Origin: an uncultured Bdellovibrionales bacterium
Lineage (GTDB): Bacteria > Bdellovibrionota > Bdellovibrionia > Bdellovibrionales > Bdellovibrionaceae
Reading direction: 5' to 3'
DNA length: 51,895 bases
NCBI GenBank assembly: GCA_903926205.1
Contig: CAIYID010000027.1
Location: 1 to 51,895, forward strand
Every line of letters starts with the position of its first letter. The stretch's first letter is position 1. The notes beneath the pieces were generated by a model. That model did not search any database and was not told where the DNA came from. It saw nothing but the letters and a program-made list of their open reading frames with translations. The position numbers and the translations under genes are program-made. Below, one piece after another: positions 1-51,895 of the stretch.

Positions 1-231
1 GAATTTAAAAATAGATGCCGCTTTTTTATCGATAGTGATTTTAATCAATTACTAGAAACTGTGCTTTGGGTTTTGAAACCGAAGGGACAGGCTTATTTAT
101 TATTGAGGTCTCTCAAGGATCACGGTCGTACTGTCGAAGAAGACTTGTCCGAAGTTTTGCAAGATCGTGCTCGCTCCGAAATTGTCGCCGACATTCGAGG
201 TACGAACTTGGTGCGAATTGCATTTTCATGA
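1..231 (+). CDS. C-terminal fragment of a probable SAM-dependent methyltransferase (partial)
   Basis: The frame is open from the first base of the window to a TGA at 229-231, giving 76 residues of a gene that starts outside. Residues 24-35 read VLWVLKPKGQAY-like text (VLKPKGQAYLLL), which resembles the strand after motif IV/post-I in class I SAM methyltransferases, where a 'L-K-P-G-G' loop is followed by a hydrophobic strand. The rest is helical and charged and gives no further family. The reading frame may continue one base out of phase beyond the stop (see 227-337), so the annotated end may be caused by a frameshift. Only the methyltransferase-like loop supports the call, so the product is tentative. 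Confidence 0.45.
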   Translation, partial: EFKNRCRFFIDSDFNQLLETVLWVLKPKGQAYLLLRSLKDHGRTVEEDLSEVLQDRARSEIVADIRGTNLVRIAFS

Positions 232-337
232 GCGCTTGCAGGGTCATCTTGAACGTTCTGCTTATGTCAAAAAGATCGGCGAATTTCAACGGCACTTTGT
301 CTACTATTTCAACAGTACTTTTTGCATGAATTCTTAA
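227..337 (+). other. Possible out-of-frame continuation of the upstream gene
   Basis: In the frame +1 relative to the fragment ending at 231, codons from about 227 to the TAA at 335-337 read as protein-like sequence (ERLQGHLERSAYVKKIGEF, then QRHFVYYFNSTFCMNS) with no start codon of its own. Its charged and aromatic composition looks more like a real C-terminus than random intergenic sequence. One extra base near 225-230 would join it to the upstream gene. This may be a genuine frameshift, a sequencing error, or chance. Confidence 0.3.
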
Positions 338-479
338 TAAACACAGTCTAACGCTTGGAACGAAATTCGCACAACAGACCACCTGTAAAGATCGTTGAGG
401 TTGAATAATGGGAATTAATCCCAACATCTTTCGAATTGTATCAACTTTCAAGCAGTCTAGAAAAATGAAGGGATGTTCT

Positions 480-1091
480 ATGAAAGCTACATCAAAAATT
501 GCGCTCTTATCTGTTTTTACTGTCTTCTGTACCTTTACTCAGCTCAGTCGGGCGGATATGACGTCGGGAGATAGCACTATTTTGGGTCAGGAAATAAAAA
601 ATGGACCGGTAAAAATTTATCGAGGGCTTCAATCAAGTCGTGATGGTGGAAACTTCGCCGTGCTGACTGTGGATTATGATGGTCCGCTTCTCCAAGGATT
701 AGAAAAAGACTCCAATGATTTGGAACTCTTTATAGAAATTCCATATCAGAATGGAGCTCGACAGATGAGTTTGAAAATGAAAATATTGAATGGCGGAAGG
801 TTTGCTTCTGCAAAAATCACTGGCGGCTGCCTCGAAGCTGCAGGTAGTGGATGCAAGGAAAAAGGCACTGAAGAAATGCGAGCCCTCCTCGCTTGGGCCC
901 AGAGGGCAGACGGGACTTTAAACCTTCTGAATGTGAGAGTTGCGGTTTATAATAATAAAACTGGAGAATGGGATAACAATGGCAGAGCCTTTGGCTCGTA
1001 TGATTTTCAATTCCCACAGATAGATCACAAAGCTCAAGCTGGCTTTCCACCACGACAAGGACTCGAATGCCGTGGAGCCCTCATGTTTTAG
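480..1091 (+). CDS. Secreted protein of unknown function (203 aa)
   Basis: The start at 480 is chosen over the earlier in-frame ATGs at 408 and 465 because an AAGGGA ribosome-binding site lies about 8 nt upstream and because it places a clean signal peptide at the N-terminus: Lys-rich start, hydrophobic core ALLSVFTVFCTF, and a likely cleavage after SRA at residue 25. The mature part is soluble, rich in Gly and Asp, with two nearby cysteines (GGC...GSGC) that could form a disulfide. No family is recognised. It is monocistronic: the next gene begins about 200 nt later. Predicted location is periplasm or outside the cell. Confidence 0.75.
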   Translation: MKATSKIALLSVFTVFCTFTQLSRADMTSGDSTILGQEIKNGPVKIYRGLQSSRDGGNFAVLTVDYDGPLLQGLEKDSNDLELFIEIPYQNGARQMSLKMKILNGGRFASAKITGGCLEAAGSGCKEKGTEEMRALLAWAQRADGTLNLLNVRVAVYNNKTGEWDNNGRAFGSYDFQFPQIDHKAQAGFPPRQGLECRGALMF

Positions 1092-1288
1092 GCTGCAGGA
1101 GTCGTTGATTTGAATTCAGCACCAATTTTATTTTGAAGTTTGAACAGTCTAAATTCAACCATTTGCCTTTTTCTGAAATAGAGCCTTTCTAGTGGCTTGG
1201 CAATTAGCGAATTGCGAGATTTTTGGCACTCATTCTGCAAGACTTTTATTCGCTGACTGCGAGTGAATGTCTATTTGAAAGGGCACCA

Positions 1289-2500
1289 ATGATTTTAACA
1301 TCAATTCGACGCTTGTCTAAAATTTTTACAGTTTGTCGAGGTGAGAGCCGTCGAGCGGCAGTCAATTTCATTTCAATTTTTCTTATTTTGTTTTTGGCCT
1401 TTGAAGCCTCAGCCTTTGATCCTCTTCGTGATCCGGGTAAGCTTTGGGAAGCCCAAAAAGAATCGGTGAAAAGAGTCACCAGCGCTCGGGTGATTTTAGC
1501 TGATTACAATTTGATTCGTAAAGATTTTCCCGAGATTAGAATTTTTACCAACGAACAAGTTGATGAATGGCTTATTCGTAATACTGCTTTTGTTTCCAAA
1601 GAACAGGCGGCTCAAACGCAGGTCAATGATCCAATTTCAACTGCAGAGGACTACGTCGAAGCTTACCGACCTCGTGAATATCGACGTGCTCATGTTTTTT
1701 CTACAGATACGGGAGGTTTGATCGATGCCAAAGGGACAGGCTCCGTCGATCCTTCTGGCGGCAGTCATGAAAATGGCCTAGCGACTTTGGGTGATATGAT
1801 CCGTGAATATATTTATGAAAAAATGATTCATGCTGTTTTCGAAAGAGCCGGTCGCTATGATACGGTTGGATGTTATGCTGTGATTGATTACGGTTTTAGC
1901 ATCATTCATCCTGATGGAAGTCGATCGCGAGCAGGAACAGTTCTCAGGCAGGCCCATGTTCGTTATCACGGCGGACCTATCGGCCGACGTCACCGTTCAC
2001 AAGCAACTGTGCTCCCAGAGAATCTTCAATTAGAGATGGAGCTGTTTCTCCGAACGCTGGGTATTACTTCCAGTGTTGCTTGGTTTGATCGTGATTTACT
2101 AAATATACAGGGAGCAGAAAATGGAGCGGTGGTTGATTTTGGTTCATTCCTTGTGAGGGAGCGATTTTCAAGGCCAATGTCTTTTTTTTACGATAAAGAG
2201 GGCAATGTCCGCTCCTCTATGGCGCCAGATTTTATTATGAGTCCAAGAGATAAAAATTTTATTCAGCCGGATCTCAATCTTAGGATTCCATTTAATATTT
2301 GGGGTTATTCGCAAACGGGAAAGCCCGATCCAAAACTCGACAATCCCTTTGTTTGGTCTCATCAATTGGCTGAAGGCTTGGCGAGCGGGCATGCCACGCG
2401 TGCTGATGCTGAACAACACGTCCGTAATTTCTTTGATCAAGAACCCGTGCAAAAGGTTCTTCGTTCAATTCCAAGATCTTGCAAATCTATTCTAAAATAA
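1289..2500 (+). CDS. Exported SelO-like protein (possible protein adenylyltransferase fold), 403 aa
   Basis: The start at 1289 has a GAAAGGG site 5 nt upstream; a TTG start at 1223 is less likely. A basic N-terminus is followed by a hydrophobic stretch (about residues 24-39, FISIFLILFLAF) ending in EASA, so the protein is probably exported. Motifs then follow the SelO order: DAKGTG (Lys 148, compare LQLKGAG), LGDMIREYIYEKMIHA (Arg 172, compare SSIREFL.SEAMHA), LRQAHVRYH (compare LR.APSHVRFG), and VVDFGSFL (Asp 283, compare IDYGPFGF). A D..LN segment lies about ten residues before the DFG, where SelO has TDN. SelO enzymes transfer AMP from ATP to protein Ser/Thr/Tyr and are usually cytosolic or mitochondrial and longer (about 480-550 aa). 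The match is by eye only. An inactive pseudokinase is equally possible. Confidence 0.5.
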   Translation: MILTSIRRLSKIFTVCRGESRRAAVNFISIFLILFLAFEASAFDPLRDPGKLWEAQKESVKRVTSARVILADYNLIRKDFPEIRIFTNEQVDEWLIRNTAFVSKEQAAQTQVNDPISTAEDYVEAYRPREYRRAHVFSTDTGGLIDAKGTGSVDPSGGSHENGLATLGDMIREYIYEKMIHAVFERAGRYDTVGCYAVIDYGFSIIHPDGSRSRAGTVLRQAHVRYHGGPIGRRHRSQATVLPENLQLEMELFLRTLGITSSVAWFDRDLLNIQGAENGAVVDFGSFLVRERFSRPMSFFYDKEGNVRSSMAPDFIMSPRDKNFIQPDLNLRIPFNIWGYSQTGKPDPKLDNPFVWSHQLAEGLASGHATRADAEQHVRNFFDQEPVQKVLRSIPRSCKSILK

Positions 2501-2528
2501 TAAAAAGCACAGTTGCTTGGCGCGCCAA

Positions 2529-2579
2529 GGCTTGAATTTCCAATTTGTAAAGACTCAAGCCGAGTAGCCTAGTTTTTTT
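2529..2579 (+). terminator. Probable intrinsic terminator between convergent genes
   Basis: GGCTTGA (2529-2535) pairs with TCAAGCC (2555-2561), and a run of seven T follows at 2573-2579. A perfect 14-nt palindrome, CTTGGCGCGCCAAG, lies just before it at 2516-2529. It sits between the end of the SelO-like gene (2500) and the end of the convergent small gene (2611). The loop is long (19 nt), so the structure is plausible but not ideal. Confidence 0.45.
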
Positions 2580-2610
2580 GACAGAGGCTCGTCATTAAAA
2601 TGACTAAAAT

Positions 2611-2817
2611 TCACTGAAGTGAATGCGTCTTGGCTTCCGTTCTTAAATCGCAATGAGGACAATGAGTTTCTTCTTTGATTTCACCGGTGGACTCGACCCG
2701 TATATGTTGTAGATCAAGAGGACCTGCACACAAGATGCAGTTGTTCTGTTCGATCAAAAATTCTTTTTGAGTGTTACTTTCGATTTTTTCGAAGTATTGA
2801 AGTTTTCCTAAATCCAT
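2611..2817 (-). CDS. Small zinc-ribbon-like protein (68 aa)
   Basis: Two CxxC pairs, CILC (residues 28-31) and CPHC (53-56), are spaced as in small zinc ribbons or rubredoxin-like knuckles, with a histidine between them. There is no signal peptide, so it is probably cytoplasmic. A GAGAGGA ribosome-binding site sits 7 nt before the ATG on the minus strand, which supports a real gene despite its size. It lies about 180 nt downstream of elbB and may have its own promoter. Specific function is unknown; metal binding is inferred from the cysteines. Confidence 0.7.
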   Translation of the reverse strand: MDLGKLQYFEKIESNTQKEFLIEQNNCILCAGPLDLQHIRVESTGEIKEETHCPHCDLRTEAKTHSLQ

Positions 2818-2995
2818 GAGCTTGTCCTCTCGAGTGTCGAAAGCCGTATTCTATGTTTTCGAGAGATTTTTACTGCAAGAGTTGTTCACAGACCTAAAGC
2901 AAGTGAGGCGGAATTTTATTCTTCTTAACGAGTGTCTGTAACGAGTGTTTGACAGGGTCTAGGTATGAAGAAATTCTAGCCACTGATGGGGCCGC

Positions 2996-3649
2996 TCAAG
3001 CCATCTCCACAAGTTCTTGCGCAAGTCCCCCGATGCCTTTGAAAACCTGATGAGGTTTTGCATCGTACATGTACGCGGGAGTTGTGATGATCTTGTGTTC
3101 GCGATCCGAAACAAAATCATCCACAGGGCAAATTTCATGAATGGCGCCCGTTTTTTTTATTTCAGCTATGGTTTTTGAATCATCACCAATCGTGAGCGTG
3201 ACTTTATGTTTTCCTAAAACTCGCGCTACTAACGTGGGAGCAATGCAAATCGCGGCGATGGGCTTGCTCTCTTTGTGAAAATCAATAATTGCTTTTTCTA
3301 ATTCGGGGATAACTTTGCATTGTGCGCCAGCACTGGCCCAATTCGACAGATTGATCGCCGCTCCAGATCCACCCGGAAGAGCCAAACCATCGAAGTCTTT
3401 GGCGGCGAGTTCCTTCAGGGGTCGCATTTGGCTGCGGGAAATACGCGCGGACTCGATCATGACATTTCTTGCTTCACTTAATTTTTCACCAGTTAAAAAA
3501 TTCACGACGGTGAAATTTTGATCTGGCGCAAAAAATTGAACCTCAGCATCTAGTTGTGAGAGATGAATAATAAGGCTTACGCTCTCATGGATTTCGCTGC
3601 CGTCTTTATTTCCGCAGCCGGAAAGTACTATAGCAATTTTTTTTTTCAT
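2996..3649 (-). CDS. elbB: ElbB, DJ-1/PfpI-superfamily glyoxalase-type protein
   Basis: The 217-residue protein matches the ElbB family in length and motifs: an N-terminal beta strand IAIVLSGCGNKDGSEIHE, the stretch DFDGLALPGGSGAA, and the nucleophile-elbow cysteine in IAAICIAPT (Cys 135). E. coli ElbB was first linked to isoprenoid synthesis and later shown to have weak glyoxalase III activity; the physiological role is uncertain. It starts 3 nt after the stop of the upstream lipoprotein gene with no clear ribosome-binding site, so it is probably translated by coupling within a three-gene minus-strand operon. Cytoplasmic. Confidence 0.9.
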   Translation of the reverse strand: MKKKIAIVLSGCGNKDGSEIHESVSLIIHLSQLDAEVQFFAPDQNFTVVNFLTGEKLSEARNVMIESARISRSQMRPLKELAAKDFDGLALPGGSGAAINLSNWASAGAQCKVIPELEKAIIDFHKESKPIAAICIAPTLVARVLGKHKVTLTIGDDSKTIAEIKKTGAIHEICPVDDFVSDREHKIITTPAYMYDAKPHQVFKGIGGLAQELVEMA

Positions 3650-3652
3650 GGT

Positions 3653-4579
3653 TTAGTCATGTCCTACGGTAAAGTCTTTGATGCTCTCACATTGTAAAAT
3701 AGCGATTCGCTGATTTTGATAAGGGATTGTGGTTGAGCCACAAGAAGCCAACTGTGCCGCAAAAAAAGGTGCTTCGGCACTGAAGACTAAATTGTAGGAA
3801 TATTTCACAGGGTATTGTTCGGACGTCCAATCCACTTCATCAAAAGTCACCTGAATGGTTTTCATCGGAGTTGCACAAGGATTTTTTCTACCGCCGCAAT
3901 CACTTCTCATTGAAACAAGAGAAGGAGTTGGGGCTGTCGAGTAAGTTTTTACTAAATTGTGGTAGGTCCATGTAATTCCCGAGGTGCCGGAGGTCGCTTG
4001 TTGAGCCTGTTTGACAATGGATTTCCAAGATAAATCATTGAAGTGTCCGGCAAAGGCGCCAAAGTTGGGTGGAAGATTTGGTGTTAAAGTTTTGAGCGTT
4101 TGCAGCGTTTTAGTTAAGTCCGGTAAGCTCATCGTTGCGATGGTATCAGCCGTTCCACAGGCGCCCGCGATTTTTTCTAAACAAGCCGTCGATTGAGATT
4201 GTGAAGGCTTCATGTCTCCTGTGGAAGAGTCCAATTCTCGCAGTTGATGAGTGATAGTATAGACTGTTTTGCTATTATCGGCGGGCGTGACGAGGTCTGT
4301 GACGGTGTCCGCTCGTTGTCTGATCACCATTGGAAAAAGGGTTTCAATTTGATTGGTCTTTTCAAAATAGGCAAACTCACCTTTTTTGATATTTAGAATA
4401 GAATCGGTTGTGGATTCATATTGCGCATCGGAGAGGCTTTGATTCAATTGATCGGAGGTAAACTGCGGACCGAAATCTTTGTTCATTTCAGGGGTCTTCA
4501 TACATCCTGCTGTGAAAAACAAGTGTATGAATATCATGTGTAGACCGAGCAATGAGCGAGGGGCTTTAAAATTTTTCAT
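3653..4579 (-). CDS. Putative lipoprotein of unknown function (308 aa)
   Basis: The ATG at 4579 overlaps the TGA of the upstream acetyltransferase gene (ATGA), so translation is probably coupled. The N-terminus is basic, then hydrophobic (about residues 10-22), then FTAGC with the lipid-accepting cysteine at residue 26. The mature protein is Thr/Ser rich with several cysteines, including a C-G-G-R-K-N-P-C segment and a C-terminal CESIKDF, suggesting disulfides in the periplasm. No known domain is recognised. It lies between a GNAT gene and elbB; the link between the three is not obvious. Confidence 0.75.
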   Translation of the reverse strand: MKNFKAPRSLLGLHMIFIHLFFTAGCMKTPEMNKDFGPQFTSDQLNQSLSDAQYESTTDSILNIKKGEFAYFEKTNQIETLFPMVIRQRADTVTDLVTPADNSKTVYTITHQLRELDSSTGDMKPSQSQSTACLEKIAGACGTADTIATMSLPDLTKTLQTLKTLTPNLPPNFGAFAGHFNDLSWKSIVKQAQQATSGTSGITWTYHNLVKTYSTAPTPSLVSMRSDCGGRKNPCATPMKTIQVTFDEVDWTSEQYPVKYSYNLVFSAEAPFFAAQLASCGSTTIPYQNQRIAILQCESIKDFTVGHD

Positions 4580-5664
4580 ATTGAATCCCAACCCCAAATC
4601 CAAAGATTAACGGGAAGAACTTTTTCAAGAGTCTTCATTGTTTCTGGCTTTAAATTTGGAATCTCAGGCAAGGGGCCAAAGATGGCACGAACCATGTCTT
4701 TTTCATCGGTGAATTCAATAACGTCTGTGCCAACTCCCAATCGATACTGCTCATCAATTTTTTCTAAAACCAGATCGGCAATTCCGAGAGAGCGTGCAGC
4801 TCTTTTAATTTTTCCAAAGAGTTGTTTTTCCCGAGTCATTTTGATCATTCCTAAATAGCCCTCATTATGAGTGGCGCCGGGAATGGCTTTGAGTGCCGTG
4901 ATCAAATTCAAAGAGTGTTGTCCTAAGATAATTGTGAACGGAGTCTTTTTTTCTTTTCTGATCCAGGAAAATAAAGCCAGGAGGTTCGAAACAGAACCGC
5001 CCCATTCGTGGATGTAGCCATTAAGGTCGGCGCCTTTTCCTTCAACGGCGTAGGCAGTGAGTTGTCCTTGCGCATCCCAGGCTGTGTACAAAAGCGTATT
5101 TGGAATTGAAAGAAATTTTCTCACGTCAGCCACATTCCGAACAGAGCCCACCGTGTGCTGGTTGTAGAGTCGATGAATTGCTTCTGCGGACACATGGGTG
5201 TCTTGCATAAATTTTAGGCTAGAAGAGTTGGCATTAAACTCTTTGTCCAAAACAATGCTTTCCTCAAAAGCCGCTAATTCGAAATTGAGTTTTCGGTAGA
5301 AGTCATAAAGGTTTGTCCATAGCAATGCGACATCACATTCCTGACGTTCCGCCTCTGCCAAGCATTCTTTCAAAATCTGCTGACTGAGCCCTTGTCCTCT
5401 TCTTTGGGTATCGGTCACAACACTGCCGATGGCGCCAACTTTGAAAACAATGGCAGGAGTTTTTATAATGAGAGGTTTTAAAACGGCATGAGATAAGACC
5501 GTGTTACCCTCTGTAATTATACGGATATTACCAATATTGCTTGGGCTCAATGCCGTCGGATACTCGCTGGCAATTGACCAATTGGAATTCGGTCTCAAGT
5601 TCGTGTTGAGGAACTCGAGCACTTTGGGTAACTCATTTTCTTTCGGAGCACGGGGTCCATCCAT
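4576..5664 (-). CDS. GNAT-family N-acetyltransferase, two-domain (362 aa)
   Basis: Residues about 5-145 form a GNAT domain: motif A reads VGAIGSVVTDTQRRGQGLSQ, with the acetyl-CoA-binding Q-R-R-G-Q-G loop near residues 87-92, followed by a helix and ALLWTNLYDFYRKLNFE, the usual motif B 'Y.k.GF' region. The second half (about 160-362) is a further domain that may be a second GNAT-like fold. The substrate cannot be read from sequence. An AGGAGG site lies 6 nt before the ATG. It is the first gene of the operon with the lipoprotein and elbB, and it is divergent from the ferredoxin gene across a 96-nt gap. Confidence 0.85.
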   Translation of the reverse strand: MDGPRAPKENELPKVLEFLNTNLRPNSNWSIASEYPTALSPSNIGNIRIITEGNTVLSHAVLKPLIIKTPAIVFKVGAIGSVVTDTQRRGQGLSQQILKECLAEAERQECDVALLWTNLYDFYRKLNFELAAFEESIVLDKEFNANSSSLKFMQDTHVSAEAIHRLYNQHTVGSVRNVADVRKFLSIPNTLLYTAWDAQGQLTAYAVEGKGADLNGYIHEWGGSVSNLLALFSWIRKEKKTPFTIILGQHSLNLITALKAIPGATHNEGYLGMIKMTREKQLFGKIKRAARSLGIADLVLEKIDEQYRLGVGTDVIEFTDEKDMVRAIFGPLPEIPNLKPETMKTLEKVLPVNLWIWGWDSI

Positions 5665-5760
5665 GGAAACCTCCTACATTTCAGTTTACCGGGCTTTGAC
5701 AGGAAAATGAAAAACAAGCTATAAAAACAGGACTAAGAAATAGGTTTTTTTTATTGGGGG

Positions 5761-6003
5761 ATGAACGTGGCTGATAAATTGCAAAAGTGGAAACAAAACT
5801 CCAGTGGAAAATTTTACGTGGATCAATCATGCATAGCCTGTGACGCATGCATGCTCGCAGCGCCAAATAATTTTAAAATGGATGAGGGAGACGGCCATGC
5901 CTACGTCGCGAAACAGCCCGCAGGTCCTGAAGAAGAAGCCGCCTGCAAAGAGGCCATCGACGGTTGTCCAGTCGAAGCGATTGGTAACGACGGCGAAAGC
6001 TGA
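5761..6003 (+). CDS. [4Fe-4S] ferredoxin (80 aa)
   Basis: Cysteines 24, 27 and 30 in CIACDACM plus Cys 69 in GCPVEAI form the standard C-x2-C-x2-C...C-P set for one [4Fe-4S] cluster in small bacterial ferredoxins. It is a cytoplasmic electron carrier; partner enzymes are not indicated by the context. A GGGGG stretch touches the ATG at 5761 and would be better spaced for the GTG at 5767, so the start may be two codons later. The 3' end overlaps the start of the endonuclease III gene by about 107 nt in another frame, which is unusually long. Confidence 0.9.
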   Translation: MNVADKLQKWKQNSSGKFYVDQSCIACDACMLAAPNNFKMDEGDGHAYVAKQPAGPEEEAACKEAIDGCPVEAIGNDGES

Positions 6004-6619
6004 TCCTTCCGATTTTATACGTCTTCTCAAGCAAGAATACCCGGACGCCCATTGCGAGCTCGATCACCGCAATGCCTTTGAGTTATTGATAGCCACGATT
6101 TTGTCTGCACAGTGCACTGATGTGCGCGTTAATATTGTGACCAAGGTTTTGTTTAAAGAATATTCCACTCCCAAAAAGCTAGCGACAGCGGTTCCGGCAG
6201 AAATAGAAGAAATTATTAGATCCACAGGATTTTTTAAAAACAAAACAAAAAGTATCATCGGGTGCGCCCAGGCTTTAGTCGGGCAACACAAAAGCCGAGT
6301 GCCGGAAAGCATAGAGGCGCTCATTGCTTTACCTGGTGTGGGAAGAAAAACAGCCAACGTGGTCTTAGGAAATGCGTTTGGAATTTCCTCCGGTATTGTT
6401 GTAGATACGCATGTGATTCGACTCTCGAATCGATTTGGCTGGACAAAATCCCAGGCAGCTGAAGTGATTGAAAAGGAATTGCTTAAAAAAGTCCCACAAC
6501 AAGATTGGATTATTTTTTCTCATCTTTTAATCACTCATGGGCGAAAGATCTGCAAAGCTCGAAATCCCTCTTGTGAAAGTTGCTTCTTGTTTGACCCTTG
6601 TCCCCGCTTAGGGCTCTAA
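5897..6619 (+). CDS. nth: Endonuclease III (DNA glycosylase/AP lyase)
   Basis: This enzyme removes oxidised pyrimidines in base excision repair. The helix-hairpin-helix reads LPGVGRKTANVVLG with the catalytic lysine, VDTHVIRLSNR holds the catalytic aspartate, and the C-terminus has the C-x6-C-x2-C-x5-C iron-sulfur motif (CKARNPSC, ESC, FLFDPC). The start at 5897 has GAGGGAG about 6 nt upstream. It adds a Lys/Arg-rich extension of about 30 residues compared with E. coli Nth and lies inside the ferredoxin gene. Later starts such as TTG 5981 would remove the extension and most of the overlap. Length 240 aa versus about 211 in E. coli. Confidence 0.93.
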   Translation: MPTSRNSPQVLKKKPPAKRPSTVVQSKRLVTTAKADPSDFIRLLKQEYPDAHCELDHRNAFELLIATILSAQCTDVRVNIVTKVLFKEYSTPKKLATAVPAEIEEIIRSTGFFKNKTKSIIGCAQALVGQHKSRVPESIEALIALPGVGRKTANVVLGNAFGISSGIVVDTHVIRLSNRFGWTKSQAAEVIEKELLKKVPQQDWIIFSHLLITHGRKICKARNPSCESCFLFDPCPRLGL

Positions 6620-6628
6620 TAGAGAGGC

Positions 6629-7111
6629 ATGTTTGCATCTTTCATTGATAGCGTAAAATATGTTGGCCATCTTATTCCTGTTGCGTTTTTACGCATTTTC
6701 TTAGGCTATTATTATCTTCAGCAAGCTCTGCTGAAGTTCAATGGCGATTTTTTAGCACGCCCGAGATTAGCCGCGCAAATTGCAGATATTTTGCCAAGTT
6801 TGAGTTCACCGGAATGGTACAAAATTTTAGTTGAAAGATTAGTCATTCAGCATTGGCAAGGATTTGCTTTTATTATTTTAGGAGTTGAATTCACGATCGC
6901 CTTTTCTTATTTGCTCGGATATGTCGTACGACCCGTCGCGATTATGGGCGTCGTCGTGTCCCTTAATTATTTAATTTTACTTGGAAGCAATACGGATGAT
7001 TTGTACCGAACTTTTATTGCCGTTCATTTAATGATGGCGTGGATCGGCGCGGGTCGTTGTCTGGGTTTTGATTACTATTTTTTCAAACGGCGACGTGGCC
7101 TCTGGTGGTGA
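6629..7111 (+). CDS. DoxX-like integral membrane protein (160 aa)
   Basis: Four hydrophobic segments (about residues 14-32, 76-93, 95-120 and 128-145) and the pattern AFLRIFLGYYYLQQALLKF ... DDLYRTFIAVHLMMAWIGAGR fit the DoxX/DoxD-like quinone-oxidoreductase-related membrane family. It follows nth by 10 nt and precedes the thiamine transporter genes by 4 nt, so it may be co-transcribed with them. No cofactor-binding motif can be assigned, so a role in respiratory or redox chemistry is only a family-level guess. Confidence 0.7.
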   Translation: MFASFIDSVKYVGHLIPVAFLRIFLGYYYLQQALLKFNGDFLARPRLAAQIADILPSLSSPEWYKILVERLVIQHWQGFAFIILGVEFTIAFSYLLGYVVRPVAIMGVVVSLNYLILLGSNTDDLYRTFIAVHLMMAWIGAGRCLGFDYYFFKRRRGLWW

Positions 7112-7115
7112 TGAA

Positions 7116-8150
7116 ATGAAGCATTTTTTAACTTTTGTGGCTCTTGTATTTTTTGGATTGTTTTTGGCTCTTTTTGTTCGTCGGAATCAGAATCCAGAAA
7201 ATGACTCACGACCCACCTTACGAATCTATGCTGCCAGTTCTTTTATCAAGCAATGGGGACCTGGCCCCTGGTTGAAAGAAAAATTCGAAAGCACTTGTGA
7301 TTGCGTCGTAGAGTATCATGATGCGGCCGATAGTGTTTCTCTTATTCAAAGAGTAAAATCAGAACCAAAAAATAAGTCAGTAGATCTGGTTTTAGGTTTT
7401 GATCAATATGATTTGGAAATGGCCCAGGTGGGTTTAGATTGGAAAAATGTCAAAGTAGACCCGCAACAATTTGAGGAACCTGTTCGTCCACTTCTTTCAC
7501 GAACGAGCTTTACTCCCTATGATTGGGGAGTGTTAGCTTTTATTGGACATCGCAATGCTGATAAATCCTTGCCATCGAACACTGATGATCTTTTGGCTCC
7601 TGAATACGCCTCTAATATTTCTTTGCAAGATCCGCGAACCAGTTCAACGGGTTTGCAATTCCTTCTTTGGTTGATTCAAGTCAAAGGGGAGGAGAAGGCC
7701 TTCGAGTATTTGCAAAAATTCAACTCCCAAGTAAAAGCCTGGGGAGCCAATTGGTCTTTGGCTTATGGCCTTTTTCAGAAAGATCAAGTGAAGCTGACTT
7801 TTTCTTACGTGACCTCACCTGTGGCGAGCCTTAAGGAAAATCCTCAATCTGATATTGTTGCTTTACCTTTTGCCGAAGGACATCCGGTGCAATATGAATT
7901 TTTGGGAATTCCGTCCACTTGTCTTAATTGTGATTTAGCCGAAAAGTTTGTGACCTTAATGTTGTCTCACGATGGTCAAAGAGTGATCATGGATAAGAAC
8001 TACATGTTTCCGGTGATAAAATCAGTCACGAAGGGGACCATGTTTGAAGCGATTCCCGAATTTAAAACAATTGATATGACCGTAATACCTAATCAAGCAG
8101 AGCGAGAGAGAATTTTAAAAAAATGGTCTCAGGTGCGACGCTCCGAATGA
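7116..8150 (+). CDS. thiB: Thiamine/TPP ABC transporter substrate-binding protein
   Basis: The gene encodes 344 residues with an N-terminal hydrophobic signal or anchor (about residues 3-20) and a periplasmic binding domain. Stretches match the E. coli ThiB/TbpA pattern closely: FIKQWGPGPWLKEKFE, DVSLIQRVK-type sequence, VDLVLGFDQYDLE, FTPYDWGVLAF, LQDPRTSSTGLQFLLW, WSLAYGLF and FSYVTSPV. It captures thiamine or its phosphates in the periplasm. No C-terminal or internal lipobox is seen. It is followed by permease and ATPase genes with overlaps, so the importer is complete. No TPP riboswitch is visible upstream. Confidence 0.88.
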   Translation: MKHFLTFVALVFFGLFLALFVRRNQNPENDSRPTLRIYAASSFIKQWGPGPWLKEKFESTCDCVVEYHDAADSVSLIQRVKSEPKNKSVDLVLGFDQYDLEMAQVGLDWKNVKVDPQQFEEPVRPLLSRTSFTPYDWGVLAFIGHRNADKSLPSNTDDLLAPEYASNISLQDPRTSSTGLQFLLWLIQVKGEEKAFEYLQKFNSQVKAWGANWSLAYGLFQKDQVKLTFSYVTSPVASLKENPQSDIVALPFAEGHPVQYEFLGIPSTCLNCDLAEKFVTLMLSHDGQRVIMDKNYMFPVIKSVTKGTMFEAIPEFKTIDMTVIPNQAERERILKKWSQVRRSE

Positions 8151-9607
8151 GAAATATTTCTCGTTTAACATCGTTTGGTTTGGTTGTTTTTTTACTTTTT
8201 CCCTTTGTTTTTCTTATTTTAAAATTAAATGCAATTTCAATTGTTGATCATGAGGAAGTGAGCTGGGCATTAAAAAACTCTACATTGCAGGCTGCCGGAA
8301 GTGCTAGTTTAGCGCTTATTTTAGGATTTATTTTTTTTTCAGGCATTGTTAAAATCAAAGAGATTCTTGGAATTAAAATATTTCGTTGGATTGAAATACT
8401 GTGCTTGATTCCCGGGATGCTTCCGTCACTTTTTACGATTCTAATTTTAATGAGTCTTATTCATCCATTTCCTATGGGTCTTAAAGGGATTATTTTGATT
8501 CATGGAATTATATATTCTGGGTTTATTGCGCTAAATATTTATCAGTTGGTACAGGATAAAGCGCAATCTTTAGTGGAGGTGGCTTACATTCTGGGAGCTT
8601 CACGCACTCAAATTTTTGTACAAATTTTTCGTTTGCTTAAATGGGAATTGATTTCACTGTGGATTCTGATCTTTTCCATTTGCTTTACTAGTTTTGCAGT
8701 TCCTTTGACTGTCGGTGGCGGCTGGGGAACAACTTTGGAGGTTTTGATTTTTGAAAAAATTCGTTTATCGGCAGCCTGGAGTCAGGCTTTGTCTCTAGCC
8801 TTACTGCAAAGTGTGCTTTTATTCCTTTTTTCTTTTATTCAGAGACCAGGAGCCGCACTTGAAGTGGGAAGGTATTCACAAGTACCGATTTTGGGTGGTT
8901 TCACTTCAGGGCTCCTACTCATTTTCTCACTGTTAGCTTATTATGGTACTTTTTTACTGTACTCTTTTCGAGGTTGGACACAATTCTTTCAATTATCCGA
9001 AATTGTGGGCAGCACTTTACAAACCGTACCGCAAACCTTAATTGTCGGTGTTTCCTGTGGAGCAATGATTTACATGATGCTCAATCTGACCGCTTTTGGC
9101 TGGAAACAAAAGTGGTTGCGCCGATTTCTAATAGGTTTTGTTGCGCCAAGCACTTCCTTGGCGGGCTTGATTGTGGTGCTGCTGCGACCAGATTACTTTT
9201 GGATGCAAATAGGTTTTTTCACTCTTGCTTTTGTTACAATTGTGTTTGGTGGCCTTTACCGAATGGGATTTGATCAGAGGCTCACAAGCCTAAAAATGCA
9301 AATTGAAGTGGCCCAAGTGCTGGGGGCTCATCATTGGTTAATTTTCCGAGAAGTTATTTGGCCTCAGATTCACCCAATGGCTGCGCGGCTGGCAGGAATT
9401 GCGTCCTTGTGGATGGTGGGGGATTTTGCCTTATCAAGAGTTATATTTTCTCAAGACATTGTTTTAGCGCAAGTTGTTCAAGGCTTAATTAATAGTTATC
9501 ATTTAGACATTGGCATGGCCGTGATGAATGTGGTGATACTTATCGGCTTGGCACTTTACTTTTTATTTGAAGGGTTTGGTCGTGTCTTTAGTTACAAAAC
9601 TCCATAA
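8147..9607 (+). CDS. thiP: Thiamine ABC transporter permease (fused two-domain)
   Basis: The 486-residue inner-membrane protein has about 12 hydrophobic segments arranged as two permease domains. Each carries an EAA-type cytoplasmic loop, EVAYILGASRTQIFVQIF near residue 140 and EVAQVLGAHHWLIFREVIWP near residue 390, which dock to the ATPase. Fused permeases of this size are typical of ThiP and of ferric-ion FbpB; the ThiB-type binding protein next door decides for thiamine. The start overlaps the thiB stop as ATGA. The 3' end overlaps the start of thiQ by 26 nt. Confidence 0.87.
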   Translation: MRNISRLTSFGLVVFLLFPFVFLILKLNAISIVDHEEVSWALKNSTLQAAGSASLALILGFIFFSGIVKIKEILGIKIFRWIEILCLIPGMLPSLFTILILMSLIHPFPMGLKGIILIHGIIYSGFIALNIYQLVQDKAQSLVEVAYILGASRTQIFVQIFRLLKWELISLWILIFSICFTSFAVPLTVGGGWGTTLEVLIFEKIRLSAAWSQALSLALLQSVLLFLFSFIQRPGAALEVGRYSQVPILGGFTSGLLLIFSLLAYYGTFLLYSFRGWTQFFQLSEIVGSTLQTVPQTLIVGVSCGAMIYMMLNLTAFGWKQKWLRRFLIGFVAPSTSLAGLIVVLLRPDYFWMQIGFFTLAFVTIVFGGLYRMGFDQRLTSLKMQIEVAQVLGAHHWLIFREVIWPQIHPMAARLAGIASLWMVGDFALSRVIFSQDIVLAQVVQGLINSYHLDIGMAVMNVVILIGLALYFLFEGFGRVFSYKTP

Positions 9608-10247
9608 AAAATACGAAGAGTTTTCTTTGGAAATTGATGAGTGGGAAATTCTCGATCGGGGAGTGACGGCACTCATCGGCCCCTCCGGTTCGGGTAAAAC
9701 TTCGATCCTTCGCGCCCTGCTTGGTTTGGAGTCCTGTCCCGGTCTTTCTTGGGTTTTTACTGGAGTGGATTTAGCTCAGCTGACAACTCCTGATCGCCGA
9801 ATAGGTATTGTTTTTCAAAATTATGAATTATTTCCTCATCTCACTGCGGAACAAAATATTCTTTTTGCGGCTCGAGCAAGGAAGATTCCTGCAATTCAGC
9901 AAAAAGAAAAATTAAATTCTTTGGCAGAAAAATTACAATTAAATTCCCTTTTAAAACGGTCTGCAGCTTTGCTCTCCGGCGGAGAGAAGCAACGAGTTGC
10001 TCTTGCGCGAGCTTTGATCGGTGCGCCCAGAATATTATTCTTGGATGAACCCTTTTCCGCTCTTGACGAAGCGCTCAGAGATAAAGCGCGAGCTCTCGTG
10101 CGACAAGTTTTGGAGGATGAAAAAATTCCTGCACTGTTGATCACTCATGATGAGAGGGATCTTTCTGCTTTGGCGCATAAAATCACGCAAATTGACGCTG
10201 GGAGAATTCTTGCCGAAAAACTTCCGGACAAAAGTCGTATTTTTTAG
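9582..10247 (+). CDS. thiQ: Thiamine ABC transporter ATP-binding protein
   Basis: A complete ABC ATPase of 221 residues: Walker A GPSGSGKT, Q-loop VFQNYELFPHL, signature LSGGEKQRVALARAL, Walker B ILFLDEPFSALD and H-loop LLITHDERD. It powers uptake through the ThiP permease. The GTG at 9582 is preferred to the upstream TTG at 9567 because GAAGGG lies about 7 nt before it. The gene ends the thiBPQ operon; a response-regulator gene follows after 44 nt. Confidence 0.9.
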   Translation: MSLVTKLHKKYEEFSLEIDEWEILDRGVTALIGPSGSGKTSILRALLGLESCPGLSWVFTGVDLAQLTTPDRRIGIVFQNYELFPHLTAEQNILFAARARKIPAIQQKEKLNSLAEKLQLNSLLKRSAALLSGGEKQRVALARALIGAPRILFLDEPFSALDEALRDKARALVRQVLEDEKIPALLITHDERDLSALAHKITQIDAGRILAEKLPDKSRIF

Positions 10248-10291
10248 CTGGCCCCTTGGATATTTTTTAAAATACTCCGAAGAGAGTATTG

Positions 10292-10672
10292 ATGAAACAC
10301 AAAGTCTTGGTCATTGATGATGAAATAGATATTTGCGAAATGATGAGAGATATTATTTCGCCTTTGGGTTTTGAGGTCTTAACAACTCTGAGTGCTTCTG
10401 AAGCCTTAACAATCGTAGAAAAAGAAAATGTCCACTTAATTATATCCGACATTATGATGCCTGATATGACAGGCATTGATTTAATTAAACAGCTACGATC
10501 AAAAAGCTATAAATATCCAGTGGTTTTTGTCTCCGCCAGCGACGCGGACGAATATTTAGTGAAGGCTCTACAATATGGTGCTTCAGACTTCATTTCTAAG
10601 CCATTTGATTCGGCAGAGCTTATAGACCTTGTAAAGAGACTGCTAGCCAATGTTGATGCTTCGGTTGCTTAA
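10292..10672 (+). CDS. Single-domain response regulator (CheY-like receiver)
   Basis: A stand-alone receiver domain of 126 residues: acidic pair in VIDDE (D9, D10), phosphoacceptor Asp 53 in ISDIMMPD, Ser 81 in FVSASD and Lys 103 in FISKPFD. There is no output domain, so it works through protein contacts like CheY or Spo0F-type regulators. The ATG at 10292 follows a GAAGAGAG site. No histidine kinase is adjacent; candidates in this window are at 30146 and 48851, but no pairing can be shown from sequence. Confidence 0.92.
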   Translation: MKHKVLVIDDEIDICEMMRDIISPLGFEVLTTLSASEALTIVEKENVHLIISDIMMPDMTGIDLIKQLRSKSYKYPVVFVSASDADEYLVKALQYGASDFISKPFDSAELIDLVKRLLANVDASVA

Positions 10673-10706
10673 CTCCAAAACAGTAAAATGATTTTCTTAG
10701 AACATA

Positions 10707-10901
10707 TTAATCTTCGGAGAAATCTCCGTTTTTTAATTCTTTTCGAATCACGCTGCGAATCGTATCCGCATAAGATTTGGCGCGAATGGCTCTCAGCAAT
10801 TTTTGACGATCCTGTTTTTTCTTTTTCCAAGCAGGAACTTCAGTGGTTTCAGAACTCGTATTTACCTCAACCGTTTGATCAATCTTTTTAGCTGCGCTCA
10901 T
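10707..10901 (-). CDS. Small basic protein of unknown function (64 aa)
   Basis: A strong GGAGAGG ribosome-binding site lies 6 nt before the ATG on the minus strand, which argues for a real gene. The protein has an acidic/polar N-terminal third and a Lys/Arg-rich centre (AWKKKKQDRQKLLRAIRAK), with no cysteines, signal peptide or membrane segment. It might bind nucleic acid or ribosomes, but there is no motif to support this. It stands alone, convergent with the response-regulator gene (34 nt between stops). Confidence 0.6.
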   Translation of the reverse strand: MSAAKKIDQTVEVNTSSETTEVPAWKKKKQDRQKLLRAIRAKSYADTIRSVIRKELKNGDFSED

Positions 10902-11045
10902 TTAGCACCTCTCCAATATATTTATCGGACAAAGGTCTAGTAAAGTTAAGAACAGGCTCGTTAATTTCGCGACAAGATTTCACTTCGATGTCTCAAAATG
11001 ATTCGGTTCGGAGTTTAGCATTAATCATTTCAAGGTCAGCTGGCA

Positions 11046-12638
11046 TTACTCGAAAATCATTTCACCAGCTTTGACGGGCTTTAGAATAAGAATGAAGACC
11101 ACTGAAATAAGTAGTCCAATCGAGAGAACAAGAAACACTTCGTTAAAAGATTGAATAAAGGAATCCCTGATCGCAGCACTTAAGAAAGCTTTTGCAGCGG
11201 CGAGCTTGGCTTGAACCATGTCATAACCGAGTGTGCGAAAAGCCATTTCAACTTTGTAAACATATTCTTGCACTAAGCTTGATCCTGAATTGATGGAATC
11301 AATGATCGAGCGCTGATGGACTTGTTGTTTAGATACAAGAAAAGTTCCAGCCAGGGAGACGCCCAGCGAGCCACCAAGATTTCTCATCATATTAAAAATT
11401 GCCGAGGCATTTCCGGCATCATGCTCTCCGACAAGGGACATTCCAATAGTAGAAATGGGAATGAGAAAAAGCGGCTGTCCAAGCGCGCGAATGAAAAGGG
11501 ACCAGCGGACTTGTTCTCCTGCGTAATTGAAATCCATAAAGGCATTAAGAAAATTACTGTAAGCAAACATCAATAAACCCACTGTCGCTAATAACTTCAG
11601 GTTAACTCTTTTCATTAAAAGAGGGACTAGCGGCATTACAAAAATTTGAGGAATTCCAATCCACATCACCGTTTGGCCAATTTGAGTTGGTGAATAGTTG
11701 TGAATTTGTCCAAGATAAAGACTCAAAGAAAAAATTCCACCATAAAGAGCGGCTCCAGTGATCATGGTGATGAGAGAAGTGAGCAAAAAATTACGGTCTT
11801 TAAAAACAAACAGATTTAAGATTGGGCTTTTTCGAGTGAGCTGGGAAATAAAAAAAGTCGTTAACATAATCATCGCAATTAGAGTGCAGACCTGGATATT
11901 AAAATCTTCAAACCAATCATGCCGGGCTCCCTCTTCTAACACATAGGTCAAGGTTCCTAAGCCGAGTGACAGGGAGAAAATTCCGATCAAGTCGATTTTT
12001 TTCAACATCGACCAGTCAATTTTATTAGGACGAATACCAGCCATGATCAGACTGATCATTAAAGCACCAGGGATTAAATTGAAAAAGAAAATATAACGCC
12101 AGCCAAACTCATCGGTGATCCATCCTCCCAGGGAGGGGCCAACAGTGGGGGCCAAGGTCGCAGTCATGCCGAAAATAACCATAGAAATATGTCGCATATT
12201 TCGTGGAATAAATACGAGTAAAATTTGAAAAGCCATCGGTACTAAAGCGCCACCGACAAAGCCTTGAAAGGCTCGAAAAAAAATCAAGCTTGGCAAATTC
12301 CAGGACATACCACAAAGAACCGAAGCTAAAATAAATAGAGCACAATTCCAAACGACAAAACGGCGCACGCCGAAAACCTCTGACAAATATCCGGTGAGCG
12401 GAATCATAATGGTTTCCGCGATAAGATAGGCTGTGGAAATCCATCCGCTTTCAGTAAAATCAAGACCCAATGATCCTGAAATTTCACGGAGAGAAGCATT
12501 GGTTACTTGAATATCTAAGATAGCAATGAAAGCTCCCAGCGAAGCTCCAAAAACGGCAAGCCATTTTCGAAACTGCGCCTTTTTAGGCCCGGCCTGTTTA
12601 TTTTTTATAAATGGGAGCGGCGCGGGGTTGATGTTCAT
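11046..12638 (-). CDS. DHA2-type MFS drug efflux transporter (EmrB-like)
   Basis: The 530-residue protein has about 14 hydrophobic segments, as in DHA2 drug:H+ antiporters. The N-terminal half holds the family signatures: FGASLGAFIAILDIQVTNA in TM1, GWISTAYLIAETIMIPLTG, and RAFQGFVGGALVPMAF in TM4, followed by APTVGPSLGGWITD, the motif C antiporter signature in TM5. It sits in the inner membrane and works with the adaptor and outer-membrane channel encoded upstream. The ATG overlaps the adaptor stop codon (ATGA). Substrates are unknown; hydrophobic toxic compounds are typical for the family. Confidence 0.92.
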   Translation of the reverse strand: MNINPAPLPFIKNKQAGPKKAQFRKWLAVFGASLGAFIAILDIQVTNASLREISGSLGLDFTESGWISTAYLIAETIMIPLTGYLSEVFGVRRFVVWNCALFILASVLCGMSWNLPSLIFFRAFQGFVGGALVPMAFQILLVFIPRNMRHISMVIFGMTATLAPTVGPSLGGWITDEFGWRYIFFFNLIPGALMISLIMAGIRPNKIDWSMLKKIDLIGIFSLSLGLGTLTYVLEEGARHDWFEDFNIQVCTLIAMIMLTTFFISQLTRKSPILNLFVFKDRNFLLTSLITMITGAALYGGIFSLSLYLGQIHNYSPTQIGQTVMWIGIPQIFVMPLVPLLMKRVNLKLLATVGLLMFAYSNFLNAFMDFNYAGEQVRWSLFIRALGQPLFLIPISTIGMSLVGEHDAGNASAIFNMMRNLGGSLGVSLAGTFLVSKQQVHQRSIIDSINSGSSLVQEYVYKVEMAFRTLGYDMVQAKLAAAKAFLSAAIRDSFIQSFNEVFLVLSIGLLISVVFILILKPVKAGEMIFE

Positions 12639-13525
12639 TCAGTTGCCGGAGTTAAGTTGATCGTCGTTAAAACAGACATTCCAGGACGTAATTCATATTG
12701 AGGATTCGGGTCGATGGAAATTTTAACAGGCACGCGCTGAACGACTTTGGTGAAGTTTCCAGTGGCGTTTTCTGGTGGTAAAAGGCTGAGCACAGAGCCG
12801 CTAGAGGGATAAATGCCTTCAACATGACCATGAAATTGTACTCCAGGATAGGCATCGACCTCGATATCCACAGATTGGCCCACATGAATTTTTTCAATTT
12901 GAGTTTCCTTGTAATTGGCCTTCACCCAGGTTTTTTCTTTGGAAATAACTGTGACCAAGTTTTGTCCCGGTTGAATAAATTGACCTGGTTTAATGTAGGT
13001 TTTCCCGACGACTCCTTTGGCAGGAGAAACAACGGACGTGTATTTAAGTTTAAGTTCCGAGCCACGGTAATCAGCCTTTGCTGCAATCAAAGCCGCTTCT
13101 GCCAACTCAAAATCAGATTGAGAAATAAGTTTAGAGCGCACCAAAGATTTGGCTCTTTCAAAGTCAGCTTGAGTTTTTTTCAGTTTGGCTTCTTTAAACC
13201 CTTTTTCAACATTAACATCCGTCTCATCCATCTGAATGAGAACATCGTTTTTTTCGACTTTTTGATCTTCTTCAACTTTAACGGCGTTCACATAACCCAT
13301 CATTCGCGATTGAACATTGTAAATATCGGCTTCGACATAGGCATTGTTGGTTTCGATATGTGATTTTGAGTAAATAAACCATTTATAACAGAGGGTTGTG
13401 GCCAGGCCAGCCACAAAGCAGCCGATGGAAAGAAGCCCCATTTTAAAAAAGAAGTCGCGATTTAACTGAATAAAACTTTTGCTCTCGGCCTTTGGCGGTA
13501 CCAGCTTAATGGCAGGTTCACTCAT
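12635..13525 (-). CDS. EmrA/HlyD-type membrane fusion protein
   Basis: The 296-residue periplasmic adaptor has one N-terminal transmembrane segment (about residues 30-52), a biotinyl-lipoyl-like half (TNNAYVEADIYNVQS ... VEEDQKVEKNDVLIQMD), a coiled-coil hairpin (about 100-145) and a beta-barrel region (GVVGKTYIKPGQFIQPGQNL; VKANYKETQIEKIHVGQ). It links the MFS pump to the TolC-like channel. The start at 13525 has GGAG upstream and overlaps the end of the channel gene by 8 nt. Three genes in order channel-adaptor-pump form one minus-strand operon. Confidence 0.92.
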   Translation of the reverse strand: MSEPAIKLVPPKAESKSFIQLNRDFFFKMGLLSIGCFVAGLATTLCYKWFIYSKSHIETNNAYVEADIYNVQSRMMGYVNAVKVEEDQKVEKNDVLIQMDETDVNVEKGFKEAKLKKTQADFERAKSLVRSKLISQSDFELAEAALIAAKADYRGSELKLKYTSVVSPAKGVVGKTYIKPGQFIQPGQNLVTVISKEKTWVKANYKETQIEKIHVGQSVDIEVDAYPGVQFHGHVEGIYPSSGSVLSLLPPENATGNFTKVVQRVPVKISIDPNPQYELRPGMSVLTTINLTPATE

Positions 13526-14846
13526 GGGGCACTCCTTTGTTCTGTTCAAATGCTAAGTAACTATCAACATCGGCAATCAGGTGGAAAAAAACTAATTTTG
13601 CAGCTTCGTAAGCGAACAGGGCTTGAACATTCAAATCAAGAACTGTGGCTAAATTTGTTTGTGCATTAATCAGCTCAATATTACTTGAACTTCCGATGCG
13701 AATTTTATGCTCAGCATACTGAAGTTCTTTGCGCGCTAATTCCAATTGTTTGTTCGCTGAATTAACAACCTTACGAGCAAACTCCAGTTGTGCTTTTGCC
13801 GTTTCCAACTGACTTTTTGTTTCCAGCTGCACCTGCTGGAACTGTTGATTTGCAGTATTCACTTTCGTTAACATTTCAGCACTTCGAGCTTGCTGATAAC
13901 CACCTGTAAAAAGTGGCAGGCTCACTTGAATTCCCACAGCCCCTGAGGGCGTGGCCGATATTCCTAAAAATTGAGTGCCGGCCATTCCTATTTCTCCATA
14001 TAAAGAGACAACAGGCTTTTGTTCATTATCGACGGATTCTTTTAAGTAGGAAACGGCTTTCAGTGTGTACTCAGCAACCTTTACTTCTGGTCGATCCGTC
14101 GCCTTTCCTTCTAATCGAGCAAGCTCCTCTGCTGGGATTTCATGAAAAGTGAGTTTTTCGAGGCGAATGGAAGGAGGAAGCTCGACTAAGAGTTCTTTGA
14201 GTTCCTGAAGGGCTTTGTCGTAAGAAGCCTCGGCATCCAATTTTTTAAATTTATCACGTTCGACCAGGGCTTCTGCACGCGCCAAATCCAAAGGCACACC
14301 AACACCGTTCTTAACTTTTTCAGTGGCCAAGTGAAAAAGCGACGAGTCTTTACTGAGTAGCAGATCAACGACTTCACTTTTCTTTTGATATTGTTGAGCA
14401 TTCAAATAACGTAACAAAACTAAAAATTTCAAATCGTTTTGGTATTGGCGAGTGGTGGCGTTTCCTAAACGGCTATTTTCCTCAGCCGCTTTGATTCGAG
14501 AAAGTGCGGCTTTGTTATGGAAATCATATTTTCCTTCGATCCCAGAAACTCCCGCACCAATCATATCGTGAAGGGTGTTACTAAACCCATACATGAGTTC
14601 ACTTGTGCGAGCGACAAACTCTCTGGCAAAAGCACTGACCATCACATTTGTAGGAGCTCGCGCTTGCAACAATTTTGATTCAGCTTCTTCTTTTGGAGAA
14701 AAACTTTGCTGCCAACGTAGGCCTGATTTTACCAATTGTTCTGAGGCCATTTTTTTTGTGTAAACAGAATCTTCTGCCGCGCGGGCAGAGGTGAAACTAA
14801 TACACATCACTAGAAACAGGACCGCTGTCTTAATTAATCTCAACAT
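13518..14846 (-). CDS. TolC-family outer-membrane efflux protein
   Basis: The 442-residue protein begins with a signal peptide (hydrophobic residues 8-18, cleavage near ARA at 23) and shows the OEP-family internal duplication: two long helical stretches, the second containing GAVGIQVSLPLFTGGYQQARSAEM, a well-conserved TolC hallmark, and then IRIGSSSNIELINAQTNL. It forms a trimeric tunnel from the periplasm through the outer membrane. First gene of the efflux operon; a Fur-box-like site lies about 80 nt upstream. Confidence 0.92.
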   Translation of the reverse strand: MLRLIKTAVLFLVMCISFTSARAAEDSVYTKKMASEQLVKSGLRWQQSFSPKEEAESKLLQARAPTNVMVSAFAREFVARTSELMYGFSNTLHDMIGAGVSGIEGKYDFHNKAALSRIKAAEENSRLGNATTRQYQNDLKFLVLLRYLNAQQYQKKSEVVDLLLSKDSSLFHLATEKVKNGVGVPLDLARAEALVERDKFKKLDAEASYDKALQELKELLVELPPSIRLEKLTFHEIPAEELARLEGKATDRPEVKVAEYTLKAVSYLKESVDNEQKPVVSLYGEIGMAGTQFLGISATPSGAVGIQVSLPLFTGGYQQARSAEMLTKVNTANQQFQQVQLETKSQLETAKAQLEFARKVVNSANKQLELARKELQYAEHKIRIGSSSNIELINAQTNLATVLDLNVQALFAYEAAKLVFFHLIADVDSYLAFEQNKGVPHE

Positions 14847-14923
14847 ATCGTTGAAAATCTCGGTATTTCTTCAAAAAAAGTGAACGATTTTCCAGAACTT
14901 ATTTCCGGCTTAACAAAGCCTTA

Positions 14924-14941
14924 AGTAATCATTCTCATTGC
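14924..14941 (-). promoter_or_regulatory. Fur-box-like operator upstream of the efflux operon
   Basis: On the minus strand the site reads AATGAGAATGATTAC, which fits the Fur consensus core (AATGATAATCATTA) at about 12 of 14 positions and keeps the GATAAT-type hexamer rhythm. It lies about 80 nt upstream of the TolC-like start and about 65 nt upstream (other side) of the sigma-28-like site for the first flagellin. A Fur or Fur-family role is inference from consensus only. Confidence 0.4.
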
Positions 14942-15003
14942 TTTAAAAGCTGACTCAGAAGGTAAATAAGTCCTAATAAATACATACACTTATAAAATAC
15001 AAC

Positions 15004-15031
15004 TAAAGTCATAACGCGGCGCGTCCGAAGA
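15004..15031 (+). promoter_or_regulatory. Sigma-28-like promoter for flagellin 1
   Basis: TAAA at 15004-15007, then 16 nt, then TCCGAAGA at 15024-15031. The sigma-28 (FliA) consensus is TAAA-N15-GCCGATAA. The -10 keeps CCGA and the last A but has one extra spacer base, so this is the weakest of the flagellin promoters. It would give a leader of about 95 nt. Confidence 0.5.
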
Positions 15032-15134
15032 GGGTTCTGACTGCTGTTTGAGGTTTCTAAATTAGGTCTGTGGGCGCATTCCCTCGCGGGACAAAGATAG
15101 GCTTTGTTCCTTTCTGAGACGAAAGGAGTGCTCA

Positions 15135-15962
15135 ATGGGTCTTCGTATCAATACGAATCTCCCATCTCTTACTGCTCAACGCTCGTTGGATATGAACGTT
15201 CGAAAAACCGAACGTGCCATGAAACAATTGGCGTCGGGAAGCCGATTTGCTGACATCACCGAAGGCGCTGCGGATTTCGCCATCGGTGAGCATATTCGTG
15301 CGCAAGAAAAAGGGATGGAAGCGGCGGCGAACAACGCTGCCACTGCAACCAATTTCGTACAAATTGCCGAGGGTGGGCTTAACGAACAAAATAATATTTT
15401 GATTCGAATGCGGGAACTGTCTGTGCAGGCCGCGTCTGATACTTATTCGGACACTGAGCGGGAGATGATGAATTTTGAGTTCCAACAATTATCTAAAGAG
15501 TTTGACCGAATTGCTAAGTCGACCTCTTATGGCTCCCAGAAATTATTGAATGGCGACGGAAAAAGTTACCAATTTCAGGTGGGCCCGAATAACACCCCAA
15601 ACGACGTGATCAAATATGAATTCAATACAAACACCACCGCTTCAAATATGGGAGTTGATGGGCTTGATGTGAAAGACCTATCAAGTGCAGAGGATTCACT
15701 CTCGAGGATTGATGAGGCCATCACGCAAATGGGAAAACAGAGAGCGAGTCTTGGTGCAATTCAGTCTCGGTTTAACAGTGTAAGCAATTTCACGTCTGAT
15801 CAAGTCATCGGATTAGAAGAGGCCCGCTCTCGAATTGAAGACACAGATGTAGCTAAGGCTTACTCCGAAATGGTAAAGGGCTCAGCACTACAACAGTATC
15901 AAATGGCGGTGTTGGCAGAGGCCAATCGTTGGCCAGGAAGCGTGTTGCGCTTGATAGCTTAG
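15135..15962 (+). CDS. Flagellin 1, divergent paralogue (275 aa)
   Basis: Conserved flagellin N-terminus (MGLRINTNLPSLTAQRSL) and C-terminal D0/D1 helices are present with no D2/D3 insert. Two otherwise conserved spots differ from the neighbours: residues 43-52 read EGAADFAIGE instead of DDAAGLAISE, and the C-terminus reads LAEANRWPGSVLRLIA instead of LAQANQQPNMALKLV. Both lie in the D0/D1 contacts that hold the filament together, so this subunit may occupy a special filament position. It has AAAGGAG 6 nt before the ATG, its own sigma-28-like promoter and its own terminator. Secreted through the flagellar export apparatus. Confidence 0.93.
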   Translation: MGLRINTNLPSLTAQRSLDMNVRKTERAMKQLASGSRFADITEGAADFAIGEHIRAQEKGMEAAANNAATATNFVQIAEGGLNEQNNILIRMRELSVQAASDTYSDTEREMMNFEFQQLSKEFDRIAKSTSYGSQKLLNGDGKSYQFQVGPNNTPNDVIKYEFNTNTTASNMGVDGLDVKDLSSAEDSLSRIDEAITQMGKQRASLGAIQSRFNSVSNFTSDQVIGLEEARSRIEDTDVAKAYSEMVKGSALQQYQMAVLAEANRWPGSVLRLIA

Positions 15963-15970
15963 TATGAAGA

Positions 15971-16014
15971 AATCCGAGTTCGTTGAAAAAAAGAACTCGG
16001 ATTTTAATTTTTTC
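15971..16014 (+). terminator. Intrinsic terminator after flagellin 1
   Basis: AATCCGAGTTC (15971-15981) pairs perfectly with GAACTCGGATT (15993-16003), 11 bp, followed by a T-rich tail (ttaattttttt). It begins 8 nt after the flagellin stop codon, so flagellin 1 is its own transcription unit. Confidence 0.9.
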
Positions 16015-16138
16015 TCACAAAATTTTTGTTTCAAACCGAGAAACCTAGACCAAGGTCGATATTTTTTTTATTTCAATCTTCCTAAATTATTTCAAACACA
16101 AGATGCGCGGCGTCAAGATTCTTACTGGACCTTGGTCC
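16015..16138. other. Intergenic stretch before the flagellin 2 promoter
   Basis: Between the flagellin 1 terminator and the flagellin 2 promoter. AT-rich, with stops in all frames and no feature recognised. Confidence 0.5.
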
Positions 16139-16165
16139 TAAAGTTTTTTGGACGAAAGACGAGAA
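16139..16165 (+). promoter_or_regulatory. Sigma-28-like promoter for flagellin 2
   Basis: CTAAAG with TAAA at 16139-16142, a 15-nt spacer starting GTTTTTT, then GACGAGAA at 16158-16165. This matches TAAAGTTT-N11-GCCGATAA at all four -35 core bases and six of eight -10 bases with the exact spacing. The start codon is about 260 nt further on, so the leader is long. Confidence 0.7.
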
Positions 16166-16171
16166 GGTGTT

Positions 16172-16428
16172 TGTAACACGTTGGAGCTACCGCGAGAAGA
16201 TCTAAAGGGACCTCGACAGCAGTCAAACTTCGAGAACCCAGAAGTTCCTCCCGTGCAACCCTCCTGGCAGAAGAGACAGTCACCTCTGAAGCCATGAGGG
16301 ATCTCCAGCACAAAAAAAGTTAGCACTCAAACTGGTGCTTTTATTCAGGGACAACCCTTTGGTGGTTTCTGTTTATGAGCTCAGGAAGTGGAAAAAGGGA
16401 AAAACTTTTTGTCTGTAGGGAGGACAAT
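16172..16428 (+). other. Long structured 5' leader of flagellin 2
   Basis: About 257 nt lie between the predicted transcription start and the ATG with no convincing gene. TCCTCCC at 16246-16252 is perfectly complementary to the ribosome-binding segment GGGAGGA at 16418-16424, and CCCTCC at 16259-16264 is a second near-complement. Local hairpins include AACTTC/GAAGTT around 16229-16246 and AGCAC/GTGCT at 16322-16339. This is consistent with post-transcriptional control of flagellin translation, but folding was judged only by eye. Confidence 0.45.
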
Positions 16429-17262
16429 ATGGGCTTAAGAATCCAAACAAATTTACCGTCCATATCCGCTCAGCGGGTAATGGACATCCAGCAAAGGCGG
16501 TTAGAGCATTCGACTCAAGCCTTAGCATCAGGAAGTCGCATCGTGCATGCGGGTGATGATGCTGCGGGACTCGCCATTTCAGAACACTTGCGCGGTCAAA
16601 TTAGGGGAACTGCGATGGCAAGACAAAATGCCTTCAACGCAGTTTCAGCCATTCAGGTGTCTGAGGGTGGTCTCAATGAAATTTCGAATATCATGGTGCG
16701 ATTGAGAGAGCTTGGGATCCAAGCGGCCTCCGACACAGTCGGAGATCAAGAGCGCACCTTCATTCAAAATGAATCAAAAAATCTGGTAGAAGAGGCTGAT
16801 CGTATCGCCAATACGACTCAGTTCGGAACGAAAAAACTTCTCGATGGATCAGGCGGAGTCCAAGAGTACCATGTCGGCGCTTACGGCGGAGAAGAAAACA
16901 GAATCAAGTTTAGTCTTTCTTCAGATGCGCGTGCCTCAACATTGGGAATCGATGGCATTGATATGTCGGACAAATCCGGTGCTCGTGACGCTTTGTCGGT
17001 GGTCGACAAAGGCTTAGATAAAGTCGGAGTTTTGCGAGCAAACTTCGGTGCGATTCAGTCGCGATTAGAGAGCACGGTCTCGAACTTAGATGTTCAGTAC
17101 GAGAACATCAGTGCGGCGAATAGCCGTATCAGAGATGTGGATGTTGCCAAAGAATCTTCAGAGATTGCTTCAGCGAGCGTTCTACAAAATGCCGCGGTCT
17201 CCGTGTTGGCGCAAGCCAATCAGCAACCGAACATGGCACTGAAGTTAGTTCAGAATTTATAA
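16429..17262 (+). CDS. Flagellin 2 (277 aa)
   Basis: A canonical short flagellin: MGLRIQTNLPSISAQ start, ALASGSRIVHAGDDAAGLAISE at residues 31-52, the IQAASDT helix, and the C-terminal QANQQPNMALKLVQNL. It has only D0/D1 domains, as expected for a filament inside a sheath. The start at 16429 is set by the conserved flagellin N-terminus and by AGGGAGG 5 nt upstream, rather than by an in-frame ATG at 16375. Preceded by a sigma-28-like promoter and followed by a terminator. Confidence 0.95.
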   Translation: MGLRIQTNLPSISAQRVMDIQQRRLEHSTQALASGSRIVHAGDDAAGLAISEHLRGQIRGTAMARQNAFNAVSAIQVSEGGLNEISNIMVRLRELGIQAASDTVGDQERTFIQNESKNLVEEADRIANTTQFGTKKLLDGSGGVQEYHVGAYGGEENRIKFSLSSDARASTLGIDGIDMSDKSGARDALSVVDKGLDKVGVLRANFGAIQSRLESTVSNLDVQYENISAANSRIRDVDVAKESSEIASASVLQNAAVSVLAQANQQPNMALKLVQNL

Positions 17263-17347
17263 TAGTAATAATAAATCCTGTTCGTAAGGGCAGGAAATCA
17301 CCAAGTTAAGGAGTGCGTAGCCCACAGACCTGCGAACTCTTAAGCCC

Positions 17348-17379
17348 CCCTCGGGGCATCCGCTCCGAGGGTTTTTTTC
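17348..17379 (+). terminator. Intrinsic terminator after flagellin 2
   Basis: CCCTCGG (17348-17354) pairs with CCGAGGG (17365-17371), followed by seven T. A second hairpin, CGGCT-GAAA-AGCCG with a GNRA-type tetraloop inside an outer CTAG/CTAG pairing, follows at 17379-17403. Upstream, GCCCACAGACCT at about 17319 is the reverse complement of a stretch in the flagellin 1 leader. Confidence 0.85.
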
Positions 17380-17474
17380 TAGCGGCTGAAAAGCCGATGC
17401 TAGAGCAATATCTGGTGAGTGAAGTTATCTGAAATCGGTAGACAAAAACTGTGAGTCTGTGTTGACTAGTGCTC

Positions 17475-18653
17475 ATGAAAAAGTTTTTTAGAACCCATCC
17501 GGAGCTCATTTATCTTAATTCTGGTTCGCATTCACTGGTGCCTCTTTCTGTCATTCAAGAGGTCAAAGCTGAGCTCGACTTGTATGAACAAAATCCCACC
17601 GCCGGGATGTTTCAAGCGTGGCAAAAGCTTTGGAGTGTGCAGAAACAAATAGCTCCTCATTTTGGAGCAAATCCCAAAAATTTCTTTTTTCGAGCCAATG
17701 TCACTCAACCATTGAATGAATTTATTCTGGGTGTGAAATTGCCCCCTGCGAGTGAAATCCTCACTTCTGATCAAGAATACGGTGCTGTTTTTAATATTTG
17801 TCGTTTTAGGGCAGAAAGAGATTCTTTAAATTTAAAAACATTCACTATGCCTTCTCGTCAGGAAATAAGTGAAATGACGGCCGATGATTTAGTTGATCGC
17901 GTGGTTTCGTCATTCACGCCAAAAACAAAAATGCTCGTAATAAGTGAAATTTTTACGGGGAGCGGAGTGGTCGTTCCTTTGGAAAAGATTGGTCGTGAGG
18001 CTCGTGCTCGGGGAATTTTTACAGTTATTGATGGGGCTCACTCACCAGGTTTTTTAAAATTGGATTTGGAAAATTCATCATTAGATTTTTATGCGGGCAA
18101 TTTACACAAGTGGTGGATGGGGCCAAAAGGAACCGGATTTGGTTGGGCTCGTCGAGAGTCTTTTACGGAATTGCAACCCATTCAAGCCGGATGGATTTCT
18201 TATGATTTACAAGAACCTTTTGCGAGTTTTGCCGAAGGCGATCCTCAGGCAATTCGTTCTTTAATGTTGGGCTGCCATGATTTTTCTCCATTTTTTGCCT
18301 TGTTGGCTACTTTGAAATTTTGGCAAGAACAAGGGCAAAATCAGATTTTTTCTCTTAAGCGTGCACTTGATAATCACTTAATTTCAGAGGCAGAGAGAAT
18401 TTTGGGTTTTCCAAGATTTGCTTCGAAGGACTCTCAAATGCAGGGACCTTTGCACTCATTTTTAATGCCCGAGAAGTTTTCTAAAATTGTATTCACGAAA
18501 TTGATCGAAGATTTACTTGAGCAAACAAAGGTTCAATGCTCGATCAACTTTGTCAACGGTGAGATGTATCTACGACTATCTCCTCATATTTATAATAATA
18601 AAGATGAAATTACTGAGGCGCTGCTGCGACTGAAGAAATTTTTCACACTCTAA
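17475..18653 (+). CDS. PLP-dependent class V aminotransferase / epimerase-like protein (392 aa)
   Basis: Fold-type I PLP enzyme of the NifS/isopenicillin N epimerase group: N-terminal THPELIYLNSGSHSLVP, the PLP-phosphate region FFRANVTQPLN, VIDGAHSPGFLKLDL with the cofactor-contacting Asp and His, and the Schiff-base lysine in YAGNLHKWWMGPKGTGFGW. Length fits. The substrate cannot be read; isopenicillin epimerase, cysteine desulfurase-like and amino-sugar enzymes share these motifs. It is lodged between flagellin genes with no strong ribosome-binding site at the ATG (GTG at 17469 is an alternative). Its position invites the idea of a role in flagellin modification, which is inference only. 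Confidence 0.85.
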   Translation: MKKFFRTHPELIYLNSGSHSLVPLSVIQEVKAELDLYEQNPTAGMFQAWQKLWSVQKQIAPHFGANPKNFFFRANVTQPLNEFILGVKLPPASEILTSDQEYGAVFNICRFRAERDSLNLKTFTMPSRQEISEMTADDLVDRVVSSFTPKTKMLVISEIFTGSGVVVPLEKIGREARARGIFTVIDGAHSPGFLKLDLENSSLDFYAGNLHKWWMGPKGTGFGWARRESFTELQPIQAGWISYDLQEPFASFAEGDPQAIRSLMLGCHDFSPFFALLATLKFWQEQGQNQIFSLKRALDNHLISEAERILGFPRFASKDSQMQGPLHSFLMPEKFSKIVFTKLIEDLLEQTKVQCSINFVNGEMYLRLSPHIYNNKDEITEALLRLKKFFTL

Positions 18654-18851
18654 AATCTTTTTCTATATATAGATATCAATGGTGACCCCGACGTAAGGAC
18701 CTCTGAAAAAAGTCCAGCCAGACCTCGACGCGATTTTTTTACCACTAGACTTTAGTAGGGGATTTTTTTAAAAAATCATATTTAAAGTGAGATTTTTCAA
18801 GATCAAAGTCTAGTTCCTCCACGACCTCAGTCTAGTTTCACTAGACGAGAC
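18654..18851. other. Intergenic stretch with clustered GTCTAGT repeats
   Basis: This gene-free stretch before the flagellin 3 promoter has no open frame with a start. It holds four copies of GTCTAGT/ACTAGAC (described separately) and T-rich tracts near 18734-18740 and 18763-18769 that may terminate transcripts from the aminotransferase gene. Confidence 0.5.
18744..18846. repeat. Clustered GTCTAGT inverted and direct repeats upstream of flagellin 3
   Basis: The heptamer GTCTAGT occurs on the plus strand at 18808-18814 and 18830-18836 and as ACTAGAC at 18744-18750 and 18840-18846. The last two neighbouring copies form a perfect 7-bp palindrome with a 3-nt centre (18830-18846), ending 5 nt before the -35 of the sigma-28-like promoter. 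The arrangement looks like operator sites for a dimeric DNA-binding protein; which protein is unknown. Confidence 0.55.
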
Positions 18852-18878
18852 TAAAGATTTGCCCGACCTCGCCGATTG
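18852..18878 (+). promoter_or_regulatory. Sigma-28-like promoter for flagellin 3
   Basis: TAAA at 18852-18855, exactly 15 nt, then GCCGATTG at 18871-18878: a near-perfect match to TAAA-N15-GCCGATAA. It is the best sigma-28-like site in the window. The flagellin ATG is about 280 nt downstream, giving a long untranslated leader. Confidence 0.8.
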
Positions 18879-18884
18879 GATAGG

Positions 18885-19162
18885 TACGCAAGTAGATCAA
18901 GACTCGACTAAACAGAGTGAGAGCGAGATTCGGAGTGACTGCCAATCTCGATCGTTAGCAACAAAGTTTAGAAAAGTTGAGGTCTCCAACGTGTTACCGC
19001 TGGAAACAAGGATGAGCTTTGTTTCTGGTCTGTGGAAGCAAGGATTTTCTTTGTTTCTAAAATAAACCAAGCGGCAAAGGATGCTGCGCCAAATGCATGT
19101 GCTTGTAGGTAAGCCGTCATTATTGGTTGAGGTCAAGAAGCCCTTAAAACTGGAGGTCCCAA
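18885..19162 (+). other. Long 5' leader of flagellin 3 with a CsrA-site-like motif
   Basis: No credible gene lies in these about 278 nt. At 19004-19015 the sequence AAACAAGGATGA matches the CsrA/RsmA consensus RUACARGGAUGU at 10 of 12 positions, and further GGA-centred sites occur at 19032-19036, 19075-19083 (CAAAGGATG) and in the ribosome-binding site itself (TGGAGG, 19150-19155). Several GGA sites ending on the Shine-Dalgarno is how CsrA controls flagellin in Bacillus and Campylobacter. Control here is inference. Confidence 0.45.
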
Positions 19163-19996
19163 ATGGGAATGAGAATTTCAACAAACATGGCGTCGATCAA
19201 CGCTCAACGTACACTTTCAAAATCACAAGGAGAGATTCAAAAAAGCATGGCGCAAATTGCGTCGGGCAGTCGAATCACTAAAGCGGCAGATGATGCCGCC
19301 GGCCTGGGAATTAGCGAAATGTTAAAGTCTCAGATTCGAAGTTACGCGCAAGCGTCTCGTAATGCCAATGATGGTATATCAATGGTGCAAGTCGCAGAGG
19401 GTGGACTAGGTGAGACTTCGAATATTCTGACTCGTATGAGAGAGCTGGCTATCCAAGCTTCTTCAGACACCGTCGGTGAAAATGAGCGTGGTTATATTAA
19501 TAAAGAGGTTCAACAACTAAGAGATGAAACAGAGCGAATCGCAAAAACGAATCGTTTTGGCAAAACAAATTTATTAGACGGCTCTGCTCAGAATTTTGAA
19601 ATTCAGGTGGGTGTAAATAATACGGGAGTGGAAGATCGAATTTCTTTCAAGGCCAGTGAATTGAATGCAACGACAGATGCATTAGGAATTTCAAGTATTG
19701 ATTTTTCATCGAAGCAAGGTGCGCAAGACATGCTGATGGTGATTGATACCGCTCAGGAAAAAGTAAATAGTTTCCGAGCTAACATTGGTGCGATCCAGAA
19801 TCGATTGCAGTCAGCAGTGGAAAATTTAGGTGTTCAACACGAAAATCTGTCTTCAGCAAATGCTCGAATCCGCGATACTGACATCGCTCAGTCATCAGCA
19901 GATGCGGCTCGAAATCAAGTGTTGTTGCAGGCTTCTGTGGCGATGGCCGCGCAAGCGAATCAGCAACCAATTTTAGCAATGAAATTGATTGGTTAA
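19163..19996 (+). CDS. Flagellin 3 (277 aa)
   Basis: A canonical short flagellin, MGMRISTNMASINAQRTL at the start, DDAAGLGISE at residues 43-52, MRELAIQASSDTVG, and QANQQPILAMKLIG at the end; D0/D1 only. TGGAGG lies 7 nt before the ATG. It is closer to flagellin 2 than to flagellin 1 in the conserved motifs. It has its own sigma-28-like promoter and a downstream hairpin, so the three flagellins can be expressed independently. Confidence 0.95.
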   Translation: MGMRISTNMASINAQRTLSKSQGEIQKSMAQIASGSRITKAADDAAGLGISEMLKSQIRSYAQASRNANDGISMVQVAEGGLGETSNILTRMRELAIQASSDTVGENERGYINKEVQQLRDETERIAKTNRFGKTNLLDGSAQNFEIQVGVNNTGVEDRISFKASELNATTDALGISSIDFSSKQGAQDMLMVIDTAQEKVNSFRANIGAIQNRLQSAVENLGVQHENLSSANARIRDTDIAQSSADAARNQVLLQASVAMAAQANQQPILAMKLIG

Positions 19997-20006
19997 TTAA
20001 TAAGAT

Positions 20007-20034
20007 AAGTCGGTGAAAATCTTTTCACCGACTT
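20007..20034. terminator. Strong hairpin after flagellin 3
   Basis: AAGTCGGTGAAAA (20007-20019) and TTTTCACCGACTT (20022-20034) are perfectly complementary with a 2-nt centre. The A and T runs lie inside the stem and only a weak AT-rich tail follows, so it may work as a terminator or as a 3'-end stabiliser for the flagellin mRNA. Confidence 0.65.
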
Positions 20035-20097
20035 GCCGAATTAATTAGTAGAAAAAATAAGCAAGTTGAAAATGAGGTGGGCTCTCCAGCTTCCTCG

Positions 20098-20169
20098 GTA
20101 CCAACCTACCTAGGTTATCTTCTTGTAAATTTATTTCAGGCAAATTTATGAGAAGATAACCTGGGGTAC
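20098..20169. repeat. Long imperfect hairpin between flagellin 3 and flaG
   Basis: A 12-bp perfect stem pairs AGGTTATCTTCT (20112-20123) with AGAAGATAACCT (20151-20162). Inside it TAAATTT (20126-20132) pairs with AAATTTA (20142-20148), leaving a 9-nt loop. Outside, GTACC (20098-20102) pairs with GGTAC (20165-20169). The 72-nt element has no T tail, so it is not a standard terminator. It could be a leader structure for the flaG-fliD transcript, a small RNA, or a mobile palindromic repeat. Confidence 0.6.
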
Positions 20170-20283
20170 TTTTGTATAGGTATCATTGAACAGAGTAGGG
20201 CCACTGCAAATTTAAACTCGACCAAATAGTGGAAATGGTCGGGTCTCGTGATTTATATATCTGAATTTTCCGATGCGAAGAAC

Positions 20284-20658
20284 ATGGATATCAAAGGCGT
20301 ACTCAACGCAGTTTTACCGTCTACCATTCGTGGCAAAGAAAAAGTCGAAAGGACTATTAAATCTGATTCGACAACCGATCGCGATGCCAATGGGCAAATG
20401 CCAGGCGGAAATCAAGAGGAACATCATCCTCCGATGTCTGATGAGCAATTTAAAAAAGCAATTGAACACTTGAAATCATTGAGTGTCGTCAAAGACCATA
20501 GTCTAAGTGTGGAGCCAGTAGAACTTGAGGGAAAAAGGTTTGTTTTTTTAAAAGAGCCATCTGGTAAAATTGTCAGAAGAATCCCTGAGCTCGAATTATG
20601 GTCTTTGCAAGTTGTTAAGAACACTGAAAAAGGACAACTGTTGCGGAAGACCGCCTGA
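20284..20658 (+). CDS. flaG: FlaG-family flagellar protein (124 aa)
   Basis: The C-terminal half (VEPVELEGKRFVFLKEPS, GKIVRRIPELELW) carries the FlaG hallmark: a strand pair followed by 'G-x-I-x-R-x-I-P'. The N-terminal half is polar and probably disordered. FlaG affects filament length in several bacteria and is usually encoded between flagellin and fliD, as here. The ATG at 20284 is chosen because the protein then begins MDIKGVLNAVLP with CGAAG upstream; a GTG at 20248 would add 12 residues. Confidence 0.8.
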   Translation: MDIKGVLNAVLPSTIRGKEKVERTIKSDSTTDRDANGQMPGGNQEEHHPPMSDEQFKKAIEHLKSLSVVKDHSLSVEPVELEGKRFVFLKEPSGKIVRRIPELELWSLQVVKNTEKGQLLRKTA

Positions 20659-20779
20659 GTTTTTCTTTCTAGTCCAGTCAAAATTCAATCAAAAAAAACA
20701 ATCGCTTGGACCAAACGCCAGGAATAAAAAGACATATTATTGACTCACAGTTTCTGTCTCATTTTGGGATAATAAAAAT

Positions 20780-22159
20780 ATGCCGGCGATTAGAATTACG
20801 GGAATGGCTTCTGGGCTCCCGCCAAACATTGTTGATCAACTCATGGATGCGGAGCGCATTCCTGTGAAGCAAATGGAAACAAAGAAAGCCGTCGAAGACG
20901 AAAAATATAAACTCGTTGAAGAATTAGAAACAAAAGTGAACGAAATTCCAAAAAGCATCGGTGAACTTGTTGGAATGCGCGGCTTTACAAATATGAAATT
21001 AAATTCTGGTGATCCAAACATCATCAATGGTTCTGCGGATCCTGCAGAAGCTGGAACTGGCAGCTGGATGGTTGAGGTTGAACAGTTGGCCAGCAAAGCC
21101 GGAGCCTTATCGTCAGGTTTCCCAGATCCAGATCGCACTCAGATGGGTGTTGGTTATATGAAATTTGAAACATCGGAAGGAAGTAAAGAAGTTTACATCA
21201 ATGGCAAGAACAACACATTAAAAAGTGTTGCGGCGACGATCAATTCTTCCAATACTGGTGTGCGGGCGAGTGTCATCAATGATCGTAAAGATAAAGAAAA
21301 TCCATTTCGAATTATGGTCACAGGATTGGCGACTGGCGATGATAAGCAGGTAACATTTCCAACAGTTTATATGTTAGACGGAGACCAGGATTTTTATTTC
21401 GATGAACAAAAAGTTGGGCAGAATGCGAAAGTTAAAGTGGACGGTTTTGAAATGGAAGTTGGTGAAAATCAGATAAAAGATGTGATTCCTGGAGTCACAT
21501 TAGATTTGAAGCAAGCGGTGCCGGGGCGACCAATTGCCATCACAGTCAAAGAAGATATGGAAGTGATTTCAGGAAAGATCAAATCTTTTGTTGATGCCTA
21601 CAACGGTGTTTTAAGTTGGATTCAAAACCAGCATAAACTTCAAAAAAGTAAAGACGGTCGTGAACATCTTGGTCCGATGGGTGGCGACGGAATGTTGCGA
21701 ACGATTGAAAATGATTTTCGCCGTGTTATTTTAACTCCTCAATACGGTCTTTCAGACAATCTCAGCAGAATAGCAGATTTAGGTGTTGAATTTAATCGAA
21801 ATGGAACTTTGAATTTAAACCAAGAAAAATTTAATAAAACTTTAGCCTCGGATCCACAAGGCGTAGCAAACTTTTTGCGTGGGGACGGCATGAAAACCGG
21901 TTTTATTCCTACAGTAAAAAGACAAGTTACAAATTTGATCAACGGCGCTTTCGGCCCGATCACCATGCGTAAGCACAGTGTGCAGGACAAGATCAAACAA
22001 CTTGATCAACGTATAGATACTAAGAATCGACAATTAGAAAAGAAAGAAGAATCACTAAGACAAAAGTTCGGTGATTTAGAAGCTCAAATGTCGAGATTAA
22101 ACCAGCAGGGCTCTCAAGTGGCTGGCTTAGCAAGCGGTGGCGGAAAGGCGGGAAGCTAA
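20780..22159 (+). CDS. fliD: Flagellar hook-associated protein 2 (filament cap)
   Basis: The N-terminus (RITGMASGLPPNIVDQLMDAERIPV) matches the FliD signature 'GlaSGld...iV..Lm..E..P', and the C-terminal 60 residues form the expected coiled coil (IKQLDQRIDTKNRQLEKKEE). Length 459 aa is normal. FliD caps the growing filament and guides flagellin folding; it leaves the cell by the flagellar export apparatus with FliS/FliT-type chaperones, whose genes follow. The ribosome-binding site is weak (GGGATAA). The upstream promoter is not obvious. Confidence 0.95.
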   Translation: MPAIRITGMASGLPPNIVDQLMDAERIPVKQMETKKAVEDEKYKLVEELETKVNEIPKSIGELVGMRGFTNMKLNSGDPNIINGSADPAEAGTGSWMVEVEQLASKAGALSSGFPDPDRTQMGVGYMKFETSEGSKEVYINGKNNTLKSVAATINSSNTGVRASVINDRKDKENPFRIMVTGLATGDDKQVTFPTVYMLDGDQDFYFDEQKVGQNAKVKVDGFEMEVGENQIKDVIPGVTLDLKQAVPGRPIAITVKEDMEVISGKIKSFVDAYNGVLSWIQNQHKLQKSKDGREHLGPMGGDGMLRTIENDFRRVILTPQYGLSDNLSRIADLGVEFNRNGTLNLNQEKFNKTLASDPQGVANFLRGDGMKTGFIPTVKRQVTNLINGAFGPITMRKHSVQDKIKQLDQRIDTKNRQLEKKEESLRQKFGDLEAQMSRLNQQGSQVAGLASGGGKAGS

Positions 22160-22197
22160 TATCAGGACCTTTATGATCTAAAGGTTTTCCTGATATT
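22158..22197 (+). terminator. Hairpin between fliD and fliS
   Basis: AATATCAGGA (22158-22167) with TCCTGATATT (22188-22197), and inside it CCTTT (22168-22172) with AAAGG (22180-22184). The stem is about 15 bp. It overlaps the fliD stop codon and has no T tail, so it may be a partial terminator or an RNA-processing site that sets fliD:fliS ratios. Confidence 0.5.
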
Positions 22198-22214
22198 ACC
22201 GAAACAATAACTAT

Positions 22215-22637
22215 ATGAGTAATCCTTATCAAAAATACAAATCGACGCAGATCACCAGTGCCAGCAGAGAGAAACTGCTTTTGATGATGTATGAGGGCGC
22301 GATTAAATTTACAAAGCTAGCCATCAAAGCAATCGACGAAAAAAAAGTCGCGGCAAGATGTGAAAATATCGGACGTGCTTTTGATATTATTTTAGAATTG
22401 AATAATACGCTTGATCATAAAGCTGGTGGTGAAATTGCGAGCCGTTTGGAGCAACTGTATATGTTTATGACAGAGCAATACAGTAAAGCCAATATAACTG
22501 GCTCGGTGGAGCCGCTGAAGAGCAATCTGAAATTATTAGAGACGCTTTATGAAGCTTGGGTACAAGCTGTTGAGAAATTGAAAAAAGATGAAGTCGCAAA
22601 GTCGTCAGCGGAAAAGAACGATAAAAAAGCTGTCTAG
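22215..22637 (+). CDS. fliS: Flagellar export chaperone FliS
   Basis: MSNPYQKYKSTQITSASREKLLLMMYEGAIKF is the classic FliS opening ('Y...v.tas...Li.mLydgai'), and the remainder is four-helix (LNNTLDHKAGGEIASRLEQLYMFM). FliS binds the C-terminal helices of unfolded flagellin in the cytoplasm and delivers it to the export gate. The 140-residue length is normal. It lies 55 nt after fliD and 43 nt before the next chaperone-like gene. Confidence 0.95.
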   Translation: MSNPYQKYKSTQITSASREKLLLMMYEGAIKFTKLAIKAIDEKKVAARCENIGRAFDIILELNNTLDHKAGGEIASRLEQLYMFMTEQYSKANITGSVEPLKSNLKLLETLYEAWVQAVEKLKKDEVAKSSAEKNDKKAV

Positions 22638-22680
22638 GATAGACAGTTTGATTTTTTAAATAATTTGCCTAGGAGGGGCT

Positions 22681-23103
22681 ATGATGAGAATCATCACACT
22701 TTTAAATCAGAAAAATCACTACCTTGAAAAATTTTACTCAGTCAACGAGAAAGAACTGTTGAATTTTTCTAAAGGGAATTTTGATGGCATCGAAGCCTTC
22801 TATCAAATGAGAGACAAAATCCTAGACCTGATCAAGTATCTCGATAAAGAAATCGAGGCGGCTCAAGAGAACATGGCAACGCCAGTCAGTTCTGATGTTC
22901 GGTTACAGGTCAAAGAGGTGTTGGCGATCAAAGACGAATACGTGAGTCGAATCTTAGCTCAAGATTTAGAGGTTTTGACCTGCATTGAAATGGCAAAATC
23001 CAATATCATTAGAGAGCTTCAAGATCTTCGAAAGACGAAGTCTGCAATGGGGCGTTACAAATCTGGACGTGGCCCAACGAGACGTCTCGACGAAGAAGCG
23101 TAA
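22681..23103 (+). CDS. FlgN/FliT-like flagellar chaperone (140 aa)
   Basis: An all-helical, charged protein with heptad-like spacing throughout and no signal peptide: LLNQKNHYLEKFYSVNEKELLNF, then a region of DKILDLIKYLDKEIEAAQ. Its size, helicity and position after fliS fit the FlgN/FliT group of small export chaperones for hook-associated proteins or the FliD cap. Sequence in this group is poorly conserved, so FliT versus FlgN is not decided. AGGAGGGG lies 4-5 nt before the ATG. The basic C-terminus (GRYKSGRGPTRR) is unusual. Confidence 0.7.
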   Translation: MMRIITLLNQKNHYLEKFYSVNEKELLNFSKGNFDGIEAFYQMRDKILDLIKYLDKEIEAAQENMATPVSSDVRLQVKEVLAIKDEYVSRILAQDLEVLTCIEMAKSNIIRELQDLRKTKSAMGRYKSGRGPTRRLDEEA

Positions 23104-23164
23104 AACCTGTTGCTCGTCCCTTGAGCTGAGCATAAACTTTGCTCAAAGTACAGAGGGGCGAGCG

Positions 23165-24376
23165 ATGAAAAAAGATTTGAGAGCAGTTACTTACTTAAGT
23201 TCCATTATTTTTCTTACCTGCGCATTGGCATGTCAGAGCTCGAATTCAAACAAAGAAAGTCTGACTGAAAAAACCGATTCAGCGCCAATTCTGGTTGCTA
23301 CTATGCAAAGTTATCGGGAAAATCTCACGAGACTTTTGCCGATGATTATTGATACAAAACAATTCAATGCACCTGAAAACACGGAAAAAATTAATCAAGA
23401 GGTTACAAGTCTTTTAGAAATATCCAAACAGGTTGTTCACACTCCTCAAGTGGAACATCTCGACCCAAGTTTGAGATTTATTTCAAAGGCCTTCGATGAA
23501 GATTTAAAAAGAGCCAAAGAGAGTTTGGACGCGGGAAAACGTGAATTTGCCCGTTATACATTAATGAACGTGACGGCTTATTGCATTGAGTGTCACACAC
23601 GAACCTCTTCTGGCCCCTCTTTTAACACAAGCCAAATCGAGCAAAGCTTAAAGACAATGAATCCGATGGAGAGAGGCGAATATCTTTTAGCAACTCGCCA
23701 GTTTGATCGAGCTTTCTCTGAATTCGAGACGGTGATTAAAGCGTCCTTGAAAAAAAATGGAAATCTTTTCGATCTTGATCGAGCGGTTCGGTACGCGCTT
23801 TCAATCTCGATAAAGTTTCAACGAGCACCAAAAAAATCCTTGGAAATTGCACAGCTTGTAGAAAATAGTGATCAATCACCATATTACTTACGACAAAATG
23901 CGCGATCTTGGGATCAAGCGATACGAACTTGGCTGAAAGAAAAACCAATGAAAAGTGATAAAGTGGAGGATTTGCTTAAGCGCAGTGAAGCCTTGGTTAA
24001 GGCGGGGCGAAATTCTCAGATGGGTCTAGCGGATCGAGGAGGCGATATTTTTTTTCTGAGAGCTTTGTCTGATTTGCATTTAATATTAACACATCAGCTG
24101 AATAAAGACCAGTTGGGGGAAGCTTTATATCTCACCGGTAATAGTTACGAAGCAGTGAGAGATCTTTCCATTTGGTCTTTGCACGAAGATTATTATGACT
24201 CATGCATTCGACAGGTGCCACACACCAAGTGGTCTGAAAAATGTTTTTCAAAATTGGAAGAGTCTGTTTATTTTGGTTACACCGGAAGCAGTGGTTTACG
24301 ATTGCCTGTTGATATGGAAATAAAGTTAAATGAATTAAAGAAATTAGCTCTTCCGGAAATCACAGAAAAAAATTAA
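23165..24376 (+). CDS. Putative lipoprotein with a c-type haem motif (403 aa)
   Basis: The ATG at 23165 is supported by GAGGGG upstream and by a lipoprotein signal: basic start, hydrophobic TYLSSIIFLTCALAC, lipid-accepting Cys 23 (the lipobox ALAC is non-standard at -3). Residues about 45-150 are helical and end in AYCIECHTR, a CxxCH haem-attachment motif (Cys 140-His 144), as in cytochrome c'/c556-like helical bundles. The rest is helical with repeat-like (TPR-type) character. Haem attachment would need the Ccm system in the periplasm. It lies between flagellar chaperones and the glycosyltransferase module; a functional link is unproven. Confidence 0.7.
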   Translation: MKKDLRAVTYLSSIIFLTCALACQSSNSNKESLTEKTDSAPILVATMQSYRENLTRLLPMIIDTKQFNAPENTEKINQEVTSLLEISKQVVHTPQVEHLDPSLRFISKAFDEDLKRAKESLDAGKREFARYTLMNVTAYCIECHTRTSSGPSFNTSQIEQSLKTMNPMERGEYLLATRQFDRAFSEFETVIKASLKKNGNLFDLDRAVRYALSISIKFQRAPKKSLEIAQLVENSDQSPYYLRQNARSWDQAIRTWLKEKPMKSDKVEDLLKRSEALVKAGRNSQMGLADRGGDIFFLRALSDLHLILTHQLNKDQLGEALYLTGNSYEAVRDLSIWSLHEDYYDSCIRQVPHTKWSEKCFSKLEESVYFGYTGSSGLRLPVDMEIKLNELKKLALPEITEKN

Positions 24377-24538
24377 AAGGACTTTATTAGCCATTGGCTA
24401 GACTTTTGTCAGAGTACTATTAAAAAATCAGTTGAAAGAGAAAATAAATTCGACGTCACGGAATTGACGCTTAGCTGGGCGTGTTGTGCCACTAAAATGA
24501 CTATTTCATAAAGATTTTATGTCCATCTCCAAATCAGG

Positions 24539-25726
24539 ATGCAAGGACTTTCTGGCACTCCTCTTGCTCCGATGTTTAATGAGTTAACAAGGAGTATCGG
24601 ACGCATGCAGGATGCAGCTACAAGACAGAAGTCTGAACAAAAATTTGTGATGCCGGTTTCTCCGGACGTCGAACCCAAAAAAACTTCATTTTTTGAAATA
24701 GTACCGGAGTCTCCGGATCATCGCGAAAAGGCTTTCGCGCGTTTCACGGAAGAGAATTTGCCGGAGACATCTGTTCTGCCAAAAACGGACAGCTCCGAAA
24801 GAAGTGCTTTAAAAAGAACTTCTTCTTCGGCAAAAGCTTCAGTGGCAGAATTATTACTTAATGCTGAAACGCTTTTAAGTCATGGCGAAAAAGACTTAGC
24901 AAGAGTATTGGTTTATGAAGCACTCAAGCTAGATTCGAAAAATCCATTAGCCTTGAAAAAAGCAAAAATATTTTTGAATCCGATAAAAGACTTAAATCAG
25001 TTGATATCAATACAAAATGTCATTTGTAAAAATGAATTATTTTTTGAAAATTATGCAGAATTGGCACATCTCTATTATAGGCAGGGAAATGATGATCAAG
25101 CGCTTAAATATTATCACGAGTGCTTAGGTCTTGTTCTTACAGAGAACGAAGTCCTTTTTGATGTTTATAAAAACATGGGAAACATCATGACAAAGATGGG
25201 AGACTTTGAGGGCGCCGAGGAGTATTTTCACAAAGCTTTCACTCTGAATCCGGACTCTGACATACTTTCAGTTAATTTGGGTACATTGAGTATTCAAAGA
25301 AATGATTATCAGTCGGCTCTTGAGCGTTTTCGATCGGCAGTAACGAAAAATCCAAAAAATGATAAAGCATGGGTCGGACTTTCCTTAGTTCATCATGAAA
25401 TGGGTGATGTGCCATTAGCCTTCGCAAATATAGAGAGTGCAATTGATATCAATCCCGCCAATCGAACAGCGGTGCAGCTCTTTGCTAATTGGTGTGTTCG
25501 TGAATCTCGATATTTGAACGCAATTGAAGTTGTGGAAAATTACTTATCTAAAGTCGATTTGGACGAAGAAATATCACTTGTTCTGGTACACCTTTTTTGC
25601 AAAGTAAATAAATTCGATCTTGCAAAAATTGAAGCCGAACGAGTTCTTCTTTGGAAGCCTGAGCATCAAGAAATGTCGGAAGTATACCAAGAATTAAGCC
25701 GCATGAAACAAGGAAGCTGTGAATGA
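24539..25726 (+). CDS. TPR-repeat protein (395 aa)
   Basis: After a polar, probably disordered N-terminal 100 residues, the protein consists of tetratricopeptide repeats: clear units near residues 180-212 (YAELAHLYYRQGNDDQALKY), 216-249 (VYKNMGNIMTKMGDFEGAEEY), 250-283 and 285-317. TPRs bind other proteins. Its stop overlaps the next ATG (ATGA). The first codon is uncertain (ATG 24539 has no well-placed ribosome-binding site; 24572 and 24605 are alternatives). It opens the glycosyltransferase operon and could act as its scaffold. Confidence 0.85.
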   Translation: MQGLSGTPLAPMFNELTRSIGRMQDAATRQKSEQKFVMPVSPDVEPKKTSFFEIVPESPDHREKAFARFTEENLPETSVLPKTDSSERSALKRTSSSAKASVAELLLNAETLLSHGEKDLARVLVYEALKLDSKNPLALKKAKIFLNPIKDLNQLISIQNVICKNELFFENYAELAHLYYRQGNDDQALKYYHECLGLVLTENEVLFDVYKNMGNIMTKMGDFEGAEEYFHKAFTLNPDSDILSVNLGTLSIQRNDYQSALERFRSAVTKNPKNDKAWVGLSLVHHEMGDVPLAFANIESAIDINPANRTAVQLFANWCVRESRYLNAIEVVENYLSKVDLDEEISLVLVHLFCKVNKFDLAKIEAERVLLWKPEHQEMSEVYQELSRMKQGSCE

Positions 25727-26325
25727 ATCATCTTGAAGAGCATAAAACCACCGATGGTTTGAGAACGCTGAGTCGTAATGGACGTTGCCTATGCTCTCCA
25801 CGCGACCCTCAGAAAGAAGCTGAGGAGTGGCTCAGTCGGCAGAAAATTCATTCTGAGGATCGAACGGTTGTAGTTTTGGGACTTGGCGCCGGATATCATT
25901 TAATTGCGCTAGTTAATAAGTTTCCAAAATTAGCTTTAAAAGTGATTGATTTGGATGATGAGATTTTTCAAACAACAAAAAGTTGGATAGAGCTTCTTAG
26001 ACAAACTAGCCCACAAATTCAGTGTTATAATCATGAATCGGCAGCTTCATTGTCTTGTTTGGAATACGATCTAGTATTAAATTTTCGGCCGGCATGGGCA
26101 GGGTTAGAAAATCAATACATGGTCGAGTATTTTCGTTTAACTCAGAATTCAGCAAGTAGTCTTGCTCGTGCTGCGGAAGAGAATAGACTAGAAGTTACCA
26201 GTCAAGGGCTGAAGGATAAGATTTCTTCAATTGATTTTTCACTTAAAGATCTGGATTTTGTCGGCGCAGATGGCGGGAATGAGGAAGTGAAGTTTTGGCG
26301 AGCGCTGCGGGAGCTAATTGAATGA
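25723..26325 (+). CDS. Rossmann-fold protein resembling the N-terminal domain of MAF motility accessory factors (200 aa)
   Basis: The central stretch TVVVLGLGAGYHLIALVNKFPKLALKVIDLDDEIF is a Rossmann-type strand-glycine-loop-helix, very like the opening of DUF115/MptE-like MAF proteins, which are tied to sialic-acid-like glycosylation of flagellin in Campylobacter, Helicobacter and Aeromonas. This protein lacks the long C-terminal part of MAF. A plain SAM methyltransferase is an alternative. It overlaps its neighbours on both sides by ATGA junctions, so it is made together with the TPR protein and the glycosyltransferase. Confidence 0.6.
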   Translation: MNHLEEHKTTDGLRTLSRNGRCLCSPRDPQKEAEEWLSRQKIHSEDRTVVVLGLGAGYHLIALVNKFPKLALKVIDLDDEIFQTTKSWIELLRQTSPQIQCYNHESAASLSCLEYDLVLNFRPAWAGLENQYMVEYFRLTQNSASSLARAAEENRLEVTSQGLKDKISSIDFSLKDLDFVGADGGNEEVKFWRALRELIE

Positions 26326-27995
26326 GAATTTTGGTTTTGTCGCTCTTACGCGTGGGCGATTTTATCATGCAGGAGTCAATCATCGAGGATCTAAGAACTG
26401 AGTATCCTCAGGCGGAGCTTCATTTATTGATTAATGATGTGAGTGAAAAATATATACGAGAATCAGGAAAGTATAAAAATATTCACATTTTACCCAGAGC
26501 TCAAATTCAAAGATCACTTGTAGAATCAGACCGACCGAAGCTATCCGCTTATTTTTCTTTACAAAAATTAGTTAAAACTTTGAATGAATTTCATTTTGAT
26601 CAAATTATTAATTTCTCTCACACGATGTTTTCTGCTCGGATAATGGATTTGCTCTGTGCGGGGGAAAAAAGCGGAATGCGATTTCAAGAAAGTCGAGTCG
26701 TTCGGCCGGATAATCTTTGGTTGCGTTTTATAAATGAAAATTTCAGTAGAAATTTGAATTCGCCTTTTCAAGGGATTGATTTGCTCAGGCAAGCGCATTC
26801 AATTCCTAGACACACTTCGCACAAATCACCACTTTCAGCGTTAGCAAAAAAAGGGAATATTCAAAAAATTGCCATTCAAGTACTGACAAGCGATCAGAAA
26901 AAAAACTGGCCGATGAAGAATTTTGCAGAGCTCGTTGCTTTGATGAACTTAAATCATCCTCATTTAGAAATTTCAATTTTAGGTGCACCAAACGAAGAAG
27001 AAATAATTCGACAGACCTTTTCTGAAAAATTGAATTGCAAAATTCAAATACTTAATTGGACAGATCTTAAAAGTTTTTTATTGCACACTGATTTGTTGAT
27101 CACGGGTGATACAAGTGTTCAACACTTGGCCGCACAGGTAGGAACACCGCTTGTGAGTTTATTTCTGGGAAGCGCCAATCCAGAGAAAACAGCCCCTATG
27201 CAAGCCGACGCCGTGATCTTGCAACCACGAACTCACTGCGCGCCTTGTTTACATTCAAAGTCTTGTTTTCGTGAAACACAGATTTGTGCTGAAGACTTAG
27301 CAGTGAATTGTGTGAGCTCAGTGATTGACTCAAGAATTCTCAATCAAGAGCTGCCTCAAATTCAAAGTCATATTTGGCAAGTTTCAACTAATAAAAATGG
27401 AATAATATTTTTAAAAAAAATTAGCAAAGGAGCTGAGGTGACAAATCTCAATAGATTTTTGGAGCAACTCACTTGGCAGATATATTTAGATCGTGGTCAC
27501 TTGGAAACAGCGGGGCCTTTTGGCTCGGCTTCATATATGTTTATTGAAGAACACTCTCGGGAGCTTGCTCGGCCAACAAGCTTGGCGGTTATTCAGACAG
27601 GGCTGCAAAATCGTCTGTTTGAATTTCAGACTCACGAATTATTCATCGACCGACTTGAGACCAATTTTCGAAAACAAATGACCCCATTTTTACTGAATCA
27701 AACTGAGGCTTCGAGTTCGGCGTTTAAAAATCTTTTAATGGATGAAGTGACAAATCATTTATTTGGAAAACCAAGTGGAAAAAATTATTTTTTTACACTT
27801 TTAGAAACCTTGAATATTGAAGAGCCACCGTTCCAACAATTAAAAAAAATCAAAGAGTGTCTTCAGGAGTCACGAGCTCTGATAGAAATTGAACTAAAGT
27901 TAATAAAATCAATATTAGTGGAATTAAATGAAAGGAATTTTATTTATGTCGCAAGAACTCGAACATTATTTGACCTTAGCTCTGCAGCGCCTTGA
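26322..27995 (+). CDS. GT9-family glycosyltransferase with C-terminal extension (557 aa)
   Basis: The first about 345 residues are heptosyltransferase-like: N-terminal MRILVLSLLRVGDFIMQESIIEDLRTEYP, the donor-site block TGDTSVQHLAAQVGTPLVSLF and the following Cys-rich segment HCAPCLHSKSCF. The family transfers ADP-heptose or related sugars to lipid A core or, in some bacteria, to proteins. Residues about 350-557 form an extra helical domain not seen in core heptosyltransferases. Start overlaps the previous stop (ATGA). The acceptor is unknown; placement after flagellar genes suggests a flagellar or envelope protein, as inference. Confidence 0.85.
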   Translation: MRILVLSLLRVGDFIMQESIIEDLRTEYPQAELHLLINDVSEKYIRESGKYKNIHILPRAQIQRSLVESDRPKLSAYFSLQKLVKTLNEFHFDQIINFSHTMFSARIMDLLCAGEKSGMRFQESRVVRPDNLWLRFINENFSRNLNSPFQGIDLLRQAHSIPRHTSHKSPLSALAKKGNIQKIAIQVLTSDQKKNWPMKNFAELVALMNLNHPHLEISILGAPNEEEIIRQTFSEKLNCKIQILNWTDLKSFLLHTDLLITGDTSVQHLAAQVGTPLVSLFLGSANPEKTAPMQADAVILQPRTHCAPCLHSKSCFRETQICAEDLAVNCVSSVIDSRILNQELPQIQSHIWQVSTNKNGIIFLKKISKGAEVTNLNRFLEQLTWQIYLDRGHLETAGPFGSASYMFIEEHSRELARPTSLAVIQTGLQNRLFEFQTHELFIDRLETNFRKQMTPFLLNQTEASSSAFKNLLMDEVTNHLFGKPSGKNYFFTLLETLNIEEPPFQQLKKIKECLQESRALIEIELKLIKSILVELNERNFIYVARTRTLFDLSSAAP

Positions 27996-28128
27996 AAAGG
28001 CTTATGACGAGATAATCAAAACCCAAGGTTATACGAGAGATACAGAAAAACTCAAAATGTTAGTAGAAATGACCAGAGAGCAGGTAAAAAATGAAAATTC
28101 TCGTACTGCAACTAGCCAGACTCGGTGA
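27946..28128 (+). CDS. Small helical protein of unknown function (60 aa)
   Basis: ATG at 27946 with AAAGGA about 9 nt upstream. The first 50 nt overlap the end of the glycosyltransferase gene in another frame and the last 38 nt overlap the start of the next one. The 60 residues are nearly all helix-forming (YLTLALQRLEKAYDEIIKT, LKMLVEMTREQVKNE). The double overlap within a tight operon suggests a real small partner protein for one of the two GT9 enzymes, but there is no family evidence. Confidence 0.55.
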   Translation: MSQELEHYLTLALQRLEKAYDEIIKTQGYTRDTEKLKMLVEMTREQVKNENSRTATSQTR

Positions 28129-29542
28129 TATTTATATGTCTTGGCCCGCGATTCGGGCCTTGCGAAGAAAATTTCCCGAAGCGGAAGTGCATGTGCTTAC
28201 GCGTCCTCGATTTGCGACGGCTTTTGAGGGGTTGACGTCGGTTCATAAAGTTCATCAATTGCCGACAAAAGAAATTCTGGCTCCTTTGGTTCAACCTAAA
28301 ATGGAAGTCCAAGAATCTTTTGATCTGTTAAGTGTTTTTGTTGATCAGCTTCATCATGAAGCCTACGACAAGATATACAATTTTTCCTTTTCGCCGTTAT
28401 CGAGTTATTTGACACATTACATTTCTAATTCGGCCACTGAAGTTTGTGGGTACACACGATTTAAAGATGGTTTTTTTGCAATTCCCGATGATATGAGCGC
28501 CTATTTTTATGCACAGGTGGGTATTGATCGTCCCAATCGTTTTCATTTAATAGAAATATTTTCTAGTTTGGTCGGCTCAGATTTAACCCCAGATGATTTC
28601 CGACCACCTCATCCAATGCCCAGCTGTAGCAAAAATCTTCCAAGAGAATACATTGCGGTTCACATTGGAGCGAGCGAGTCGACTAAAACTCTTTCTGCTG
28701 AAAAATGGACGCAAATTTTGCAGATCCTTCATCAACAAACAGCATTGCCATTTGTTCTGATTGGTTCCGAAGGCGAAGCTTTGATTGGAAAACACATCAC
28801 TGAAATGATGGAGCTTGGCTCTGTTCATAATTTGGTGGGACAGACAAAATTAACTGAACTTTTTCCCATCATTAAAGGGGCTCGTGTTTTGATTGGTTGT
28901 GATAGTGCGCCAATGCATATGGCAACTTTAACAAACACACCTTGTGTTAATATATCTCTGGCCTCGGTCAATTTTTGGGAGACCGGTCCTCGTTCAATGG
29001 ATAGCGTGATTGTTCGGGCGAAGACGGAAGAAGATTTATCCTCTGAAAAAGTGGCCACTGTCATTTATAGGAATTTGAATGGCGAGAAACAAGACCTGAG
29101 TGTGATTCATACAACGGCGGGGACACCCAGTTATTCAGCATTCACCCCCAAATCTGCTGACTTTGAGTGGTTGTTTTTACGAGCACTTTATATGGCAGAA
29201 GATTTTCCTTCGAATGATGATCCAAATTTTGTTGATGCGATTGTTCAAATGGCAGAAATTAATCAAATCATGCTCCAACAAATGGGTAATGTGGATCGCT
29301 CCGGAGATGTAGCAAAAGCGGCTCCGTTTATTGAGCGTGGGGAAGAAATTATTGAGACCATCGCTAAGCTGGTACCTGCAACTCAGTCATTAGTTAGATG
29401 GTACCAAACTGAAAAAGTTCGGATTCCGCCAGCCGATATGAAGACTATTTTGCAACGAACGATGGAGATTCACGATTTATTCCAAAAAGTTTTAGATCTT
29501 TATAAGAACTCAACTCGAACTCCGGAAAAGGAGCTACGATGA
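28091..29542 (+). CDS. Second GT9-family glycosyltransferase (483 aa)
   Basis: Heptosyltransferase-like: MKILVLQLARLGDIYMSWPAIRALRRKFP at the start, IAVHIGASESTKTL in the middle (phosphate-binding loop of the donor), and IGCDSAPMHMATLTNTPCVNISL for the donor ribose/adenine region. A helical extension (about residues 345-483) replaces the normal short C-terminus, as in the neighbouring GT9. GAGCAGG precedes the ATG. Two paralogous GT9 enzymes with extensions in one operon suggest sequential sugar additions to one acceptor. Overlaps the next gene as ATGA. Confidence 0.85.
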   Translation: MKILVLQLARLGDIYMSWPAIRALRRKFPEAEVHVLTRPRFATAFEGLTSVHKVHQLPTKEILAPLVQPKMEVQESFDLLSVFVDQLHHEAYDKIYNFSFSPLSSYLTHYISNSATEVCGYTRFKDGFFAIPDDMSAYFYAQVGIDRPNRFHLIEIFSSLVGSDLTPDDFRPPHPMPSCSKNLPREYIAVHIGASESTKTLSAEKWTQILQILHQQTALPFVLIGSEGEALIGKHITEMMELGSVHNLVGQTKLTELFPIIKGARVLIGCDSAPMHMATLTNTPCVNISLASVNFWETGPRSMDSVIVRAKTEEDLSSEKVATVIYRNLNGEKQDLSVIHTTAGTPSYSAFTPKSADFEWLFLRALYMAEDFPSNDDPNFVDAIVQMAEINQIMLQQMGNVDRSGDVAKAAPFIERGEEIIETIAKLVPATQSLVRWYQTEKVRIPPADMKTILQRTMEIHDLFQKVLDLYKNSTRTPEKELR

Positions 29543-30198
29543 CAAAAACATTAATCGATAGGGCAGAGCTTCAAACGAATTTTTCGTCGATCACTGAACT
29601 GGGGGCTTTAATTAAAGCTCTAGAGGAACGTTTTTTGAGTCAAGGCGAAGTGATTTGCCAATTTAAGTTGAATGGGCTGTCAATCTCTGAAGCTGACGAA
29701 AAACGACTGTCTCAGATGGGTCTGCATGAGATTGAATTTATTGAGATTGAAAGTCAGAGCCCGCAGACTCTGCTTTTCAATCTTTTGGATAATTGGTCTA
29801 AAGAATTGCCAGCTTTAATGAAAAATGCCGAAGAACTGGCCAAAGAGATCAGATTTAAAGGTCTCGAAGGTCATTTGAAAGCCTTTGTGAATTTGCTGGA
29901 TACTTGTCAGTTTCTTATGGAAAGTTTGATTAGCCTGGAATCTATTATTAAAACTTCTCCGGCCAGCCAAGTGAGTTGGTGTAAAGCAGAGGAATTGACG
30001 GCCCGAGCCATTGGTGAGGCACTGAAAACCTTCGAGAAAAAGGATTTTGTTTTTTTGTCGGAAATCCTTGAGTATGATCTTGGTCATGCATTGCAAGTTT
30101 GGTTCGACGAAATCAGTAAGCTGAGCCAAGGATTGAAGGACGAGAATGCCAAAGACGCAAAAGGATTCTCAGAACGGATCTTTTTCAAGGGAACTTGA
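29539..30198 (+). CDS. Protein of unknown function (219 aa)
   Basis: Not recognised. Predicted to be cytoplasmic and largely helical after a short alpha/beta N-terminus (VICQFKLNGLSISEADEKRL). It starts by ATGA overlap with the second GT9 gene and runs 53 nt into the sensor-kinase gene in another frame, so it sits exactly at the junction of the glycosyltransferase and signalling parts of the operon. Confidence 0.75.
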   Translation: MTKTLIDRAELQTNFSSITELGALIKALEERFLSQGEVICQFKLNGLSISEADEKRLSQMGLHEIEFIEIESQSPQTLLFNLLDNWSKELPALMKNAEELAKEIRFKGLEGHLKAFVNLLDTCQFLMESLISLESIIKTSPASQVSWCKAEELTARAIGEALKTFEKKDFVFLSEILEYDLGHALQVWFDEISKLSQGLKDENAKDAKGFSERIFFKGT

Positions 30199-32257
30199 GA
30201 AGCAGAAACGCATTGTCTTGATTGATACTCATCAATACATGGAAAGCGTACTCACTGCTGAGATTTCAGCCGGTAGCTTTTTTAATCAGTATCAACTCAT
30301 TAAATTAAATAACACTGAGGAACTTGTTCAGTACCTTTCATTAGGTGATACGGATATCCTGATTGCCGTCGACGAAAAGCCGGATCATATATTCGCTATA
30401 TTTGAATTGTCTTTGCAATTGTCTCCTCACACTGCGCGGATAATGATTGTAAAGGATTGGACCGAAAAAAATGTGCGAGATTCAATTAATCGGGTTCACG
30501 CTTTTCGAGCTCTAAGTTTTTCAATTTCTCCTCAAGAAATTCGGATGCATTTGCAAACAGCTTGCGTTGAGGCTGAGCTGTCCCGCAGCCAAGCTCGACT
30601 AATGAAAGAAGCCTCGAAACAAAACAGAGAGCTTGAGACTCTAACGTTAAGTCTTGAAAAAACCGTCGAAGATCGAACGATTCACATCCGTCAATCAAAA
30701 GATGAAATGGATGCAAAATTGGATTTGGTGCGACAGTTGATTCGTTTTATCAAAGAATTATCGCAAAATATTTCATTTGAAGAATTAATGGATCATGTCC
30801 GAAAATACATGAAAAAATTTGTTCGTTTAGGTGATCCAATTTTAGTTTTAAGAGATGAAATCCGTGAAGACATGGGTCAAGTGGAAATTATTTCCTATCG
30901 TTCGGGTGCCTATTGGTCTTCGGGCCTGATGAATGCGGGACGAGAGCATTTTCAATTTTCCGAAAAAACAATTCTGAATGATAAGGAAATGAGTCGTGAT
31001 TTAGCAAATTATTTTGGCCGGCCATTTATTCGAGTGGTGTCCATCCCTTTGCAGGTGAAGCTCATTCGAAAATTTGGTTTTTCTGAGGTCGCAGCCATAT
31101 TATGTATAGAGAGCTCAATGACAGAGAGCGAGCAACTTTTGTTTTTAGATCATTTTAGTAAAGTTTTATTGCCAGTATCAGTGGCTATCGATCGCTCTTT
31201 TTTGCAAAGAGCCTTGGCTCGGCAATCTTATCGTTGGGAAAGAACCTTTAATGGTCTCCGTGATCCTTTGGCTATTGTTGATGTTGATTATCATGTACTT
31301 CATTCCAATAGCAAATTTTCTGAAAGAATCGTGCATCGCCATTGTTATGAGTCTTTCGCACAGAGGACAAGTCCATGCGATGGTTGTCCAATGATTCAAA
31401 CTTTGTCTGACGGAAGCCCTCGAACGAATCAAATTCAAGTTGGTGGTCATCTTTATGAGGTGAGTTCCTATCCAATTCATTTGAGCGGTTCTGCAAAAAC
31501 ATCGACCGTGGTAAACCAATATGTGGATGTAACCCAAGCTCGGCAGCTTTATGTTCGAATGTTGCAGAGTGAAAAAATGAGTGCCTTGGGTTTGCTAGCG
31601 GGGAATATTGCACATGAATTAAATAACCCACTCTCTGGAATTCGTAATTTGACTCAAGTGATGATCGAAGAATCCAAAGATCAGTCGCAGCTAAATAATG
31701 ATTTAAAAGAAATTGAAAAAGCTGCCGCCAGGTCGCAAATGATTATAAAAAACCTTTTAGAATTTTCCAGTGGCACTCCAAAAAAACTGCAAGAAATTTC
31801 TTTGGCAGAAATTGTAGATCGCACAATGCCCTTATTAAAGACGACCATTAGAAATCATCGTTGCTACTTACATCTTGAAGATCGAGAAACTCTAGTGGCT
31901 GCAGATCCGCAATTAATGCAGCAAGTGGTTTTTAATTTGGTGACAAATGCCTGCCAAGCGATGAAAGACGGCGGAAATTTGGAAATCATCACTCACGTGA
32001 TTCAGGACGGTCAGCAGGTGGAATTAATTATTTCAGATTCAGGTCCTGGAATTCCTGAAACAATTAGAGAAAAAATATTTGAACCCTTTTTTACTACCAA
32101 AAATGAAAGCCAGGGAACGGGGCTTGGTTTAAGCTTATCGCTTGAGATCATCAAGAAAATGGGTGGTCATATTCGACTAGAGACGGAAATGAACAAGGGC
32201 AGCCAATTTATTGTTACTTTGCCATTCGTTTCACGAAAAAAGGAGGGCTCAGAATGA
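30146..32257 (+). CDS. Large cytoplasmic sensor histidine kinase (703 aa)
   Basis: No membrane segment is seen. Order: a degenerate receiver-like domain (about 20-135; strand KRIVLIDTH, no standard phosphoacceptor in ILIAVDEKP beyond D-E), a coiled coil (about 140-195), a GAF-like region (about 200-350), a PAS domain (about 365-455) with a C-x2-C pair in SPCDGCP near residue 411, a HisKA domain with phospho-His 490 in GNIAHELNNPLSGI, and a HATPase with NLVTNACQAM, DSGPGIPE and GTGLGLSL. The CxxC could sense redox or metal. The response-regulator gene begins at its stop codon (ATGA), so the pair is almost surely a two-component system. It begins inside the preceding gene. Confidence 0.9.
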   Translation: MPKTQKDSQNGSFSRELEKQKRIVLIDTHQYMESVLTAEISAGSFFNQYQLIKLNNTEELVQYLSLGDTDILIAVDEKPDHIFAIFELSLQLSPHTARIMIVKDWTEKNVRDSINRVHAFRALSFSISPQEIRMHLQTACVEAELSRSQARLMKEASKQNRELETLTLSLEKTVEDRTIHIRQSKDEMDAKLDLVRQLIRFIKELSQNISFEELMDHVRKYMKKFVRLGDPILVLRDEIREDMGQVEIISYRSGAYWSSGLMNAGREHFQFSEKTILNDKEMSRDLANYFGRPFIRVVSIPLQVKLIRKFGFSEVAAILCIESSMTESEQLLFLDHFSKVLLPVSVAIDRSFLQRALARQSYRWERTFNGLRDPLAIVDVDYHVLHSNSKFSERIVHRHCYESFAQRTSPCDGCPMIQTLSDGSPRTNQIQVGGHLYEVSSYPIHLSGSAKTSTVVNQYVDVTQARQLYVRMLQSEKMSALGLLAGNIAHELNNPLSGIRNLTQVMIEESKDQSQLNNDLKEIEKAAARSQMIIKNLLEFSSGTPKKLQEISLAEIVDRTMPLLKTTIRNHRCYLHLEDRETLVAADPQLMQQVVFNLVTNACQAMKDGGNLEIITHVIQDGQQVELIISDSGPGIPETIREKIFEPFFTTKNESQGTGLGLSLSLEIIKKMGGHIRLETEMNKGSQFIVTLPFVSRKKEGSE

Positions 32258-32634
32258 AAATTCTCATTATTGATGATGAACCCTTGGTTCGACGTTCACT
32301 CATGCGTGCTTTGATCTCTCGTGGGCACCAGGTCATTGAGAGTGTTGATGGTATTCAGGGTTTAGAGGTCTGGACGAAGGAACAGCCCGAGCTCGCGTTT
32401 GTTGACGTGTTGATGCCGGGATTGACCGGGCCACAAGTGATTCAAAATTTGGATCAAAAAATTCGTGAAAAAACCAAAATCATTTTAATGTCAGCATACA
32501 CGGGTGGCGATCAAGCTAGTCCAAAGTTAATAGAGAATGCTGACTTGTTTCTCTTAAAGCCTTTTGACGATATATTTAGAGTGGTCGAAGTTGCTGAAGG
32601 ACTAATGAAAGAGAATTCCGGAAAAATTAATTAA
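32254..32634 (+). CDS. Single-domain response regulator paired with the sensor kinase
   Basis: Receiver domain of 126 residues with IIDDEP, phosphoacceptor Asp 51 in AFVDVLMPG, Ser 80 in LMSAYTG and Lys 102 in LLKPFDD. No output domain. The ATG overlaps the kinase stop. A receiver without DNA-binding domain next to a flagellar and glycosylation module suggests control by protein contact, for example of motility or of an enzyme, but no target can be named. Confidence 0.92.
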   Translation: MKILIIDDEPLVRRSLMRALISRGHQVIESVDGIQGLEVWTKEQPELAFVDVLMPGLTGPQVIQNLDQKIREKTKIILMSAYTGGDQASPKLIENADLFLLKPFDDIFRVVEVAEGLMKENSGKIN

Positions 32635-32665
32635 AAGGAAAAAGGCTCGAAGCCAAAAAAATGCA

Positions 32666-33088
32666 ATGTCTGATACAAACTTAAAAGAAGTAAAAATAGT
32701 CAAAGTACAGCCCTATCCAATTACTTGTCATTTTGCGACGACAGAAGGACAGCCCCCACTTGAGTGTTTGATTCAGCGATTAGAGGATTTTGGATTTATT
32801 TTTAGATCCGTCAAACATCTCTATCGCATCGGTGAAGAATACGTATGTGATTTTGAGATTCCAGTGACAAAAGAAAAAATTCACGAAGTCGTTAAGGTGG
32901 TTCATTCGACCGAGTCTTCAGAACCTTATATTCCAAAAGGAAATAGAGAGCGAGTCATGACTGTTGAGGTTCACTTTAAAACTCTAGAGGGTGAATTTCG
33001 TAAACACATTCGATCCTTTCACGCAAAAATTGGACAACGGTCTGCAATAAAACCTTTGCAACAGACTCGCCAAAAAACAAAGCGATAA
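32666..33088 (+). CDS. Small protein of unknown function, PilZ-like in outline (140 aa)
   Basis: A beta-rich protein with a basic C-terminal tail (RSAIKPLQQTRQKTKR). The run of short strands (CHFATTEGQPPLECLI; FGFIFRSVKHLYRIGEEYVCDFEIP) resembles the barrel of PilZ-type domains, but the PilZ RxxxR and D/NxSxxG c-di-GMP motifs are not clearly present, so this is weak. It ends the operon 31 nt after the response regulator; the rsmD gene follows after 17 nt. Confidence 0.6.
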   Translation: MSDTNLKEVKIVKVQPYPITCHFATTEGQPPLECLIQRLEDFGFIFRSVKHLYRIGEEYVCDFEIPVTKEKIHEVVKVVHSTESSEPYIPKGNRERVMTVEVHFKTLEGEFRKHIRSFHAKIGQRSAIKPLQQTRQKTKR

Positions 33089-33105
33089 TAATTTAGGAGA
33101 AGTCA

Positions 33106-33648
33106 TTGAGAATTATTTCAGGTAAATACAAAGGAAATTTAGTGCCATTCAATGCCGATCATATTCGGCCAACGACTGATCGGGTTAAGGAAAGCCTTTT
33201 CAATATCTTAATTGGAGAATTCGATGGCGTTAGAGTTTTAGATCTATTTTCAGGTACGGGAAGCCTAGGTCTGGAGGCACTTTCTCGCGGGGCGAAAGAA
33301 TTAACAATGGTGGAGAAGAATAGAAAATCTGTAGACATCATGCGTGCCAATTTAAAAAAACTTTCCATCGGAGAGCCGGTTGAAATTATTCAGAAAGACG
33401 TCTTGTCTTTTTTAAAAACTTATTCAGGTGAGCCCTTCGATATCATCTTTGCCGATCCTCCCTTTACAGAGAAAATGGCAGACGAGGTCATGCTCGCCGC
33501 GTCGACCTCGAAGATTTTCCACGCCAAAAGCTTAATGACAATTGAGTCAGGGCGAAAAGAAAAAATTGGTGACGACTACGGCGAACTCGTTCGCTATGAT
33601 GTGCGCGAATTCGGAGACAAATATTTATCTTTTTATAAACAGAAATGA
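33106..33648 (+). CDS. rsmD: 16S rRNA (guanine-966-N2)-methyltransferase
   Basis: MRIISGKYKG at the start, IRPTTDRVKESLFNIL, the SAM loop VLDLFSGTGSLGLEALSRGA and the catalytic FADPPF (the NPPY-type motif of N2-guanine methyltransferases) identify RsmD; 180 residues is the usual length. It methylates G966 in the 30S subunit. The start is TTG at 33106 with TTAGGAG 8 nt upstream, so protein starts may be mis-called elsewhere. Followed by coaD after 13 nt, the common rsmD-coaD arrangement. Confidence 0.95.
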   Translation: MRIISGKYKGNLVPFNADHIRPTTDRVKESLFNILIGEFDGVRVLDLFSGTGSLGLEALSRGAKELTMVEKNRKSVDIMRANLKKLSIGEPVEIIQKDVLSFLKTYSGEPFDIIFADPPFTEKMADEVMLAASTSKIFHAKSLMTIESGRKEKIGDDYGELVRYDVREFGDKYLSFYKQK

Positions 33649-33661
33649 TAAATAAAAAAAT

Positions 33662-34156
33662 ATGAAAAAAAATTTCAGTACGGCCGTGTACCCTGGAAGT
33701 TTTGATCCAATCACCTTGGGGCATATTGATATCATCCAACGAATTTCAAAACTCTTTGATGAAGTGATTATTTTAGTGGCGCACGCTCCAGACAAAGCCT
33801 CTTTATTTACCGTTGAAGAACGAATAAAAATGATTCAACAATCACTAAAAAAAATAAAAAATATTCGAGTGGACAGTCATCAAGGACTGACCGTCGAATA
33901 TGCAAAAAAATGCGGTGCAAAAGTATTAGTGAGAGGTCTTCGCGCGGTGGTTGATTTTGAATATGAAGCGAGTATGGGAAATATTAACAAAACGATTGAT
34001 CCTGAGATCGAGACAATTTTAGTTTTTGCCTCTCCTGAATATTATTTTATTTCATCAAGAATGGTGAAGGATGTAGCAAAAAATGGCGGTCCTCTTGAGG
34101 GACTTGTGCCTCCCGAGGTCATTGGGCCTCTGAAACGAAAGTGGGGAAAAAAGTGA
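33662..34156 (+). CDS. coaD: Phosphopantetheine adenylyltransferase
   Basis: The T/HxGH nucleotidyl-transfer motif TLGHIDII follows YPGSFDP, and the C-terminal ISSRMVKDVAKNGG block is the second ATP-binding signature. It makes dephospho-CoA, the penultimate step of coenzyme A synthesis, in the cytoplasm as a hexamer in relatives. Length 164 aa fits. No clear ribosome-binding site is seen (AAATAAAAAAAT before the ATG), so translation may depend on coupling with rsmD. Its stop overlaps the GTG start of the next gene. Confidence 0.95.
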   Translation: MKKNFSTAVYPGSFDPITLGHIDIIQRISKLFDEVIILVAHAPDKASLFTVEERIKMIQQSLKKIKNIRVDSHQGLTVEYAKKCGAKVLVRGLRAVVDFEYEASMGNINKTIDPEIETILVFASPEYYFISSRMVKDVAKNGGPLEGLVPPEVIGPLKRKWGKK

Positions 34157-35355
34157 TTTCAAAACGCGCAAAAGCTTTAAAACCATCACCAACCTTAGCC
34201 ATGGCCAATCGAGCTCGCGAGTTGCAAGCAGCAGGAAAAGATGTTGTTTCCCTTACCGTCGGTGAACCTGATTGGGCGACTTTTAAAGTAGCCAGTGATG
34301 CTGGCATTGAAGCGATCCAGAAGGGTTTTACCAAGTACACAGCGGCTCATGGAATTATTGAACTTCGTCAAGAGGTGGCCAAGCAAACTTCAGCGCAAAT
34401 GGGAGTCAGCTACTCTGCTAATGATGTTGTTGTCGGCTGCGGAGCTAAGTACATTTTGTACTCAGTACTCATGATGATTCTTGATTCTGACGAAGAGGTT
34501 TTGATTCCCGCACCCTATTGGGTGAGTTACCCAGTGATGGTTGAGCTTGCAGGTGGTGTTCCAAAATTTATTGATTGTCCCGCTGAAACAAATTTTAAAT
34601 TAACGGCAAAATTACTGTCCGCCGCTATCACTCCAAAGACGAAGGCCTTAATTCTTTGCAGTCCTAGTAATCCTACCGGGATGCAATACTCGAGAGAAGA
34701 ATTGAGTGAACTAGCGCAAGTTTTGAAAAATAATCCTCAGGTTGTTTTGATTTCGGACGATATTTACAATCGATTGATTTTTTCAGAGGCTGCGCTCTCA
34801 CCCCATATTTTGCATGTGGCTCCCGAACTGAAAGAACGCACGATTCTTGTCAACGGAGTTTCAAAAACATATTCGATGACCGGTTGGCGAGTGGGTTGGG
34901 CCCTCGGCCCTCAAGCAGTGATTAAGCCTGCTGCGGATTTTTTAAGTCAGACCACATCGAGTATTTCCTCCATCAGTCAGAAGGCCGCTTTAGCAGCGCT
35001 GCTAAATGGGGAGCCAGAGCTTTTGGCGGTTCGAAAAAAATTAGCAGCAAAGAAAGATCAATTCTATGCAAGCCTTTCCGGTGTTAAGGGCTTAAAATTA
35101 AACGCACCTGATGGAGCTTTTTATTTGTGGATCGATGTCAGGGAATGTCTTGGGCGAACTCACAAAAAAGCTAATCGAGTGATTAAAAACTCCAGTGAGT
35201 TGGCGGAAGTTCTTTTGACAGATCATTTGGTTGCAACTGTGCCAGGCTCGGAATTTGGAGCCGAAGGATATTTGCGCCTGAGTTTTGCGACTTCCCAGGA
35301 AAATTTAGCGAAGGCCGCCCAGCGGTTTCAAGATTTATCTGCGCAATTGTTTTGA
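34153..35355 (+). CDS. Aspartate-type aminotransferase, class I/II
   Basis: A 400-residue PLP enzyme: SLTVGEPDW near the start, APYWVSYPVMVELAGG, CSPSNPTGMQYSREEL, ISDDIYNRLIF, and the Schiff-base lysine in VSKTYSMTGWRVGWALGP; the C-terminal LRLSFA is the substrate-carboxylate arginine. Aspartate aminotransferase is the likely activity in this subgroup. The GTG at 34153 overlaps the coaD stop (GTGA) and follows GGGGAAAAAA; the upstream GTG at 34141 would add four residues. Cytoplasmic. Confidence 0.9.
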   Translation: MISKRAKALKPSPTLAMANRARELQAAGKDVVSLTVGEPDWATFKVASDAGIEAIQKGFTKYTAAHGIIELRQEVAKQTSAQMGVSYSANDVVVGCGAKYILYSVLMMILDSDEEVLIPAPYWVSYPVMVELAGGVPKFIDCPAETNFKLTAKLLSAAITPKTKALILCSPSNPTGMQYSREELSELAQVLKNNPQVVLISDDIYNRLIFSEAALSPHILHVAPELKERTILVNGVSKTYSMTGWRVGWALGPQAVIKPAADFLSQTTSSISSISQKAALAALLNGEPELLAVRKKLAAKKDQFYASLSGVKGLKLNAPDGAFYLWIDVRECLGRTHKKANRVIKNSSELAEVLLTDHLVATVPGSEFGAEGYLRLSFATSQENLAKAAQRFQDLSAQLF

Positions 35356-35445
35356 TAATCAAAGGGACAGTTTAAAAAAAATTCATGAAATCAATGAGAT
35401 TTCCCTCGTCGTAAGGCTAGTTTCAGGCCTCTGTTTTGCTCCCTG

Positions 35446-35474
35446 TTGAAGGGGCTTGCGCTCACCCATAGACT
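35446..35474 (+). promoter_or_regulatory. Sigma-70-like promoter for the DUF2802 gene
   Basis: TTGAAG (35446-35451), 17 nt, TAGACT (35469-35474): four of six bases at each box with ideal spacing. The predicted start lies just before the GCGGAGG ribosome-binding site of the next gene, giving a very short leader. Confidence 0.5.
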
Positions 35475-35495
35475 ATAAAGTGAGCGGAGGCTGTT

Positions 35496-36392
35496 GTGAG
35501 CTTTTGGATTTTAATTCAAGTGATATTTGATTTTGTCGCATTGGCTGGATTTGTTGCGGTCTGGGTGAAACTTAATCGGCCGGCAAAGGATGACCCTCGT
35601 TTAAGTCGAGGCTTGCAGCTTTTGCAAACTAAGATTTCAGTTCTTGAAGATTTGAGTGATCGCACAGAGACTCAGGTGAGCCAACTCACCGCACTTATGG
35701 AACACAAAGTGAAAGAAATTCAGCAGCAAATTTTAAATGCAGATAAACATGTGCAAATGGTTGAAGCATCCATTTCTAAAAGCATGGAAGTGGCAAAGAT
35801 ATTTCAAGATCGAATTCCTCACCAAGAAATTGTTGAGAGGAAAAATACCATTAAATACGTGAAAGCAGCACGCATGGCTCACCAGGGGGCAACAGTTGAT
35901 GAGATTTCCCAACAGGTAGATTTGAGCCGGGGAGAGATTGAATTCATAGCTAAGGTGAATAAAAATCAACTTCAATTTTCAGAAGAGGATTTGCCGGAAT
36001 GGATTCAAAAAGAAACTTCTGAAAATAACCAAAATAAACAGACAATTTCCGAATATGATTTTATTGAATCGCAAGAAGGACCAGTGCCAGCGGTGCAGCC
36101 AGCGGTTCCAGCTTCTGAAATTACTCAGCAGCCATTAATGAAAAAAGAAGATCGCATTACACTTTCAGATTTAGGCGACCGTTTTCGTCAGGCCATGACG
36201 CCTATACAAGCCGCTCAAATCTTTGTGCCAACGACGATTAACGCTCAAGAAGCCTCGCCGATGATTGCTGAAAAAAAGATTGATAAAAAGCCTGAACAGC
36301 AGGTTGTGGAAGGACAAAACGCTAAAGGAGAAAAGATTCAAGTGCGCAAAGTGGTCTTCCGCAGGGTGGACTCGAGCTCGGATCTTTCTTAA
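35496..36392 (+). CDS. Membrane-anchored coiled-coil protein with a DUF2802-like region (298 aa)
   Basis: A transmembrane segment (about residues 4-25) is followed by a coiled coil (about 40-105) and, at about 118-156, a DUF2802-like segment (YVKAARMAHQGATVDEISQ, then SRGEIEFIAKV). The C-terminal 140 residues are polar and probably disordered. DUF2802 proteins are often encoded near flagellar or chemotaxis genes, but their role is unknown. The start is GTG at 35496 with GGAGG 5-6 nt before it. Followed by a small gene after 9 nt. Confidence 0.7.
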   Translation: MSFWILIQVIFDFVALAGFVAVWVKLNRPAKDDPRLSRGLQLLQTKISVLEDLSDRTETQVSQLTALMEHKVKEIQQQILNADKHVQMVEASISKSMEVAKIFQDRIPHQEIVERKNTIKYVKAARMAHQGATVDEISQQVDLSRGEIEFIAKVNKNQLQFSEEDLPEWIQKETSENNQNKQTISEYDFIESQEGPVPAVQPAVPASEITQQPLMKKEDRITLSDLGDRFRQAMTPIQAAQIFVPTTINAQEASPMIAEKKIDKKPEQQVVEGQNAKGEKIQVRKVVFRRVDSSSDLS

Positions 36393-36401
36393 GGTGACAA
36401 T

Positions 36402-36650
36402 GTGGCAAATCCTGAAGATATTTTGAAAGAAGGCGATTTGTTTTTTGCAAACATTGAAGACGATGTTTCCGATGGTTTGCAAGGTCGAGAACTTATCGTT
36501 AGTTATCGTGGGTATTTATTTCGAGTCAAAAACTCCACCGGAAAAAAATTTTCAAAAGGAGATCGCTTGGAGCTTTTGGTAGTTGGGACCAAGCCCTTTG
36601 AGCTTCGCTTGATGGGTGAAAGTTTACGTTCCTTGAATTGTTTTGCCTAA
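36402..36650 (+). CDS. Small protein of unknown function (82 aa)
   Basis: Starts at GTG 36402 (AAGGTGA upstream), 9 nt after the DUF2802-like gene, so it is probably co-translated. The middle (LIVSYRGYLFRVKNSTGKKF, then DRLELLVV) is beta-rich and resembles a small OB/barrel-like module; no family is assigned. It has no signal or membrane segment. Confidence 0.6.
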   Translation: MANPEDILKEGDLFFANIEDDVSDGLQGRELIVSYRGYLFRVKNSTGKKFSKGDRLELLVVGTKPFELRLMGESLRSLNCFA

Positions 36651-36657
36651 AGGGCAC

Positions 36658-36672
36658 CACTTTACTAAAGTG
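36658..36672. terminator. Possible short bidirectional terminator
   Basis: CACTTT (36658-36663) and AAAGTG (36667-36672) pair around ACT, with ATTACTTATTTTT downstream. It lies between convergent genes ending at 36650 and 36678. A 6-bp stem is weak. Confidence 0.35.
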
Positions 36673-36677
36673 ATTAC

Positions 36678-37466
36678 TTATTTTTCTGCTCTAGGAAAAT
36701 TCATGTGCAATTTCTGAAGAGCTTCTACAATTAGCTTTGAAACTAAAAAATCACGATACCATTTATTATCTGAGGGAATAATATGCCAAGGAGCATGAGG
36801 AGTGTTCGTCTCTAGCAGCATTTTTTCAAAAGTCGACATATATTTATTCCAATGCCGACGCTCTTTAAGATCTGCACGTGAAAATTTCCAATTTTTTGAA
36901 CGATTTTGAAGTCGTTCCTTAATGCGTTTTCCCTGTTCCTCTTTTGAAATATGAAGAAAAAGTTTGATCAACACAGTTCCTTTTTGAGTTAAAAGTTTTT
37001 CAAAATCATTGATTCTTTCATATCTTCTTTTAAAAAAATCAGATCTTTTTAGAAATTCTTGAGGAATATGTTGTTGCTCCAAAAGTTTTGGATGAACCAT
37101 CACCGTTGTGACTTCTTCATAATAAGAACGGTTGAAAATTGTCGTTAAACCACACTCTGGAGTGTGCAAGTGACAGCGCCACAAGATATCATGACGAGTT
37201 TCTTCAAGAGATGGTTTTTTAAAAGAAAAAACTTTTATTCCCTGCGGATTTGCTGAAGAAAAAATATGACGAACGGTTCCATCTTTTCCCGCAGTGTCTA
37301 TTCCTTGCAAAATAATTAGCAGTGAGTATTTATCATGAGCAAACATCAAATAGAGAAGATCGTACATTTGCCTCTGCAAATCACCTGTCAATTTTAAGGC
37401 ATCTTCTTTGTTTTTACAAAACTTAAGAGATGTCGTAGAAATCTGACTTAAATCAATTTTTCCCAT
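36678..37466 (-). CDS. Polyphosphate kinase 2 family protein
   Basis: Walker A-like QGIDTAGKDGTVRHIF near residues 54-69, the FNRSYYEEV block around residue 111 and the lid region LFLHISKEEQGKRIKERLQ are PPK2 signatures; 262 residues fits a single-domain PPK2. These enzymes move phosphate between polyphosphate and nucleoside mono- or diphosphates. The subclass (AMP or ADP acceptor) cannot be settled by eye. It is downstream of two small membrane-protein genes on the same strand, perhaps as a stress or stationary-phase operon. Confidence 0.92.
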   Translation of the reverse strand: MGKIDLSQISTTSLKFCKNKEDALKLTGDLQRQMYDLLYLMFAHDKYSLLIILQGIDTAGKDGTVRHIFSSANPQGIKVFSFKKPSLEETRHDILWRCHLHTPECGLTTIFNRSYYEEVTTVMVHPKLLEQQHIPQEFLKRSDFFKRRYERINDFEKLLTQKGTVLIKLFLHISKEEQGKRIKERLQNRSKNWKFSRADLKERRHWNKYMSTFEKMLLETNTPHAPWHIIPSDNKWYRDFLVSKLIVEALQKLHMNFPRAEK

Positions 37467-37467
37467 T

Positions 37468-37908
37468 TCATTGTTTTTCTGGCGGACGGGTCACTCCATC
37501 GATAAAGCCTTCGATAAACTGCAGACCAAGGTTTTGTATGTTTATCTGATGAGTTTTTTCATATGATTTTTGTTTTTTACGGAATAGTGAAAATCGATGA
37601 TCGCTGAATAAAATTATTAATAAAACAAAACTTACAACACTAATCACGCCGAAAAAAATAAGTTCAAGCCACGCGGCATTTTGATATTGGTCAAGATAAG
37701 AGCGCATTAAGGATTCAAGCTGAAAAATTGAAAAGATGACAAGTGATGCTAAAATTAAACCTTTGAGTATTTTGTATTCTAATAAATTGATCTCATCATA
37801 AATGTTTTTTTTAATTTGTGTAATCAGTCCAAACGAATCTTCTGAATCAGCTTTACCAACAGGCTTTACTAGCGATGAAAATGCGAAAAATAATCCTTTG
37901 CTCAACAT
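37468..37908 (-). CDS. Small membrane protein, holin-superfamily-like (146 aa)
   Basis: Two hydrophobic segments (about residues 49-62 and 75-100) with a short loop, flanked by charged ends, recall the membrane proteins found with DUF883/YqjD-type genes. The start at 37908 is preferred to ATGs at 37965 and 37959 because TTGGAG sits 6 nt before it. The 3' end lies 1 nt before the PPK2 start. No catalytic motif; role unknown. Confidence 0.65.
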   Translation of the reverse strand: MLSKGLFFAFSSLVKPVGKADSEDSFGLITQIKKNIYDEINLLEYKILKGLILASLVIFSIFQLESLMRSYLDQYQNAAWLELIFFGVISVVSFVLLIILFSDHRFSLFRKKQKSYEKTHQINIQNLGLQFIEGFIDGVTRPPEKQ

Positions 37909-37974
37909 GAATTCTCCAAAAAAATAACGACAGGCCTCAACCGCAAAGTCTAAGCCCATCGTCAAATGATCGCC

Positions 37975-38274
37975 TTAATGGTCTTGGTTTCTTCGGCGTA
38001 AAAACAATGTCAATAAGCTTCCTACTACAACACCTGCCGCAGCAGCTGCAGCAATGCCTTTTCCGGGATTTTCTTTTACAAAATCTCTGCCTGATTTCAC
38101 ATATTCTGTACTTTGATCTACAATATTTGATGCCATTTGTCCCATTCGTTCACCTGTGTCGTGAACTCCTTTTTCAAGTTGCTTTTCAGCATATTGAATT
38201 TTGCTTTTGAAGTCGTTACCAGCACTACTAGGACCATTTAATTTACTTTGATTTTCTGTTATGAGATTAGCCAT
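37975..38274 (-). CDS. DUF883/ElaB-YqjD-type membrane-anchored protein (99 aa)
   Basis: Helical polar N-terminus, then VKENPGKGIAAAAAAGVVVGSLLTLFLRRR at the C-terminus: the P-G-K-G-ahead-of-glycine-zipper TM segment and terminal arginines of the YqjD/ElaB family, which in E. coli are stationary-phase, tail-anchored and ribosome-associated. An optimal AGGAGG lies 5 nt upstream of the ATG. First gene of the three-gene minus-strand group with the holin-like protein and PPK2. It is separated from argR by 185 nt. Confidence 0.8.
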   Translation of the reverse strand: MANLITENQSKLNGPSSAGNDFKSKIQYAEKQLEKGVHDTGERMGQMASNIVDQSTEYVKSGRDFVKENPGKGIAAAAAAGVVVGSLLTLFLRRRNQDH

Positions 38275-38459
38275 TTTTCCTCCTTCTTTTTCAGTTAACG
38301 TTTGTTTAAAATTACTCGCCCACTTTGTTGAGAAGCAATTTTATGGCCAACGATTTTGATCAATAAGCTCAATTCAGAAGAGAAATGAGAAAAATATGAG
38401 TTTATTTAGAACGCTAAAATGAGTATTTATTGAACGTGGGATTTTTGTGAATAGTGAAC

Positions 38460-38930
38460 TTACTCGTTAGAAAATTCTTCGCGAATGATTCGAATGATGT
38501 GGGGAATTTGCCGAGTCGAGGCCGGTGCCACGAAAATTGTGTCGTCACCGGCTAAGGTGCCGATGATGCCTTCAGGTTTTATTGCATCCAGGTGGCGGGC
38601 CACTAAGCTCGCAGAGCCCGGTGAAGTGTGGATGACAATCATGGCCTCATTGTGTTCGATGTTTTTCAGAAGTTCACCAAGTCCTCCCGCCACGACAACC
38701 GGAGTATTGTATTGTTCTTCAGCCAAGCGATAAATTGTTTCTCCGTGAGCATCGATAGCTTTCACTGCACCAATCCGTCGCAAATCTCGCGAAATCGTAC
38801 TTTGGGTGACATCGAATTTCCGTCGTTTCAAAGCTTCGCAGATTTCTTCTTGAGTTCCTGCTGTTCCTTCACGAAGCATTTGGCGCAGAACTTCTAGTCG
38901 CGATTTAGACTCTGGGGCTGTTGTGTTCAT
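38460..38930 (-). CDS. argR: Arginine repressor
   Basis: Winged-helix DNA-binding N-terminus (TVSTISRDLRRIG-type sequence: DVTQSTISRDLRRIGAV, about residues 40-56) and the oligomerisation/arginine-binding C-terminal domain with GDDTIFVAP near 128. Length 156 is normal. It senses arginine and binds ARG boxes; candidate boxes lie in the argC-argG intergenic region. It is the last gene of the argCJBF-argR operon, overlapping the argF stop by 4 nt, so the repressor is made with the enzymes it controls. Confidence 0.95.
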   Translation of the reverse strand: MNTTAPESKSRLEVLRQMLREGTAGTQEEICEALKRRKFDVTQSTISRDLRRIGAVKAIDAHGETIYRLAEEQYNTPVVVAGGLGELLKNIEHNEAMIVIHTSPGSASLVARHLDAIKPEGIIGTLAGDDTIFVAPASTRQIPHIIRIIREEFSNE

Positions 38931-39850
38931 GAGAAAAGTCCTATCAGCAAAGCTTTTTGCGCGTGCAAACGATTTTCGCTTTGGCGAAATAAAATGGAGT
39001 TTTTGTGTTCAACCATCTCTCGTGTGATTTCTTGGTTTTCATGAATGGGCATACAGTGCATAATTGCTGCGTTATCGGCGGCCAAAGAATAGAGCTCAGA
39101 GTTTAACTTGTAATCTGAAAAAGCATTGATGCGTTTTTGATATTCATTATGATTGTCCGTTTCAAAACCCATGCTGGTCCAAACATCCGTGTACAGTGCA
39201 TTGGCTCCAGCAGCGGCTTCTTTAGGCGACGAGAATTTCTTGATTATTGCCCCACCAAGTTTTGCTCGCTCCTGAGATCGATTCAAAATTTGAGCGTTTG
39301 GCTGAAAACCTTCAGGACATGAATAGTTCACATTCACTCCCACAAAGGGAGCGAGCAAGAGTAAGGAGTGGAGCATATTATTGCCGTCCCCGAAATAGCA
39401 AAGTGTCAGTCCTTGGAGGTGACCAAAAGTTTCTTTCAGACTTTGCAAATCGGCCAAAACCTGACAAGGATGATGAATGTCTGAAAGTCCATTGATCACT
39501 GGAATTTTTGCATGCTCACACATTTGCAAGAGATTTTCGTGAGCAAAGGTGCGAACCATCAATCCATCGACATACCCTTGAAGTACTCGCAAGGTGTCAG
39601 CGGGGTGTTCTTTTTTTGACTGCTGAGAATTTAATTCAAGCACATTTCCAGCAAGTTGATTGATGGCAACTGAAAAACTAACTCGAGTACGAAGAGAGGG
39701 CTTTTCAAAGAGCAAGGCCAATGTTTTATTTTCTAGCGTTTTCTGAAAACGATTGGACTTTAATTTGATCGCTAAAGAAATGAGTTGTTCCAACTCTTCG
39801 CGGGAAAGCTCCTCTCCTGTTAGAAAATGCTTCGTTTTCAGTTTAAGCAT
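38927..39850 (-). CDS. argF: Ornithine carbamoyltransferase
   Basis: Carbamoyl-phosphate site FEKPSLRTRVSFS (the S-x-R-T-R motif), HPCQVLADLQSL and MHCMPIHENQE (the ornithine-loop H-C-x-P motif) identify the family; 307 residues is normal. It makes citrulline from ornithine and carbamoyl phosphate. MHCMP with a HENQE tail differs a little from the common HCLPAHRG but the catalytic Cys is kept. The ATG at 39850 overlaps the argB stop. A longer start at 39886 lies inside argB and is less likely. Confidence 0.93.
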   Translation of the reverse strand: MLKLKTKHFLTGEELSREELEQLISLAIKLKSNRFQKTLENKTLALLFEKPSLRTRVSFSVAINQLAGNVLELNSQQSKKEHPADTLRVLQGYVDGLMVRTFAHENLLQMCEHAKIPVINGLSDIHHPCQVLADLQSLKETFGHLQGLTLCYFGDGNNMLHSLLLLAPFVGVNVNYSCPEGFQPNAQILNRSQERAKLGGAIIKKFSSPKEAAAGANALYTDVWTSMGFETDNHNEYQKRINAFSDYKLNSELYSLAADNAAIMHCMPIHENQEITREMVEHKNSILFRQSENRLHAQKALLIGLFS

Positions 39851-40619
39851 GCGCCAGCGTTCCGATGTAATCGCTCCAAAGTCCATTTTCGGATTCTTTG
39901 CCGCTCATCACTCTGACTTGCGGAACTCCACAGTGAAGAGCTTCAATGGCGGTCAAAACTTTCGTATGCATTCCGCCTGAAACAACTTTTGAATCAACCA
40001 ATTCGCCTAATTCCAAAGAATTAGCGGAGGTGATCAAAGTGCCATTAGCGCCTAAAATACCTGGTTGATCTGTGAGGAAAATCAATTTTTCTGCTTTCAA
40101 TGCGGAAGCTAATTTGGACGCGGCCCAGTCCGCATTGATATTGTATTTTTCTTTGTTAAGACCAATTCCAATGGGCGCAATCACTGGCACAACAGAGCCT
40201 GCTGCCGCCAAAAGCCGTTCAATCCAAACGGTATTCACATGAGTGATTTTTCCAACCAAGCCGAGTTCAGGATTGGATTGTTCACAAAAAAGTGTTTCGG
40301 CTTCAGCACCTGAAAAGCCGACGGCGGGAATGCGGGCTTGATTTAAATCTTCAACCAATTGCTGGTTGATACGATCAACTAAGACCTCTTCAATCACGGA
40401 AATCATGGCCTCAGTGGTCTGGCGTTGGCCATTGATAAAATTCCAAGTGATCCCGCGTTTCGTCAGTTCCTCATTGATCATGGGGCCACCACCATGAACC
40501 AGAATGACAGAATAGTCATATTTGCGATAACCACGGATGGTTTCAATCACTTTTCTGAGCGTGGTGGGATCTTGAAGAGAAGATCCGCCTAATTTAATGA
40601 TAACGCGTTTTGATTTCAT
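39843..40619 (-). CDS. argB: Acetylglutamate kinase
   Basis: The amino-acid kinase fold opens with IIKLGGSSLQDP, then LVHGGGPMINEEL (substrate loop), and the C-terminal GGMHTKVLTAIEAL binds ATP. Length 258 aa. It phosphorylates N-acetylglutamate, the second step of the acetylated arginine pathway. In the short enzyme the N-terminal helix of arginine-inhibited hexameric kinases is absent, so feedback inhibition by arginine is less likely. It overlaps argJ by 4 nt. Confidence 0.95.
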   Translation of the reverse strand: MKSKRVIIKLGGSSLQDPTTLRKVIETIRGYRKYDYSVILVHGGGPMINEELTKRGITWNFINGQRQTTEAMISVIEEVLVDRINQQLVEDLNQARIPAVGFSGAEAETLFCEQSNPELGLVGKITHVNTVWIERLLAAAGSVVPVIAPIGIGLNKEKYNINADWAASKLASALKAEKLIFLTDQPGILGANGTLITSANSLELGELVDSKVVSGGMHTKVLTAIEALHCGVPQVRVMSGKESENGLWSDYIGTLAHA

Positions 40620-41812
40620 GAGTACTCCGTATTGATTTCGACATATTTTTTTGAAAGATCACAGCCCCAAGCTGTTGCCGTCATAGGCCCAGAAAATAAA
40701 TCTACTTCAATATAAACTTTGGATTGCTTCAATAGAATTTTAAGTTCTGGTCTTGAGAACGCCACGGGCTGGCCATTTTCAAAGATCTTTACTCCTTGTA
40801 ACGTCAGAGTCATTTTGTCCAACTGTTCAGAGGGAACTTGCTCAGAACCCAAGCGCGCTAAGATGCGTCCCCAATTTGGATCTTCGCCATGAATGGCGGT
40901 TTTGATTAAAGGAGAGAGGGTAATTCCTCTTGCGGCTCGTTTGGCAATTTCCAAATTATTAGAGCCTTTGAGTTTCACTTCAATGAGCTTGGTGGCCCCT
41001 TCGCCATCAGCGGCAATAGATTTTGCTAAGAAAATAGAAATTTCATTCACCGCTTTTTCAAAAGCAGAAAAATCTTCTGCAGTTTTTAATTCAACGCCAG
41101 AGGCGCCATTAGCCATCAAAAAGCAACAGTCGTTGGTGGAGGAATCTCCATCAACACTGATCATATTAAAGCTGAGTTCGGTGGCTTTTTTCAAAACTTC
41201 CTGAGCATATTCTTTAGTGATTTTTGCATCGGTCAAAACATAGCCAAGCATTGTGGCCATGTTCGGGTGAATCATCCCAGAACCTTTGGAAATACCAGTG
41301 AGGCGCACAGGACCTGCGGAGAGATTCAAAGAAGTTGTCACTGTTTTTGGAACTAAATCTGTTGTTAAAATCGCCAGCGCAAAGCTTTCTGCGGCATCAT
41401 TCGCGCGATCCACTAATTCTGGAATAGAAGGAAGAATTTTATCTGTGTGCAATTGTTCACCGATGACTCCAGTGCTGGCAACTAGCACTTGTTCGCGAGC
41501 ACAACTCAAAGCTTTCGCTGTAGCATCAACCATCATCAGGTTTCTCTCAACGCCTTCCGGGCCCGTGGCAGCGTTGGCTTGTCCGGAATTTGTTAAAATG
41601 GCCATAATATTTTCAGCAGGTAAGATTTTCTGGCAAAAAAGGACCGGAGCGGCTTTGCACTGATTCAAAGTAAAAACACCTGCCGCCACTGCAGGAACCT
41701 CGGAAATAAGAAGTCCAATATCAGGACGGTAGCGGCGAACTCCGCAGTTCACTCCGCTGGCTAAAAATCCTTTTGGTAAAAGCGTGCGGTGCACGCCAGG
41801 TCCTGGTGTCAT
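40616..41812 (-). CDS. argJ: Bifunctional ornithine acetyltransferase / N-acetylglutamate synthase
   Basis: Self-cleaving enzyme with the MATMLGYVLTDA nucleophile-threonine segment (Thr after the K-G-S-G-M-I-H-P-N-M-A start) and DGEGATKLIEV and AIHGEDPNWGRILARLG near the C-terminus; 398 residues is normal. It transfers acetyl from acetylornithine to glutamate, closing the acetyl cycle, so a separate argA may not be needed; whether it also uses acetyl-CoA cannot be told by eye. argD is not in this cluster. Overlaps argC by 4 nt. Confidence 0.95.
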   Translation of the reverse strand: MTPGPGVHRTLLPKGFLASGVNCGVRRYRPDIGLLISEVPAVAAGVFTLNQCKAAPVLFCQKILPAENIMAILTNSGQANAATGPEGVERNLMMVDATAKALSCAREQVLVASTGVIGEQLHTDKILPSIPELVDRANDAAESFALAILTTDLVPKTVTTSLNLSAGPVRLTGISKGSGMIHPNMATMLGYVLTDAKITKEYAQEVLKKATELSFNMISVDGDSSTNDCCFLMANGASGVELKTAEDFSAFEKAVNEISIFLAKSIAADGEGATKLIEVKLKGSNNLEIAKRAARGITLSPLIKTAIHGEDPNWGRILARLGSEQVPSEQLDKMTLTLQGVKIFENGQPVAFSRPELKILLKQSKVYIEVDLFSGPMTATAWGCDLSKKYVEINTEYS

Positions 41813-42855
41813 AGGACAGCCTCCAATGAAGTTAAACTAGTATTGGTGTTTAGATCCAAAAGGCGATTGAGGTTTTCCACCGCTTGTCCGGCGGCACCTT
41901 TAAGTAAATTATCAATCACGGAAAAGACAAAAAGCTTTTGGCCCACAACTTCATAACTAATATGAGTTTTTGCTGTCCCCACAATTTTTTTTAAAAATGA
42001 AAGTTGTGGTCGTCTTGCTAGGGCTCCTATTTCAAAAAGAGCATTGCTTTCATAATATTTTTTAAATGTGGCATCGACGTCTTTCAGAGTCAGTCCTTCG
42101 CGAAGATTTGCATAAATTGCAGCCGTAATCCCACGGCGAACGGGTAGAAGCGAGGTGGTAAAATGCGGATTAATTTCAATTCCTGTGAATTGTTTTACGG
42201 CTTCTTGAATTTCTGGAAGATGTTGATGTCTTCCAACTTTATAAGGAAGACACTCGCCATCCACTTCCGTAAAAAGTAAATTTTCTGCCGCTTTTTTTCC
42301 AGCGCCAGAGGTTCCAGATTTAGCGTCAATAACAAGGCTGTCGGTGAAAATAAGATTTTCTTTAATTAGAGGAATCAAGGCCAAGGAAACAGCTGAAGCA
42401 TAGCATCCTGGATTAGCAATCAAGTTTTCACAAGAGCCAGTTTGATTCTTGTGAGGCCCGACAAAGGGCAATAAGCCGTAGACTGATTTTTTCAGTAATT
42501 CGGGCTCGGAATGTTTGAATCCATACCATTTTTCGTAGTCAGAATTTTTCAGTCGGAAGGCTCCACTCAAATCAATGACCTTGCAGCCTTTAGCTAGCAA
42601 GCTCGGCGCTATTTTCAAAGAAACTTCTGCCGGCGTGGCCAAGAAAACAATATCAGAGTTGTTGGAATCTAAATCAGACTCTGACAAACACCTGACCGTT
42701 TTTGCTTTGGAATGAGAGATATAATCAAACAATTCAAAAGAAGAAGTTGCATAGCAATGAGTTAACTCGACGTGAGGGTGACTCAGTAGAATCTTCGCCA
42801 ATTCCAAGCCAGAATATCCACGAGCACCAACAATTGAGACTGTATATTTATGCAT
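41809..42855 (-). CDS. argC: N-acetyl-gamma-glutamyl-phosphate reductase
   Basis: NADP-binding YTVSIVGARGYSGLELAKIL near residue 3, and the catalytic cysteine in NPGCYASAVSLALIPL; 348 residues fits. It reduces acetylglutamyl phosphate to the semialdehyde. The ATG at 42855 gives the conserved N-terminus. The TTG at 42894 coincides with a TTGACA promoter box and is rejected. Because a -10-like TATTTA lies at 42866-42871, the mRNA would begin only about 5 nt before this ATG, so it may be nearly leaderless. First gene of the minus-strand arg operon. Confidence 0.93.
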   Translation of the reverse strand: MHKYTVSIVGARGYSGLELAKILLSHPHVELTHCYATSSFELFDYISHSKAKTVRCLSESDLDSNNSDIVFLATPAEVSLKIAPSLLAKGCKVIDLSGAFRLKNSDYEKWYGFKHSEPELLKKSVYGLLPFVGPHKNQTGSCENLIANPGCYASAVSLALIPLIKENLIFTDSLVIDAKSGTSGAGKKAAENLLFTEVDGECLPYKVGRHQHLPEIQEAVKQFTGIEINPHFTTSLLPVRRGITAAIYANLREGLTLKDVDATFKKYYESNALFEIGALARRPQLSFLKKIVGTAKTHISYEVVGQKLFVFSVIDNLLKGAAGQAVENLNRLLDLNTNTSLTSLEAVL

Positions 42856-42870
42856 CACCAGTGCATAAAT
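42846..42870. promoter_or_regulatory. ARG-box-like inverted repeat overlapping the argC promoter and start
   Basis: ATTTATGCA (42846-42854) and TGCATAAAT (42862-42870) form a perfect 9-bp inverted repeat with a 7-nt centre. The AT-rich TGCATAAAT arm, repeated at 42862 and 42923, resembles ARG boxes (TGAATA/TGCATA cores). Binding by the ArgR encoded in the same operon would cover the -10 and start of argC. Confidence 0.6.
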
Positions 42871-42894
42871 ATGTGTATATTTTAAGATTGTCAA
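42866..42894 (-). promoter_or_regulatory. Sigma-70-like promoter for argCJBF-argR
   Basis: On the minus strand TTGACA (42894-42889), 17 nt, TATTTA (42871-42866). The -35 is perfect, the -10 matches 4 of 6. The -10 lies inside the ARG-box-like arm. Confidence 0.65.
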
Positions 42895-42917
42895 CGCTAA
42901 TTTCGATTAAAATGTAT

Positions 42918-42946
42918 TTGACTGCATAAATAATCTAATGTTGATT
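42918..42946 (+). promoter_or_regulatory. Candidate promoter with ARG-box-like site for argGH
   Basis: TTGACT (42918-42923), 17 nt, TTGATT (42941-42946; weak -10). TGCATAAATAATCT at 42923-42936, lying between the two boxes, repeats the argC operator arm. ArgR bound here would block polymerase. The start codon of argG is about 70 nt further on. Confidence 0.5.
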
Positions 42947-43022
42947 AGACCCTGTTCAATTCCTAACGAAGAAAACTTTGAATCATCTTGAAGGTGGTTC
43001 AATTGAAAATAAGGAGCAAGAC

Positions 43023-44231
43023 ATGGAAAATTCTAAAGTCCTGTTGGTGTATTCTGGCGGCCTAGATACTTCTGTTTGTATTCCACTGATGCGCCAAGAG
43101 TACGGATATAAAAATGTTGTAACGGTGACTGTTGATGTTGGTCAAGATCCAGCTGATATTCAGCAAGCCGCTGAAAAAGCAAAAATTTTGGGCACGGAAC
43201 ATTACACGGTAGATGCGAAAGAAGAATTTGCAAAAGATTTTTGTTTTGCGGCAGTACGGGCTAACGGGGACTATCAAGGCTATCCCATGTCTACGTCCAT
43301 TGCTCGTCCTTTAATTGCAGCTAAAGCCGTGGAGGTTGCAAAGAAATTAGGAGTTAAGGCTTTCGCGCACGGTTGCACCGGTAAGGGAAATGATCAATTT
43401 CGAATTGAGTTCGGCATTCGCACACTTTTACCAGATTCTCTTATTCATGCGCCAGTTCGTGAGCGCAATATGACTCGCACCTGGGAAATTGAATATGCGA
43501 AAAAGAACAATGTACCAATTCAGCAAAGCTTAGAAAAAATATGGTCCATTGATGAAAATCTTTGGGGCCGGTCCATCGAAGGCGGCCGTTTGGAAGAGCC
43601 CGACTTCACTCCCCCAGAAGAGATCTTTCAGTGGACTCGCAGTGTGGAAAAAACTCCGGATAAGTCAACAGAGCTAAAAATTCAATTTAAAAAGGGAAAT
43701 CCCGTCAGCTTAAATGGTGAATATCTAACGCCCGCTCAATTAGTTTTGAAGTTGAATGCACTAGCAGGCGAAAACGGAATCGGCCGTTTGGATATCATGG
43801 AAGATCGTATGATGGGGCTCAAAGTTCGTGAGAACTACGAGTGTCCTGCAGCTACGGTCCTTTTGAAAGCACACAAAGCTTTGGAAAATTTAGTGCTGAC
43901 TCGCGATGAAATTCGTTTCAAAAAAACTGTGGATCAAGAGTGGAGCAAACTTGCTTACGAAGGTCTTTGGTGGGATCCCTTCAAATCGAACTTGGAATTT
44001 TTTATCAATGGAACTCAAGAGCGCGTCACCGGCGAAGTTCGTCTGAAACTTTATAAGGGACAAATTTCTATCTTAGGACGACAGTCTCATTGGGCTTTAT
44101 ACTCTGAGGACTTGGCAAGTTTTGATTCAACAACTTTTGATCAGCGAGAGAGCACCGGAGCCGTGAAAAATTTTGGTATGCAATCTCGAATGTACTTTCA
44201 GTTGAAAGAAAAATACCAGAAGGAACTGTAA
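43023..44231 (+). CDS. argG: Argininosuccinate synthase
   Basis: The ATP pyrophosphatase P-loop reads LVYSGGLDTSV at residues 8-18, and the family blocks TVDVGQ, AHGCTGKGNDQFRIE and APVRERNMTR follow; 402 residues is the normal length. It joins citrulline and aspartate using ATP. The start at 43023 has AAGGAGC 6 nt upstream; an in-frame ATG/TTG at 42978 is rejected. Divergent from argC across 167 nt that hold the shared operators. argH follows after 2 nt. Confidence 0.96.
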   Translation: MENSKVLLVYSGGLDTSVCIPLMRQEYGYKNVVTVTVDVGQDPADIQQAAEKAKILGTEHYTVDAKEEFAKDFCFAAVRANGDYQGYPMSTSIARPLIAAKAVEVAKKLGVKAFAHGCTGKGNDQFRIEFGIRTLLPDSLIHAPVRERNMTRTWEIEYAKKNNVPIQQSLEKIWSIDENLWGRSIEGGRLEEPDFTPPEEIFQWTRSVEKTPDKSTELKIQFKKGNPVSLNGEYLTPAQLVLKLNALAGENGIGRLDIMEDRMMGLKVRENYECPAATVLLKAHKALENLVLTRDEIRFKKTVDQEWSKLAYEGLWWDPFKSNLEFFINGTQERVTGEVRLKLYKGQISILGRQSHWALYSEDLASFDSTTFDQRESTGAVKNFGMQSRMYFQLKEKYQKEL

Positions 44232-44233
44232 TT

Positions 44234-45604
44234 ATGAAACTTTGGGGTGGGCGATTCGAAGAGGGGACTGATTCGGAGGTAGAAGTTTTTTCCGCATCCA
44301 TGAATATTGATCATCGTCTTTGGGACGTGGATATTCGTGCTTCCATTGCCCACGCCAACATGCTGGGAAAAGTCGGAGTCTTGACGGGTGCTGAAGCTCA
44401 GCAAATCGTTAGCGGACTCAAATCTTTGCACGAAGAAATTAAGTCTGGAAAATTGGAGCTCAATTCTGCAGCGGAAGATGTGCACTCAGACATTGAGTCC
44501 AAGCTCACAGAAAAAATTGGAGCACTTGCAGGTAAATTGCACACGGCTCGTAGTCGCAATGATCAAGTGGCGACCGACCTTCGTTTGTACATGAAGTTAG
44601 AAATTTCTTCTTTGCTTCAAGAGATCAAGTCACTGCAACAGCATTTAGTGGAAACTTCTGAAAAGCATTTGCACACGGTGTTGCCAGGGTTTACGCATAT
44701 GCAACACGCACAACCGGTGAGTTTAGCTCATCATCTCTTGGCTTATTTTTGGATGCTAGAGCGCGATGTTGATCGCATGGAGGACGCGAAAAAGCGAATC
44801 AGTGTTTTGCCTTTAGGCTCTGCTGCTTTGGCGGGAACTGGTTTTCCCTTGGATCGTCAGATGGTCGCTCACGAGCTCGAGTTTCTTAAAGTCAGCGAAA
44901 ATTCTTTGGACGCAGTTTCTGATCGTGATTTTGTCGTCGATTTTTTATCCGCTGGTTCGCTTATCATGATTCATTTATCGCGTTTGTGTGAAGAGTTGAT
45001 CATTTGGTCGACGCCAGAATTTAAGTTTGTTGAGTTGAGTGATCGCGTGACCACAGGTAGCTCCATTATGCCCCAAAAGAAAAATCCGGATGTGGCAGAG
45101 CTGATTCGCGGTAAGTCCGCAAAATTAGTGGCGACACTCACTGGGGCACTTGTTTTACTGAAAGGCTTACCACTTTCTTACAATCGCGATCTTCAAGAGG
45201 ACAAAGAATATATTTTCAACGGACTTGATACAGTTCGTTCATCCTTGCGATTGATGTTGGTGATGTTACGAAATGCCAAATGGAATACAGAAGCGATGAA
45301 AAAATCTCTGAGAGGTGATTTTTCTAACGCCACAGATTTAGCCGATGACTTAGTTCGGAAAGGTCTTGCGTTTCGTCAAGCGCATGAGGTTGTGGGAAAA
45401 ATTGTCAGTCATTGCATAAAAAATAAATTGATTCTTGAAGAAATGAGCCTGGTAGAACTCCAAGTATTTAACCCGATTTTTAATCAAGAGTCTGTTACTT
45501 GCTTGGAGCACACGGCAGTCATGGCGGCGCGGACCACAGAAGGTGGGACCTCTCCGAAATCTGTGGCAACTCAAATCGAAAAAGCTAAAGCGGCGCTGGC
45601 TTAG
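44234..45604 (+). CDS. argH: Argininosuccinate lyase
   Basis: MKLWGGRF at the start, DVHSDIESKLTEKIG, LHTARSRNDQVATDLRLY and the fumarase-superfamily signature GSSIMPQKKNPD identify the enzyme; 456 residues is normal. It cleaves argininosuccinate to arginine and fumarate, the final pathway step. It starts 2 nt after the argG stop with no clear ribosome-binding site, so translation is probably coupled. Together with the minus-strand operon the set argC, J, B, F, G, H is complete except argD. Confidence 0.96.
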   Translation: MKLWGGRFEEGTDSEVEVFSASMNIDHRLWDVDIRASIAHANMLGKVGVLTGAEAQQIVSGLKSLHEEIKSGKLELNSAAEDVHSDIESKLTEKIGALAGKLHTARSRNDQVATDLRLYMKLEISSLLQEIKSLQQHLVETSEKHLHTVLPGFTHMQHAQPVSLAHHLLAYFWMLERDVDRMEDAKKRISVLPLGSAALAGTGFPLDRQMVAHELEFLKVSENSLDAVSDRDFVVDFLSAGSLIMIHLSRLCEELIIWSTPEFKFVELSDRVTTGSSIMPQKKNPDVAELIRGKSAKLVATLTGALVLLKGLPLSYNRDLQEDKEYIFNGLDTVRSSLRLMLVMLRNAKWNTEAMKKSLRGDFSNATDLADDLVRKGLAFRQAHEVVGKIVSHCIKNKLILEEMSLVELQVFNPIFNQESVTCLEHTAVMAARTTEGGTSPKSVATQIEKAKAALA

Positions 45605-45671
45605 GTCAGTGAAATTTTTCAAGACAATGGTCTAATTTTTGTTTTCTTTCCTGAAAAGGTCCCGTCTTGTC

Positions 45672-45698
45672 TAAAGTATTTACGAAAAATACCGAATC
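45672..45698 (+). promoter_or_regulatory. Sigma-28-like promoter for the gene at 45751
   Basis: CTAAAGTAT with TAAA at 45672-45675, 15 nt, ACCGAATC at 45691-45698. The -35 extends well (TAAAGTAT versus TAAAGTTT) and the -10 keeps CCGA. The same layout is found before the flagellins. Confidence 0.55.
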
Positions 45699-45750
45699 AG
45701 ATGGTGGAGAGTCAGGATGACTCAGGTTCAAGGCACATGGAGGTGAATCT

Positions 45751-46311
45751 ATGGAAAAGATCAGCAGTATTATACCCACCAATCATCGAGTCAAATCTGT
45801 GGATATGGAGGATAGCCAACCTGTGCGACCCGGGGCTCCAAGTTTTGGTCGTCCTGTAGGGACTACTTCTTCCTACCGCGAACAAGTGCGAAATCATTTA
45901 GCGGAGCAAAAAGCAGCAGAGCTATTACAAGACAAACAAGACAGCGTGACAATTAGTAACGAAGGGAAGCAAGTCGGAAAACAAATTGAAAAGCAGTTTG
46001 AAAAATCGATAGGAAAGCAAGTCGGGAAGTCAGACGTCGCAGAAAGCGCAAATTTTAAAGGGTACGTTGAAAAAGAAATTCAAGACGCAGCTGTTCCTAT
46101 GAAATCCTTTGTAGAAGAAGTGGCGGGTGCGCCAAGTTTCTTTATTGATACTCAGCCACACACTCAACCTCGCACTTCAGTTCCAAGTCAGGTGCGAAGT
46201 CCGATTTCGGCCGCAGTTCAAGCGCCAACACAAATTTCAGCACAAACATTAACTCAAAACTCTGAAGCCTCGGCAATAGGCTCAGCTCGTTCGCTCGACA
46301 AGTATGCCTGA
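45751..46311 (+). CDS. Protein of unknown function, possibly in the sigma-28 regulon (186 aa)
   Basis: Polar, probably disordered, low in aromatic residues. The N-terminus (MEKISSIIPTNHRVKSVDM and then VRPGAPSFGRPVG) looks conserved-type; a Lys/Gln repeat region GKQVGKQIEKQFEKSIGKQVGK occupies about residues 72-93 and the C-terminus is Ser/Thr/Gln rich. No signal peptide or domain is recognised. GGAGGTG lies 6 nt before the ATG. A sigma-28-like promoter upstream suggests late flagellar expression. Its last 30 nt overlap the end of the convergent cpaF gene. Confidence 0.7.
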   Translation: MEKISSIIPTNHRVKSVDMEDSQPVRPGAPSFGRPVGTTSSYREQVRNHLAEQKAAELLQDKQDSVTISNEGKQVGKQIEKQFEKSIGKQVGKSDVAESANFKGYVEKEIQDAAVPMKSFVEEVAGAPSFFIDTQPHTQPRTSVPSQVRSPISAAVQAPTQISAQTLTQNSEASAIGSARSLDKYA

Positions 46312-47385
46312 TTCTTCTCGCGAAGAAAGAGTGTAAATACCTTTCAGTTCTCGTCCTCCTGAAGGATTTTTTCCTACCACGATGATTTTCTGTAATGAGA
46401 GGAAAATCAAATTTCGTATTGCTTCTATAGACCAAAAGGGTGCTCCCAGTTGAATGAGCATTTCCAATCTTAGCAAGGCTTGTTGTGGATCATTGGCATG
46501 TAATGTTGCAAAACTTCCGGCGTGACCTGTTGAAAGTGCCATGAGCAAGTCTTTAGCTTCTGGACCCCGAATTTCCCCCATAACAATTCGATCAGGTCGC
46601 ATTCGTAAGGATTGGCGCAGTAATTCAGTTTGATTCACCTCGGATAACGAATTGTTCGCATCTCTTCTTGTGAGTAATTTTGTGCTGGCCGAATTTGGCG
46701 CCCTTAGTTCGGAGGTGTCCTCGATGATCACCACGCGCTCATTGTTTGGAAGACTTTGTAAACAGGCATTGAGAACTGAAGTTTTTCCAGATCCAGTTGA
46801 GCCAATAACAAGAAAATTTTCTCGTTTTGCGAGGAGTTCTTTTAACAACTGAAGCTGATGTTGTCCGCTCCAACCAATCTCAACTAAAGATTCCAATGTC
46901 CAAGGATTTTGCGGGTGCCGCCGGAGACAAAGAACCGAGGAAGTCTTAGTTAATTCCTCACTCAATAAATGCAGCCTGAAATCAAAAATTTTACCATCAA
47001 CCATCGGACGATCAAGCGTGAAGTGAACCTGTGCCTGCTGACAGACTCGTGAAATAAAATTTTCATAGGAGTTTTGTGAAGAAAAGCAGTCTGGGTGATG
47101 AAATAGCTTACCATTCTTTTCAAACCAGAGCGCTTTTGGTCCGTTGATAATAATTTCCGTGATGGACGTATCATCAAGAAGTTCTGCAACAGGGCCCCAA
47201 CCTTGAAATTCGTTCAAAATGCGAGATTTGGATTTTTCATCTAAATTTTGAACTTGTGAATAAATAATCGAATCGATCAAGTCTTTCTGGGATTTTTGCT
47301 CGTCAAAATTGCGAAAAGAAAGTTCCAAGGTATTGTGTTCTTGAATTTTTTTTTCAATTTGCTGAATATGCTCAAAAATGCTCAT
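46282..47385 (-). CDS. cpaF: CpaF/TadA-type secretion or pilus-assembly ATPase (367 aa)
   Basis: Type II/IV secretion ATPase: EIIINGPKALWFE and RPMVDGKIFDFRLHL in the N-terminal domain, Walker A GSTGSGKTS (residues 195-203), Asp box IIEDTSELR, RMRPDRIVMGEIRG (Walker B) and GHAGSFATLHAND (His box). It powers Flp/Tad pilus assembly or related export at the inner membrane. It lacks the usual neighbours tadB/tadC, cpaB and cpaE here, so only the secretin is adjacent. AAAGGAC precedes the ATG, inside the end of the secretin gene (14-nt overlap). Confidence 0.9.
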   Translation of the reverse strand: MSIFEHIQQIEKKIQEHNTLELSFRNFDEQKSQKDLIDSIIYSQVQNLDEKSKSRILNEFQGWGPVAELLDDTSITEIIINGPKALWFEKNGKLFHHPDCFSSQNSYENFISRVCQQAQVHFTLDRPMVDGKIFDFRLHLLSEELTKTSSVLCLRRHPQNPWTLESLVEIGWSGQHQLQLLKELLAKRENFLVIGSTGSGKTSVLNACLQSLPNNERVVIIEDTSELRAPNSASTKLLTRRDANNSLSEVNQTELLRQSLRMRPDRIVMGEIRGPEAKDLLMALSTGHAGSFATLHANDPQQALLRLEMLIQLGAPFWSIEAIRNLIFLSLQKIIVVGKNPSGGRELKGIYTLSSREESGILVERTS

Positions 47386-48709
47386 AAGAGTCCTTTGTTG
47401 CTAGGGGTTTAATTTCTGTAGGAAGACTCGGCTCATCACCCATGGCATCAGGGCTTATGATTTCGGGTCGAACAAAAATCACAAGCTCAGATTTATTTTC
47501 TTTAAAATCTTTGCTAGAAAAAAGTGCTCCTAAAATAGGAATTTGACCGAGGGTCGGCCAGCCTTCTGAACTTTTGCTGTCCTCACTTTTTATTAAGCCC
47601 GAAAGGGCAATGGTTCTTGGTTTTGTCAAATCAAAGTGAGTTTGCACTCGGTTAGTGAATAAGCCTGGCACACCGTCCACAGTGCGACTGGGGTCAATGC
47701 TAGAGACTTCAGTCTCTACAGAAATACTCATTCGTCCAGAGTAATCTGCTAAGGGAGAAACTTTCAGTACAATGCCATATTTTTTCCAAATCACATCTTG
47801 CAGTCGAAAATTAACGATCTTGATTGGAAATTCTCCGCCCGCAACAAATTCAGCATCTTTGCCGCTGCGGCAAAGAATATTCGGACTCGCAAGAACTCGG
47901 CCTGCGCCGGAATGTTCCCAAAATTGTGCTGAAACAAATTGTGCGTCCGTGATACCGCTAAAATTCGGCAGGATTTGAGCCTGATAAGCATTGGGCCACT
48001 TCATTCCGTATTGTAGTAAGTAATCTCGCTTGACCTCCGCCAAGGTGATTTGCACCTTAACCAGTGGAGCAAGTTCAATCGCAGTGGTGGAAGTTTCAAT
48101 TTGAATTCCCATTGCAGACAAAGCCCTTTGAGTTTCTTTAATCAGAGAGGACTTTAAGGGCACGTGAACTGTCAGATATTCTCCTCGATCTAATCTCATT
48201 TTTGGTAAAGAAAATTGACCGAGTCTTTGATTCATGAGGGCTTCGACTTGAGTAAAAAGACCTTCTGAAATTTCAGCAGCCATCTTGAAATTACAGAAAG
48301 AGGTAGCGCAAGAATTGGTGATAGCCTCCATGTCTGACAAACGAACTAGTCTGCCGATAATTTGGACCCGACCTTCTTGCAACTGCATTTTTAATTGTAG
48401 AGTTTTTTCTAAAACTAATTTGAGACGACGTCTCGTTCGCTCCTGATCAAGACTCAATACTTGGACTTCACTGGTTATTCCATTTAAGCGAATTTCTGAT
48501 TGTCCTGGCTTAAGGCCTTTGAGCACTTCTCCTTTGCTGCCTTCGTCAATTCGAACAATAGAGCCATTTTCCACCCAGATTGAAGAACTTTTTGGCAACG
48601 GACGATGTTCTCCTTGTAAAAGGATAATTTCATCGGCTCGGCTTGAGCTAAATGTAGAAAGTGTTTGTAAAAATAGCAGTGGAATGACTGAACGACTAAT
48701 AAGCCCCAT
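47372..48709 (-). CDS. cpaC: CpaC/RcpA-type outer-membrane secretin (445 aa)
   Basis: A signal peptide (hydrophobic VIPLLFLQTLSTF, cleavage near SRA at about residue 25) is followed by the pilus-type N domain (LLQGEHRPLPK, SIWVENGSIVRIDEG), a BON-like part and the secretin domain (VLASPNILCRSGKDAEFVAGGEFPI, FTNRVQTHFDLTKPRTIALSGLI, LVIFVRPEI). It forms the outer-membrane gate for the Flp/Tad-type pilus. ATG at 48709 is set by the signal peptide and GAGG upstream. Confidence 0.9.
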   Translation of the reverse strand: MGLISRSVIPLLFLQTLSTFSSSRADEIILLQGEHRPLPKSSSIWVENGSIVRIDEGSKGEVLKGLKPGQSEIRLNGITSEVQVLSLDQERTRRRLKLVLEKTLQLKMQLQEGRVQIIGRLVRLSDMEAITNSCATSFCNFKMAAEISEGLFTQVEALMNQRLGQFSLPKMRLDRGEYLTVHVPLKSSLIKETQRALSAMGIQIETSTTAIELAPLVKVQITLAEVKRDYLLQYGMKWPNAYQAQILPNFSGITDAQFVSAQFWEHSGAGRVLASPNILCRSGKDAEFVAGGEFPIKIVNFRLQDVIWKKYGIVLKVSPLADYSGRMSISVETEVSSIDPSRTVDGVPGLFTNRVQTHFDLTKPRTIALSGLIKSEDSKSSEGWPTLGQIPILGALFSSKDFKENKSELVIFVRPEIISPDAMGDEPSLPTEIKPLATKDSYEHF

Positions 48710-48850
48710 CTTCGCGACCTCTTTTCTTAATTTTGCAAATAAGCAAAAATCGCACATTTATTGTGGGCGTGAGAAAGCGTCAGGAAGTCCGGGGTTTCGG
48801 ACGGGAGAATGTACTCTTGAGAATTTTTAATTGAAGCGAATAAGTTTTTT

Positions 48851-49957
48851 CTACAAACAAGGAATTTCAAAGGAGACTTCAACTCCTTCGGACTCATTGG
48901 CAATAGCTAATTTCGAGGAGTGGGCTTTCAAAATAGATTGGCAAATGCTCAAGCCAAGGCCAATACCCACTGAGTGGCGCATCACATCTTCATCCATAAA
49001 AAAAGGTTTCATGATTTTATCAATCACTGTTGAGGAAACGCCTGCTCCCTGATTATAAACGGAGAATTTCACGCGGTGGGGTTGCGTTAGTTCCGTCCGC
49101 ACTAGAATTTGAGAATTATCTCGAGCAAATTTTACTGCATTATGAATTAAACGGTTCAACACCTGCTGAATTAAAATTTGATCAGCGATGATCTTCTTAT
49201 CCGCCCACCTCAGAATGGTTTTTATTCCTTTTTGATTGGCGAGTAAGCTCACATCGGAACTCACTTGAATTTGGAGATCACTGCATTGAAAAGGAGTGAT
49301 TTTGGTTTTAAGAGTTCCGGTTTCTCCCTGTACGACCAAGAGAACGTCGTCAATCAGCCCACGCAAACGGTTGGCGCCGCGCTCAATGCGTTTTGCACAG
49401 ATATCCTGCTCTTCCGTGAGTCGAGTTTCTTTTAGAAGATCTGTAAAACTCAAAATTGAAGTCAGGGGAGTTTTTAATTCGTGATTGATTAAAATCATGA
49501 ATTTATTTTTTGCTTCATCGAGGGTTTTTAATTCGTTGAAAGCCTTCGAAAGTTCGTCATTTTTTTGTTTGAGTTCTGCGAGAAGTGAGAACTTTTCTAC
49601 TGCACGATCAACGGTCGCGGTGAGGTCCACGGGATCCCACGGTTTATTAATGTATCGATATATTTGTCCGGAGTTCACCGCTTCGATGATGGATTCTATA
49701 TCCGTATATCCTGTGAGAAGTATGCGAATAGAATCTGGATGTGTTTTAATTGATTGCTCAAGGAGTTGCACTCCGGTCATATTCGGCATTCGTTGATCAG
49801 TGATAATCACGGAAATAGGTCCTGGATTTTTGTCCAGAACCTGCAAAGCGTCCAATCCTGAGACAGCCTTTAGTACGGAGTACTTTGACCGTAAAAGCCG
49901 TTCTAGGGCATCTAGATTATCAATTTCGTCATCTACGCAAAGAATAGTGTGTCTCAT
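48851..49957 (-). CDS. Receiver-histidine kinase hybrid protein (368 aa)
   Basis: A receiver domain at residues 4-120 (CVDDE; phosphoacceptor Asp 54 in IITDQRMPN; Lys 105 in INKPWD) is followed by a coiled coil (about 125-150), a HisKA domain with His 159 in MILINHELKTPLTS, and a HATPase with NRLIHNAVKFA and GIGLGLSICQSIL. There is no membrane segment. A receiver at the N-terminus of a kinase suggests it takes a phosphoryl signal and relays it. It ends about 140 nt upstream of the cpaC start, so any link to the pilus genes is only positional. Confidence 0.9.
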   Translation of the reverse strand: MRHTILCVDDEIDNLDALERLLRSKYSVLKAVSGLDALQVLDKNPGPISVIITDQRMPNMTGVQLLEQSIKTHPDSIRILLTGYTDIESIIEAVNSGQIYRYINKPWDPVDLTATVDRAVEKFSLLAELKQKNDELSKAFNELKTLDEAKNKFMILINHELKTPLTSILSFTDLLKETRLTEEQDICAKRIERGANRLRGLIDDVLLVVQGETGTLKTKITPFQCSDLQIQVSSDVSLLANQKGIKTILRWADKKIIADQILIQQVLNRLIHNAVKFARDNSQILVRTELTQPHRVKFSVYNQGAGVSSTVIDKIMKPFFMDEDVMRHSVGIGLGLSICQSILKAHSSKLAIANESEGVEVSFEIPCL

Positions 49958-50018
49958 CAGTGACTTAGTGTAGAATTTGAAGGGTAGAGGAAGCAATAGG
50001 ATATTGCGATGGATAGTC

Positions 50019-50073
50019 AGAATCTCCCGTGGGGGATTCTATTTTAGCTGAAATATCCCATGAGGAGATTTCA
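50019..50073. repeat. Two neighbouring look-alike hairpins between divergent genes
   Basis: Hairpin 1 pairs AGAATCTCC (50019-50027) with GGGGATTCT (50032-50040) around CGTG, including one U-G pair. Hairpin 2 pairs TGAAAT (50049-50054) with ATTTCA (50068-50073) and TCC with GGA inside. Both share the pattern T-x-TCCC-x-TG-x-GG. They could be operators for a dimeric protein or RNA hairpins in the leader of the downstream gene. Confidence 0.45.
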
Positions 50074-50235
50074 TAGATTTAACTATTTGGGAGTTAAATT
50101 GAAACTGATGAATGGATTCAGCCCTTTGCGCACAAAGCTTAAGTCCAGAATTTTTGGACTGGTGTCAAGTCTGTGTCTATTTATGACGATAATAAAAAGT
50201 GTGGAAAGAATATCACAATTCTTGAGGAGAGGATT

Positions 50236-51895
50236 ATGTCTCTAAAGGCTAAGTTGATCGTGATGTGTTTTATGGTGATGAGTTTCATTTCGTCAAAATC
50301 TCAAGCGCAGTCCTACGGAGGTTTTTGGGGGACTGGGATGTACGGCGGAGCAAGCTCTTGTCCTTATCAAGTCGATGTCGGCGAAGCCGCAACGAGCGTT
50401 GCTGATGAAATCAGCGATGCAAATGATGCGATAAGAGATACTCAAGAAAATCTCGCTGACGCTAAAAAGGAACTGAGCGAAAAAAAACGTGCTTTGGAAA
50501 AAGATCAGCACGAGTTTGATCGTAGCGGTTTTAAAAAGGGAAGCGCTGTATATTCGCTTGTGGATAATTTCATTCAACTGAAATACAAATGTAATGAGTA
50601 TTTACCAGAGGCTACATCAGCATCTTCAGCAGAGAAAGATGACAAAATTAAAAAAAGTGATAATGAAATGAAGGATCTAAAAAAATCTGATGAAACTGCG
50701 GTTGATTCTTCCAGTAAATACTCGATAAAACCATTCACTCCAGGTGCATGGGAGCATATTTGCAATGACAGTGCGGGACTTAATGGTGCTGAGCTTTGTA
50801 GTAACGGTAAGCTTGATGGAATAGGATATAACTATAAATCTGGCAAGAACGAATGTGCTTCATCATTAAAAGACTGGCAGAAAGATTATAAAGAATTTTT
50901 GGCGGCTCAGCAAAAAGTTGAGGATTTAAAAGGGAGCATTAAAACTCAGAAGAATCACATTAGTGACTTAAAAAAAGATTACAAAAAAGAAGTCAGACAA
51001 TACGAACGTGAAAAAAGAGAAGAAGTTACCGAGGGTGGCTGTTATGAGTGTATGCTTGCGGGAAATGGAGCCGTTTATCGTCCACCCCGACCATCTGCTT
51101 TAGCTATTGGTGGAGAAGTCGCTTTGGGTCTTGGCGCCATGTATATGGGTAGTCAGCTTTATAAATCTGTATCTAATAATAATGCTCAGTTGGGTTTCCC
51201 AACCGCTCCAGTGAACAGTTTTGGTTTTGGATTTCCTTACTTTTCAGGGGCTCTTTACGGAGCACTCGGTGGTGGAGGAATGGCCGGTGGCTCCTTCGGT
51301 TGTGGCTCAAGTATCAACGGAGGCGGAAATGCAATGGGGCCATATGGAATGGTTGGTCCTTGGGGGCTGAGCGGAATGTACGGCCCCTCGGCGGGTCCTT
51401 GGGGTTATCCAGCAGGAATGTTTCAGTCTCCGTACGGTGGCGGAATGTTCAATCCAGGAATGGCGCCATGGGGGATGAATGGTCCATGGGGTCTTGGAGG
51501 CGGAATGGGCATGGGCCCTGGTATGGGAATGGGTCTTGGACTTGGAATGGGCCAAGGCCAAGGTATGGGAATGGGCTCTCCTTACGGAATGATGTCTCCC
51601 TATGGAATGGGCATGGGCTCACCATTTGGAATGGGCGCAGGAATGGGAATGGGCATGGGCTCACCATTTGGAATGGGTGCAGGAATGGGAATGGGCATGG
51701 GCTCACCATTTGGAATGGGTGCAGGAATGGGAATGGGCATGGGCTCACCATTTGGAATGGGCGCAGGAATGGGAATGGGCATGGGCTCACCATTTGGAAT
51801 GGGCGCAGGAATGGGAATGGGCATGGGCTCACCATTTGGAATGGGTGCAGGAATGGGAATGGGCATGGGCTCACCATTTGGAATGGGTGCAGGAA
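50236..51895 (+). CDS. Secreted coiled-coil protein with a long Gly/Met-rich repeat tail (partial, runs off the window)
   Basis: ATG at 50236 has GAGGAGAGGA upstream; the frame stays open for 553 codons to the window end without a stop. Residues 1-24 are a signal peptide (hydrophobic LIVMCFMVMSF, cleavage SQA-QS). Two coiled coils follow (about residues 52-103 and 208-267), with scattered cysteines including ICND, LCSN, and CYECM near 268-273. A hydrophobic Gly-rich segment is near 289-313. From about 332 on the protein is extremely rich in Gly, Met, Pro and Phe and passes into a 14-residue tandem repeat. No family is recognised. Secretion beyond the inner membrane is predicted; assembly into a surface fibre or layer is inference. 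Confidence 0.85.
   Translation, partial: MSLKAKLIVMCFMVMSFISSKSQAQSYGGFWGTGMYGGASSCPYQVDVGEAATSVADEISDANDAIRDTQENLADAKKELSEKKRALEKDQHEFDRSGFKKGSAVYSLVDNFIQLKYKCNEYLPEATSASSAEKDDKIKKSDNEMKDLKKSDETAVDSSSKYSIKPFTPGAWEHICNDSAGLNGAELCSNGKLDGIGYNYKSGKNECASSLKDWQKDYKEFLAAQQKVEDLKGSIKTQKNHISDLKKDYKKEVRQYEREKREEVTEGGCYECMLAGNGAVYRPPRPSALAIGGEVALGLGAMYMGSQLYKSVSNNNAQLGFPTAPVNSFGFGFPYFSGALYGALGGGGMAGGSFGCGSSINGGGNAMGPYGMVGPWGLSGMYGPSAGPWGYPAGMFQSPYGGGMFNPGMAPWGMNGPWGLGGGMGMGPGMGMGLGLGMGQGQGMGMGSPYGMMSPYGMGMGSPFGMGAGMGMGMGSPFGMGAGMGMGMGSPFGMGAGMGMGMGSPFGMGAGMGMGMGSPFGMGAGMGMGMGSPFGMGAGMGMGMGSPFGMGAG
51574..51895 (+). repeat. 42-nt tandem repeat coding a Gly/Met-rich 14-residue unit
   Basis: From 51616 the unit coding GSPFGMGAGMGMGM repeats every 42 nt (Ser codons at 51619, 51661, 51703, 51745, 51787, 51829, 51871): six full copies and a seventh cut by the window end. 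A degenerate copy of the same length precedes it at 51574. Copies differ essentially only at one Gly wobble base (ggc or ggt, order c-t-t-c-c-t-t), which suggests recent, possibly block-wise, expansion. Confidence 0.95.

Follow-up and report, generated by a model that had tools for sequence, protein, structure and literature searches.

A candidate GT9-based glycosylation cassette at the fliD–fliS locus of Bdellovibrionota

In a window of 51,895 nucleotides from an uncultured Bdellovibrionales bacterium, four adjacent genes next to the flagellar genes fliD and fliS, here called M, A, B and x, probably constitute a cytosolic glycosylation cassette for a flagellar filament protein, which would most likely be flagellin. 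We infer its activity, donor and acceptor from five features taken together: the conserved linkage to fliD–fliS, the apparently ancient pairing of A and B, the predicted fold with its catalytic residues, the absence of B where fliS is absent, and the joint loss of M, A, B and x in one lineage. The cassette would be based on glycosyltransferases of family GT9, without Maf or nonulosonic acid, and its donor is probably ADP-heptose-like.

Gene layout and limits of the block

The locus lies on the forward strand and is anchored by fliD (20780–22159; FliD_C 2e-51, FliD_N 5.1e-15), encoding the filament cap, and by the flagellin export chaperone gene fliS (22215–22637), named from its position directly 3′ of fliD, as in strain HD100, where Bd0611 is fliD and Bd0612 is fliS (PMC9140294). 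Next comes N (22681–23103), a FlgN/FliT-like export chaperone gene whose matches (FlgN 2.1e-05, FliT 0.0037) are both below the gathering score, and which occupies the same place in nearly all loci. A preliminary description of this DNA placed the block directly after N, but a gene for a predicted lipoprotein (23165–24376; hydrophobic N-terminus ending in C) intervenes. This gene is found in only 8 of the loci read and is probably a lineage-specific insertion outside the module.

The block itself (24539–33088) consists of eight genes, not nine as first counted, and the open reading frames agree with the coordinates given here. T (24539–25726) encodes a TPR protein (Pfam TPR_2 2.1e-21) and M (25723–26325) a Rossmann-fold protein; A (26322–27995; PF01075 1.2e-22) and B (28091–29542; PF01075 8.5e-15) are the first and second GT9 glycosyltransferase genes; x (29539–30198) matches no family above cut-off; K (30146–32257) is a sensor histidine kinase gene (HisKA 2.1e-11, HATPase_c 2.4e-27), and R (32254–32634) encodes a single-domain response regulator (Response_reg 3.3e-19 over 3–106 of 126 aa). 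The Pfam matches thus bear out the TPR protein, the two GT9 enzymes, the kinase and the receiver of the preliminary description. The last gene, y (32666–33088; DUF4912 0.013, below cut-off), encodes a small protein located between R and rsmD, with 34 members in the loci read and present in part of the relatives. The overlaps of 4–53 nt that had been noted for most genes hold for five of the seven junctions (T/M, M/A, B/x and K/R by 4 nt, x/K by 53 nt) but not for A/B and R/y, which are separated by 95 and 31 nt. The block does not stop sharply at 33088: rsmD, coaD and an aminotransferase gene come next, an arrangement shared with most relatives within the order. Sigma-28 promoter-like sites were enriched 5′ of flagellins and flaG but not 5′ of T, M, A, B, x or K, giving no sign of separate flagellar promoters within the block, and a general promoter and terminator scan gave results near chance.

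Two GT9 enzymes with C-terminal extensions

Both A and B score well above the PF01075 cut-off of 22 bits (80.8 and 55.2 bits). At 557 and 483 aa versus about 326–349 for solved WaaC, WaaF and GT9 chains, they do carry the unusual C-terminal extensions ascribed to them, although in A the extension is found in most, not all, relatives. B is the best conserved enzyme of the block. Its predicted model (mf7ecf3f32d0e, pLDDT 94.7) matches WaaC, WaaF and a Veillonella GT9 (2h1h, 1psw, 3tov) with Z 27.4 and rmsd 2.8–3.5 across some 300 residues; its match to TibC, a heptosyltransferase that acts on protein, has Z 17. The extension is a four-helix bundle at residues ~378–475. D13, K199 and D271 of B, invariant in 49 proteins, align with D13, K192 and D261 of WaaC, which we take to be its catalytic residues, and the corresponding D13, K194 and D263 of A are invariant in 20 proteins. 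As modelled, B therefore has the WaaC/WaaF-type heptosyltransferase fold with the catalytic residues kept, which suggests an activity of that type. A possesses four nearly invariant cysteines (306, 309, 315, 322) with a spacing unlike that of the four-cysteine iron finger of TibC (339, 342, 358, 370), while B has no conserved cysteine set. No membrane segment or signal peptide was evident in M, A, B or x.

GT9 enzymes of known function mostly make LPS core, and A and B might make or alter a glycan of the flagellar sheath, LPS or some other, their place in the operon serving to coordinate production of sheath and filament. Bdellovibrio and Bacteriovorax flagella are indeed sheathed, and the sheath LPS of Bdellovibrio is unlike that of the cell body (reviewed in PMC7175336); the reported difference, however, concerns fatty acids and not core sugars. 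Moreover, neither enzyme reaches the LPS heptosyltransferase equivalogs (TIGR02193, TIGR02195, TIGR02201; best scores 60.6 versus 134.6 for A and 69.4 versus 185.3 for B), the genome has five further GT9 places, and the neighbours are cytosolic filament-export chaperones. In a phylogenetic tree, the A and B proteins from the two classes group together in a clade (0.91) that excludes the other GT9s of the genome, and the A clade (0.976) includes the first GT9 of Bacteriovoracaceae, gene position being kept. Judged by this tree, A and B are an ancient pair distinct from LPS-type GT9s, and we regard a sheath glycan as an unlikely target compared with a filament protein.

Of the two remaining cassette members, M had been called MAF-like, but its match to the N-terminal domain PF20157 is only 0.012, below cut-off, and the MAF_flag10/MptE-like catalytic domain PF01973 was absent from M and from the whole genome. 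M, methyltransferase-like or Maf N-domain-like, looks like a Rossmann/methyltransferase protein that nearly always accompanies A: both occur in 57 of 79 intervals, A only in one, M only in none, and neither in 21. The predicted model of x (m429a9ebe62ab, pLDDT 91.7) has a small alpha/beta N-terminal part and a four-helix bundle. Among solved structures x retrieved only generic four-helix bundles (best Foldseek E 0.05), and its VIA-align matches, with Z near 13, were unrelated and designed proteins. HHalign relates x to the B extension with P 2e-4 and a probability of 45%, so that x is possibly a stand-alone relative of that extension. No relation was seen between N and the extension of A or B, or x.

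Conservation and partial versions

The block is conserved well beyond the genome studied. Of the 79 intervals visible in full within the order, 51 show the gene order fliD-fliS-flgN/T-T-M-A-B-x-K-R and the rest are reduced versions; outside the order the same genes adjoin fliD in 17 of 20 loci, including nine of nine in Bacteriovoracaceae. An intact block is present in the genome taken as that of HD100 (G036). Homologues are not scattered away from flagellar genes: in all 70 loci showing both, fliS and B are on the same strand and at most 8.7 kb apart, a linkage beyond chance. A fliS relative occurs in 109 of 119 genomes, and the eight of the 119 that are at least 90% complete and have no fliS match all lack a genuine B. 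The preliminary view of a glycosyltransferase module tied to the flagellum is upheld by this linkage, retained in nearly all of the phylum, and by B being missing where fliS is missing. A pattern scan of 84,980 genomes retrieved only Bdellovibrionota, besides records with vague titles and a single one labelled Streptomyces griseus. Its patterns failed to pick up the phylum's other classes as well, so the result is no proof of the family's absence from other groups.

Reduced versions of the block are informative. Pseudobdellovibrio has lost exactly M, A, B and x while keeping T, K, R and the fliD–fliS locus; since that locus persists without the cassette, the presumed modification would be dispensable there. 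Bacteriovoracaceae have M-A-B-x-K-R without T beside fliD–fliS in all nine loci read, and the housekeeping genes rsmD and coaD do not come downstream. Other families have T-B-x without K-R. Natural partial versions comprise B alone, B with x, and A-M-B-x. Open reading frames found as replacements (450–454 aa in G070 and G077, 348 aa in G086, 151–159 aa in G087, G100 and G102) showed no relation to A, B or M.

These versions bear directly on the model of the preliminary description, in which the whole block is one self-regulated glycosylation system, T giving specificity as in FlmG and K and R controlling the enzymes. In its favour, the block genes in most genomes are all encoded in one direction and either overlap or are separated by short gaps, and Caulobacter FlmG binds flagellin via its TPR domain (PMC7591256). 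T and K occur together in 78 of 79 intervals. However, T-K-R without M-A-B-x occurs in Pseudobdellovibrio and in G086, and GT9 genes occur without T in Bacteriovoracaceae and without K-R in other families, so the TPR and kinase/receiver genes are separable neighbours of the GT9 genes. K has no evident membrane segment (maximum hydropathy 1.38), and R contains nothing besides Response_reg. With T, K and R separable and R lacking an output domain, self-regulation is not supported, and the full model seems improbable.

Proposed role in flagellin modification

We propose that B, aided by x, would move a sugar from an ADP-heptose-type donor onto the exported subunit before its hand-over to FliS and the export gate, with the C-terminal helical bundle of B probably serving to bind the acceptor. 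A with M would then elongate or decorate that sugar, M possibly being a methyltransferase. T, K and R, though part of the same operon, would serve other flagellar functions. HldE is found in this genome and nearly all relatives; genomes lacking B have it just as often, so its presence does not identify the donor. NeuB had no match at 1e-10 in this genome (99.96% complete). In flagellin, no Ser/Thr column separates genomes with B from Pseudobdellovibrio without B, which speaks against this reading. That silence would also fit FliD or hook-associated proteins as targets instead of flagellin, and fliD and the FlgN/FliT-like chaperone gene are neighbours as constant as fliS; known cytosolic systems nevertheless modify flagellin (PMC4065374, PMC7591256), and we consider such targets rather improbable. 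For flagellin as the acceptor, Aeromonas offers a precedent in the cytoplasmic glycosylation of flagellin before binding of a FliS-type chaperone (PMC4065374). Our literature search found no publication testing these genes or a sugar on Bdellovibrio flagellin.

What is known of flagellar protein glycosylation comes chiefly from Maf and FlmG-like enzymes and a handful of others, in many cases acting with nonulosonic acids. A broader and more tentative proposal is that intracellular flagellin heptosylation by paired GT9s with helical-bundle extensions is as old as the phylum, is independent of Maf and nonulosonic acid, and that its loss marks the epibiotic Pseudobdellovibrio. If so, a different enzyme family would serve a whole phylum, including the model predator Bdellovibrio bacteriovorus, and, the flagellum being sheathed, evasion of a host could hardly account for the sugar. 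Given the exact loss of M-A-B-x in Pseudobdellovibrio and the natural partial versions, the steps and roles can be tested directly in HD100.

Comparison with known glycosylation systems

A and B share family, fold and catalytic residues with WaaC and WaaF, but fall below the equivalog cut-offs, have about 150–230 extra C-terminal residues and lie in a flagellar operon. As in FlmG, the TPR-GT-B flagellin O-glycosyltransferase of Caulobacter crescentus, a cytosolic GT-B enzyme and a TPR module are linked to flagellin (PMC7591256); here, however, the TPR and GT parts are separate genes (T and A/B) that are lost independently, the GTs are GT9 enzymes with a helical C-terminal bundle, and the genome has no nonulosonic acid synthase. 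Maf genes of Aeromonas, Campylobacter and Helicobacter likewise lie near the gene for flagellin or its chaperone, and their products, as we propose here for the cassette, act in the cytoplasm ahead of the binding of a FliS-type chaperone (PMC4065374), but the lack of PF01973 and of NeuB sets the present system apart. Protein heptosyltransferases of the TibC/BAHT kind have the heptosyltransferase-type GT-B fold as well and, as proposed for the cassette, act on protein. Unlike these enzymes, B has no N-terminal beta-barrel, its GT fold beginning at residue 1, and its extension is C-terminal and helical; and whereas the acceptors of TibC are autotransporters (PMC4358343), that of the cassette would be a flagellar filament protein.

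Organization and conservation of the block

The plus-strand block at 24539-33088 holds eight ORFs, rather than the nine of the preliminary description, namely T (TPR protein), M (Rossmann/methyltransferase-like protein), A and B (first and second GT9), x (small protein), K (sensor kinase), R (receiver) and y (small protein). That most of the genes overlap by 4-53 nt, as described earlier, holds for five of the seven junctions (4 nt each at T/M, M/A, B/x and K/R, and 53 nt at x/K), while gaps of 95 and 31 nt separate A/B and R/y, respectively. Upstream lie fliD, fliS, a FlgN/FliT-like gene (N) and a predicted lipoprotein gene, an insertion confined to eight of the loci read, so that the block does not directly follow N as had been stated; with gene count and upstream neighbour corrected, the block observation itself stands. 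Three flagellin genes, all without the variable middle domain, are located nearby (15135-19996), an aminotransferase-like gene (17469-18653) sitting between the second and third. The window ends in a 42-bp tandem repeat (51604-51895; 7 copies, 98% matches), across which a mechanically called minus-strand ORF has no Pfam match.

Among 119 relatives, FliS was matched in 109 and B in 96 (at 1e-5, the weakest matches being other GT9s). Ninety loci from relatives were compared with the window, genes being laid out with iterated profiles. The sequence T M A B x K R was found in 51 of the 79 loci where the whole interval is visible, and fliS and B lie on the same strand, at most 8.7 kb apart, in all 70 loci showing both. 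A natural exception to linkage is L051 (genome G018), in which B-x-K is apart from fliD-fliS and fliS is on a different contig. A B-profile search across the phylum yielded 20 loci outside Bdellovibrionales, and in 17 of them GT9 genes adjoin fliD-fliS, so the conservation across Bdellovibrionota proposed for checking was indeed found. The arrangement is fliD fliS (N) M GT9 GT9 x K R in Bacteriovoracaceae (9/9 loci) and fliD fliS N T GT9 (x) in other families. As a control for general gene-order conservation, the housekeeping genes rsmD, coaD and an aminotransferase gene come after R inside the order but not outside. One record encoding the Bdellovibrionota module, L116, is titled as a Streptomyces griseus MAG and looks mislabelled.

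Eight genomes at least 90% complete lack a fliS match (G068, G094, G108, G110, G112, G114, G116 and G117) and contain no genuine B, the B search giving no match in six and values of 1e-7 and 1e-5 in two. Since all eight belong to one family (seven genera), the joint absence may represent few events, and the approximate Fisher test (3e-6) uses hand-entered counts and ignores kinship.

Separable components

A and M occur together in 57 loci, A alone in one, M alone in none and neither in 21. In genus g3, M, A, B and x are missing as a unit from 9/9 loci read through, with fliD fliS N T K R kept; in L105-L114 the loss comprises exactly these four genes, and T and K are now neighbours. This genus is probably Pseudobdellovibrio, and because its lineage includes epibiotic predators the loss may be connected with life style. 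In Bacteriovoracaceae the enzymes occur without T, and in other families GT9 genes are present although K-R is missing. The block thus falls into separable units (T, M-A, B-x and K-R), which argues against K-R being a dedicated regulator of the enzymes; as R is moreover a lone receiver domain, the self-regulation proposed earlier is not upheld. The same separability of T from the GT9 genes opposes the reading of the block as a split FlmG, the Caulobacter TPR-GT flagellin enzyme.

In one family, ORFs of 450, 454 and 348 aa stand in place of M-A-B (L098:6785-8137, L099:11617-12981 and L102:4595-5641); they show no Pfam match, do not clearly resemble A or B in profile comparison, and are possible non-homologous replacements. 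Three genomes belonging to a single genus, all without M and A, carry mutually similar ORFs of 151-159 aa between T and B (L074:8999-9478, L076:7072-7527 and L083:9918-10397).

Properties of the cassette proteins

In a GT-domain tree, every GT9 from a flagellar locus falls into a single clade (support 0.91) that excludes the remaining GT9s of this genome as well as one non-flagellar pair. Bdellovibrionales A joins the first GT9 of Bacteriovoracaceae (0.976); the second GT9s cluster with B and with the GT9s that occur singly in other families, support for this being weak overall (0.24) but strong for B with the single GT9s (0.987). From this grouping, the A/B pair is probably older than the divergence of the classes. 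Of the C-terminal extensions noted earlier for both enzymes, that of B is general, with residues ~378-475 forming a four-helix bundle (W437 and P447 invariant, E441 nearly so), whereas a considerable share of relatives lack that of A (their proteins having 357-416 aa). The x model is confident (pLDDT 91.7) and combines a small alpha/beta portion with a four-helix bundle. In profile comparison this bundle weakly resembles the B extension (probability 45%, P 2e-4), a resemblance that includes a common W...E motif and is at most a lead towards possible kinship.

Of 24 members of the M family, 13 match methyltransferase models and 12 the Maf N-terminal domain, all weakly; against structures of SAM methyltransferases the best value was 6.5e-05. 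The MAF catalytic domain was found neither in M nor across the genome, so that the MAF-like label for M is not supported.

Proposed function and comparison with known systems

In HD100, fliD is Bd0611, elsewhere called a flagellar protein (PMC11656739), and fliS is Bd0612 (PMC9140294). Searches of open papers, by neighbouring locus tags or Bdellovibrio flagellin glycosylation, found no published study of these genes, and in open papers GT9 enzymes were likewise not found described as flagellin transferases. Across the phylum, flagellins measure ~277 aa and have terminal helical regions only; because none of their Ser/Thr columns distinguishes genomes that have B from genomes that lack it, the acceptor is inferred from gene position. 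HldE, required for ADP-heptose, is encoded here (G000:C43), and almost every relative has it whether or not B is present; this distribution is compatible with a heptose donor but does not point to it in particular. NeuB is absent from this genome, making nonulosonic acid unlikely. No membrane segments are evident in any cassette protein, which fits action in the cytosol before export, where flagellin is modified in Aeromonas (PMC4065374).

Glycosylation, the part of the earlier proposal that survives without self-regulation and Maf, is the best available reading, supported by phylum-wide conservation, fold and co-loss. The B model has a GT-B fold (pLDDT 94.7) matching WaaC, WaaF and a Veillonella GT9 (Z 27.4), and its invariant D13, K199 and D271 align with D13, K192 and D261 of WaaC. 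A and B are both GT9 but score under the cut-offs of LPS heptosyltransferase models. The B model also matches the protein heptosyltransferase TibC (Z 17). We propose that the system belongs to a known kind of process, cytosolic flagellar protein glycosylation, in variant form.
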